Below, piece after piece: positions 1 to 36,315 of a DNA stretch of 36,315 bases (positions are counted from its first letter, which is position 1; each line of letters begins with the position of its first letter). This stretch comes from Nitrospinota bacterium. GTDB taxonomy: Bacteria > Nitrospinota_A > UBA7883 > JACRGQ01. The stretch spans positions 1 to 36,315 of the forward strand of contig JACRGQ010000017.1 in assembly GCA_016217735.1 (NCBI GenBank), given 5' to 3'. The notes under the pieces are model-generated. The model was not told the origin of the DNA. It did no database searches and saw nothing but the letters and a program-made list of their open reading frames with translations. Both the position numbers and the translations under genes were made by a program.

Positions 1-1
1 C

Positions 2-1321
2 TCTTATCTTTCACTTCTGTTTCTAAGCATAGCGGTCAACTTTACGGCGGGAGCGGCTCTTCAGGAAGAAGGGCGGTCTCTGGCGCATAAAAAGAAGCTG
101 CTTATCTTTGCCATAGCGGCAAATCTGCTTATGCTCGGCTACTTCAAGTATGTCGATTTTTTTATTTACCATGTCAATTTTTTCTTCAATATGGATGTTT
201 TGGCGAAAAACATTTTGCTGCCCTTGGGAATCAGTTTTTATACCATAACCCAAATTGCCTACCTTATTGACAGCTACGAGGGTGTCGTAAAAGAGCAAAA
301 CATGCTGACATATTCGGTGTTTGTAACGTTTTTTCCGCATCTGCTAATAGGCCCCATCATCCATCACAAGCAAATGATACCGCAGTTTGAAAGCATGAGG
401 GCAAAACTACCGAGCTACAAAAATCTTTCATTGGGCGTTTTTTTGTTCGCTATAGGGTTGTTCAAAAAGGGCGTTATCGCCGACGAACTGAAACCTTACG
501 CGGACATCGTTTATGACACCCTGTCTCACCCGAGCTTTTTTGAAAGTTGGATTGGCTCAACGGCGTACACTCTTCAATTGTATTTTGATTTTTCAGGCTA
601 TTCAGATATGGCGGTGGGAAGCGCTATGCTTTTCAACATAAAACTTCCGATCAACTTCAATTCGCCATATAAGGCAAAAGGCTTGATTGAGTTCTGGCAG
701 AGATGGCACATGTCGTTCACAATCTTCATCTTCACCTATATTTACGCTCCAATTCTGCGCAGCATGAAAAAGATAACCTTTTCCGGGGCGATATTTGCCA
801 TGACTGTAACTCTCATCATTGCCGGGGTTTGGCACGGAGCGGCGTTCGGATTCATGCTTTTTTACTTGATACACTCCGGCGGATTGGTTGTCAACCACAT
901 GTGGCGTAAATACAAGGTGTTCACATTGCCAAGCCATCTCGCATGGTTGTTGACTTTTAATGTGATCATAGTCTCTTTAGTTCCATTTCGTGCGGTAACT
1001 CTTATCGATACCATAAAGGTGTACAAAGGCATGCTTGGGTTAAACGGCATTGTATTTCCCAAGATTGCCCAGTTGGATTCGATTTACGACTACTTCCGCG
1101 TGGAGCATTCCGGGCGTCTTTCCTTCTCGGGTGTTGAAGTAATGCATTATATGCTTATATTTCCGATACTTGTTTTCACCATTCTTTTCATTAAAAACAG
1201 CAACGAATTGGCTGAAAAAATGAAATTCAATCTCACCAATTGTTTGTTTACAACCCTCACGCTGATTTATGCGTTGCTTCATGGCAAACATGTCTCGGAA
1301 TTCCTTTATTTTCAGTTTTAA
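2..1321 (+). CDS. MBOAT-family membrane O-acyltransferase (AlgI-like), 5' truncated by window
   Basis: The open frame runs from base 2 without a start, so the N-terminus lies outside the window; 439 residues are visible. AlgI-type MBOAT proteins move acetyl groups across the inner membrane onto exported polysaccharides. Several hydrophobic membrane segments are visible, along with the family signatures FWQRWHMSF and, further on, GVWHGAAFGF, whose His is the presumed catalytic residue. The visible length is close to the usual 460-500 residues, so little is missing. An internal ATG at 131 is probably not the start, because the frame upstream also encodes a plausible membrane helix. The gene lies 3 bp before an SGNH-like gene, a classic acyltransferase/partner pairing. 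Its base composition is clearly AT-richer than the rest of the window. The polysaccharide acted on cannot be told from the sequence. Confidence 0.9.
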   Translation, partial: SYLSLLFLSIAVNFTAGAALQEEGRSLAHKKKLLIFAIAANLLMLGYFKYVDFFIYHVNFFFNMDVLAKNILLPLGISFYTITQIAYLIDSYEGVVKEQNMLTYSVFVTFFPHLLIGPIIHHKQMIPQFESMRAKLPSYKNLSLGVFLFAIGLFKKGVIADELKPYADIVYDTLSHPSFFESWIGSTAYTLQLYFDFSGYSDMAVGSAMLFNIKLPINFNSPYKAKGLIEFWQRWHMSFTIFIFTYIYAPILRSMKKITFSGAIFAMTVTLIIAGVWHGAAFGFMLFYLIHSGGLVVNHMWRKYKVFTLPSHLAWLLTFNVIIVSLVPFRAVTLIDTIKVYKGMLGLNGIVFPKIAQLDSIYDYFRVEHSGRLSFSGVEVMHYMLIFPILVFTILFIKNSNELAEKMKFNLTNCLFTTLTLIYALLHGKHVSEFLYFQF

Positions 1322-1324
1322 ATT

Positions 1325-2257
1325 ATGAAGCCAAAAACCTGGTTTTGGAGTGTTATTATGCTGGCCGGGGGGGTTGTCCTCTCCGTATTCACCCTGAACT
1401 ATTTCTTTGATCCGTTTAATTTCCGCGGCACAAATGACATTCTCGCCGAAAAAAAGATGGTTGGGAATATTATGAACGGCAAGCTGTTTAGTATAGTTGA
1501 ATTCAATCATTCACCGCCGGTGCGCAACTTTATTTTTGGTGACAGCAGATCTGGCGGCTTAAATGTTGATACGTTTAAAAATGAAGGGATGGGTAACTTT
1601 TACAATTTAAGTTTAGGCGGAGGAACCTTATATGAGGAAAGAGACCTTTTCTGGTGGATAGCCTCCCGCCAGCGCATAGATTCGGTTGTTTTTTCCATAT
1701 CCTTTCTTGCGTACACGAAGAGGTATTCGTCGAACATCATCCCGGAGATGGTGCAATTATTGAACGAGCCATCCAAGTATTACACAAGCATGTTCACAGC
1801 CAAGTCCAGTTTCCAGCTTATCAGGTTACTTCTGGAGGATCGGCCCGCCGAAACCAATCTGGAAGACAAGGATAAGTTATGGAATAGGGCATTATCTACG
1901 GCAGATACAATGCTGTATGGATACGAAAGACCGAATGATTTGTACCGCGAATTTGCCCGGATTGTTGCCTATTGCCGCGAGCATAATATCGCGATTGTCC
2001 TTTTTATCCCGCCTGTTCACGTCGACGTTCAAAAGCGAATAGAGAAACATAATCTTTTGAGGGAATACAACATTTTTAAAAATGACATGATTAATTTGGG
2101 CCCTGAAGTGGTTGATTTTGACACCGTGAATAACATTACGGAAGACAGGAACAAGTGGGCCGATCCGCAACATTTAGCGGACGACAAAAGTTTTCAGATA
2201 CTAACGCATGCTATTGTCTCCGCTTTTAAAAAAACAAAAGGCAATACAACACATTGA
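1325..2257 (+). CDS. SGNH-hydrolase-like membrane-anchored protein, partner of the MBOAT acyltransferase
   Basis: This 310-residue protein has an N-terminal membrane anchor (about residues 6-25) followed by an extracytoplasmic domain. A GDSRSGGLN motif (Asp73, Ser74) matches SGNH block I. Near the C-terminus, WADPQH (Asp280, His283) matches the DxxH catalytic pair of block V. AlgJ/AlgX- and DltD-like proteins with this layout work with MBOAT proteins to place acetyl or D-alanyl groups on polymers. By context, this protein probably takes the acyl group handed over by the upstream gene, which ends 3 bp before it. Codon and base use are AT-rich like its neighbour. Overall similarity to named families could not be tested, so only the fold-level assignment is offered. 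Confidence 0.75.
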   Translation: MKPKTWFWSVIMLAGGVVLSVFTLNYFFDPFNFRGTNDILAEKKMVGNIMNGKLFSIVEFNHSPPVRNFIFGDSRSGGLNVDTFKNEGMGNFYNLSLGGGTLYEERDLFWWIASRQRIDSVVFSISFLAYTKRYSSNIIPEMVQLLNEPSKYYTSMFTAKSSFQLIRLLLEDRPAETNLEDKDKLWNRALSTADTMLYGYERPNDLYREFARIVAYCREHNIAIVLFIPPVHVDVQKRIEKHNLLREYNIFKNDMINLGPEVVDFDTVNNITEDRNKWADPQHLADDKSFQILTHAIVSAFKKTKGNTTH

Positions 2258-2288
2258 AGATTCCAATAGGTGGGGCTTCCTGGCATTT

Positions 2289-2310
2289 CCCCAATGATTG
2301 GGGCATTTTT
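2289..2310 (+). terminator. Possible weak intrinsic terminator after the acyltransferase pair
   Basis: CCCCAA (2289-2294) and TTGGGG (2298-2303) can pair around a TGA loop. CA and then five T residues follow. The stem is short, so termination efficiency is uncertain, but the position 31 bp after the SGNH-like stop fits. Confidence 0.45.
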
Positions 2311-2333
2311 AATGTGCGTTTCCTTAAACCAAA

Positions 2334-2456
2334 GTGAAAAAGCGCCGCCTTAAAAAAAGCGTTCGGCTTCCCATGCCGCCGCCGACGAAGGTAAAACCTT
2401 CGGCCAAGCTCTACAGCCGGAAGAAAAAGCCCGCCGCGCGCGGCAATGGCCTTTGA
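2334..2456 (+). CDS. Possible very small basic protein (40 aa)
   Basis: A GTG at 2334 opens a 40-codon frame ending with TGA at 2454. The product is strongly basic, with an N-terminal KKRRLKK stretch, a proline run (PMPPPTKVKP) and a YSRKKKPAAR tail. An in-frame TAA lies just upstream at 2325, so the frame cannot start much earlier. No strong ribosome binding site is visible. Short basic proteins with a PPP...YxRKxK pattern are, as I recall, present in deltaproteobacterial genomes, but I cannot name a family. It stands alone between the acyltransferase pair and the convergent SAP-like gene. Function unknown; the frame could also be non-coding. Confidence 0.4.
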   Translation: MKKRRLKKSVRLPMPPPTKVKPSAKLYSRKKKPAARGNGL

Positions 2457-2477
2457 TCCGGGGGCGGGGGGAATGAA

Positions 2478-2672
2478 TCAGTCTTCGATTTTCCGGATGC
2501 AGTTATCGAACCATGCACACTTTTCGTTGGTGCAGTCGGGGATGCGGAGGTAGCAGTCGGTATAGCCTTCCGCGATCTGGATTGTCCAGATAAGGTCTTC
2601 TTTCTTCTCGTATTTCTGAACGGACTGGATGCCCATTGCCTTCGCGATCTCGCGGATTTCGTCGAGCGTCAT
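2478..2672 (-). CDS. Small Rho_N/SAP-like protein with four cysteines
   Basis: This 64-residue protein begins with MTLDEIREIAKAMGIQSVQK, a helix-turn-helix pattern typical of Rho N-terminal or SAP-like modules that bind nucleic acid. The second half carries Cys40, Cys47, Cys52 and Cys58 (C-x6-C-x4-C-x5-C), which could hold a metal ion. An AGGGGGA-like ribosome site lies just before the ATG. It has no close co-oriented partner: mtnA begins its own operon to the right and ends 92 bp upstream. Short SAP-domain proteins with a Cys-containing tail are common as uncharacterised genes in deltaproteobacteria. Nucleic-acid binding is inferred from the motif only. Confidence 0.7.
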   Translation of the reverse strand: MTLDEIREIAKAMGIQSVQKYEKKEDLIWTIQIAEGYTDCYLRIPDCTNEKCAWFDNCIRKIED

Positions 2673-2715
2673 CGGTGTTTCCCCCTGTTTGTCAAATCCG
2701 GCCTATCCCCAAAAC

Positions 2716-2729
2716 GTTACAATTGTAAC
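2716..2729. promoter_or_regulatory. Perfect 14-bp palindrome, candidate operator
   Basis: GTTACAATTGTAAC is a perfect palindrome 44 bp upstream of the small SAP-like gene and 36 bp after the mtnA stop. Its size and symmetry fit a dimeric repressor site in the promoter of the SAP-like gene. No regulator is identified and no clear -35/-10 pair was seen, so this is a suggestion only. Confidence 0.35.
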
Positions 2730-2764
2730 ATGGGCGGGGGAGTTATTTCCCAAACAAAAGAGTT

Positions 2765-3802
2765 TCAACTCCGCAATTTCGCCAGCGATTCGATGAACGG
2801 CGCCCGTGCCACCCCTTTTTCGGTGATGATGGCGGCGATGTATTCGTTGGGGGTCACGTCGAACGCCGGGTTGAGTATCCGCACGCCGTCCGGGGCGACC
2901 TGCCGGTTGCCGATGTGGCTCACCTCGCGGGTGTCGCGTTCCTCAATCGGGATGTGGGTGCCGTCCGGGATGTTGAAATCGATGGTGGAAAGGGGGGCCG
3001 CCACATAGAACGGGATGTTGTGGGTCTTGGCCAGCACCGCCACCGAGTAGGTGCCGATCTTGTTGGCGGTATCGCCGTTGCGGGCGATACGGTCCGCGCC
3101 GACGATCACTTTATTGATGGCCCCTTTCTTCATGAAGTAGCCGGCCATGTTGTCGGTGATGAGGGTCACGTCGATCCCCTCCTTTTTCAGTTCCCATGCG
3201 GTCAGGCGCGCCCCCTGCAAAAAGGGGCGGGTTTCATCGGCGAAAACCTTGATGTTTTTCCCGGCGAGGTGGGCGGCCTTGATGACGCCGAGCGCGGTGC
3301 CGAAATGCCCCGCGGTGGCCAGTGCCCCGGCGTTGCAGTGGGTAAGCACGGTGTCGCCGTCCGCCAGCAGCGCGCCGCCGTTGTTCCCCATGGTTTCGTT
3401 GATGAAGAGGTCTTCCACCAGTATTTTTTCCGCTTCGGTGACAAGCGCCTGCTTCAGCGCCGCCACCGGGCCATTATGGGCCGCCGCCACGCGGCGCATC
3501 CGGTCCACCGCCCAGAAGAGGTTCACCGCCGTGGGGCGGGTGCCGGCGATGACGCGGCAGATTTCCTCAAATTCCGTTTTAAACGCCGCGAGGTTGTCCG
3601 TGGCGATCCGCCGCGCGCCGAGGGCGCAGCCGCCCGCCGCGCTCACGCCGATGGCCGGCGCGCCGCGGACGGTCATGTTCCGTATCGCCTCGGCCAGTTC
3701 CTGATATGTGGCGCAGGTGACGATCACCTCTTCGGTGGGGAGCAGGCGCTGGTCGATGAGCGCCACATGGCCGTTTTCCACAAACTCGACTGTTTTAATC
3801 AT
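2765..3802 (-). CDS. mtnA: S-methyl-5-thioribose-1-phosphate isomerase
   Basis: MtnA converts methylthioribose-1-phosphate to methylthioribulose-1-phosphate in the methionine salvage pathway (cytoplasm). The 345-residue length is normal. The substrate-binding [13 protein letters not shown] segment (about 46-58), the catalytic Cys in [12 protein letters not shown] (Cys156) and the Asp in [10 protein letters not shown] (Asp237) are all present. These residues separate true MtnA from the related eIF2B regulatory subunits. It is the last gene of the yggS-proC-yggT-DUF167-mtnA run, with its ATG overlapping the preceding stop (ATGA). No other methionine-salvage gene lies in the window, so the rest of the pathway must be elsewhere or the enzyme may feed a shunt. 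Confidence 0.95.
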
Positions 3803-4095
3803 AGTGCGTCCCTTATTTTCTTCATTGCCTCATCCGGCGTGATGCCGGCCGCGAGAATTTTTTTCAATTTTCCCGTTTCACCTTTTATAACCGCCACGGC
3901 GCTCTTGGGCAGCCCCAGCGTTTTGGCCAAAAACCGTTCCAGTTCCCGGTTCGCTTTCCCCTCCACCGGCGGCGCCGCCACGCGCACCCGCACCGCATCC
4001 GGCGTGATTTCCGCAATGGCGCTTTTCGACGCGCCGGGGACGGCGCGGCAGGTTATCCGGGCGCCGTTGACCGCCGCCGTCACTGGCCCATCCAT
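3799..4095 (-). CDS. DUF167 / YggU family protein
   Basis: This 98-residue protein carries the family pattern [20 protein letters not shown] and a basic GETGKLKKI segment. YggU-type proteins are small alpha/beta proteins of unknown biochemical role, often found beside yggT and proC as they are here. The ATG at 4095 is 7 bp after the yggT stop. Its own stop overlaps the mtnA start by 4 bp, so translation is probably coupled. The length matches the family. Confidence 0.88.
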
Positions 4096-4102
4096 GCACG
4101 GA

Positions 4103-4399
4103 TCAGTTCATGCGGAGGGCGATGTCGTGGAGCGTGCGGACGACAAACGCCTGAAGGAAGTAAATGATGAATATCACCACCAGCGGCGAGAGGTCAAGCC
4201 CCGACATCGGCGGCAGCATCCGTTGAACCGGCCGCAGCACCGGATCGGTGGCCGACATTAAAAACCGCACGATCGGATTGTACGGATCGGGCGACACCCA
4301 CGAGATGAGCGCGCGGATGATGATCAGCCACATGAAAAACGTCAGCGCCATGTCCAGAATGCCGGCGACGGCATCGAGAAAATTGGTGAAGACGAACAT
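4103..4399 (-). CDS. YggT family integral membrane protein
   Basis: This 98-residue protein has two hydrophobic segments, near the N-terminus and near residues 70-88. The YggT pattern RALISWVSPDPYNPIVRFL leads into DPVLRPVQRMLPPMSGLDLSPLV. Such proteins are inner-membrane components of unclear function; links to osmotic tolerance and cell-division regions have been reported for relatives. Its ATG shares one base with the proC stop (TGATG), so it is co-translated with proC. Both the yggS-proC-yggT order and the length are typical. Confidence 0.92.
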   Translation of the reverse strand: MFVFTNFLDAVAGILDMALTFFMWLIIIRALISWVSPDPYNPIVRFLMSATDPVLRPVQRMLPPMSGLDLSPLVVIFIIYFLQAFVVRTLHDIALRMN

Positions 4400-5208
4400 C
4401 AGCCCAGCTCCTTCGAACGCCGTACGGCGGCGGATACGGCCGCCATGAATGCGGCGCGCACTCCGTGCGCCTCAAGCTCGTGCAGCGCCGCGGCGGTGGT
4501 GCCGCCGGGGGAGGTGACCTTCTCGCGCAGCACGGCGGGGTGTTCCCCCTCCATCGCCAGCGCCGCGGCCCCTTTCACCGTTTGGTACACCAGCGCGCGC
4601 GCCTGTTCCTGCGTAAGCCCGTTTTCAACCCCCGCCTGCATTAATGCCTCCATCATCAAAAAGACGTAAGCCGGCCCGCTGCCCGAAAGGGCGGTGACGG
4701 CGTCCATTTTCGATTCCTCGACCCAGAGCACGCTTCCCACGGCGCCGAACAACTCTTCCGCCACGGCGCGGTCGCCATCTTCCACGCGGGGCGTGGAGAC
4801 CAGCGCGGTAACCCCCTCGCCCGCCGTGGCGCAGATGTTCGGCATGGCCCGCACCAGCCGCGCCTTGATGAACTGCATCAGCGTGGCGATGCGCACGCCG
4901 GCGGCGATGCTGATCACCACCACATCGTCGTGGATGGAATGTCCTACCTCGCGCAGCACATCCGGCATCACTTGCGGTTTCACCGCCAGCACCAGCGCGT
5001 CCGAGCGCGACACCACCGCCATGTTGTCCTTTGTGACGGCGATGCCGTAGCGCGCCTTCAGGTGATCCAGCCGCGCGGAGGAGGCGTCCGACGCCATGAC
5101 GGCTTCGGCGGGACAGATCCCCGCTTTCAACAGCCCGGCGATGACGGCTTCCCCCATCGCGCCGCCGCCGATGAACCCGACCTTCCTGTTCTTAAGTTTT
5201 CCGTTCAC
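4399..5208 (-). CDS. proC: Pyrroline-5-carboxylate reductase
   Basis: ProC reduces pyrroline-5-carboxylate to proline with NAD(P)H, the last step of proline synthesis. The N-terminal Rossmann motif VGFIGGGAMGEAV and the C-terminal TSPGGTTAAALHELEAHG signature are both clear. The frame is open to 5265, but the GTG at 5208 is preferred. It has a GGGG ribosome site 7 bases before it and yields 269 residues, the usual size, with the Rossmann strand starting around residue 10. With this start the gene overlaps the 3' end of yggS by 17 bp. A TTG one codon earlier is an alternative. Confidence 0.93.
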   Translation of the reverse strand: MNGKLKNRKVGFIGGGAMGEAVIAGLLKAGICPAEAVMASDASSARLDHLKARYGIAVTKDNMAVVSRSDALVLAVKPQVMPDVLREVGHSIHDDVVVISIAAGVRIATLMQFIKARLVRAMPNICATAGEGVTALVSTPRVEDGDRAVAEELFGAVGSVLWVEESKMDAVTALSGSGPAYVFLMMEALMQAGVENGLTQEQARALVYQTVKGAAALAMEGEHPAVLREKVTSPGGTTAAALHELEAHGVRAAFMAAVSAAVRRSKELG

Positions 5209-5908
5209 CAAAAATCCCCGTTCCAATCCGAATATGGGTGGCGCCTTCTTCCACGGCGACCACATAGTCGCCCGTCATGCCGCATGATAGTACATCCACG
5301 GCGGTATTTTCCATCCCCAAGGCGGCGATTTCGTCGCGGAAGCTCCGCAGGCGCGCGAAATGCGGACGGGAGGCCTCCGGGTTGTCCGAGAACGGCGGCA
5401 CCGCCATCAGTCCGCGCAGCCGGACGTTCGGCAGCGCCGCTATCTTCGCCGCCGCCGCCACGGCCGTCCGCGGCGCCACGCCATGCTTGTTCGCCTCTTC
5501 CCCGATGTTCACTTCCAGCAGCACCGGCATCACCACTCCGCGCACGGCGGCGCGGCGGCTGATTTCCTCCGCAAGTTCCACGCTGTCCACCGAGTGAACC
5601 ATGCTGAAGATGTCGAAAATGTATTTTACCTTGTTCTTCTGCAGCGGGCCGATGAGATGCCATTCGGCGGCATTTCCTATTGCCGCGAATTTTTCACGCG
5701 CCTCCTGCACCCGGTTTTCCCCCAGCACCGTGACGCCGCAGGCCAGCGCCGCGCGGATCGCTTCCGTCCCCACCGTCTTGGTGGCCGCCACCAGCGTTAC
5801 CCCATCGGGCCGCCGTCCCGCGCGGGCGCAGGCGGCGGCGACGTTGCGCCTGATTTCCGCCAGGTTTGCCGCGATCCGTTCCTTGAGATTTTCATCATGC
5901 ATCGCCAT
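5192..5908 (-). CDS. yggS: YggS family pyridoxal-phosphate homeostasis protein
   Basis: YggS/PLPBP proteins carry PLP and maintain vitamin B6 and amino/keto-acid balance; no catalytic reaction is firmly established. The PLP lysine is in LVAATKT (Lys44 from the chosen start). GENRVQEAREK, WHLIGPLQKNK, HSVDSVELA and LSCGMTGDYVVAVEEGATHIR are textbook family motifs. The open frame continues far upstream antisense to ald, but the homologous part begins at the ATG at 5908 (238 residues); the ATG at 5902 is equally possible. It is the first gene of the leftward run that includes proC. Confidence 0.94.
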   Translation of the reverse strand: MAMHDENLKERIAANLAEIRRNVAAACARAGRRPDGVTLVAATKTVGTEAIRAALACGVTVLGENRVQEAREKFAAIGNAAEWHLIGPLQKNKVKYIFDIFSMVHSVDSVELAEEISRRAAVRGVVMPVLLEVNIGEEANKHGVAPRTAVAAAAKIAALPNVRLRGLMAVPPFSDNPEASRPHFARLRSFRDEIAALGMENTAVDVLSCGMTGDYVVAVEEGATHIRIGTGIFGERKT

Positions 5909-5962
5909 GTACGGGATTATATAATGATTCAGCCACGGAACATTTATCGGGAGGATGCCAGG

Positions 5963-7069
5963 GTGATTATCGGAGTTCCGCGCGAGATCAAGGCGGATGA
6001 ATACCGCGTGGGGCTTGCCCCCGCCGGGGCGCGGAGCCTCGCGTTGGCCGGCCATGCCGTCCTCATCGAAAAAGGGGCGGGGGAGGGGAGCGGCTTTTCC
6101 GACGATGTCTACGCCGCCGAAGGGGCTGAAATCATCGGCGCCGCCCCGGAGCTTTGGCGCCGCGCCGAAATGGTGGTGAAGGTGAAGGAGCCGATCAATC
6201 CCGAATTCGACCACATGCGGGAAGGGCAAATTCTCTACACGTTCCTCCACCTTGCCGCCGACAAGACGCTCACCGAGCGGCTTCTGGAGAAAAAGATCAT
6301 CGGCATCGCCTATGAAACCGTGCGGGGACCGGGACACTCACTGCCGCTGCTGGTGCCAATGTCCGAAATAGCCGGACGGATGGCGGTGCAGGAAGGGGCG
6401 AAATACCTCGAAAAGGGCAACGGAGGCCGCGGCGTGCTGCTGGGCGGGGTGCCGGGGGTGGCTCCCGCGCGCGTCGTCATCATCGGCGGCGGGGTCGTGG
6501 GGGCCAATGCCGCCAAAATCGCCATCGGCATGGGGGCGCGCGTAAAGCTGCTGGACAAATCGCTGGAACGGCTGCGCTATCTTGATGACATTTTCGGGGG
6601 GAGGCTGGAAACCATCTATGCCAACCCGCTCACCATCCGCGCCGCCGCGCGCAAAGCCGACCTCCTGATCGGCGCGGCGCTGATTCCCGGCGCGAAAGCG
6701 CCGCGGCTTGTTACCCGCCAGATGGTCGCCGAAATGAAGCCGGGCGCGGTGATCGTCGACGTTTCGGTGGATCAGGGAGGATGCGTCGAAACCAGCCGTC
6801 CCACCACGCACCACGATCCCACATATGTGGTGGACGGCGTACTGCACTATTGCGTGGCGAATATGCCCGGGGCGGTTCCCCGCACCAGCACGCTTGCCCT
6901 CACCAGCGCCACGTTTCCTTATGCTTTTGAAATAGCGCAAAAAGGGATTACAATGGCCCTTCGGGAAAATGTCCTGCTGCGCCCCGGCGTAAATGTGCAT
7001 AAAGGCCTGTTAACGTGCGAAGAAGTGGCACAATCGCTTGATTTGAAATATACTTCGTTGGAAATATGA
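5963..7069 (+). CDS. ald: Alanine dehydrogenase
   Basis: Ald catalyses reversible NAD-dependent conversion of L-alanine and pyruvate plus ammonia. The protein starts at GTG 5963, 8 bases after a GGGAGGA ribosome site (5949-5955), giving 368 residues against about 371 for the family. With this start, catalytic Lys75, His96 and Asp270 fall at the numbers standard for the family. The nucleotide-binding VVIIGGGVVGANAAK and the HYCVANMPGAVPRTST signature are intact. Its stop overlaps the kinase start by 4 bp (ATGA), so the two are probably one transcript. It is divergent from yggS across a 54-bp gap. Confidence 0.96.
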   Translation: MIIGVPREIKADEYRVGLAPAGARSLALAGHAVLIEKGAGEGSGFSDDVYAAEGAEIIGAAPELWRRAEMVVKVKEPINPEFDHMREGQILYTFLHLAADKTLTERLLEKKIIGIAYETVRGPGHSLPLLVPMSEIAGRMAVQEGAKYLEKGNGGRGVLLGGVPGVAPARVVIIGGGVVGANAAKIAIGMGARVKLLDKSLERLRYLDDIFGGRLETIYANPLTIRAAARKADLLIGAALIPGAKAPRLVTRQMVAEMKPGAVIVDVSVDQGGCVETSRPTTHHDPTYVVDGVLHYCVANMPGAVPRTSTLALTSATFPYAFEIAQKGITMALRENVLLRPGVNVHKGLLTCEEVAQSLDLKYTSLEI

Positions 7070-8706
7070 TACCGAAAACACTGGGACGATTCGAGATAGT
7101 AAGCGAGCTGGGCCGCGGCGCCATGGGGGTGGTTTACAAGGGCCGCGACCCCAAGCTGGAGCGGACGGTCGCGCTCAAGGTCATCCATTTCGGATTGAAC
7201 AAGGAAGACGAGCAACAGCTCCAGGTGAAAGAGCGTTTCCTCGTCGAGGCGCGCGCCACCGCCCAGTTGCAACACTCGAACATCCTCACCATCTACGACG
7301 TTGGCGATGAAGGGGACTTGACCTATATCGCCATGGAGTTCCTCGAAGGGGGATCCCTCGAAGACATGATCAAGCAGAACAAGTTCACCGACTACGACCA
7401 GATCATCGACATCGTCCGGCAGATCGCCGACGGCCTGGATCACGCCCACCAGAAGGGGATTGTCCACCGCGACATCAAGCCGGCGAACATCATGATGGCC
7501 GGCGGCAAGGTGCCGAAGATCGCCGATTTCGGCCTGGCGCGCCTTTCAAACTCCACGTTGACCACCACCGGCACGGTGCTGGGCACTCCCAGCTACATGG
7601 CCCCGGAGCAGATACGCGGACGCAAGGTGGACGGCCGCGCCGACCTTTTCGCGCTCGGCGTCATTTTTTATGAAATGCTCACCGGCGAAAAACCGTTCGG
7701 CGGCGACAGCATCACCAGCGTGATTTACCGCGTGGTGAACGAAGAGCCGATCCCGCCGCGCAAGTTGAACATCGACCTGCCGGACGCCATCGACCAATTC
7801 ATGCAAAAAGCGCTGGTCAAGGAGCCGAACCAACGGTTTCAGACCGGGGCGGAATTCGCCGAAGCGCTCCGCTTGCTGCAAAAGGGGCTGTACAAGGCTG
7901 ATATGGCGGCTCCCGCTTCCAGCAATGTCACCCAGCGCCTGACCGCCGATGAAACCGCCCGTTTCGCCGCCCCCCAAAAAAAGAACATGGGGCTTATCAT
8001 CGGCGGCGCCGTTGGCGCACTGGCGGTGATCGTCTTGGCGGCGATGTTTTTCACCGGCGGCAAAAAAGAGGAGACGGTGAAGGCCGACACCGGGGGGACA
8101 ACCACGGAAGCCGCCGGCGGGAGCGAAAAACCGAAGGAAACCGTCAAGCCGAAAGAGGCCAAACCGGAAGAGGCAAAGCCCAAAGAAGCCAAGCCGAAAG
8201 AAGCTCCGGCGAAAGGGATAAAGCCGCCCAAAGAAGCAAAACCGAAAGAGGTTCCACCGAAGGAAGCCAAGCCCCAGGAAGCCAAGCCCAAAGAGGTGAA
8301 GCCGGAAGAGACAAAGAAAGAGGCGAAGGCAAAAGAGGCTAAACCGGAAGAGGTGAAGCCCAAAGAGACAAAGAAAGAGGCGAAGGCAAGGGAGGACAAG
8401 GCAAAAGAAGATAAAGCCAAAGAAGCCGCCCAAGCCGCGGCCCAAGAGCCACCCAAAGAAGAACCTAAGAAGGAGGAGGGGAAAGGCAGCTTGTTAAGCG
8501 CCGGCACCTGCACTCTCATCGTCAACGCCAAAGAGGGGGACCGGGTGACGGTGGACGGGCGCAGTTACAACGTCTTCCCGGTGGAATTAAAAGGCATCAA
8601 CATCGGCACCCACAATGTGTTTGTGGTGCGCAAAGGATTTAAGCCGTTCCTGAAATCCATTCCGATCAAAGTCGGCGAAACAGTCACCATTACGCCGGAG
8701 TTCTAA
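7066..8706 (+). CDS. Transmembrane Ser/Thr protein kinase with PEGA-like extracytoplasmic domain
   Basis: The 546-residue protein has a complete Hanks-type kinase domain at about residues 8-270. It shows the glycine loop G16-R-G-A-M-G21, ATP lysine Lys38, HRDIKPAN (Asp136), DFG (Asp154) and APE (Glu181), so it should be active. One membrane helix follows at 308-329. A linker of about 115 residues then consists almost wholly of Lys, Glu, Pro and Ala. The C-terminal part (about 478-546) resembles a PEGA beta domain (VTVDGRSYNVFPVELKGINIGTH) and would be outside the inner membrane. The linker could span the periplasm or contact the cell wall. It is coupled to ald, and an MscS channel follows 36 bp later. 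Its substrates are unknown. Confidence 0.93.
   Translation: MIPKTLGRFEIVSELGRGAMGVVYKGRDPKLERTVALKVIHFGLNKEDEQQLQVKERFLVEARATAQLQHSNILTIYDVGDEGDLTYIAMEFLEGGSLEDMIKQNKFTDYDQIIDIVRQIADGLDHAHQKGIVHRDIKPANIMMAGGKVPKIADFGLARLSNSTLTTTGTVLGTPSYMAPEQIRGRKVDGRADLFALGVIFYEMLTGEKPFGGDSITSVIYRVVNEEPIPPRKLNIDLPDAIDQFMQKALVKEPNQRFQTGAEFAEALRLLQKGLYKADMAAPASSNVTQRLTADETARFAAPQKKNMGLIIGGAVGALAVIVLAAMFFTGGKKEETVKADTGGTTTEAAGGSEKPKETVKPKEAKPEEAKPKEAKPKEAPAKGIKPPKEAKPKEVPPKEAKPQEAKPKEVKPEETKKEAKAKEAKPEEVKPKETKKEAKAREDKAKEDKAKEAAQAAAQEPPKEEPKKEEGKGSLLSAGTCTLIVNAKEGDRVTVDGRSYNVFPVELKGINIGTHNVFVVRKGFKPFLKSIPIKVGETVTITPEF
8130..8485 (+). repeat. Low-complexity Lys/Glu/Pro/Ala codon repeats inside the kinase gene
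   Basis: Degenerate copies of a 15-base unit encoding KPKEA or KPEEA follow one another, with KKEAKAKEAK variants. They form the charged linker of the kinase. Such repeats change length easily by slippage, so linker length may vary between strains. Confidence 0.85.
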
Positions 8707-8742
8707 GCGCCCCGCCATCGGCGGGACACCGCGAAAACGATT

Positions 8743-9852
8743 ATGGAATTATGGCGGCAGCTTGACCAGTACCGGATAGCGGGCATATCGTGCGCGCTCG
8801 TCGTTCGCTCGCTCGGCATCATTCTGGCCACGCTCGTTGTGCGCAACTTCGCGGCGCGCAAAATCATGGATTTCTTCGCCCGGTTGGCCGAGAGAACGGC
8901 GGTGGAGTGGGACGACCTTGTCATAGAGGCCTCCAAGCCGCAGGTATCGCAGCTTATCCTCGTCTTCGGTGTTTGGTCGGCCCTGCGGATACTGCCGCTT
9001 TCCACCGAACCGTTCCACCTGCACAACGGCATCGACCTGCTGGCGAAGCTGCTCATCATCGGCATTTTCACCGTGCTGGCGCTCAAATACGTCCGCATCC
9101 TTGAAGGGGAACTGAAGAAAAACGCCGCCGATCCCGACTACTGGATGGATTTGCATCTCATTCCGCTGATGAGCATCGGCCTCAAGGCGTTGCTTGGCAT
9201 TACGGTTTTCGTCATCGCCGCGCAAACGCTCGGCTATTCCGTGAGCGCGCTGGTGGCGTCCCTTGGCATCGGCGGCGTGGCGGTGGCGCTGGCGGCCAAG
9301 GACACGCTGGCCAATTTCTTCGGCAGCGTGATGGTGATGGTCGACAAACCGTTCCGCATCGGCGAGACCATCAAGGCGGGGGATTTCACCGGCGTGGTGG
9401 AGGAGATCGGTTTCCGCTCCACCCGCATACGCACCCTTGATAAAACCCTGATGGTGGTGCCGAACGAAAAAATAGCCTCCATGAACATCGAAAACTTCAC
9501 CCGCATCGCCGATACGCACGTGAATATGCGGCGCGTGAACTTTGTGCTTGGGCTGGAATACAAGGCCAGCGCCGCGCAAATGGACAAGGCGGTGGAGGAG
9601 TTGCGCGGCATACTGGCGGCGCACCCGATGGTGGCGGATGAAAACCGGCAAGTCTTTTTTTCGGCGTTCGGGGAGTCATCCCTCAACATTTTGGTCAACT
9701 ATTTCGTCAAGACCGGCGATTTCGCCCAGTTCATGGCGGTCAAGCAGGAAATCAACCTGGCGATGATGCGCAAGCTGGCCGATCTGGGGCTGGCGGTCGC
9801 TTTCCCCAGCCGCACGGTGTATCTGGAGCAGGGAACCGCGCCGAAACAATAG
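8743..9852 (+). CDS. MscS family mechanosensitive ion channel
   Basis: This 369-residue inner-membrane protein has about four hydrophobic helices at the N-terminus and a pore-lining helix around VSALVASLGIGGVAVALAAK, followed by DTLANFFGSVMVMVDKPFRIG. These are the standard MscS beta-domain entry signatures. GVVEEIGFRSTRIRT and VPNEKI complete the cytoplasmic vestibule motif set. MscS-type channels release solutes during hypo-osmotic shock. The size is between short MscS (286 aa) and the long MscK types, like YnaI. It follows the Ser/Thr kinase by 36 bp in the same direction, so control by or co-expression with the kinase is possible. The site before the ATG is weak. Confidence 0.93.
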   Translation: MELWRQLDQYRIAGISCALVVRSLGIILATLVVRNFAARKIMDFFARLAERTAVEWDDLVIEASKPQVSQLILVFGVWSALRILPLSTEPFHLHNGIDLLAKLLIIGIFTVLALKYVRILEGELKKNAADPDYWMDLHLIPLMSIGLKALLGITVFVIAAQTLGYSVSALVASLGIGGVAVALAAKDTLANFFGSVMVMVDKPFRIGETIKAGDFTGVVEEIGFRSTRIRTLDKTLMVVPNEKIASMNIENFTRIADTHVNMRRVNFVLGLEYKASAAQMDKAVEELRGILAAHPMVADENRQVFFSAFGESSLNILVNYFVKTGDFAQFMAVKQEINLAMMRKLADLGLAVAFPSRTVYLEQGTAPKQ

Positions 9853-9885
9853 GGCGGCGAATTTTCGCGGCCATCCCCGCCGCGA

Positions 9886-10662
9886 TTACCGCGTGCCGAT
9901 TTCCGGCTTGGGGCTTTTGGGGCGGATGAAACTTTTCTTTGGATAATAGCCGGAAGGAAGCGTGGTGTTGGGATATACCCAGCATTGCTCTTCCAGCAGG
10001 GCGGCGGGAGAAGTAACGGAATTGCATCCCAATTCAGAGTGGTCGCCGATTATGGCCCCGAACTTGGCAATGCCGGTACGCACCGTTTCGCCGTTCAGCA
10101 CGAAGGTTATTTCGGGGAAGGATACCGCTTTCTTGGCTTCCGGAGCGCGGAATTTCAGGTTGGCGATTTTTGTCCCCGCGCCGAGGTTGACGTATGAACC
10201 GAGCACCGAATCGCCGATGTAATTGAAGTGTCCCGCCTCGGTGTGGTTCATCAGGATGGAGTTCTTGATTTCGGTGGCGTGTCCCAGTGTGCAGTGGTCG
10301 CCGGCGATCAGTTCGCCGCGCAAGTAGGCTCCCTGCCGGATTTCGCACTTGCGGCCGATGAGCGCCGGGCCTTTGATGTACGCGGACGGCTCGATTTTTG
10401 TCCCCGCCCCGATGAAAATGTGGAGCGGCCGGTAATCGAGGTCCTGCTTCAGAATCACGCCGGCATTGCAGAAAAGCGTTTCTCCGTCATGCACCAGTCC
10501 CGGCGGCAACGCCGCGCCGCCGGTGGCGGGGAAGTGGGCGAGGATGTAGCCGTGTATCTTCGGCAGCACGTCCCACGGGCGCGCGGCCCCGGAAAAAATC
10601 CCTTTGTGGGCGAAGCCGTCCAACTCGGGAAAAAAATTCCGCAGATTGAATTCAGTCGACAC
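9886..10662 (-). CDS. Stand-alone left-handed beta-helix (hexapeptide-repeat) protein of the sugar-nucleotide type
   Basis: The 258-residue product resembles the C-terminal beta-helix of sugar-1-phosphate nucleotidyltransferases without the catalytic N-domain. Hexapeptide-type coils run from about residue 80 (IFIGAGTKIEPSAYIKGPAL, IGRKCEIRQGAYLRGE). A GHFNYIGDSVLGSYVNLGAG segment typical of GlmU-like acetyltransferase lobes follows. An N-acetyl or acyl transfer to an amino-sugar phosphate is plausible given the glmS and phosphohexomutase neighbours. The start is GTG 10662, just after a GGAGGGA site that lies inside the preceding gene; the two overlap by 11 bp. It is last in the six-gene amino-sugar cluster and converges on mscS. 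Confidence 0.82.
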   Translation of the reverse strand: MSTEFNLRNFFPELDGFAHKGIFSGAARPWDVLPKIHGYILAHFPATGGAALPPGLVHDGETLFCNAGVILKQDLDYRPLHIFIGAGTKIEPSAYIKGPALIGRKCEIRQGAYLRGELIAGDHCTLGHATEIKNSILMNHTEAGHFNYIGDSVLGSYVNLGAGTKIANLKFRAPEAKKAVSFPEITFVLNGETVRTGIAKFGAIIGDHSELGCNSVTSPAALLEEQCWVYPNTTLPSGYYPKKSFIRPKSPKPEIGTR

Positions 10663-12550
10663 ATTCCCTCCCCAGCAGCGTGAGCGCAAGGCCCCCCGCG
10701 CCCGATTTTACCAGCTTCTGCTTAATCTCCATTTCGTAGATCAGGCGGTGGAAGTCGATGCCGGCATAGAATTCCTTTTTCGGCTGTTCGCCGTGGAAAA
10801 TCTGCTCCAGAATCATCCGTTCGGCGGCGGCCATCGGATGCTTCGGGTTTTTCATTTTTTTCATGAGATAGCCCAGCGCCGCGTTCGCGGTATTTTGCAG
10901 CAGCGCCTCCAAGGCGTGCGGTCCGCGCACATTCACGCTTATTTTGTCTTCGGTGCCGCTGTTGCGGACGAAGATGGAGGCGGTATGCCCCTCGCCGGCC
11001 TTTATCAGCTTTACAAAGAGCATGTCCGGCTCGTCGGCGATCAGCAGCGGTTCTCCCGCAAGGTCATTCACGTTTCCTTCCAGGATGGCTTTGCTGATAA
11101 TGTCCGCCACACCCTTCCAGACTTCGCTGCCACGCTGGAAGAGCTTTTTATCGATGTAGTAGCTGTAGCCGGTTTGCTTGAACCCGGGTTCGAACGGTTT
11201 CTTGAGGAGGGCGGCCATCTTCGCGGTATCGCCGCCGCCCAGCCGGTGGGCCGCCACCAAAGTGTTAATGGCCCCTTTCAGGCCGTTGCCGGCAAAAACC
11301 TTCGCTTCCGCCCCGCAGGCCGATAGCGGTATTACGCCGGCGTGGATGCTATGGCCGGTTTCTTCCGCCCCCAGCGCAAAGTTGCCGGGATCGCTGTTGG
11401 CGCGGTGGAGTATCCATTTATCCCCCACCGCCATCACTTCCGGTTTCAGGCCCAGACTGGCGATGTGGCGCGCGACGTTGATATCGCTTTCCACCGTATA
11501 AGCGAATGTTTTGCCGCGGCATCCATCGGGCGCCGATTCCATAAGCCAAGCGGCCTGTATGGCGGAGCATTCATCGCCGGAGAGGATGTGCAATGCGTCT
11601 TCGGCGAAATCGTACCAGAGGAGGAAAAAACGGTCGCCATCGCCGTCGAAGACCACCCCCATCAGCCATTTGCAATGGCCCGGCCTGGCGGCCATCGCCC
11701 GTCCGGCCTCGAACATTTTGTTTACCAGCTTGTGCCGGGCGATGCCGGCGTCTTTGGCGAAGCGCGCGGCGCTGATGCCGCGGATGCCTTCCAGGTAGGC
11801 AACCCCCGAATCACGGTTGATGTCGCCGTTTTGTTCGCCGGCCACCTCGGTCACTTGCCCGAAGCCAAGTTGCGAAAAGGTCATCGCTCCCAGCCCCGCC
11901 AGCGCGCCATGCGCGGCATCCACAATGAGCGCGGTTTCGGCGAAGAGCGTTTCCCCGGCGGCAATCCAGGTGTTGCGCGGATCCATGTGGAAGTCGGCGA
12001 ACTGCCGCCGTCCCCACTTGACGAGATCGACAGGGGGGTGTTTTTTTTGCGCCCGGCGCACCGCTTCGTAATCGGCGGCTTCGATGGCGGCCGAGAGGAG
12101 GTCGTCTTCCGCCGTCAGGGGCTTTACCGCGCCGGGGGCGTTAAAGACTTTTATGCCGTTCTGATCCCGGGGATTGTGCGATGCGGTTATCATGAAGGCG
12201 GTCGCGGCGGAGCGGCAGACCAGCGCAATTGCCACCCCTGGCGTGGGAATGACGCCGAGCACCGCAGGCACGCCCCCCGCCTTGGCGATACCATCCACCG
12301 CCTTGCCGGTGTAACGCCCTTCGGTGTCGCGGCCGTCCCACCCGATGAGGACTTCGTCCCCCGGCTCCATTCTCCCGGTTTCGATCATGCGGGTTACGTG
12401 GGTGTGACAATAGAGCTCGAAGAACTCTTCGGTCATTACCCCGTTACGGTGGAAAACTTCCAGCGGCCCCCCGTCGAATCCGGCCGCGGGTGCCACCGGG
12501 CGGCGGACGCCGTCGGTACCCTGCAGCCGTTCAACGGTTTTTCCCGCCAC
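10652..12550 (-). CDS. Phosphohexomutase (GlmM/ManB-like) with C-terminal extension
   Basis: This alpha-D-phosphohexomutase should interconvert hexose(amine) 6- and 1-phosphates. The phosphoserine loop ITASHNP (Ser124), the metal loop DGDGDR (302-307), the sugar loop GAEETGH (394-400) and the phosphate-binding RNSGTEDK (529-536) are all present. It has 632 residues, far longer than the roughly 450 of GlmM. About 90 residues follow the last catalytic domain, and there are insertions before it. The sugar loop does not exactly match the GEQSGH typical of GlmM, so the substrate is open. Its place between a glmS-like gene (3 bp upstream) and a beta-helix protein favours glucosamine-6-phosphate. 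The start is GTG 12550. Confidence 0.85.
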   Translation of the reverse strand: MAGKTVERLQGTDGVRRPVAPAAGFDGGPLEVFHRNGVMTEEFFELYCHTHVTRMIETGRMEPGDEVLIGWDGRDTEGRYTGKAVDGIAKAGGVPAVLGVIPTPGVAIALVCRSAATAFMITASHNPRDQNGIKVFNAPGAVKPLTAEDDLLSAAIEAADYEAVRRAQKKHPPVDLVKWGRRQFADFHMDPRNTWIAAGETLFAETALIVDAAHGALAGLGAMTFSQLGFGQVTEVAGEQNGDINRDSGVAYLEGIRGISAARFAKDAGIARHKLVNKMFEAGRAMAARPGHCKWLMGVVFDGDGDRFFLLWYDFAEDALHILSGDECSAIQAAWLMESAPDGCRGKTFAYTVESDINVARHIASLGLKPEVMAVGDKWILHRANSDPGNFALGAEETGHSIHAGVIPLSACGAEAKVFAGNGLKGAINTLVAAHRLGGGDTAKMAALLKKPFEPGFKQTGYSYYIDKKLFQRGSEVWKGVADIISKAILEGNVNDLAGEPLLIADEPDMLFVKLIKAGEGHTASIFVRNSGTEDKISVNVRGPHALEALLQNTANAALGYLMKKMKNPKHPMAAAERMILEQIFHGEQPKKEFYAGIDFHRLIYEMEIKQKLVKSGAGGLALTLLGRECVD

Positions 12551-12553
12551 CGG

Positions 12554-14374
12554 TTATGCCACCGTCACCGATTTGGCCAGCGCGCGCGGCTTATCCACGT
12601 TTTTGCCCAGCGTGACGGCGGCGAAGTAGGAGTAGAGTTGCGCCGCCACGAGGCTCACCAGGGGGGCGACGAGCGGGGCCGACGCCGGGAGCATGAGCTG
12701 GTCGTCCAGCAGCTTCGATTTCTGGAGCGTCCTGGATGAGTGGAAAGCGGTCACCGAGCCGCCCCGCGCCTTCATTTCTTCGATGGAGCTCATCGTCATT
12801 TTGAAGAGATCTTCTTCCTTTTCGGTTGGGACGAAAACGAGCGACTTGAGCTTGTCGTCAATGAGGGCGATGGTGCCGTGCTTCAGGAAGCCGGCCGGCA
12901 TCCCTTCGGCATGCAGGTAAGCCACTTCTTTTACCTTAAGCGCCGCTTCGAGCGCGATGGGATAGTAGCGTCCCCGCCCCAGGTAAAGCCAGTTGTGGTG
13001 GTGCGCCGTGCGTTGCGCCAAGGTATGCACGAAGCCCGAATATTCGTTGAGGAAACCGGAGATTATTTCCGGCAGCGTTTCGAGCTGTTTCATTTTCAGT
13101 TTTTTTTCCGCCGGGGTGATTCGCTTGGTTATCACGCCCGCCTCGATGGCTGTGCGGATGAGGATGATCATCTGCGCCAGCGCCGCTTTGGTGCTGATAA
13201 CGCATATTTCGGGGCCGGAGCCTTGCATCACCACGTCGTCCACGAGGCGCGCCATTGTGCTGCCGATGACGTTCACCACCACGGCGGTGCGGGTTTTGCG
13301 GCGTTTCGCTTCGCGCAGGACGCGCAGCGTGTCGTACGTCTCGCCCGATTGTGAGACGGCCAGGATGAAGTCTTCCGCCCCGAAGGCGGCCCCCTCCAGA
13401 AATTCATCGCTGCTCATGGCGGTGGCGCCGACACCCGCTTCGCTGGCTAGATAGTATTGCCCCAGTTGGGCCACATAGTAGGTTGTCCCCACACCCGTCA
13501 GGAAAGCGCGGCGCGATTCGACCAGGCGGCGTGCCATGCTGACGATGGATTTTTCGTCGATGGCGAGCGCTTTTATGACGGTCTGCGGTTGCTCGTGGAT
13601 TTCTTTGAGCATGTAGTGGGGAAATCCCCCTTTTTTGCTCATCTCGGCGTCCCATTCGATCGGCATCACCTGCTTGTCCACCGGTTCGCCGTTTGACATC
13701 CGTTTTATGGCGTAGCTTTCGTTGGAGATGATGGCGTATTCCCCGTCGTCCATCACGACGGCGTTCTTGGTGTATTCGATGAAGGCGTTGAAATCCGACC
13801 CGAGGTAGTTTTCATTACGCCCCAGCCCGATAATGAGCGGGCTTTCGTGCTTGCCGCAGAAAATGCACCACGGCTCTTCGGCGGATACCATCGCGACGGC
13901 GAACGAGCCGTCCAGTTCTTTCAGGGCCGCCACGAACGACGCTTCCAGCGGCATTCCCCCCTTGCGGTATTCCTCAATGAGATGGGGGATCACTTCGGTA
14001 TCGGTTTCGGACACGAAGCGGTGTCCCTTTTTCGTGAGCTTGGCCCTAAGTTCGCCATAGTTCGAAATAATGCCGTTATGCACCACCGCGATGGAACCAT
14101 CGCAACTGGCGTGCGGGTGGGCGTTCACCGGCGTAACCCCGCCGTGGGTTGCCCAGCGGGTGTGGGCGATTCCCACGTGGCCGTCGAGCGAGGTGAAAAG
14201 CTCCTTTTCCGCCACTTCGGCCACGTGCCCGACGTTTTTGCGGACGATGGGGCCGTGGGAATTTATCACCGCCATTCCGCAGGAGTCGTATCCGCGGTAT
14301 TCAAGGTTCTGGATGCTGTCAAGCAGCCGCCGCGAGATGTTGGAATTGGAGACGATGCCGCTGATGCCGCACAT
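12554..14374 (-). CDS. Glutamine-fructose-6-phosphate aminotransferase paralogue with intact nucleophile
   Basis: A full-length GlmS of 606 residues: an N-terminal Ntn glutaminase domain and two sugar isomerase (SIS) domains. The start is MCGISG, so Cys2 becomes the free N-terminal nucleophile after Met removal. HTRWATHG, HNGII and SETDTEV supply the glutamine pocket. The isomerase half keeps SQSGET, the KVKE glutamate, KHG and the C-terminal AKSVTV. Compared with the classical enzyme it has Phe for Glu and Thr for Pro around AGFLKHGT, and ends in Ala rather than Glu. It should make glucosamine-6-phosphate from fructose-6-phosphate and glutamine. It lies 2 bp after the nucleotidyltransferase gene and is the second glmS-like gene in the cluster. 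Confidence 0.92.
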   Translation of the reverse strand: MCGISGIVSNSNISRRLLDSIQNLEYRGYDSCGMAVINSHGPIVRKNVGHVAEVAEKELFTSLDGHVGIAHTRWATHGGVTPVNAHPHASCDGSIAVVHNGIISNYGELRAKLTKKGHRFVSETDTEVIPHLIEEYRKGGMPLEASFVAALKELDGSFAVAMVSAEEPWCIFCGKHESPLIIGLGRNENYLGSDFNAFIEYTKNAVVMDDGEYAIISNESYAIKRMSNGEPVDKQVMPIEWDAEMSKKGGFPHYMLKEIHEQPQTVIKALAIDEKSIVSMARRLVESRRAFLTGVGTTYYVAQLGQYYLASEAGVGATAMSSDEFLEGAAFGAEDFILAVSQSGETYDTLRVLREAKRRKTRTAVVVNVIGSTMARLVDDVVMQGSGPEICVISTKAALAQMIILIRTAIEAGVITKRITPAEKKLKMKQLETLPEIISGFLNEYSGFVHTLAQRTAHHHNWLYLGRGRYYPIALEAALKVKEVAYLHAEGMPAGFLKHGTIALIDDKLKSLVFVPTEKEEDLFKMTMSSIEEMKARGGSVTAFHSSRTLQKSKLLDDQLMLPASAPLVAPLVSLVAAQLYSYFAAVTLGKNVDKPRALAKSVTVA

Positions 14375-14376
14375 GG

Positions 14377-15585
14377 TTATTTTCCGCCTTTCGGGTAGGT
14401 GAAATGGTGGGGAACCACCGTTTCCGGCTCAATTATGGAGCCGGGGGCGATGGTGTGGCCGGCTCCCAGGCGGCAGTTGTCTCCCACGAACGCGCCGAGC
14501 TTTACCATATTCGAATCAAGCGCCTTCCTGTTTACCGGCACTTTTACGGTGGAGCCGTCCATGTTGTTGTTGACGGTCACAATGCCGGAGCCGACGTCGA
14601 CCCCTTCGCCGATAACGCTGTCGCCGATAAAGGAGAGACGGCCCACGCGGCCGCCGCCGGTCAGCACGCAGTTTTTCATTTCCACCCCATAGCCGATCAC
14701 GGATTTGGGGCCGAGCGACGAATATTTGCGCACCAACACGTTATTGCCGATGTATGTTCCGCGGCCTATGAAGGCGGGGCCTTCGATGATCGAGCCGGAA
14801 CGGATTTCCGCGTCTTCCTCGATGATAACCGGCCCCTTGATCTTGGCGTCGCGCATCTGCACCGACTGGTGCACGCGGGCGTGGGTCCAGGTATCCATCA
14901 CCATTTTGTTCGCCGCCAGAATGTCCCACGGGTAACCGATATCGATCCACCCCTTTTCCCACATGGCCGCCCTGAGCCCCTCGTTTTTGATCAGCTCCGC
15001 CAAGGCCTTGGCCATATCGCTCCGGTTTTTTTCCAGCAGCCCGAAGAATGTGTACGGGAGCACATAAATCCCCGCCAGCACATAATTGCCCAAATTCTTG
15101 CGTTCCGGCTTTTCCACGATTTTGGTGATGTTCATGGTGTTATCCAGATACACGTTGCCGAACGAGCCGGATTCCGCGGGGAGGCATATGGCGGCGGTCG
15201 GCTTTCCGCCCAGGCCGAATATCTGGAGGGCGTTGCGTATGATGTTGTCGTCGGTCACCACATCGGCATAGACCAGCAGGAAATGTTCGCCCGGGGCGAA
15301 TTTTCCCTTGGCGGCGAGGATCGCGTCGCCGATGCCAGCCTGCTTTTTTTGCTGCACATAGCTGATGCCCATGCCGATGTTCTGGCCGGAACCGAAGTAG
15401 TCGGTGATTGACTTGCCCAACGGACCCATGACGCAGATGACGTCGTTAAACCCCGATTCCTTGAGCATTTGCAGCGACCGGTAGAGGATCGGCCGGCCCG
15501 CCACATGCAGCATGGATTTGGGGCGGGTGGTCGAGAACGGGGCCATATTGTTCCCGCCGCCCGCGGCGAGGATTAATGCTTTCAT
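14377..15585 (-). CDS. Sugar-1-phosphate nucleotidyltransferase with C-terminal left-handed beta-helix
   Basis: This 402-residue two-domain protein is of the archaeal-type GlmU/RmlA-like design. The N-domain (about 1-230) opens with LAAGGG and has RPKSML, the metal Asp in VYADVVTDD and a WIDIGYPWDILAANK signature. The C-domain (about 245-400) is a hexapeptide beta-helix. In the usual GxGxR(M/L) loop the conserved Arg is replaced: it reads GGGNNM. Since this Arg contacts the nucleotide triphosphate, catalytic power may be altered. Expected role: UTP-dependent activation and/or acetylation of glucosamine-1-phosphate. A strong AAGGAG site stands before the ATG. It is sandwiched between the two glmS paralogues. 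Confidence 0.87.
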   Translation of the reverse strand: MKALILAAGGGNNMAPFSTTRPKSMLHVAGRPILYRSLQMLKESGFNDVICVMGPLGKSITDYFGSGQNIGMGISYVQQKKQAGIGDAILAAKGKFAPGEHFLLVYADVVTDDNIIRNALQIFGLGGKPTAAICLPAESGSFGNVYLDNTMNITKIVEKPERKNLGNYVLAGIYVLPYTFFGLLEKNRSDMAKALAELIKNEGLRAAMWEKGWIDIGYPWDILAANKMVMDTWTHARVHQSVQMRDAKIKGPVIIEEDAEIRSGSIIEGPAFIGRGTYIGNNVLVRKYSSLGPKSVIGYGVEMKNCVLTGGGRVGRLSFIGDSVIGEGVDVGSGIVTVNNNMDGSTVKVPVNRKALDSNMVKLGAFVGDNCRLGAGHTIAPGSIIEPETVVPHHFTYPKGGK

Positions 15586-15597
15586 TCGGGAATCTCC

Positions 15598-17415
15598 TTA
15601 CACGGTAACGCTTTTTGCCACATTCCGCGGCCTGTCCACGTCTTTATTATTGTATAAGGCAACATAATAGATGAAAAGCTGGGCCGGAACAATCGCCAGT
15701 AGCGGCGCCAGGATGTCCGGCGCGCCGGGCAGCGCGATAAAGTCGTCGCAATGCGATTCCACGCCGCTGCCCGCGAAACCGGTGGCAATCAGCCGCGCGC
15801 CGCGCGCCCGCAGCTCATCCATGTCGTTGAGCGTCTCCTGCAACAGCGAGCGGAGGTTGCCGAAGTAGAGGATCGGCGTGTTTTTTTCCACCAGGCTGAT
15901 CGGGCCGTGCTTCATTTCCCCCCCCACCAGCCCTTCGCCGTGGATGCCGGCCACTTCTTTCATTTTAAGTCCGCAGTAGAGGGCTACCGGGTAGTTGAGC
16001 CCCCGTCCGACAAAATAGAAGCTCTTATGGTGCGAAAATTTTTCCGCCAAACGCCGTATCAGCGTCTCATAGGTGACCATCATCTCCATCTGTTCGGGCA
16101 GCTTCGTCAGCGCGTCGATCAGCTTCCGTTGCCCTTCCTCGGGCAAGGCGCCTTTGGCCCGCGCCAGGTGCAGCGCCAGGAGGGCGGTGGCCGCCACATT
16201 GGCCGAAAAGGTTTTGGTGGAGGCGATGGATATTTCCGGCCCCGCCCGGGTGACGAACAGGTCGTCCGCCAGGCGGGCAAGGGCGCTGTCGCCGTTGTTG
16301 GTGATGGCCAGCAAACGCGCTCCCTTTTCCTTGGCCGCTTTCGAGCTTTCGATGGTGTCGTGCGTTTCGCCCGACTGGGAAATCGCCACATAAAGGGTGT
16401 TCTTCTCGATGACCGTCGTGTCGAAACGGTATTCGGAGGAAATCACGCGCGCGGCGGGCACGCCCGCCACCGTTTCGCACAGCCGCTGCCCCAGCATGGC
16501 CGCCACATACGAGGCGCCGCCGCCGCAGAAGACCACCTTTTTGATTTCCTTCCCCGCGCCGCAGGGGAACGCGAAAGCCTCCGGCGCGTATTGCTCCGCT
16601 TTTCCCCGGAAACAGCCGGCGATGGTCTCGCGCACCGCGCGGGGGGATTCCACGATTTCTTTCAGCAGGTAATTGCGGTAGCCCCGCTTTTCGGCCATGA
16701 CCGGATTCCAGGATATTTTTTGCGGCGTCTGCTCCACCTGCCGTCCCTCGAAATTGAGCAGTTGCGCCCCTTCGGGGGTGAGCAGCGCCACTTCGCCATC
16801 CCGCAAAAAGACCATCGTGTCGGTGTATGGGGCAATGGCGGTGGCGTCGGAGGCGGCGAGGTATTCCCCTTTCCCCAGCCCGATCACCATCGGGTTCCCT
16901 TTGCGGACCACCACCAACTGTTCCGGGGAGCGCGCCGAAACGGCGCAGAAGGTAAGCCCCCCCTCCAGCAATTTCAGAACCGCCAGCACCGAATCGATCA
17001 GATCGCCCCGCCAGTGCAGATTGATAAGGTGCGGGAGTATTTCGGTGTCGGTCTCGCTGCGGAAACGTATCCCTTGTTTTTTGAGCTGCCCGCGCAGGGC
17101 CATGGCGTTTTCTATGATGCCGTTATGCACCACCGCCGTGTCCCCCGCCACCTGGGGATGCGCGTTTTTTATGGAGGGCTTGCCGTGCGAAGCCCAGCGG
17201 GTGTGCGCGATTCCCACGTTGCCCGGCAGCGGCTTCGCGCGGAGCTTTTCGGTCAACCCCGCCGGTCTCCCCAGCGTCCGCTTGATGGCAAGTTTTCCGC
17301 CGCTGATGAGCGCGATGCCGCTGCTGTCGTACCCGCGGTATTCCAGCCGGGTGATCGCATCCAGCAATATGTCCTGCGCGTTGCGGGGGCCGATGTAGCC
17401 GGCAAGCCCGCTCAT
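15598..17415 (-). CDS. GlmS paralogue with Ser in place of the catalytic Cys
   Basis: A full-length GlmS homologue (605 residues) with glutaminase and two SIS domains. The protein begins MSGLAGYIG, where the family has MCGI.G; the codon is AGC, so the Ntn nucleophile is Ser. The rest of the glutamine pocket is kept: HTRWASHG, HNGIIEN and SETDTEIL. The isomerase half looks normal, with SQSGETHDT, KMKE, GGEMKHGP and AKSVTV, though GASY replaces GTSY. Cys-to-Ser changes abolish glutaminase activity in characterised GlmS and PurF, so the protein may be ammonia-dependent, partner-dependent or regulatory; Ser can serve as nucleophile in other Ntn hydrolases. It starts in the ATGA overlap with the uridylyltransferase stop. 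No upstream in-frame Cys start is visible. Confidence 0.9.
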   Translation of the reverse strand: MSGLAGYIGPRNAQDILLDAITRLEYRGYDSSGIALISGGKLAIKRTLGRPAGLTEKLRAKPLPGNVGIAHTRWASHGKPSIKNAHPQVAGDTAVVHNGIIENAMALRGQLKKQGIRFRSETDTEILPHLINLHWRGDLIDSVLAVLKLLEGGLTFCAVSARSPEQLVVVRKGNPMVIGLGKGEYLAASDATAIAPYTDTMVFLRDGEVALLTPEGAQLLNFEGRQVEQTPQKISWNPVMAEKRGYRNYLLKEIVESPRAVRETIAGCFRGKAEQYAPEAFAFPCGAGKEIKKVVFCGGGASYVAAMLGQRLCETVAGVPAARVISSEYRFDTTVIEKNTLYVAISQSGETHDTIESSKAAKEKGARLLAITNNGDSALARLADDLFVTRAGPEISIASTKTFSANVAATALLALHLARAKGALPEEGQRKLIDALTKLPEQMEMMVTYETLIRRLAEKFSHHKSFYFVGRGLNYPVALYCGLKMKEVAGIHGEGLVGGEMKHGPISLVEKNTPILYFGNLRSLLQETLNDMDELRARGARLIATGFAGSGVESHCDDFIALPGAPDILAPLLAIVPAQLFIYYVALYNNKDVDRPRNVAKSVTV

Positions 17416-18158
17416 GCGCGGACGCCCGCGGCGCGGGCGCGGTTAAGCGCCGCCAGTTCGTCAACGGTGTTGACGCCGGCGATCTCGCCGATGTCCGGCA
17501 GTTTCAGCGCCGCGACTTTCTTCCCCTGGGCCAGCGCGATTTTCACCACGTCGGTCAGGTAGTATTCCTTTTGGTCGTTTGCGGGACGTATCTGTTCCAG
17601 CGCGCTCCAGAGAAAGGGGGCGTCGAAAACGTAGATGCCGCCGTTGATCTCGGTGATCCCCTTTTGCGCGGGGGAGGCATCCCGCTCTTCCACAATGGCG
17701 CTCACCGCGCCGCCGGCATCCCGGACCACCCGCCCATAACCGGCGGGATTTTGACATTCGGCGCTCAACAGCGTCACCGCCGCGCCGCTCTCCACCGCCA
17801 GCGCCAGCAGGCGGCGCACCGTGGCGGCCCGCACCTGCGGCACATCGCCGGAGAGCACCACCACCTTGCCGCCAAAACCGGCCAGCGCCGCGCGGGCCTG
17901 CATCGCGGCATGGGCGGTGCCAAGCTGTTCGCGCTGTATGGCGAAGAGTGTGCCGGTTCCGGCCAAAGCTTCCCGCACCATCTCCGCCTTATAGCCGACC
18001 ACCGCCACGATGGTATCGGCGATTTCCCGCGCGGTGCGCGCCACATGCGCCACCAGCGGTTCGCCCGCGAAGGGGTGCAGCACCTTCGGCAGATCGCTTT
18101 TCATGCGGGTTCCCTTGCCGGCCGCGAGGATGATGACCGCCACGCCCTGTTTGTCCAT
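17412..18158 (-). CDS. GlmU-type N-acetylglucosamine-1-phosphate uridylyltransferase domain, stand-alone
   Basis: The 248-residue protein matches only the N-terminal pyrophosphorylase half of bacterial GlmU. It has LAAGKGTRMKSDLPKVLH (nucleotide loop with the conserved Arg), REQLGTAHA, VLSGDVP (metal Asp), PAGYGRVVRD and EINGGIYVF. The C-terminal beta-helix acetyltransferase half is absent; the gene ends soon after NTVDELAALNRA. It should form UDP-sugar from UTP and the sugar-1-phosphate. The beta-helix function may be supplied by the two hexapeptide proteins downstream. The open frame extends to 18260, but the ATG at 18158 fits homology, with a GGAAAA-like site before it. It is the first gene of the leftward amino-sugar cluster; its promoter region holds a MITE-like element. 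Confidence 0.9.
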   Translation of the reverse strand: MDKQGVAVIILAAGKGTRMKSDLPKVLHPFAGEPLVAHVARTAREIADTIVAVVGYKAEMVREALAGTGTLFAIQREQLGTAHAAMQARAALAGFGGKVVVLSGDVPQVRAATVRRLLALAVESGAAVTLLSAECQNPAGYGRVVRDAGGAVSAIVEERDASPAQKGITEINGGIYVFDAPFLWSALEQIRPANDQKEYYLTDVVKIALAQGKKVAALKLPDIGEIAGVNTVDELAALNRARAAGVRA

Positions 18159-18204
18159 GGGGCAATTTTCCAGTAAAGCGCCGCGTAAAGCAATCGCGAT
18201 ATTC

Positions 18205-18336
18205 AGTAGTGCATCAGTTTGAGATTGCCGCGGCCATCTTCGATGGCCTCGCAATGACAAATAACTGTCATTGCGAGTGTTAACGAAGCAATCTCATGCT
18301 CCATGCAAACATTAATTTCAAACTGAACCACTACCG
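18205..18336. mobile_element. MITE-like nested palindromic element
   Basis: A 132-bp non-coding element is bounded by imperfect terminal inverted repeats. GTAGTG..TCAGTTTGA (18206-18222) pairs with TCAAACTGA..CACTAC (18318-18334). Inside them GAGATTGC (18221-18228) faces GCAATCTC (18288-18295), and CTCGCAATGACA (18248-18259) faces TGTCATTGCGAG (18266-18277). The left arm holds its own perfect hairpin, GGCCATC-TTC-GATGGCC (18232-18248). A 7-bp direct repeat GATATTC occurs at 18198-18204 and 18337-18343, consistent with a target duplication. No open frame is present, so it would be mobilised in trans. It fills most of the divergent gap between the glmU-like gene and the broken hydrolase. Confidence 0.6.
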
Positions 18337-18386
18337 GATATTCCCGGCGGTTGGGGCGGAAGGGCGGTGTTTGGTATAGTTGTCAG

Positions 18387-19221
18387 ATGCGGATACGGGT
18401 AACCACGCTGGGGGCGGGGGTGATGCTGGGGTTGGCGCTGCTCCTTGCTGTGGGGCGGTGGCATGAGGCAACCTCGCTTCTCCACCCCGCGCGGGGCGAT
18501 GTCAGCGTCCCCGCCGACTACAATCCCAAACCGCGCGACGTGTTCATCGATACCGGCCGCGGGGTAATCCACGGCTGGTTTTTCGCGGTGGATCAGAACG
18601 CCCCCACGCTTCTTTACATCCACGGCAACGCCGATACCATCGCCAAGCGGCTGCCGGTCATCAAGGGGTATATCGGCCTCGGACTCAACGTTTTCATCTA
18701 CGACCCGCACGGGTTCGGCAAGAGCGAAGGGGGGGGCAACCGGTTCAATTTCGTGTCGGACGCTTTCGCCGCCTACCATTTATCTTACGGAGCGGATGCG
18801 GCTGCGCCCGCGCGGCATCATCCTGCTGGGGCAGTCGCTGGGAGGCGTACCGGCCCTGCGGCTGGCCAACAGCGAGGCGGTGGGGGGGCTGATCCTCGAA
18901 GGGACGTTCACGAGCATTCGGCAGATGGCACGGGACATGTATCCCGCGTTGCCGGTATGGCTGCTGGCCTCCGCCGATTTTGATAACGAGCGGGAGATCC
19001 GCCGGCTAAAAACCCCGCTGCTGGTTATCAACGGCTCGGCGGATATGGTGATCGCGCCCTACCATTCGCAGCGGCTGTTTGACCTTGCGCCGGAGCCGCG
19101 CGAATACGTCCGCATTGACGGGGCGGGACATACCACGATGTTTGAAATCGCGCCGGAGACGTACTACGGCGCGATTGCCCGCTTCATTCGCCAGGCGCCG
19201 GGGACGCGGCTGGCTCTTTAA
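18387..19221 (+). pseudogene. Alpha/beta hydrolase (Bem46-like) interrupted by a frameshift near 18780
   Basis: Two frames together encode one hydrolase. The first part (from ATG 18387) has an N-terminal membrane anchor, the oxyanion segment YIHGNADT and YDPHGFGKSEG. The second part, in the next frame from about 18781, has the nucleophile elbow GQSLGG, the acid in NGSADMVI and the His in DGAGHTTM. Removing one T from the TTT run at 18779-18781 would join them as AAYHYLTERMRL, giving about 277 residues, the normal size for this family. So either a one-base insertion has broken the gene or the base is a sequencing error in a homopolymer. Substrate unknown. The 3' end overlaps the convergent antiporter gene by 38 bp. 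Confidence 0.82.
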
Positions 19222-21187
19222 GCTGCGTGGCGGCGCTTTTGAGTTGTACCGGGTTCCCGACGATGTAAACGATGTCTCGTTCAAGCAGCGCGAAATCGGC
19301 CGGCGGATTGGTGTTCAGTCCCCTTTGCCGTTGCACCGCCAGCACGGTGGCTCCGGTAAGGGCGCGCAGGTTCACCTCGGACAGTTTCTTTCCCGCCACT
19401 TTTGCCCCCGCCGGGATATCCACGGTCTGCATCCCCATTTTGTTGGCGAGAAGACCGCCGAGCGGGTTGTCCCAGCCCGTCTTCGCCGGCATGGAGCGAA
19501 GCATTTGATATTTTCCTTCGCGTACCGTGTTGACGTGTTCCATGATGATGTTGAATGGCACGTTGTAAACCTGAAGCACGTGGGAGAAAATCTCGATGCT
19601 GGTCTCGAACTCTTCGGGGATAACCTCGTTGGCCCCCAGCGCGGTGAGCGGCTCGATCTCGCGCACATAGCGGGTGCGGACGATGATGTGCAGGCGCGGA
19701 TTAAGCCGGCGTGCCGCGCTCACCACCCGCCGCTCCACCGCCGCGTCCGAGATGGCCACCACCAGCACCCGCGCCTTGTCCAGCGAGACGTGCTTGAGCA
19801 CATGATCGTGCGTGGCGTCGCCGAAGTGGATGGGTTCGCCCAGCTTCATCTGCTCCCGCACGGTGGCGGGGTTGAGTTCCAGGATGTTATACCGCACGCC
19901 GGACGCGCGCAACACATGGACCAGATGCTGCCCGTTGAGGCCGAAACCGACGACGATGACGTGGTCGCGGATCGGGCCGTAGCTTCTGCCGGATTCGGTG
20001 ACGCGCGGCTCGCGCCGCCGCGGCAGGTGGCGCAGAACAGCGGCGGCCACCCCGGGCGCAACGGCCATCATGAAGGGGGTGGCGGCCATGGTAATGACCG
20101 CGGCGGCCAAAAATGCCTGGTAGAACGATCCCATATCAATACCGGCGCCGATCCCCGATTTCGCCAGCACGAAGGAAAACTCCCCGATTTGCGCCAGAGC
20201 CAGGCCGGTGACGATGGAAAAGCGCAGCGGCTGGCCAAGCAGCGCTCCCGGAAGCGCGGCGGCGGGAATCTTGATAAGGATGATTCCGGCGGTGACCGCC
20301 AGCACAAACGGCAAGTGGTCAAAGGCGTAGCGAACGTCCAGCAGCATGCCGATGGAGACGAAGAAAAGCGCGTTCAGGATGTCGCGGAACGGCAGGATTT
20401 CCGCCACCACCTGATGTGAGTATTCCGAATCGGAAATCATCATCCCGGCGAGGAATGCCCCCAGCGCCAGCGACAGCCCCGCCTCGAACGTGAGGTAGGC
20501 GGTGCCGAGGCACATCAGCAGTATCACCATGATGAAGAGCTCGCGGTTGCGGGTGCTTAAGGTGTGGAACAGCAGGTGCGGCACCACCCAGCGGGCGGCG
20601 GCCAGCACCGCCGCCACCAGCAACACCGCTTTAAACACCAATGGCAACAGGGCGGGGGCCGCCGCGTCGTTGCCGGCCAGAAAAGGAATCAGCAGCATCA
20701 TCGGCACGGCGCAGAGATCCTGGAAAATCAGGATGCCGGTGATGTTTTGCCCCTGCTGGGTATTCACCTCCGCGTGGTCAGTCAGCACCTTCAGCACCAC
20801 GGCGGTGGAGGAGAGCGCAATGAGGAAGCCGATGAAGACCGCCTTTCCCGCGTCGCCTATGGCGAGGTACGCCACTCCCGCCACGGCCAGAACGGTCAGC
20901 CCAACCTGGACGAAACCGCCCACCAGCACCATTTTCTTCATCCGGTACATTTTAGTCATGGAGAATTCGAGGCCGACGGTGAACAGCAGCAACACCACGC
21001 CGATCTCGGCCAGGGTTTCCACCGTCGATTGATCCTGCACCAGCGAAAGGCCGTGCGGACCCAGCGCCACGCCCGAAACGAGGAATCCGACGATGGCCGG
21101 TATTTTTATTTTATCGAACACGAAGACGACGACGGCCGACCATCCGAAGATGAGCAGCAGGTCGCGGAGAAATTCCACCTGATCCAT
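19184..21187 (-). CDS. KefB-like monovalent cation:proton antiporter with RCK domains
   Basis: This 667-residue inner-membrane protein has an N-terminal Na+/H+ exchanger fold of roughly 12 helices (about 1-390), with LSSTAVVLKVL and LALAQIGEFSFVLAKSG as typical CPA2 segments. A cytoplasmic TrkA_N/RCK nucleotide-binding domain starts at about 406 (RDHVIVVGFGLNGQHLV), and a TrkA_C domain lies at about 560-650. Such proteins export K+ (or Na+) in exchange for protons under nucleotide or glutathione control. The frame is open to 21298, but the ATG at 21187 fits homology and shares one base with the GHMP-kinase stop (TGATG). The 3' end runs antisense into the last 38 bp of the hydrolase. Confidence 0.93.
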   Translation of the reverse strand: MDQVEFLRDLLLIFGWSAVVVFVFDKIKIPAIVGFLVSGVALGPHGLSLVQDQSTVETLAEIGVVLLLFTVGLEFSMTKMYRMKKMVLVGGFVQVGLTVLAVAGVAYLAIGDAGKAVFIGFLIALSSTAVVLKVLTDHAEVNTQQGQNITGILIFQDLCAVPMMLLIPFLAGNDAAAPALLPLVFKAVLLVAAVLAAARWVVPHLLFHTLSTRNRELFIMVILLMCLGTAYLTFEAGLSLALGAFLAGMMISDSEYSHQVVAEILPFRDILNALFFVSIGMLLDVRYAFDHLPFVLAVTAGIILIKIPAAALPGALLGQPLRFSIVTGLALAQIGEFSFVLAKSGIGAGIDMGSFYQAFLAAAVITMAATPFMMAVAPGVAAAVLRHLPRRREPRVTESGRSYGPIRDHVIVVGFGLNGQHLVHVLRASGVRYNILELNPATVREQMKLGEPIHFGDATHDHVLKHVSLDKARVLVVAISDAAVERRVVSAARRLNPRLHIIVRTRYVREIEPLTALGANEVIPEEFETSIEIFSHVLQVYNVPFNIIMEHVNTVREGKYQMLRSMPAKTGWDNPLGGLLANKMGMQTVDIPAGAKVAGKKLSEVNLRALTGATVLAVQRQRGLNTNPPADFALLERDIVYIVGNPVQLKSAATQLKEPAASPAPGE

Positions 21188-22173
21188 CAGCCGCCGCGGG
21201 CCACCTTCAGTTGCGGGGCGCCCACCGTGAAATCCAGGACGCGCATTCCCGTTTTGGCCATTGCCGCGGCGATAACCGGCTTTTTCTCCGGCGCGCACCA
21301 GACGATAAAGCAGCCCCCTCCGCCCGCGCCGCAGACCTTCGGGTGGCCGCCGTTTTTTTTCGCGATGGCGAAGGCGCGCCGGAGTTTCGGGGTGATGATT
21401 CCTTTGCCGAGTTTTTCCCGCATGGCGCTCTCAACGTCGATCAGCTTGCCGATGCGGTCGTAAAGTCCTTCCAGCAGCATGGCGGAAAGCTCCAGCGAGT
21501 TTTTGGCGATGGCGGTGAAGGCGGCGCGGGTGACGGCGTTGTGTTCCACCGCTTTTTTAAGCATCAGCCAGTTGGGCACGCCGGAGACGCGCGATTGCCC
21601 GGAATAGACCAGCACCACCCGCCGTTCCAGTTCGGCGGCGGGGACATCCAGCCGTTCGTATGTCTGTTTTTCGTGGAGATTGAGCACTCCGTTCACGCCG
21701 CCGGAGAGCGCCGCAACGTAGTCCTGCACGCCCGTGGGAATGCCGAGGTGGCGCGCTTCGATGTTCTTTGCCGCATCCAGCAGATCGCCATCGGCCATTT
21801 TCAGGTCATTGATCTTCGCCAGCGTTTTCAGGAAGGCGATGAGCAGCGCGGATGAGCCCCCCAGCCCCGCGCCGGCGGGGGAGAGGCAGTCCGCTTCGAA
21901 ATGCCATCCTTCGGCGGGAATGAAATCGAGCGCGCGGTGAAAGAGCGTCTTCTTTTTTTCCGGCGTGGCGGGATCGTAGGTGATGACCGTCCCCAGATGC
22001 GGCGCGTGGATAACCGTTCCCTTTTTCCCGCTTTTTGCGGCGGTGACCGTTGCGTAGAGGCTGGTTGCCGCGTTAACCGATATCGCCGGGGCGAACATTA
22101 CCGAAAGCGGCCAGATGTCCAGTGTGCCGCCGCACAGGTCGATGCGGGTGGGGGCTTTTGCCGTGATTTTCAT
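21187..22173 (-). CDS. GHMP family small-molecule kinase
   Basis: This 328-residue protein shows the three GHMP blocks. The N-terminal substrate motif is APTRIDLCGGTLDIWPL, the ATP loop is SPAGAGLGGSSALL, and the C-terminal block is GAGGGGCFIVW. Relatives phosphorylate sugars such as heptose-7-phosphate, fucose or galactose; the CGGTLD pattern resembles sugar-kinase types rather than mevalonate or homoserine kinases, but the substrate cannot be fixed. The start at ATG 22173 follows GGAGGAAAT; an earlier in-frame ATG (22242) lacks such a site and homology. It is coupled to the antiporter downstream and divergent from the RCC1 gene. Confidence 0.88.
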   Translation of the reverse strand: MKITAKAPTRIDLCGGTLDIWPLSVMFAPAISVNAATSLYATVTAAKSGKKGTVIHAPHLGTVITYDPATPEKKKTLFHRALDFIPAEGWHFEADCLSPAGAGLGGSSALLIAFLKTLAKINDLKMADGDLLDAAKNIEARHLGIPTGVQDYVAALSGGVNGVLNLHEKQTYERLDVPAAELERRVVLVYSGQSRVSGVPNWLMLKKAVEHNAVTRAAFTAIAKNSLELSAMLLEGLYDRIGKLIDVESAMREKLGKGIITPKLRRAFAIAKKNGGHPKVCGAGGGGCFIVWCAPEKKPVIAAAMAKTGMRVLDFTVGAPQLKVARGG

Positions 22174-22317
22174 ATTTCCTCCGTTGCCGGCGGCGTGATG
22201 CCGCACGGTTATCCAAGCCGGTATATTACCATCCCGGCGCATACCGGCGGGAGGGCCGTTGTGATATTATTCCGGCAGGTGCCAACGGCGGTTAGACAAA
22301 TGTGGGAGGAATCGATA

Positions 22318-23475
22318 ATGGGTGTCAGGACGCGGGGATATGTGGCCGTGGTTTTTACGGCGGCGGCAATGGTTTCGTCTTTTGTCCATGCGGCCGGCCC
22401 GCAGGCGGCGGATAACCTCAAAATCTGCTTTGGGGAGAAGCACGCGGCCATGCTGAAGCCCGACGGCACGGTTGCGACATGGGGGCAGAACGACATGGGA
22501 CAACTGGGGACGGGAACCAACACCCCCAGCACCGTGCCGGTAAAAGTGGTAAATCTTGCAAACGTCACGGCGATAGCGTGCGGCGCCAGCTTTACCCTGG
22601 CGCTCAGGAACGATGGCACCGTGATGGGATGGGGACAAAATCTGATGGGGCAGTTGGGCAACCGCACCAAGGTGAATACGCCTTTTCCGGTGCAGACGCT
22701 GGATATTACCGATGTGGAACAGATCGCCGCGGGGAAGGCGCACGCCGTGGCGCTGTTGAAAAGCGGCATGGTCATGGGATGGGGTTCCAATATTTACGGG
22801 CAGGTGGGCGACGGCGCGCAGAAACCGACCCTTTCGCCCGTGCGGCTTTTCGGCGACCTCAAAGGGATACAGATGATTTCCGCGCGCGGCGACCACACCC
22901 TCGCCCTTGCCGCCGACGGCACGGTTTGGTCATGGGGCCTCAACAAGTCGGGCCAGTTGGGGAGCGGGATAAAGAGCGATATCGCCTTGCCGTCCCAGGT
23001 CATCGGGCTGTTCAACGTGTATGCGGCCAAGGCGGGCAACCAGCACTCCGTTGCGGTGAAGGAGGACGGCACCGTCTGGGCCTGGGGGCTGGATAACAAT
23101 GGCCAGACCGGTATCGGCGTCGGCGGCGCGTGGGGTACCGGCATCACGTTGCCGGCGCCGGTGTTTTACCTTAAAGACGTGACGGCGATTTTTACCTGCG
23201 GCAACTCGACATTCGCGCAGCGGAAAGACTGGACGGTCTGGGCGTGGGGGAACAATTCCGCGGGCCAGCTTTGCCTCGGCTCCAAGACCGACGTTCCGTG
23301 GCCGCTGCAGGTGAACGCCGCAACGGGGGTTCAGTCGGTCATCTGTTCAGAGGCGCAAACCATCCTCGTGAAGAACGATGGAACAATGTTCGCATGTGGC
23401 GATAACAGCACCGGTCTTCTGGGAGACAAGATAAAAGGGCAGAGTTCCATCCCCGTGAAACTGACGCTGGAGTGA
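22318..23475 (+). CDS. Secreted RCC1-repeat beta-propeller protein
   Basis: The 385-residue protein begins with a signal peptide (basic MGVRTRGY, hydrophobic stretch, probable cut after VHA). Seven RCC1-like repeats follow, each with a DGTVxxWGxNxxGQLG core; the sixth and seventh are diverged (DWTVWAWGNN, DGTMFACGDN). Seven repeats would close a single seven-bladed propeller. A GGGAGGA site lies 8 bases before ATG 22318, settling the start although the frame is open from 21901. Bacterial RCC1 proteins are usually exported or surface-located binding proteins of unknown partner. It is a single gene, with panB convergent downstream. Confidence 0.9.
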   Translation: MGVRTRGYVAVVFTAAAMVSSFVHAAGPQAADNLKICFGEKHAAMLKPDGTVATWGQNDMGQLGTGTNTPSTVPVKVVNLANVTAIACGASFTLALRNDGTVMGWGQNLMGQLGNRTKVNTPFPVQTLDITDVEQIAAGKAHAVALLKSGMVMGWGSNIYGQVGDGAQKPTLSPVRLFGDLKGIQMISARGDHTLALAADGTVWSWGLNKSGQLGSGIKSDIALPSQVIGLFNVYAAKAGNQHSVAVKEDGTVWAWGLDNNGQTGIGVGGAWGTGITLPAPVFYLKDVTAIFTCGNSTFAQRKDWTVWAWGNNSAGQLCLGSKTDVPWPLQVNAATGVQSVICSEAQTILVKNDGTMFACGDNSTGLLGDKIKGQSSIPVKLTLE

Positions 23476-23499
23476 CCCGCGCCGGTTCCCGGCGAAAAT

Positions 23500-23530
23500 A
23501 AAAAAACCCGCGGGCGGCCGCCGCCCGCGG
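23500..23530 (-). terminator. Strong intrinsic terminator of the panB operon
   Basis: CCGCGGGCG (23508-23516) and CGCCCGCGG (23522-23530) form a 9-bp G+C stem with a 5-base loop. Seven A residues at 23500-23506 give a T-tract on the minus strand just after the hairpin. The orientation therefore ends the leftward panB transcript, 76 bp beyond its stop. Confidence 0.85.
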
Positions 23531-23605
23531 ACCGTCAATGGCGGTCAGGGGCCGGCGTTGCGCATCGTGGCCTCCTCCTGTTGCGGTCGAATCCGCATAC
23601 GCGGT

Positions 23606-24451
23606 TCATTCCTTCTTTTTGCCCACCACTTTCAGCGGCGATTCGGCACGTTGGCTGTAGGTGTGCTCTTTCGCCGGGAAAGAGCCGTTTCGCACTTCGC
23701 CGATGTAAGCGCCAAAGGCGTCTTTCACCCGCGCGCGCAGATCGGAAAAAACTTTGACGAAGCGGGGATGCGGGCCGTCCGAGAGCCCCAGCATATCGTG
23801 CATCACCAGTATCTGTCCGTCGCACCGCGCGCCCGCGCCGATGCCGATGGCGGGGATGTGCAGCGTTTCGGTGATCGTTGCGGCCAGGTCAGCCGGTATC
23901 GCCTCCAGCACCGCGGCGAAAGCTCCCGCCTTTTCCACGGCGCGGGCGTCGGCCAGCAGGCGGCGGGCGCTGTCGCCCTGCTTCCCCTGCACCTTATAGC
24001 CCCCCAGTTGGTGGTAGCTCTGCGGCGTCAGGCCGATGTGCCCCATCACCGGGATGCCCGCGTCCACGATGGCGCGTATCCGGTCGGCGTACTTCTCGCC
24101 CCCTTCCAGCTTCACGCCGTGCGCGCCGCTTTCCTGCATGATGCGGCCGGCGTTTTCCAGCGCCTTTTGGGCCGATACCTGGAAGCTCATGAACGGCATG
24201 TCGACCACCACCATCGCGTTCTGCACGGCGGCGGTGACCGCCTTGGCGTGGTGGATCATCTCCTCGATGGTGACGGAGAGCGTGTCGCGCCGCCCCAGCG
24301 CGGCCATGCCGACGCTGTCTCCGACGAGAACGATGTCCACCCCCGCCTCGTCCATGATGCGGGCGAAGGGGGCGTCGTAGGCGGTGAGCGCGGTTATCCT
24401 GCGGTGCGCGCGCTTCATTTCCAGCAATGTGGTTACGGTGACGGGTGCCAT
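23606..24451 (-). CDS. panB: 3-methyl-2-oxobutanoate hydroxymethyltransferase
   Basis: PanB adds a hydroxymethyl group from methylene-tetrahydrofolate to alpha-ketoisovalerate, making ketopantoate for pantothenate and CoA. The 281-residue length is normal. Metal and substrate residues are visible: VGDSVGM (Asp45, Ser46), VVVDMPFMSF (Asp84), VKLEGG (Glu116) and VLEAIP (catalytic Glu183). An AAGGAG site stands before ATG 24451. It is the last gene of the leftward run, 98 bp after the deoxynucleoside kinase, and is followed by a strong terminator. Its folate-dependent reaction pairs naturally with folK upstream. panC and panD are not in the window. Confidence 0.96.
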   Translation of the reverse strand: MAPVTVTTLLEMKRAHRRITALTAYDAPFARIMDEAGVDIVLVGDSVGMAALGRRDTLSVTIEEMIHHAKAVTAAVQNAMVVVDMPFMSFQVSAQKALENAGRIMQESGAHGVKLEGGEKYADRIRAIVDAGIPVMGHIGLTPQSYHQLGGYKVQGKQGDSARRLLADARAVEKAGAFAAVLEAIPADLAATITETLHIPAIGIGAGARCDGQILVMHDMLGLSDGPHPRFVKVFSDLRARVKDAFGAYIGEVRNGSFPAKEHTYSQRAESPLKVVGKKKE

Positions 24452-24549
24452 GATGGGTGCTCCTTTCCGCGGCCGGGAAAGAAAGAATGCCTGGCGTATG
24501 CCCCCGTCAGCGAAGGGAGGGGGCCGCCGTTCTTTCCGTCCCGGTCAAT

Positions 24550-25200
24550 TTACATTGATCCAAGCGGATTGAAAAATTCCCTCCCTTTTACCGGGCGGGA
24601 AATTTTCTCCAGCAATTTAATAAAGTCCTGTTCGTTCTCCACAAAATCGATGCCGCTGGTGTTCACCTGCAGCGATGGCCCGGCATCGTAGTGGAAGAAC
24701 CACCGGTGGTAGGCCTCGTTGACCTCCGCGATGTACTTTTCCTCGATGCCGGCTTCAAAATTCCGTCCCCGCTTCCCTATCCGGCGAACCAGCGTGTCCG
24801 TGTCCGCCGAAAGGAAAATGACGAGGTCCGGCTTTACCAGCCGCGCCAGCAACAATCCGTAAATTTCATTATACAGCTTGAATTCCTCGGAATCCAGATT
24901 GAGCAGGGCGAAGAGCCGATCCTTTTCCAGCATGTAGTCCGCCACCACCATTTTTTGGAACAGGTTTACCTGATTGGCCTCCTGCAGCTGCTTTTGGCGG
25001 GAGAGGAGGAAGAACATCTGCGCCTGGAATGCGTACTGCCGCCGGTCTTTGTAAAAGCCGGACAGGAAGGGATTTTCCTCCACCTTTTCCATGATGGTCT
25101 GCGCGCCGAAGTGCCCCGCCAGCTTCAGGGTAAGCGAGGATTTTCCCACCCCGATCGGCCCCTCGATGGCGATGTAGTTAGGCGCGCGCGGACCCTTCAC
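24550..25200 (-). CDS. Deoxynucleoside kinase (deoxyadenosine/deoxyguanosine kinase type)
   Basis: This 216-residue dNK-family protein phosphorylates deoxynucleosides for salvage. The P-loop IEGPIGVGKSS (residues 12-22), the KVEENPFLSGFYKD segment, FFLLSRQKQL and the RIGKRGRNFE lid-like motif match the family. The start is a GTG at 25200, overlapping the folK 3' end by 23 bp. The folK-dNK neighbour pair recurs in several bacterial groups. Exact base preference (dA, dG or dC) cannot be read from the sequence. Confidence 0.88.
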   Translation of the reverse strand: MKGPRAPNYIAIEGPIGVGKSSLTLKLAGHFGAQTIMEKVEENPFLSGFYKDRRQYAFQAQMFFLLSRQKQLQEANQVNLFQKMVVADYMLEKDRLFALLNLDSEEFKLYNEIYGLLLARLVKPDLVIFLSADTDTLVRRIGKRGRNFEAGIEEKYIAEVNEAYHRWFFHYDAGPSLQVNTSGIDFVENEQDFIKLLEKISRPVKGREFFNPLGSM

Positions 25201-25684
25201 GGGTTACCTGTTGATCCGCGGTTAAAGCGTTAAGCGCCGCGCTGGTCCGCTTCAACACCGGGTGGACAATATGCGGGGCGATCTCGGCCAGCGGTTCCAG
25301 CACAAAGCGGCGCTGGGCCATCCGCGGATGCGGCACCGAAAGGCGCGGCAATGCCACGATGTGGCTGCCGTAAAGGAGAATGTCGATATCGATGGGACGG
25401 TCGGTATAAAGCCCCTTGCTGCGGCGGCCGAGGGAAAGCTCGATCTCCTCCAGCCGGTCCAGCAGGTTCAGCGGGTCCAGCGCGGTGCGCAGCTCGGCCA
25501 CGCAGTTGAGAAAGGGGGTGGCGTCTTTCTCCATCCCGACCGGCGCGGCGCAATACATGCCGGAGAGGGCCGCAACCTCCACGCCGTCGAGCTTGCGCAG
25601 TTCGGCGATGGCGGCCGCCATGTTGGCGCGGCGGTTCCCCTCGTTCGATCCGAGGGAGAGATAGACCGTTTCCATGTTTTTCAT
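25178..25684 (-). CDS. folK: 6-hydroxymethyl-7,8-dihydropterin pyrophosphokinase (HPPK)
   Basis: FolK transfers pyrophosphate from ATP to hydroxymethyldihydropterin in folate synthesis. The 168-residue protein has SLGSNEGNRRANM at the N-terminus, the central DRPIDIDILLYG with the two magnesium-binding Asp residues, and VPHPRMAQRRFVLEPLAEI. Start 25684 (MKNMETVY) or the ATG at 25675 are both possible. It lies 12 bp after dapL and overlaps the kinase gene, so all appear co-transcribed. folC, a later step of the same pathway, is at the far right of the window in a separate unit. Confidence 0.95.
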   Translation of the reverse strand: MKNMETVYLSLGSNEGNRRANMAAAIAELRKLDGVEVAALSGMYCAAPVGMEKDATPFLNCVAELRTALDPLNLLDRLEEIELSLGRRSKGLYTDRPIDIDILLYGSHIVALPRLSVPHPRMAQRRFVLEPLAEIAPHIVHPVLKRTSAALNALTADQQVTREGSARA

Positions 25685-25696
25685 TGTATCGGCGGC

Positions 25697-26932
25697 TCAG
25701 AAAACGAGGCCGGCCTCCAGCATCCGTTGCTTCATCAGGGCGACGACCCGTTTTTCGTCCGCCTCGTCTTTCGCTTCGAAGGTGCAGCCGAAGCGGAGGA
25801 AGCTTCCCACGGTGTCTTCCGGCACGGTGGAGATCAGCTTTTCCTTGATGAGGAACTGGCTGGCATCCTCGGCGGTGGCGAATTTCACGCCCCCCTTCGT
25901 CCCCTTGGGGGCGGGCACATACAGATAGAACGTGCCGCCGGGGAGTTTGGCGTCGAAGCCCACTTCCCGCAGAGCGTCCACCATCAGCTTGAGTTTGCGT
26001 TCATATTTCGCCACCGTCCGGGCGGTGATGGCGGGGTTTTGCAGCGCCTTGACGCCGGCGTGCTGGATGGCGGCGAACTGGCCGCTGTCGCAGTTGTCCT
26101 TCACCGTGGCGAAGGCGTTGACGACGAGCGGGTTGCCCGCGACGAACGCCATGCGCCAGCCGGTCATGTTGAACGCTTTGGAGAGGGAGTGGATTTCCAC
26201 GCCGACGTCCATCGCGCCGTCGATGCTCAAGAAAGAGAGCGGCTTGCGGCCATAGACCAGCGCGCCGTAGGCGGCGTCCTGCACCACCACCAGCTTGTGC
26301 TTGTTGGCGAACGCGACAACTTTTTCAAAAAACTTCGCGTCGGCCATCGCGCCGGTCGGGTTGTTCGGGTAGTTGATGTAGAGCATCTTCGCCTTCGCCA
26401 GCTTGTCGGCGGGGATGGCGTCGAGATCGGGCAGGAAGCCGTTCTCGCGCTTGAGTGGCAGGTTCACCACCTCGCCGCCGTAATAGGCGGTGTGCGTCCC
26501 CATCACCGGGTAGCCCGGCACGGTCATAAAGGCGACGTCGCCGGGATTGATGAAACAGGCCGGCATCATGGCCAACGCCGGCTTGCTGCCGATGGCGTGG
26601 TTGACGTGCTTTGCGGGGTCGAGCCCCTTCACGCCGTACACGGCGTCCATGTACGCGCAGGCGGCGTCCTTGAACGCTTGTATGCCGTTGTCGGTGTAGC
26701 CCCGGTTTTCACGCCGCCGGGCCTGGGCGATTAATTCATCCACAACCAGTTTATCGGCCATCCAGTCCGGCTCGCCGACGCCCATGTCGATCATCTCCGC
26801 GCCCGGATTGGCGGCCAGGGCCGCGCGCTTGGCCCGCTTGATCTTCTCGAATTTGTAGATTTTATCTTCTTTGCCGAAGTTCTTGCCGCCGATGCGCTCG
26901 GCAAACAGCTGCTGTATGTACGGTTCGCTCAT
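25697..26932 (-). CDS. dapL: LL-diaminopimelate aminotransferase
   Basis: DapL converts tetrahydrodipicolinate directly to LL-diaminopimelate using glutamate, bypassing the acylated DapD/C/E branch of lysine and peptidoglycan synthesis. The 411-residue fold-type I aminotransferase carries the hallmark KIYKFEKIKRAKRAA followed by IDMGVGEPDW at the N-terminus, INYPNNPTGA, and the PLP Lys252 in SLSKAFNMTGWR. The family is patchily spread (plants, Chlamydiae, deltaproteobacteria, Nitrospirae and others), which helps narrow the host. A different substrate among close class I enzymes cannot be wholly ruled out. It follows tlyA by 99 bp and precedes folK. Confidence 0.88.
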   Translation of the reverse strand: MSEPYIQQLFAERIGGKNFGKEDKIYKFEKIKRAKRAALAANPGAEMIDMGVGEPDWMADKLVVDELIAQARRRENRGYTDNGIQAFKDAACAYMDAVYGVKGLDPAKHVNHAIGSKPALAMMPACFINPGDVAFMTVPGYPVMGTHTAYYGGEVVNLPLKRENGFLPDLDAIPADKLAKAKMLYINYPNNPTGAMADAKFFEKVVAFANKHKLVVVQDAAYGALVYGRKPLSFLSIDGAMDVGVEIHSLSKAFNMTGWRMAFVAGNPLVVNAFATVKDNCDSGQFAAIQHAGVKALQNPAITARTVAKYERKLKLMVDALREVGFDAKLPGGTFYLYVPAPKGTKGGVKFATAEDASQFLIKEKLISTVPEDTVGSFLRFGCTFEAKDEADEKRVVALMKQRMLEAGLVF

Positions 26933-27031
26933 ACGGTCTCCAAATATGCCGGTTGTGCATCCGGTTTTGTAAAAAAGGAATGGTACGGCAAAACCGCCTT
27001 CGGGTCAATGCCGCCCGGCACAATCCGGATT

Positions 27032-27772
27032 TTACTTTCTCCGGAAGGCGGCGAGAAACTCGCGGTTTCCCTTTGTGCCTTCGATGGGGGAATCGATATG
27101 GCCGATGGCGGCAAGGCCGAGGCCGCTCCCCAGCGCGAGGATTTTATCCACCACGCGTTGATGCACCTTGGGGTCGCGCACGATGCCGCCGCTTCCCACC
27201 TCTTCGCGCCCCGCCTCAAACTGCGGCTTCACCAGCGCGATGCAGACGCCGCCGGGGGCCAGAACCGCAACGGCGGGGGGGAGGATCAGCTCCAGCGAGA
27301 TGAACGACACGTCGACGGCGATGATGTCGAACGGCCCGCCCACATCCTCCGGCCTCAGGTTGCGCGCGTTGTATTCCTCGATGACGGTTACGCGCGGGTC
27401 GTTCCGCAGTTTCCAGTCGATCTGGTTTTTTCCCACATCCACAGCCACCACTTTCGCCGCGCCGCGTTGCAACAGGCAGTCGGTGAAGCCGCCGGTGGAC
27501 GCGCCGATGTCCAGCGCGGTTTTTCCCGCCGGGTCGATGTGGAATGCGTCCAGCGCCGCCGCGAGCTTCAGTCCGCCGCGTCCCACATAGGGGTGGTCTT
27601 TCCCCTTCACTTCGATAACGGCGTCGTCCGCCACCGCCTCGCCGGCCTTTTCGGCTTTCCGGCCGTCGACGAAGATGTTGCCGGAGAGGATGAACGACTG
27701 TCCCCGCGCGCGGGTGGGGGCGAGACCCCGCTCAACCAGCAGCAGGTCGAGACGTTTTTTTTTCAGAGCCAT
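27032..27772 (-). CDS. tlyA: TlyA family rRNA 2'-O-methyltransferase / hemolysin-like protein
   Basis: This 246-residue protein has an N-terminal S4 RNA-binding domain (about 1-65, KKRLDLLLVERGL then GNIFVDGRKAEKAG). An FtsJ-type SAM domain follows (about 80-235) with LDIGASTGGFTDCLLQRGA. YVGRGGLKL joins the two. TlyA in mycobacteria methylates 16S and 23S rRNA; the hemolysin label is historical. It sits in the conserved xseB-ispA-dxs-tlyA order, but separated from dxs by a 192-bp gap filled with palindromes. Confidence 0.93.
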   Translation of the reverse strand: MALKKKRLDLLLVERGLAPTRARGQSFILSGNIFVDGRKAEKAGEAVADDAVIEVKGKDHPYVGRGGLKLAAALDAFHIDPAGKTALDIGASTGGFTDCLLQRGAAKVVAVDVGKNQIDWKLRNDPRVTVIEEYNARNLRPEDVGGPFDIIAVDVSFISLELILPPAVAVLAPGGVCIALVKPQFEAGREEVGSGGIVRDPKVHQRVVDKILALGSGLGLAAIGHIDSPIEGTKGNREFLAAFRRK

Positions 27773-27822
27773 TCTTTAATGCCGATCGGATGTCAACATG
27801 GAGTAATTCCGGGAAAAAGAAT

Positions 27823-27898
27823 TCCTCCCCTTTTAAAGGGGAGGAGCAGGAGGGGTTTTAAAAAACCTCCCCTGTATCCCCTCCTTGAAAAGGAGGGG
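27823..27898. repeat. Tandem intergenic palindromes between dxs and tlyA
   Basis: Three inverted repeats follow one another. TCCTCCCCTTT (27823-27833) pairs with AAAGGGGAGGA (27835-27845). AGGGGTTTT-like and AAAACCTCCC-like arms form a weaker pair at about 27851-27872. CCCCTCCTT (27878-27886) pairs with AAGGAGGGG (27890-27898) around GAA. Similar CCCCTCC/GGAGGGG repeats are common between genes in many bacterial genomes. They may act as a bidirectional terminator or RNA-stabilising hairpins between dxs and tlyA. Confidence 0.75.
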
Positions 27899-27964
27899 AG
27901 GCAAATGGAAACCGGCATCATTATCATATCTATGGCATCCGATTGGTATAAGGGAGGGGCGCCG

Positions 27965-29908
27965 TCAGGGGCGGCGGATTTCGGATTCCTTTTTGAAGAT
28001 GAACTTTTCGAGGTCGTTGGGCGCCTTGAACAGTTCGAGTGCTTTTTGGGCGATGCCTTTGGCGTCCAGCCCGAAGCGGCTGCGGGCGCTCTCCTGCGTG
28101 CTTTGCTCGACGAAGCGGTCCGGGATGCCCATCGCCGCGCCGATGATGTTGCCAAGCCCTTCCTTGCGCAGTTCCTCGAACACCGCGCCGCCAAAGCCGC
28201 CCGCCAGCGCGTTTTCCTCCACCGTGATAATGTGGCCGCAACGTTTGGCCCACGCGCCGATGAGCGCGGTATCAATCGGCTTGGCATAGCGGGCGTTTAT
28301 CACCGCCACCGAAACGCCGTCTTTGGCGAGCATGTTGGCCGCCTCCACCGCTTCATGCACCATGTTGCCGATGGCGCAGATGAGCAGGTCGTTTCCTTCG
28401 CGCAGCAGTTCGGCCTTGCCGATGCCTATTTCGTTGTACCCCTGATCCAGCGGCACGCCCAGCGCGTTGCCGCGCGGATAGCGCAGCGCCACCGGGCCGT
28501 TGTGGTTCACGGCGGTGAAAAGCATGTGGCGCAGCTCGTTTTCGTCTTTCGGGGCCATCACCACCATGTTCGGCACGATCCGCATGAAGGAGAGGTCGAA
28601 TGCCCCCTGATGGGTGGTGCCGTCGTCCCCCACGATGCCGCCGCGGTCCAGCGCGAAGACGACCGGCAGGTTCATGTTGCAGACATCGTGTATCACCTGG
28701 TCGTAGGCGCGCTGCATGAAGGTGGAATAGATGGCGACGACGGGCCGGTATCCTTCGGCGGCCAGCGCGCCGGCGAAGGTGACGGCGTGCTGTTCCGCGA
28801 TACCCACGTCGAAGGAGCGTTCGGGGAATTTTTGCATGAATTCCACCATGCCGGTGCCGTCCGGCATCGCGGCGGTGATGCCGACCAGCTTCGGCATCAT
28901 GCCGCCCAGTTCCACCATCGTTTTGCCGAAGACGGCGGTGTAGGTGAGCGCGGGAGGGGCGGTTTTTTTGCCGGTGGCGACGACGAACGGCGAGGTGCCG
29001 TGGAACGGCCCCGATTTTTCCTCGGCGGGAACATACCCTTTCCCCTTGCGGGTCACCACGTGGATGAGCCGCGGTCCCTCCAGCTTTTTCACGCTTTCCA
29101 ACGTCTCGATGAGGAACGGCAGGTTGTGCCCGTCTATCGGCCCGAAGTATTTGAACCCGAGGTCTTCAAACAGGCGGCCGGGGGCCAGCACGTTTTTCAC
29201 CATCGATTTCAGCCCCTCCTCCACCGAGTGGGCCAGCAGCTGCACCGTGTGCCCCACGCGCGGGATTTTTTCCAGCAGGCCGTCGACGTCTTTCACCATG
29301 CGGTTGTATATCTCGCCGCTGATGATGCGGTTGAGGTGCTTGGAGAGCGCCCCCACGTTGGGCGATATCGACATCTCGTTGTCGTTCAGAATGACGATGA
29401 GGTTGGTTTTGTGCGCGCCGGCGTTGTTCAGCCCCTCGAAGGAGAGGCCGCTGGTCATGCTGCCGTCGCCGATCACCGCCAGCACGTCGTGCTTTTGGCC
29501 GCTGAGGTCGCGCGCGGTGGCAAGGCCCAGCGCCGCCGATATGGAGGTGCCGGCGTGGCCGGTGTCGAAATGGTCGTACACCGGGCTTTCCGCGCGGCGC
29601 GGGAAGCCGGAGATGCCCCCCTCCTGCCGCAACGTGTGAAATTTGTCGAACCGGCCGGTGAGCAGCTTGTGCGTGTAGCACTGGTGCCCCACGTCCCAGA
29701 CTATTTTGTCGTTAGCGAAATCAAATACCCGGTTGAGCGCGATGGTCAGCTCCACCACCCCCAGGTTCGGCGAAAGATGCCCGCCGGTGGCGGCCACCGT
29801 CTCGATGATTTTTTGGCGGACCTCGGCGGCCAGTTCGGCGAGCTCCGCTTCCGAAAGTTTTTTAAGCTCGGCGGGGTTTTTCAGGTTCGGCAGTATCCGC
29901 ATGTTCAT
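27965..29908 (-). CDS. dxs: 1-deoxy-D-xylulose-5-phosphate synthase
   Basis: Dxs joins pyruvate and glyceraldehyde-3-phosphate in a thiamin-diphosphate reaction, the first step of the MEP isoprenoid pathway. The protein is 647 residues, slightly longer than the usual 620. It has HLSPNLGVVELTIAL, GHQCYTHK, the TPP motif GDGSMTSGLSFEGLNN, the catalytic Glu in IAEQHAVTFAGA and DRGGIVGDDGTTHQGAFD. The ATG at 29908 overlaps the ispA stop (ATGA), so the enzyme is translationally coupled to the prenyl synthase that uses its downstream products. Confidence 0.97.
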   Translation of the reverse strand: MNMRILPNLKNPAELKKLSEAELAELAAEVRQKIIETVAATGGHLSPNLGVVELTIALNRVFDFANDKIVWDVGHQCYTHKLLTGRFDKFHTLRQEGGISGFPRRAESPVYDHFDTGHAGTSISAALGLATARDLSGQKHDVLAVIGDGSMTSGLSFEGLNNAGAHKTNLIVILNDNEMSISPNVGALSKHLNRIISGEIYNRMVKDVDGLLEKIPRVGHTVQLLAHSVEEGLKSMVKNVLAPGRLFEDLGFKYFGPIDGHNLPFLIETLESVKKLEGPRLIHVVTRKGKGYVPAEEKSGPFHGTSPFVVATGKKTAPPALTYTAVFGKTMVELGGMMPKLVGITAAMPDGTGMVEFMQKFPERSFDVGIAEQHAVTFAGALAAEGYRPVVAIYSTFMQRAYDQVIHDVCNMNLPVVFALDRGGIVGDDGTTHQGAFDLSFMRIVPNMVVMAPKDENELRHMLFTAVNHNGPVALRYPRGNALGVPLDQGYNEIGIGKAELLREGNDLLICAIGNMVHEAVEAANMLAKDGVSVAVINARYAKPIDTALIGAWAKRCGHIITVEENALAGGFGGAVFEELRKEGLGNIIGAAMGIPDRFVEQSTQESARSRFGLDAKGIAQKALELFKAPNDLEKFIFKKESEIRRP

Positions 29909-30792
29909 TTTGTCCTCGCGCCGATATACACGGCCAGTTCTTTGAGGAATCGGGTATCCCCCTTCACCGGGGCCAGCGCCGTCACCGCCTCGTCGATCAG
30001 CCTGAACCCGTATTTTTTCGATTCCTCCAAGCCCATCAGCTTGGGATAGGTGGTCTTCTTCTTTTTTTCGTCGCCGCCGACGTTCTTGCCCATCTCTTTG
30101 GCGTTTCCCACCACGTCGAGGATGTCGTCAAACACCTGGAAGGCGTGGCCGATTTTTTTGCCGTAAGCCAGCATGGCGGCGGCGGTGGCATCGTCCGCCC
30201 CGCCCAGCAGCGCGCCGGTTTCCGCCGCGGCGGCTATCATCGTGCCGGTCTTGTGGCGGTGGATGTATTCCAGCGTTTTCAAATCGGCGTCCTTATTCTC
30301 GTTTTCCATATCGGCCTGCTGGCCGCCGACGGTACCCTCGGCGCCGACCGCTTTGGCCACCGTGCGGGCCACCCGCACCATCACGGCGGGATCCAGCTTC
30401 GTCCCGTGCGGCTGCTCCGCCGTCAGCTCGAAGGCGAGCGTCAGCAGTCCGTCGCCGGCGAGGATGGCGGTGGCCTCGCCGAACTTGATGTGGTTCGTCG
30501 GCATGCCGCGGCGCAGCGCGTCGTTATCCATCGCGGGCAGGTCGTCGTGTATCAGCGTGTAGGTGTGGATGATCTCGAACGCGGCCGCGGTGGGCAGCGC
30601 CGCCGCGCGGTTCCCGCCGGCCGCCTCGCATGCGGCGAGGCAGAGCACGGGCCGCAGCCGTTTGCCGCCGGCGTTGACGGAGTACTCCATCGATTCCATC
30701 AGCCGCGCCGGCACGCCGCCGCGCCGCGCGTCGAAAACCCGTTTCAGTTCGCGTTCGGTTTCGGCGCGGAGCGCTTCAAAATGGGAGTTCAT
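29905..30792 (-). CDS. ispA: Polyprenyl (farnesyl/geranylgeranyl) diphosphate synthase
   Basis: This 295-residue trans-prenyltransferase condenses IPP with allylic diphosphates. The first Asp-rich motif DDLPAMD is at 83-89, the second reads FQVFDDILD, and GGKRLRPVL lies near residue 42. Extra residues in the first motif (DDxxxxD) and the small side chains before it fit the bacterial FPP/GGPP class. Chain length cannot be fixed. It overlaps xseB by 17 bp upstream and dxs by 4 bp downstream, the familiar isoprenoid gene order. Confidence 0.94.
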   Translation of the reverse strand: MNSHFEALRAETERELKRVFDARRGGVPARLMESMEYSVNAGGKRLRPVLCLAACEAAGGNRAAALPTAAAFEIIHTYTLIHDDLPAMDNDALRRGMPTNHIKFGEATAILAGDGLLTLAFELTAEQPHGTKLDPAVMVRVARTVAKAVGAEGTVGGQQADMENENKDADLKTLEYIHRHKTGTMIAAAAETGALLGGADDATAAAMLAYGKKIGHAFQVFDDILDVVGNAKEMGKNVGGDEKKKKTTYPKLMGLEESKKYGFRLIDEAVTALAPVKGDTRFLKELAVYIGARTK

Positions 30793-31042
30793 CCTGGTCC
30801 GCTTCCTCCGGTTTGCCTTCGTCCAGCGGTTCGGTTGTCAGGTTCCCCTTTTGATCCTTCACCAGCTTTTCGATTTTCTTTTCGGCCTGCTCGAGATGCG
30901 TGTGGCATACGCGGGCCATTTTTATCCCTTCCTCGAACACCTTGAGCGATTTTTCCAGTTCAAGGTTACCCCCTTCCAACTCTTCCACAATCTGTTCGAG
31001 CCGTTCGAGCGCTTTTTCAAATTTGATTTTTTCTTCAGCCAT
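30776..31042 (-). CDS. xseB: Exodeoxyribonuclease VII small subunit
   Basis: XseB is the small helical subunit that coats the XseA catalytic subunit of exonuclease VII, a single-strand-specific nuclease. The protein is 88 residues from ATG 31042. It has the family segment FEKALERLEQIVEELEGGNLELEKSLKVFEEG near the N-terminus, a coiled-coil stretch, and an acidic tail. The frame is open for 27 codons upstream, but those lack homology. The large-subunit gene xseA is not next to it. It heads the leftward xseB-ispA-dxs-tlyA-dapL-folK-dNK-panB run. Confidence 0.93.
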   Translation of the reverse strand: MAEEKIKFEKALERLEQIVEELEGGNLELEKSLKVFEEGIKMARVCHTHLEQAEKKIEKLVKDQKGNLTTEPLDEGKPEEADQDELPF

Positions 31043-31246
31043 TTTTCGATTATAGCCCAAAAGGAGGGGAGAAACCCAGCCACAAGCGGGGAAGCCTCCG
31101 GCGTCCCAGCGATCAGTTTCCACTCAAACAAAAAATGGGGGAGGGGGCCGCGGATGCCAACGAAAAACGGGGGCAATGCCGCGGCGCGGCAAAAATAATA
31201 ATGTATTTGCGCCGTTAAAACAACGAGATGTATGCGGCTTCTTAAC

Positions 31247-31262
31247 TTGGCACATCATTTGC
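31247..31262 (+). promoter_or_regulatory. Sigma-54 promoter of the gspA unit
   Basis: TTGGCAC (31247-31253), five bases, then TTGC (31259-31262) match the sigma-54 consensus TGGCAC-N5-TTGC at every core position, with the invariant GG and GC at the correct spacing. A start of transcription near 31273 would leave a leader of about 24 bases containing AGGGGA before the ATG at 31297. No enhancer-binding protein site was identified. Confidence 0.8.
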
Positions 31263-31296
31263 TCGTTCACTGTTTCAAATAGGGGAAACAAGCTAT

Positions 31297-32955
31297 ATGT
31301 ACACAAGATATTTTGGGCTGAATGAGAAACCGTTCAACCTGACGCCCGACCCCAAATTTCTTTATTTGGGGGCGTGCCACAAGGAGAGTTACGCGCAGCT
31401 TCTTTACAGCGTCAAGGAGCATGTCGGCTTTATGGCGCTTGTCGGCGAGGTGGGAACCGGAAAAACCACCATCTGCCGCTCGTTTTTGGGACAACTTCCC
31501 GAAACATGCAGCGTGGCTTTCATCTTCAACCCGAATCTTGACGACATCGAACTGCTTAAGAGCTTCAATAAAGAGCTTGGCATCGAATACCGTTTGGCAA
31601 GCAAAAAAGCGCTGCAGGACGTTCTTTTCGCGTATCTGCTGGAACGGCGGAAAGCCGGCGGCCAGGTAATTTTGGTGGTGGACGAGGCGCAAAACCTTTC
31701 TCCTTCGGTGCTGGAGCAGGTGCGCCTCCTCTCGAACCTTGAGACGGACACCGAAAAACTGTTGCAGATCATCCTGGTGGGGCAGCCGGAACTGGCGCTC
31801 ATGCTGGAAAACGAATCGCTCCGCCAGCTCAAGCAGCGGATAAGCGTCTGGAGCCGGCTCTTCCCGCTCGATTACGAAGAAACGGCGCGGTATGTGAATC
31901 ACCGCCTCCGCACCGCCGGCGCCGCGCGTCCGGAGATGTTCAACCGGGGGGCGTTCAAGGAGATTTACCGGTTCTCCAAAGGAGTCCCCCGCCTGATCAA
32001 CGTGGTGTGCGACCGTGCCCTGCTGGCCGCCTATGCGGGCGGACACAAGCAGGTTACCGCCGGCATTCTGCGCAAATGCACCGCCGAATTGGGCGGCAAA
32101 CCGGCGCGGCACGGATGGGTGACGAAGCTCACTTCGGCGCTGGCCGCCGGGCTGGCAATGGGGGCCATTGCCGCGTTGACCGCCTCCGGCGCCTTTTCGG
32201 GGGTGTTCACCGCCGAGGCGAAATCAGGCAAGGAGGCGCGAAACGCCGTTCAACCGTCCGCGCCGCAAACCGTTGCCGCCGGTGCGCCGGTGGCTCCGCT
32301 GGCGCCGGCCACGCTGCCGTCCTCCACCGCGAGGGTTCTGGATAAAATTGACGAATTCACGGGGGACGCCGCCCGCGCCGCCGCCGCCGAGCGTGTGCTG
32401 GCCCGCTGGGAAGAGCAGGAACCCCTTTCCATCGGCGAGAAAGAACTCGACTATCCGCGGCTTGCCAAAAAGCGCGGCCTTAAATGTTTCACCGCCCATA
32501 TGGACCTGACGCAGTTGCGCGCCATAAATTATCCGGCCGTGCTGGAAGTGAGCGACGGCAAAAACACCGGCCTCATGCCGTTGGTGATAATCATGGGCGA
32601 CGAGTACTACAGCCAAACACCGGGCGGCGCCTACGCCACCCGGGAGTGGATGGAAAAACACTGGACCGGCAAGGTTCACATCTTCTGGAAAGACCACGAA
32701 CAACTGCCGGAGATGCTTAAGCGCGGCAACAAGGGCGGCGCGGTCGTTTGGCTGCAGCAAAGCCTCAGCCGCCTCGGCTATATCGCCGACGCGAATGGCA
32801 TCACCGGCGGCTATGGCCCCAAGACCGAGCGCTCGGTGCTGATTTTCCAGACCGACAACCGGTTGCCGGCGGACGGGCAGGTGGGGGATACCACCAAGAT
32901 GCTGATCTACGGCCTGCTGCCCGAATATAAAACCCCGCACATCTCGCTTTCGTGA
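31297..32955 (+). CDS. GspA/ExeA-like AAA ATPase with peptidoglycan-binding domain
   Basis: This 552-residue protein has an N-terminal ExeA-type AAA+ domain (about 1-265) with the opening YFGLNEKPFNLTPDP, Walker A GEVGTGKTT (50-58) and Walker B VILVVDEAQNL. One membrane helix follows at about 277-300, then a variable Ala/Pro linker, a mixed domain, and a C-terminal PG_binding_1 domain (about 477-545, VVWLQQSLSRLGYI). ExeA/GspA with GspB inserts the type II secretin through the peptidoglycan. The next gene is gspB-like, which supports this role; no other secretion genes are in the window. The linker holds one copy of a hairpin repeat shared with the next two genes. It is expressed from a sigma-54 promoter. 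Confidence 0.93.
   Translation: MYTRYFGLNEKPFNLTPDPKFLYLGACHKESYAQLLYSVKEHVGFMALVGEVGTGKTTICRSFLGQLPETCSVAFIFNPNLDDIELLKSFNKELGIEYRLASKKALQDVLFAYLLERRKAGGQVILVVDEAQNLSPSVLEQVRLLSNLETDTEKLLQIILVGQPELALMLENESLRQLKQRISVWSRLFPLDYEETARYVNHRLRTAGAARPEMFNRGAFKEIYRFSKGVPRLINVVCDRALLAAYAGGHKQVTAGILRKCTAELGGKPARHGWVTKLTSALAAGLAMGAIAALTASGAFSGVFTAEAKSGKEARNAVQPSAPQTVAAGAPVAPLAPATLPSSTARVLDKIDEFTGDAARAAAAERVLARWEEQEPLSIGEKELDYPRLAKKRGLKCFTAHMDLTQLRAINYPAVLEVSDGKNTGLMPLVIIMGDEYYSQTPGGAYATREWMEKHWTGKVHIFWKDHEQLPEMLKRGNKGGAVVWLQQSLSRLGYIADANGITGGYGPKTERSVLIFQTDNRLPADGQVGDTTKMLIYGLLPEYKTPHISLS
32231..32265. repeat. Palindromic coding repeat, copy 1 (in gspA-like gene)
   Basis: This 35-bp sequence has arms GGCGCG (32235-32240) and CGCGCC (32259-32264) with a TCAAC-containing loop. 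It matches copy 3 at 29 of 35 positions and copy 2 at 27. It is translated in the linker after the membrane helix as EARNAVQPSAP. Confidence 0.6.
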
Positions 32956-32974
32956 CGGTGGATAGGGAGCGCCG

Positions 32975-33697
32975 GTGAGCATTATTCTTGATGCTTTGCG
33001 CAAGGTGGAGCGGGAACGGCCCCCATTACGGCGGGCCGCGGATGCCGGCCGGCGGGCGCTGGAAAATACGGCGATGGATCCCGCGGGGTTTTTCCATGGC
33101 CATTATCTAGGGTTTTTGGCCGCCGGAGGGCTTTTGGCCTTTACCGGGGGCTTCTGTTTCGCGGCGGGCATGGCGGGGCGCAATCCCTTGCATCCGCTTG
33201 CCGCGGAAGCCATGACAAGGAATGAACCGGCGGTAATTGTGTCCACCGCCATTGAATCCGGGGACGTGGCGCGCCAAGGCGGAGAGGAGGCGCGGAATGG
33301 CAGTCAACCATCCGCGCACGAGGAGTTGCATGGCGCCGCCGCCAATCCCAAGGAGAAGCAAGGGGCCGGACCGCGGGGAGTTGCGGGAGAGGTTTCTCCC
33401 CGAAAAACGGCCGGCCCCATTTTATCCGCCACCCATAATCGAATTGAACCGCGCGGGACCGAGCCGCCTGTCCGCCATGGCGCGCAGGCGGCCCCCGCGC
33501 CGGTATTTCTGCTCGATGGCATCGTGTACCATGACGACCCGGATAAACGGACCGTGTTGCTGCGCGTGCGCGGCGGCGAAAGCGCCCTGCTTAACATCGG
33601 GGAGAGTTTGCGCGGCTATCGGGTGGGCGCCATCGGCCAATCGCGCGTCGCGCTTGCCGCGGCCGATGGAAAAAAGATTGAACTTGCCCTCGATTAA
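32975..33697 (+). CDS. GspB-like secretion accessory protein
   Basis: This 240-residue membrane protein has a cytoplasmic MSIILDALRKVERER start, the hallmark of GspB/ExeB-type proteins. A single membrane helix lies at about 46-66, followed by a long low-complexity periplasmic linker. The C-terminal domain (about 170-240, FLLDGIVYHDDPDKRTVLLR) resembles the GspB/GspC-type T2SS assembly fold. With the upstream ATPase it would form the GspAB complex that helps place the secretin in the outer membrane. The start is GTG 32975 after GGGAG, 19 bp after the previous stop. The linker holds copy 2 of the hairpin repeat. Confidence 0.88.
   Translation: MSIILDALRKVERERPPLRRAADAGRRALENTAMDPAGFFHGHYLGFLAAGGLLAFTGGFCFAAGMAGRNPLHPLAAEAMTRNEPAVIVSTAIESGDVARQGGEEARNGSQPSAHEELHGAAANPKEKQGAGPRGVAGEVSPRKTAGPILSATHNRIEPRGTEPPVRHGAQAAPAPVFLLDGIVYHDDPDKRTVLLRVRGGESALLNIGESLRGYRVGAIGQSRVALAAADGKKIELALD
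33285..33319. repeat. Palindromic coding repeat, copy 2 (in gspB-like gene)
   Basis: Arms GCGCGGA (33290-33296) and TCCGCGC (33311-33317) flank the loop ATGGCAGTCAACCA. It matches copy 3 at 28 of 35 positions. It is translated as EARNGSQPSAH in the same reading frame as copy 1. Confidence 0.6.
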
Positions 33698-33719
33698 CGA
33701 TATGTAAAGAAGATGCGGT

Positions 33720-33944
33720 ATGGACATGGATACGGCCCTCAAGAATTTGACAAGGGAACGGAGGCGCGGAACGGCGCTCAACAATCCGCGCCGGGAGTCC
33801 GCTATAACGGAACTGAACGCCCTGGAAATGGAAATCAGATCGCGGGGCTTCGTGCTTGCGGCGTGCGCGGCGGACGAAGGGGCGGAAGCGGCGGATCCGC
33901 GTATCGCCGATACCCGCGTTGGCTATTTCGGCATATGGGAGTGA
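33720..33944 (+). CDS. Small hypothetical protein of the gspA unit
   Basis: This 74-residue frame begins at ATG 33720 (a second ATG two codons on), 8 bases after AAGAAG. Its stop lies 10 bp inside the next gene, as in a coupled operon. The N-terminal half is charged (NLTRERRRGTALNNPRRES, LNALEMEIRSRG) and probably helical; the C-terminal half has two... no recognisable motif beyond an acidic ADEGAEAADPRIAD stretch. No family is recognised. The central part is encoded by copy 3 of the hairpin repeat, read in a different frame from copies 1 and 2. A role with the flanking secretion genes is only guilt by association. Confidence 0.6.
   Translation: MDMDTALKNLTRERRRGTALNNPRRESAITELNALEMEIRSRGFVLAACAADEGAEAADPRIADTRVGYFGIWE
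33759..33793. repeat. Palindromic coding repeat, copy 3 (in 74-aa gene)
   Basis: This is the most perfect copy: arms GGCGCGGA (33763-33770) and TCCGCGCC (33785-33792) with loop ACGGCGCTCAACAA. It is read in another frame (RRRGTALNNPRR) than the other two copies, so conservation is at DNA or RNA level rather than protein level. Confidence 0.6.
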
Positions 33945-34825
33945 GGGCGCTGACGGCCCTTCTCCTCGCGCTCATCACGTTCATCGCGGCTCCCGTCCAC
34001 GGCGCGGAGGCGCGGGAGGCCGCCCACGGCGGCTTCCAGGTTAAAGGTCTCGCCTTTCCCCGCGGCTTCATCGTTGACGAAGCGACGGGGTACTACTACA
34101 TCGCCAACCTCAACGGCCGCCAACTTTCCAAGGGGAACCGCGGCTTTATCACCCGGCTTAATCCGGACGGCGCGCTGGCGGAGCTCAAATTCATCCAGGG
34201 GAAGAAAGGCGGCATCACGCTCCACGCCCCCAAAGGGCTGCTGATAGACGGCGACCTTCTTTATATTTCCGACATCGACCATGTGGTGGTGGCGGATAAA
34301 AACAGCGGCGCGTTTGTGGCGTCGGTCGACCTCGCCGCGCACGGGGCGCAATACCTGGCCGATATGGCCCGCGGCCCCAAGGGGCGCATCTACGTCTGCG
34401 ATACCATCGGATCGAGGATATTTATCCTCGATCCGGCCAGGAATTATGAGGTGTCGGTTTTCGCCTCCGGCAAGGATCTCGATTCCCCCAGCGCCATCGC
34501 CTACAGCCCGAAGCTGGACAAATTTTTAGTCACGCTCGCATCCGGCCATGTTGGCGCCATCGATATGGCGGGGAAGGTGGATCCGAAGTTCATCAATGTG
34601 GGTTCCCGCAACCTGGTCGGGATGGATATCGACGACGAGGGGCATATCTACGTGGTCAGCTTCACGCACGGCAGGGTGATGCAGATGGATAATCTGGGGC
34701 AGGGGCAGAAACGGATTTTAGGGGAAAAGCTCAACACCCCCGGCTCACTTTTCGTCGACCGCAAAAACCGCGAAATCCTCATTCCGCTTACGCTTTCCCA
34801 CCGCCTGATCTCGCTGGATTACTGA
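33935..34825 (+). CDS. Secreted NHL/SMP-30-like beta-propeller protein
   Basis: The 296-residue protein starts at ATG 33935 with a signal peptide (MGVRALTALLLALITFIAAP, cut probably after VHG or near AEA). The mature part is made of repeated blade motifs such as GFIVDEATGYYYIANLNG, GLLIDGDLLYISDIDH, GPKGRIYVCDTIGSRIFILD and GMDIDDEGHIYVVSFTHG. These are typical of six-bladed NHL or SMP-30-type propellers. No enzymatic residues are assigned. It overlaps the 74-aa gene by 10 bp and ends the sigma-54-driven unit, so it may be a substrate or partner of the secretion machinery. The frame continues upstream to 33713, but the signal peptide fixes the start. Confidence 0.87.
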   Translation: MGVRALTALLLALITFIAAPVHGAEAREAAHGGFQVKGLAFPRGFIVDEATGYYYIANLNGRQLSKGNRGFITRLNPDGALAELKFIQGKKGGITLHAPKGLLIDGDLLYISDIDHVVVADKNSGAFVASVDLAAHGAQYLADMARGPKGRIYVCDTIGSRIFILDPARNYEVSVFASGKDLDSPSAIAYSPKLDKFLVTLASGHVGAIDMAGKVDPKFINVGSRNLVGMDIDDEGHIYVVSFTHGRVMQMDNLGQGQKRILGEKLNTPGSLFVDRKNREILIPLTLSHRLISLDY

Positions 34826-34850
34826 TTTCCCCGGCGGGTCGCACCTTCCC

Positions 34851-34945
34851 TTGGTACCACAGGTTTTAACCTGTGGTTGCCGCGTTAGCGGCAAGATTTT
34901 CTTGGCCCTCGCGGGCCAACAACAGGATGAATCCTGTTGTACCAA
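34851..34945. mobile_element. MITE-like element of four tandem hairpins
   Basis: This 95-bp non-coding element has terminal inverted repeats TTGGTACCACAGG (34851-34863) and CCTGTTGTACCAA (34933-34945), 12 of 13 bases matching. It is immediately flanked on both sides by TTCCC (34846-34850 and 34946-34950), a probable 5-bp target duplication. Inside are four perfect hairpins: CCACAGGTT/AACCTGTGG (34857-34876), TTGCCGC/GCGGCAA (34877-34894), TTGGCCC/GGGCCAA (34902-34919) and CAACAGGAT/ATCCTGTTG (34920-34939). It lies between two convergent genes and may also stop transcription from both. Confidence 0.65.
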
Positions 34946-34968
34946 TTCCCGCGCTTCTTAAGCCCACC

Positions 34969-36213
34969 CTACCGCCCAAACAGCTTTTTTCCCGCCTCCA
35001 CCGTGGTGAAACTGCCGGTAACGCAGAGGATGCGCGGCAACCGGCGCGGCGCGGCGGCAACCGCCTTTATTCCCATCGCGCGCGCGGCGTCCGCCAGCAG
35101 TCCGGCGTCCAGCCCCCGTTTCGCGTCCGGCTTTATGCAGTAAATTGTATCCGCGAGCGGCTTGAGTATTTTCAGCATGGCGGAAAAGTCCTTGTCGTCC
35201 AGGATGCCGAGCAGGAAATCGCATTTTGTAACGCCGGCGCCGCGCAGGTTTTTTACCAATTCCTTCATTGCGGCGGGGTTGTGCGCCACGTCGTGGATAA
35301 TGGTTTTTTCGCCGCGCCACGCCGCCTCGAAACGTCCCGGCAGGCGGGCCGCCGCCACACCGCTTTCTATTTGTTTCGGCCGCACGGCAAAATGCCTTTG
35401 GGTCAACAGCGACTGGGCGGCCAGCGCCGCGTTGGCAAGCTGGAATTTTCCCCGCATCGCGGGGGCGAGGCGCAGCCGCGTGCCGTCGGCGGCGGTGAAC
35501 AGGCCGCGATGCGATACCGTGAAATCCCGCCCGATGAACAGCGCGGGTGATTTTTTTGAACGCGCCGCCGCGGCGATAACCCTGTTCGCCGCCGCATCCG
35601 TGCAGCCGCAGACGAGGGGGCGGCGCGGCTTGATTATCCCCGCCTTTTCCGCCGCTATCTCCGCCACGCTGTTTCCCAATATCGCGGTATGCTCCAGCGA
35701 TACGTTGGTGATGACCGACACATCGGGCGTTACCGCGTTGGTCGCGTCGAAGCGCCCCCCCATCCCCGTTTCCAGCACCGCCACGTCCACCCCGGCGCGG
35801 GCGAAAAGGCAAAAAGCCAGCGCGGTGCTCCACTCGAAGAAGGTGAGGTATCGCGGCGCGTCTTCCCGTTTCAGCGCCGCTTCATACGCGCGGCCCATCC
35901 ACCGCAATGTTTCAAAAATCTCTTTTTGCGGGACGAACGCGCCGTCAATAAGAAAGCGTTCCCGGAAATCGCTCACGTGCGGGCTGTAATACGCGCCGGT
36001 TTTATACCCCGCCGCCGTGAGCGGCGCGGCGATCATCGCGGTGGTGGAGCCTTTGCCGTTGGTGCCGGCCACGTGGAAACAGGGGAACTTTTTGTGCGGG
36101 TTCCCCAGCGCGCGCAAAAGCCGTTTGGCGGGGGCCAGCGCCGGGCGGATGCCGAACCGTTGCATCCCGTAGAGTTCCTTGAGTATCTGCCGGTACGTCT
36201 TTCCCGCGAACAT
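34969..36213 (-). CDS. folC: Folylpolyglutamate synthase / dihydrofolate synthase
   Basis: FolC adds glutamate to dihydropteroate and folates (Mur-ligase superfamily). The 414-residue protein shows FHVAGTNGKGSTTAM (P-loop, about 47-60), YYSPHVSDFRERF, LETGMGGRFDATN, SLEHTAILG, IIHDVAHNPAAM and GILDDKDFSAML, all family landmarks. The ATG at 36213 gives MFAGKTYRQILKELYGMQRF, a normal N-terminus. The frame is open to a TTG at 36279, but those 22 extra codons run through a palindrome and are unlikely to be translated. Whether it has both synthase activities cannot be read from the sequence. It is transcribed alone in this window, convergent with the NHL gene. Confidence 0.94.
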   Translation of the reverse strand: MFAGKTYRQILKELYGMQRFGIRPALAPAKRLLRALGNPHKKFPCFHVAGTNGKGSTTAMIAAPLTAAGYKTGAYYSPHVSDFRERFLIDGAFVPQKEIFETLRWMGRAYEAALKREDAPRYLTFFEWSTALAFCLFARAGVDVAVLETGMGGRFDATNAVTPDVSVITNVSLEHTAILGNSVAEIAAEKAGIIKPRRPLVCGCTDAAANRVIAAAARSKKSPALFIGRDFTVSHRGLFTAADGTRLRLAPAMRGKFQLANAALAAQSLLTQRHFAVRPKQIESGVAAARLPGRFEAAWRGEKTIIHDVAHNPAAMKELVKNLRGAGVTKCDFLLGILDDKDFSAMLKILKPLADTIYCIKPDAKRGLDAGLLADAARAMGIKAVAAAPRRLPRILCVTGSFTTVEAGKKLFGR

Positions 36214-36262
36214 CCCCGTACTATACTCTTTTCCCGGCTTTAGTAGATACTCCTGTCGCACA

Positions 36263-36301
36263 TTGGCGCGCCGCGCCAAGCAGGTCGGCCCGTTGGGCCG
36301 A
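36263..36301. repeat. Two adjacent palindromes upstream of folC at the window edge
   Basis: TTGGCGCG (36263-36270) pairs with CGCGCCAA (36272-36279) around one base. Five bases later TCGGCCC (36285-36291) pairs with GGGCCGA (36295-36301) around GTT. The tandem-hairpin style resembles the element at 34851-34945. It may be part of a repeat cut by the window end or a terminator of a gene outside it. Confidence 0.5.
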
Positions 36302-36315
36302 TTGTCCCCTTGAAG

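Follow-up and report, generated by a model that had tools for sequence, protein, structure and literature searches.

The Ser-GlmS gene and its operon

The window, i.e., the whole 36,315 nucleotide stretch of Nitrospinota DNA that was analyzed, carries a minus strand gene (positions 15598 to 17415; 605 amino acids from an ATG start) for a canonical (type-1) GlmS in which serine replaces the nucleophile cysteine (hereafter Ser-GlmS). The replacement of Cys by a Ser encoded by AGC had been proposed in a first-pass annotation and was confirmed for this open reading frame. The protein begins with MSGLAGYIG and the serine (codon at 17410 to 17412, minus strand) is residue 2, corresponding to position 1 of the mature chain, and is N-terminal if the methionine is removed. 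The assigned start was considered secure since the reading frame is closed by a stop 10 codons 5' of the ATG, with no alternative start in between. A cysteine hidden by a misplaced start codon was also ruled out across the Ser-GlmS genes, with stops 1 to 15 codons upstream in 10 of 11.

Curated HMMs confirmed a full-length GATase and double SIS architecture, with scores above the cut-offs of the GlmS equivalog TIGR01135 (640.5 bits, cut-off 418) and NF001484 (644.9 bits, cut-off 381). The AlphaFold2 model (mean pLDDT 88.5, pTM 0.80) had E. coli GlmS 2J6H as its best match (TMq 0.88; TMq 0.93 for 1JXA), and the glutaminase part of the model superposed on 1XFF at 1.2 Å over 237 columns. This glutaminase (class II GATase) domain (residues 1 to 240; 16696 to 17415, minus strand) has a pocket that is intact bar the nucleophile, with Ser at T76, and contains all three glutamine-pocket motifs listed in the first-pass annotation (HTRWASHG, HNGIIEN, and SETDTEIL). 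The isomerase signatures had likewise been described as kept, which held for K485, E488, H504, and K603 (E. coli numbering) in the isomerase (double SIS) domain (residues 241 to 605; 15598 to 16695, minus strand) but not for E481Y, T302A, and C300G, all three being positions that are invariant in 85 canonical proteins. The tyrosine at Glu481 is residue 480 of Ser-GlmS, encoded at 15976 to 15978 on the minus strand.

The minus strand operon runs in the order GlmU-N, Ser-GlmS, archaeal-type GlmU, T2-GlmS, a phosphoglucosamine mutase-like protein, and a beta-helix acyltransferase. GlmU-N (17412 to 18260, minus strand) is a uridylyltransferase domain alone that matches GlmU residues 2 to 235 of 452, the acetyltransferase half being absent, and its gene shares a 4-base ATGA overlap with that of Ser-GlmS. 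Downstream of Ser-GlmS lie the archaeal-type GlmU, a bifunctional sugar-1-phosphate nucleotidylyltransferase/acetyltransferase (14377 to 15585, minus strand; TIGR03992 above cut-off), and at a distance of 1.2 kb T2-GlmS, a second and complete GlmS with Cys1 that belongs to a separate clade (12554 to 14374, minus strand). These are followed by the divergent, 632 amino acid phosphoglucosamine mutase-like protein (10652 to 12550, minus strand) and a left-handed beta-helix acyltransferase akin to the C-terminal half of archaeal GlmU (9886 to 10689, minus strand). The mutase-like protein scored 108 bits against the GlmM model (cut-off 447), gave Pfam matches to domains I and III only, and measures about 670 to 680 amino acids in sister families. 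The gene order was unchanged in the members of the window's Nitrospinota family (f1) with an assembled cluster, and the sister families f2 to f6 carry an equivalent cluster from which Ser-GlmS is absent. Scans for promoters and terminators gave matches no more frequent than in shuffled sequences.

Among 61 canonical loci with sufficient upstream DNA, glmU was found immediately upstream of glmS in 42, usually at its full length of ~460 amino acids, and Ser-GlmS therefore occupies the ancestral glmU-glmS position. The GlmU ahead of Ser-GlmS is shortened to about 250 to 280 amino acids with loss of the acetyltransferase half, a reduction to the uridylyltransferase half that was seen across the whole class. 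The acetyltransferase is now apparently provided by the archaeal-type GlmU and/or the beta-helix protein.

Elsewhere in the window, an alanine dehydrogenase/PNT-type protein (5360 to 7069) has an N-terminal extension of ~200 residues without a Pfam match. An RCC1-repeat protein (21901 to 23475) lies upstream of two ORFs without matches (23558 to 24691 and 25262 to 26734), which are followed by a 1013 amino acid ORF (27008 to 30049) that also has no Pfam match.

Conservation of the serine and of the ligand pockets

The serine was sought in related genomes and was present at residue 2 in all 11 with a readable GlmS start in the Ser lineages, comprising nine of nine in f1 (G000, G001, G003, G004, G006, G007, G008, G009, and G010), G023 from another Nitrospinota class, and G071, the sole sampled genome of another phylum. 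A sequencing error or one-off mutation was excluded by this result as far as the genomes show, those near the window all being metagenome assemblies, though independent. The serine codon, read from the DNA in each case, is AGC in G000, G001, and G003 of a single genus, TCG in G004, TCA in G006 (TTG start), TCT in G007, TCC in G008 (GTG start), G009, and G010, TCT in G023, and TCG in G071, such that the set uses AGC plus all four TCN codons. As AGC and TCN codons are never one base apart save via Cys or Thr, their occurrence within one family indicates that the serine was gained repeatedly or passed via a Cys/Thr intermediate, the residue being held either way.

Outside the Ser lineages, 85 canonical GlmS proteins were read and every one had Cys1, and pattern scans of 385 genomes for ATG-Ser-Gly GlmS starts gave matches confined to the f1, G023, and G071 lineages. 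Wider sampling of the phyla to which the T2-GlmS genomes G065 and G202 belong (four genomes each) yielded no further Ser-GlmS, and neither GlmS was found in the f1 genome G005, where an assembly gap is probable. In a quick tree the G071 Ser protein fell beside a Cys protein (SH-aLRT 95%) and in a more careful one, built after masking of position 1, all Ser proteins came together (95/83), both being unsafe guides to the origin of the serine because the G023 branch is long.

Ten Ser proteins (eight of them from f1) were compared residue by residue with the 85 canonical GlmS, positions being numbered as in mature E. coli GlmS. The glutamine pocket residues R26, Y28, R73, W74, H77, H86, N98, G99, and D123 were invariant in all 10 Ser proteins, still so at identities as low as 36%, and T76 was Thr or Ser (T76S in five). 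R73 and D123 are the contacts for the amino and carboxyl groups of glutamine itself, and Cys1-to-Ser replacement inactivates characterized class II amidotransferases. The isomerase domain retained Q348, S349, E488, A602, and K603 along with an unaltered SQSGET/S phosphate loop; the changes there comprised T302 in 10/10 Ser proteins, E481Y in 8/8 from f1, K485 to Met/Leu in 5/8 from f1 (Lys in the window's genus), H504Q in G071, and E495F and H493Y in G023. The catalytic residues of GlmS are Cys1, Glu488, His504, and Lys603 (review, PMC9272926), and Lys485 and Glu488 are counted as key isomerase residues (PMC7948480).

Position 1 aside, canonical GlmS has 46 columns with a conservation of 97% or more in the glutaminase domain, of which 35 were kept by all Ser proteins, and 75 such columns in the isomerase domain, of which 39 were kept (Fisher p = 0.012); the same contrast was not significant in T2-GlmS (p = 0.18). 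Pairwise dN/dS values among three congeners were 0.056 to 0.070 for Ser-GlmS and 0.048 to 0.084 for T2-GlmS. Ser-GlmS values were low in either domain (0.04 to 0.09; glutaminase domain 0.05 to 0.09), indicating that the gene is maintained and not decaying, and the reading frame was intact in each complete copy. The suggestion in the first-pass annotation that the retained domain has a selected role was supported by the conserved serine, the low dN/dS of the glutaminase domain, and the essentially invariant glutamine pocket.

The T2-GlmS clade

T2-GlmS formed a distinct clade in the tree (SH-aLRT 100) that is apparently undescribed, and NCBIfam draws no distinction between it and canonical GlmS. 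It occurred in about 40 sampled genomes, mostly without a canonical GlmS. Among the 385 sampled genomes, 19 outside the Nitrospinota encoded T2-GlmS, of which 18 had no canonical GlmS and the 19th was G071, with a canonical GlmS bearing Ser. T2-GlmS was present in all Ser-GlmS carriers (the f1 genomes, G023, and G071), and wherever the start was readable the canonical GlmS beside it had Ser, an association that spans three lineages and possibly goes back to a single origin. T2 genomes other than these were devoid of a type-1 GlmS.

Cys1 was retained in 21/21 T2 proteins, as were E481, K485, E488, H504, and K603, and the identity to Ser-GlmS was only about 38%. An isomerase-defective T2-GlmS dependent on Ser-GlmS was consequently rejected, as T2-GlmS retains the five isomerase residues and is the sole GlmS in the sister families. 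A candidate fragment of a second GlmS in G055 proved to be the N-terminus of the T2 gene of that genome. In the loci outside the Nitrospinota that were checked, T2-GlmS mostly adjoins an archaeal-type GlmU, and this arrangement was seen in about a dozen families (loci L147 to L151 and L180 to L206), where T2-GlmS usually replaces canonical GlmS. In G071 (L143, 8743 to 16403), Ser-GlmS and the pair of archaeal GlmU and T2-GlmS are 2.4 kb apart, and the ~2.4 kb spacer contains two long ORFs without a match in either Pfam or NCBIfam.

Proposed role and comparison with known systems

Ser-GlmS has the hallmarks of a pseudoenzyme, with a catalytic residue gone, a ligand pocket retained, and purifying selection. 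The second, Cys-bearing GlmS and the loss of isomerase residues, both absent from the first-pass annotation, move the balance from ammonia-driven synthesis toward a ligand-binding, catalytically impaired partner. The reading to which we give the most weight, with a probability of roughly one half, is that Ser-GlmS is a ligand-binding pseudo-amidotransferase that tunes T2-GlmS or the UDP-GlcNAc enzymes of the operon to the glutamine supply. Ser-GlmS would be the ancestral canonical GlmS of the lineage in its original glmU-glmS place, and its catalytic work would have been taken over by T2-GlmS, encoded beside the archaeal-type GlmU in the same operon. Its nucleophile has been lost by the change of Cys to Ser, as have isomerase-site residues lineage by lineage, but the pocket for glutamine and most of the one for the sugar phosphate are retained under strong purifying selection. 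The protein would bind glutamine (and hexose phosphate) with no hydrolysis, and a shape change or mixed oligomers could tune T2-GlmS or the UDP-GlcNAc operon enzymes.

From known chemistry, Ser-GlmS is expected to be glutaminase-dead, it should still bind glutamine, and it may be in regulatory contact with T2-GlmS; its residues further suggest that it is most likely isomerase-impaired, lineage by lineage. For the substitution itself, the closest parallel is human carbamoyl phosphate synthetase I (CPS1), and precedents for the control of GlmS include a dimer-hexamer switch and inhibition by bound EIIA-Ntr (PMC5024086). A counterpoint to the regulator model is that E488, H504, and K603, the three principal catalytic residues of the isomerase, are present throughout f1, so that isomerase activity may survive there. 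Furthermore, T2-GlmS is alone in many genomes and hence needs no partner, and its low identity to Ser-GlmS makes mixed dimers uncertain.

An ammonia-using enzyme analogous to CPS1 is a rather unlikely alternative, in which the isomerase domain would make GlcN6P from free NH3 or ammonia leaked by T2-GlmS, or act in reverse as a deaminase, the glutaminase domain being a structural or allosteric remnant. CPS1 offers a precedent for a Cys-to-Ser change followed by ammonia use, deaminases with a single SIS domain are known among its relatives (NagB-II/GlmD type; weak partial matches), and the isomerase residues E488, H504, and K603 of the window's family fit such an activity. However, R73 and D123 would be needless for ammonia, E481 is gone in f1 together with K485 in five of eight proteins, H504 is gone in G071, and GlcN6P in the sister families already comes from T2-GlmS. 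Other amidotransferases can use ammonia, whereas GlmS reportedly cannot (PMC9272926). It is this report and the invariant contacts to the glutamine amino and carboxyl groups that make ammonia use less favored. A working N-terminal Ser1, i.e., a natural serine-type class II glutamine amidotransferase that is slower or tuned to another amide, was judged improbable. Serine is the nucleophile in other Ntn hydrolases, the strictly conserved start position and residue 2 make a free N-terminal Ser plausible after methionine removal, and the oxyanion and glutamine pockets are intact. Against this, the N-terminal Cys is catalytic in characterized class II amidotransferases (PMC7948480, PMC9272926), a complete Cys enzyme is encoded alongside, and drifting isomerase residues are unexpected for a working synthase. 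Serine catalysis is less favored because the Ser-GlmS isomerase site drifts while the T2 site is intact, and it is just as doubtful that such an enzyme was kept beside the Cys-type GlmS, possibly acting on another amide or sugar.

Altered chemistry, in which the glutaminase domain would gate a changed isomerase site that works on another sugar phosphate, is a still more doubtful reading. The E481Y change fixed in f1, the altered T302 of all Ser proteins, and the abundance of sugar nucleotide enzymes in the operon are in line with it, but the unchanged phosphate loop and K603 suggest that the substrate class is probably unchanged. A separate phosphoglucose isomerase-family gene elsewhere in the genome makes Ser-GlmS unneeded for that step, and a role as the sole phosphoglucose isomerase was rejected for the same reason. 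The least credible explanation is a relic, i.e., a canonical GlmS made redundant once T2-GlmS took over and now decaying, as might be supposed from the sister families f2 to f6 that have no type-1 GlmS at all. A decaying pseudogene is contradicted by purifying selection, since dN/dS values of 0.06 to 0.07 equal the level of the neighboring T2 gene and the frames are intact.

Ser-GlmS is of wider interest because GlmS, which is under study as a target for antimicrobials, is the enzyme that commits carbon and nitrogen to cell wall synthesis. A natural GlmS with a glutamine pocket and no nucleophile offers a test of how glutamine binding alone controls an amidotransferase, and the strict pairing with T2-GlmS would show plainly how an essential enzyme can be displaced while its old copy stays on for another job. 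It is also a warning for annotation, as the TIGR01135 equivalog calls a probably glutaminase-dead protein GlmS. The literature searched, the coverage of which was incomplete, contained no description of a GlmS that naturally lacks its nucleophile.

Compared with known systems, Ser-GlmS resembles GlmS (EC 2.6.1.16; TIGR01135, E. coli 2J6H/1JXA) in its two-domain architecture, glutamine pocket, phosphate loop, E488/H504/K603, and glmU-glmS operon position, and differs in the Ser at Cys1 and the replacement of T302, C300, and E481 (also K485 or H504 in relatives). The E. coli C1A mutant (PDB 3OOJ) is likewise a GlmS without its nucleophile and still binds ligands, its structure having been solved with glucose-6-phosphate and glutamate; unlike Ser-GlmS, it is a laboratory mutant with otherwise intact active sites. 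In human CPS1, Ser294 occupies the position of the catalytic Cys and glutamine is unusable (PMC4655335), such that in both proteins the catalytic Cys became Ser and a glutaminase-like domain was retained. In contrast to Ser-GlmS, CPS1 is a class I triad GATase and not an Ntn enzyme, and it uses ammonia and has no complete paralogue in the same operon. The T2-GlmS clade shares its family, architecture, and operon with Ser-GlmS but retains Cys1 and all five isomerase residues, is linked to archaeal-type GlmU, and stands alone in most genomes.

Follow-up and report, generated by a model that had tools for sequence, protein, structure and literature searches.

A GTAC-tagged four-hairpin element of a Nitrospinota genus, very probably a REPIN of the RAYT system

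Near the end of a 36,315-base stretch of Nitrospinota DNA, analysed here as a whole and called the window, a compact palindromic element occupies the space between two convergent genes. An earlier note took it for a MITE with a 5-bp target duplication and named a structured RNA or a two-way terminator as alternatives. What kind of element is it, and by which means could it spread? The evidence presented below indicates that it is very probably a REPIN/BIME, a non-autonomous pair of head-to-head REP palindromes with outward tags, belonging to a RAYT (TnpA-REP) system. REPINs are a known type of element; the four-hairpin build and the end tag of this one are unusual. The host is a groundwater bacterium.

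Anatomy of the element

The intergenic stretch at 34826-34968 contains the element, with gaps of 27 and 25 bp to the ends of the neighbouring genes. Direct reading of the sequence confirmed the terminal inverted repeat described earlier: the outer ends, TTGGTACCACAGG (34851-34863) and the reverse complement of 34933-34945 (TTGGTACAACAGG), match at 12 of 13 bases. The four perfect hairpins of 7-9 bp were likewise found as described, with stems of 9, 7, 7 and 9 bp. RNA folding of the region gave -55.6 kcal/mol (z -6.8), a value equalled by none of 200 shuffles. A scanner for head-to-head GGTRS-tagged hairpins returned this four-hairpin element as its single match in the window. The left neighbour gene encodes a repeat protein, which we take to be NHL-like by its look alone, and the right one is presumably folC. 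The features are as follows.

33713..34825, plus strand: left neighbour gene, repeat protein; its neighbour counterparts in genomes G002 and G003 are 63-69% identical
34846..34850, no strand: left TTCCC, judged a chance direct repeat with the right TTCCC (boundary repeat in 1 of 27 copies)
34853..34943, plus strand: complete REPIN-like core, GGTAC...GTACC, 91 bp (match of model R1; length of the 27 complete copies)
34853..34856, plus strand: left tag GGTA, followed by the C that opens the stem (GTAC, where the canonical tag is GTAG), from the sequence and the family ends
34857..34876, plus strand: outer hairpin 1, C[A/G]CAGG type, 9-bp stem; 99.2% of family cells paired
34877..34894, plus strand: inner hairpin 2, 7-bp stem, variable type, here TTGCCGC/GCGGCAA; sequence varies among copies, stem retained
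34895..34901, plus strand: short unpaired spacer, centre of the head-to-head dimer, from the sequence
34902..34919, plus strand: inner hairpin 3, 7-bp stem, TTGGCCC/GGGCCAA type; 94.2% of cells paired
34920..34939, plus strand: outer hairpin 4, 9-bp stem, of AACAGG type if read from the right; 97.5% of cells paired
34940..34943, minus strand: right tag, GGTA on this strand, from the sequence
34946..34950, no strand: right TTCCC, from the sequence and the boundary comparison
34969..36279, minus strand: right neighbour gene, start codon uncertain; 78-83% identical in G002 and G003
36263..36301, no strand: two inner hairpins belonging to another REPIN, degenerate and of a different type, that is cut by the contig end (36245-36315) upstream of folC, from the sequence; same plan as a RAYT-linked element at locus L197

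The strict GTAG-REP definition places GTAG or GTGG 5' of the palindrome, and the present tag differs from it; the element is therefore filed as a GTAC-tagged four-hairpin variant.

Copies, architecture and insertion boundaries of the family

The element does not stand alone. In the host genome, a sequence search gave 30 matches at 21 distinct places, and a covariance model added two more (contigs C22 and C21), bringing the total to 23; many of the matches come in both orientations, the element being close to a palindrome. All three genus-mates carry it as well, with 29, 10 and 22 matches in G001, G002 and G003, each strand counted apart. These data bear out the dispersed, non-autonomous character implied by the MITE reading. 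An absence of further copies, one part of what the earlier note would have taken as refutation, was not observed. Model R1, whose automatic RNAalifold structure represents the four hairpins incompletely, matched the window element on both strands with 104.6 and 84.6 bits, the window copy itself being part of the model. At least 10 of 22 genomes contain matches to R1, all of them within the 11 genomes of the same bacterial family, and none of the 11 genomes outside this family has any; since 150 candidates were scored per genome, the counts are lower bounds.

Architecture was compared over 27 complete copies retrieved together with their flanks, of which the host genome supplied 15 and the three genus-mates 12; incomplete copies, and matches whose flanks had not been retrieved, do not enter the comparison. 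All 27 consist of two palindromic repeats, inverted and at fixed spacing, over 89-94 bp, and this length stays constant while the stems change on both sides. Each half comprises GGTA, a 9-bp outer hairpin and an inner hairpin of 7-8 bp. When the copies are oriented, the same two unequal halves are seen in 25 of 27, the exceptions being L034 and, by a single base, L004. Half A is GGTRCC[A/G][C/T]AG (also given as GGTACC[A/G]CAGG) and has a variable inner hairpin; half B is GGTACAAC / GGTACAACAGG, whose inner hairpin is in most cases TTGGCCC/GGGCCAA. Elements of the window family are also written GGTACCACAGG / GGTACAACAGG. Among the 54 ends of these copies, the tag is GTAC in 50, GTGC in three and GTAG in one.

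The stems are conserved through compensatory changes. In hairpins 1, 3 and 4, 97.2% of 673 cells are paired, and 9 of 25 pairs have changed on both sides; pairing this high was reached in none of 500 shuffles, and slid controls gave 31-45%. Of the 54 cells that changed yet remain paired, 47 differ on both sides and seven on one only (G-U). From the sequences, this pattern would fit selection on DNA hairpins better than selection on RNA alone, as an indication rather than a proof. Hairpin 2 shifts in register and for that reason does not enter the pair counts; it was folded separately in each copy, and a stem is present in 27 of 27, shortened or interrupted in a few. According to a rough ORF call, the 15 host-genome copies lie between convergent (four), co-directional (five) or divergent genes (three), within an ORF (one) or in settings left undecided (two), so that 12 of the 13 classifiable copies are outside called ORFs.

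Some copies are modified within the outer hairpins. A recurrent hairpin-forming insert of ~50 nt is seen at the tip of one of the outer hairpins, which may be that of the one half or of the other (L174, L175, L176, L177, L178 and L179). A piece in L019, L020 and L024 had been considered CRISPR-like, a reading that was dropped, as the piece sits in the outer-hairpin loop. Other copies are interrupted inside an outer hairpin, with apparent insertion-sequence ends at contig edges, all in G003 (L190 and L191 on C16 and C34; L051 and L179 on C15 and C53).

The TTCCC repeats on both sides of the window element are real as sequence but are not a feature of the family. At the boundary that gives TTCCC, a 5-bp repeat occurs in one of 27 copies, that of the window, the expectation from mixed flanks being 0.04. 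When four possible boundaries are considered, two of 27 copies have such a repeat (the window copy and L028, the latter at another boundary) versus 0.16 expected, and the remaining 25 have none at any of the four. The excess is slight and is not common to the family. Since only the window copy has a 5-bp repeat at that boundary, no duplication belongs to the family, and the TTCCC pair is probably a coincidence. One matching 5-bp repeat beside a palindromic element is, as a caution, no evidence for target duplication. The orthologous site of G002 has no element, only ~47 bp separating the homologous gene ends; an element-free site in a relative thus exists, but its flanks are too diverged to see break points or a clean site with a single TTCCC. 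In G003, the orthologous convergent site (L114) contains a different inverted repeat, which indicates that the site collects repeats.

RAYT genes and their neighbouring repeats

REP-associated tyrosine transposases (RAYTs) are plentiful in the genus; the host genome has two, on contigs C23 and C57. The product of the C23 gene, P0001, scores 81.5 bits on the NCBIfam profile REP_Tyr_transpos (cut-off 80), and seven of nine further RAYT genes reach at least 80 bits. The HxH motif and the tyrosine are invariant in all 14 RAYTs compared. The best PDB match of P0001 by sequence is the E. coli TnpA-REP 4er8, a structure in complex with a REP hairpin (E 2.2e-10), Y115 of 4er8 being aligned to Y133; 4er8 is also its best match by fold (E 3.3e-8, from a predicted model with pLDDT 83.7). 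A further candidate, L060, matches Y1_Tnp; its frame is unlike the RAYTs, with no match among them, and it was dropped.

Copies of the window family directly adjoin a RAYT reading frame at one locus among the host genome and the three genus-mates. At 7198-7552 of contig C57 of G002, three tandem copies and a half-element lie immediately upstream of a frame whose ATG is 9 bp past the last tag and which ends with the contig after 66 codons. This 66-aa fragment was placed as a RAYT by similarity alone, and family profiles gave no match. A piece related to the ~50 nt apex insert also precedes this frame. A search of the host assembly found no close relative of the fragment (best 44% identity), and the repeats on either side of both host RAYT genes belong to other types. 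In G001 and G003, where copies of the window family are numerous, none was seen with an adjacent RAYT.

Other RAYT genes of this Nitrospinota family are accompanied by four-hairpin elements of different sequence. P0001 is flanked on both sides by elements of the form GGTGGCACGGACA...CCACC, and several other RAYTs of the family have four-hairpin REPINs of quite different sequence. We scanned 19 RAYT loci, namely 16 from a named-genome search (L194-L206, L208, L213 and L216) together with L082, L092 and L104. Head-to-head elements with at least four hairpins were detected at 10 of these, the spans at L196 and L199 covering more than one unit, and at the other nine the same scanner found no four-hairpin element. 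Ten shuffles of the loci (814,930 bases) yielded none. Loci from Zixibacteria, Cyanobacteria, Verrucomicrobia or their genera (L207, L209-L212, L214, L215 and L217) were excluded from the count; L207 has one four-hairpin pair, L217 one two-hairpin pair and the remaining six none.

The RAYT fragment of G002 belongs to a locus with a porin-like gene, situated ~2.5 kb upstream of folC in both G002 and G003. In four genomes (L104 on G002 C57, L119 on G003 C125, G004 C29 and G007 C3), the same porin-like gene is followed by a RAYT or its remnant, and the neighbouring repeats differ between G002 and G003. It is possible that this is an old, vertically kept REPtron whose repeats have changed. A porin search of the host genome gave a weak paralogue match only, so either the assembly lacks the locus or the genome itself does. 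Since the window contig ends upstream of folC inside a degenerate REPIN, the matching porin-RAYT locus may lie in the gap.

Origin of the element and relation to known REP systems

The inverted ends and the TTCCC pair would suit a classical MITE, that is, a deletion derivative of a DDE-type IS, with inverted ends of 13 bp and a target duplication of 5 bp, and a true MITE does carry the REPIN in this genus. It is 247-253 bp long, with inverted ends of ~16-17 bp like CCAATCTCCGGCTAAGG...CCTTAGCCGGAGATTTGG, a few bases of which vary. Its four complete copies with the REPIN, two from the host genome (L132 and L137, on C43 and C53) and two from G003 (L133 and L138, on C54 and C52), are all flanked by 5-bp duplications: GGAAC, CATCG, AGAGA and GCCCT. 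Since four REPIN copies are found inside a duplicating MITE, the REPIN seems to travel in another way as well, as cargo. The window copy, however, does not have the ends of this MITE, and its own inverted ends are the stems of the outer hairpins with their GGTA tags. Together with the 25 copies without any 5-bp repeat and the bare-element copies directly adjoining a RAYT gene, this makes a classical MITE very unlikely. The element could instead have spread mainly as a passenger of the 247-253 bp MITE, bare copies being decayed remnants: besides the four complete copies with duplications, other REPIN copies retain one MITE arm, and a joined-flank search found no MITE copy free of the REPIN. We regard this as extremely improbable, given that many copies, the window copy included, have no trace of MITE arms and that such arms are likewise missing from the tandem copies beside the G002 RAYT.

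A structured RNA or bidirectional terminator, selected between the two convergent genes, would agree with the strong folding, the compensatory changes, the convergent location and one weak terminator-like match overlapping hairpin 2. On the other hand, no Rfam family matched in the window at gathering scores, just four of the 15 host-genome copies lie between convergent genes (rough ORF call), and one-sided G-U changes are few among the changed paired cells. Furthermore, the orthologous site has no element in G002 and another repeat in G003. The alternative raised earlier is thus highly improbable as the origin of the element, and termination is possible as a secondary effect.

For the preferred REPIN reading, the RAYT probably mobilises the element as single-stranded DNA. 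We infer cleavage and transposition from what has been published for E. coli, Stenotrophomonas, Marinomonas and Pseudomonas. Wherever a strand becomes single, for instance as the lagging-strand template, the hairpins would fold; a RAYT, with its HUH site and one tyrosine, would bind the tag and outer hairpin and nick beside them, and the excised strand would be joined elsewhere, leaving no target duplication. If the element influences where the transcripts of the two convergent genes end, this effect would be secondary. A more specific proposal, which we put forward as a rather doubtful one, is that the mobile unit of the RAYTs in this Nitrospinota family is a bipartite REP in which the inner hairpin is obligatory alongside the tag and the outer hairpin, with the tag shifted from GTAG to GTAC in the window lineage.

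Several known systems resemble the family in part. Like the REPINs of P. fluorescens SBW25 (Bertels and Rainey 2011, PMC3116915), it is a non-coding inverted doublet of fixed length with compensatory changes, each type in SBW25 lying beside its own RAYT. The SBW25 doublet folds as a single long hairpin enclosing a spacer and is present as 430 doublets, whereas four short hairpins in a row and ~23 places are found here. The GTAG and CGTC head-to-head REP dimers (Di Nocera 2013, PMC3733652) share outward tags, heterodimers and structured spacers, and several CGTC-3 dimers of Agrobacterium tumefaciens have two stem-loops in the spacer. However, these CGTC dimers are homodimers without a dedicated transposase, and the tag of the present elements is GTAC. 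No GTAC-initial word occurs in that paper, and Nitrospinota is not among the phyla named in the excerpted text. The RAYTs resemble the E. coli TnpA-REP of the REPtron (4er8; PMC8266576) by sequence, fold and aligned catalytic tyrosine, but identity is ~18%, the E. coli REP stems are bulged, and the E. coli system accepts no mutation of GTAG. The host-genome C23 gene is comparable to the RAYT-REP pairs of Nunvar 2010 (PMC2817692), in which a RAYT is flanked by inverted REPs, although the heads there are GT(A/G)G. A literature search found no paper joining Nitrospinota with 'repetitive extragenic palindromic'.

In the Marinomonas enzyme (PMC8266576), changing GTAG to GTAC shifts the cut to GA and GT sites. 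The natural GTAC tag of the window family therefore predicts an altered cleavage site, and the family could represent a natural case of retargeted cleavage. A published REP predictor is restricted to GTAG or GTGG (PMC6006769), and a natural GTAC-tagged REP family would be missed by a tool limited in this way. The present family extends RAYT/REPIN systems to a poorly studied phylum. Furthermore, the related RAYTs, several with a four-hairpin repeat of their own, provide a set for testing the role of the inner hairpins and that of the tag as a guide of cleavage.
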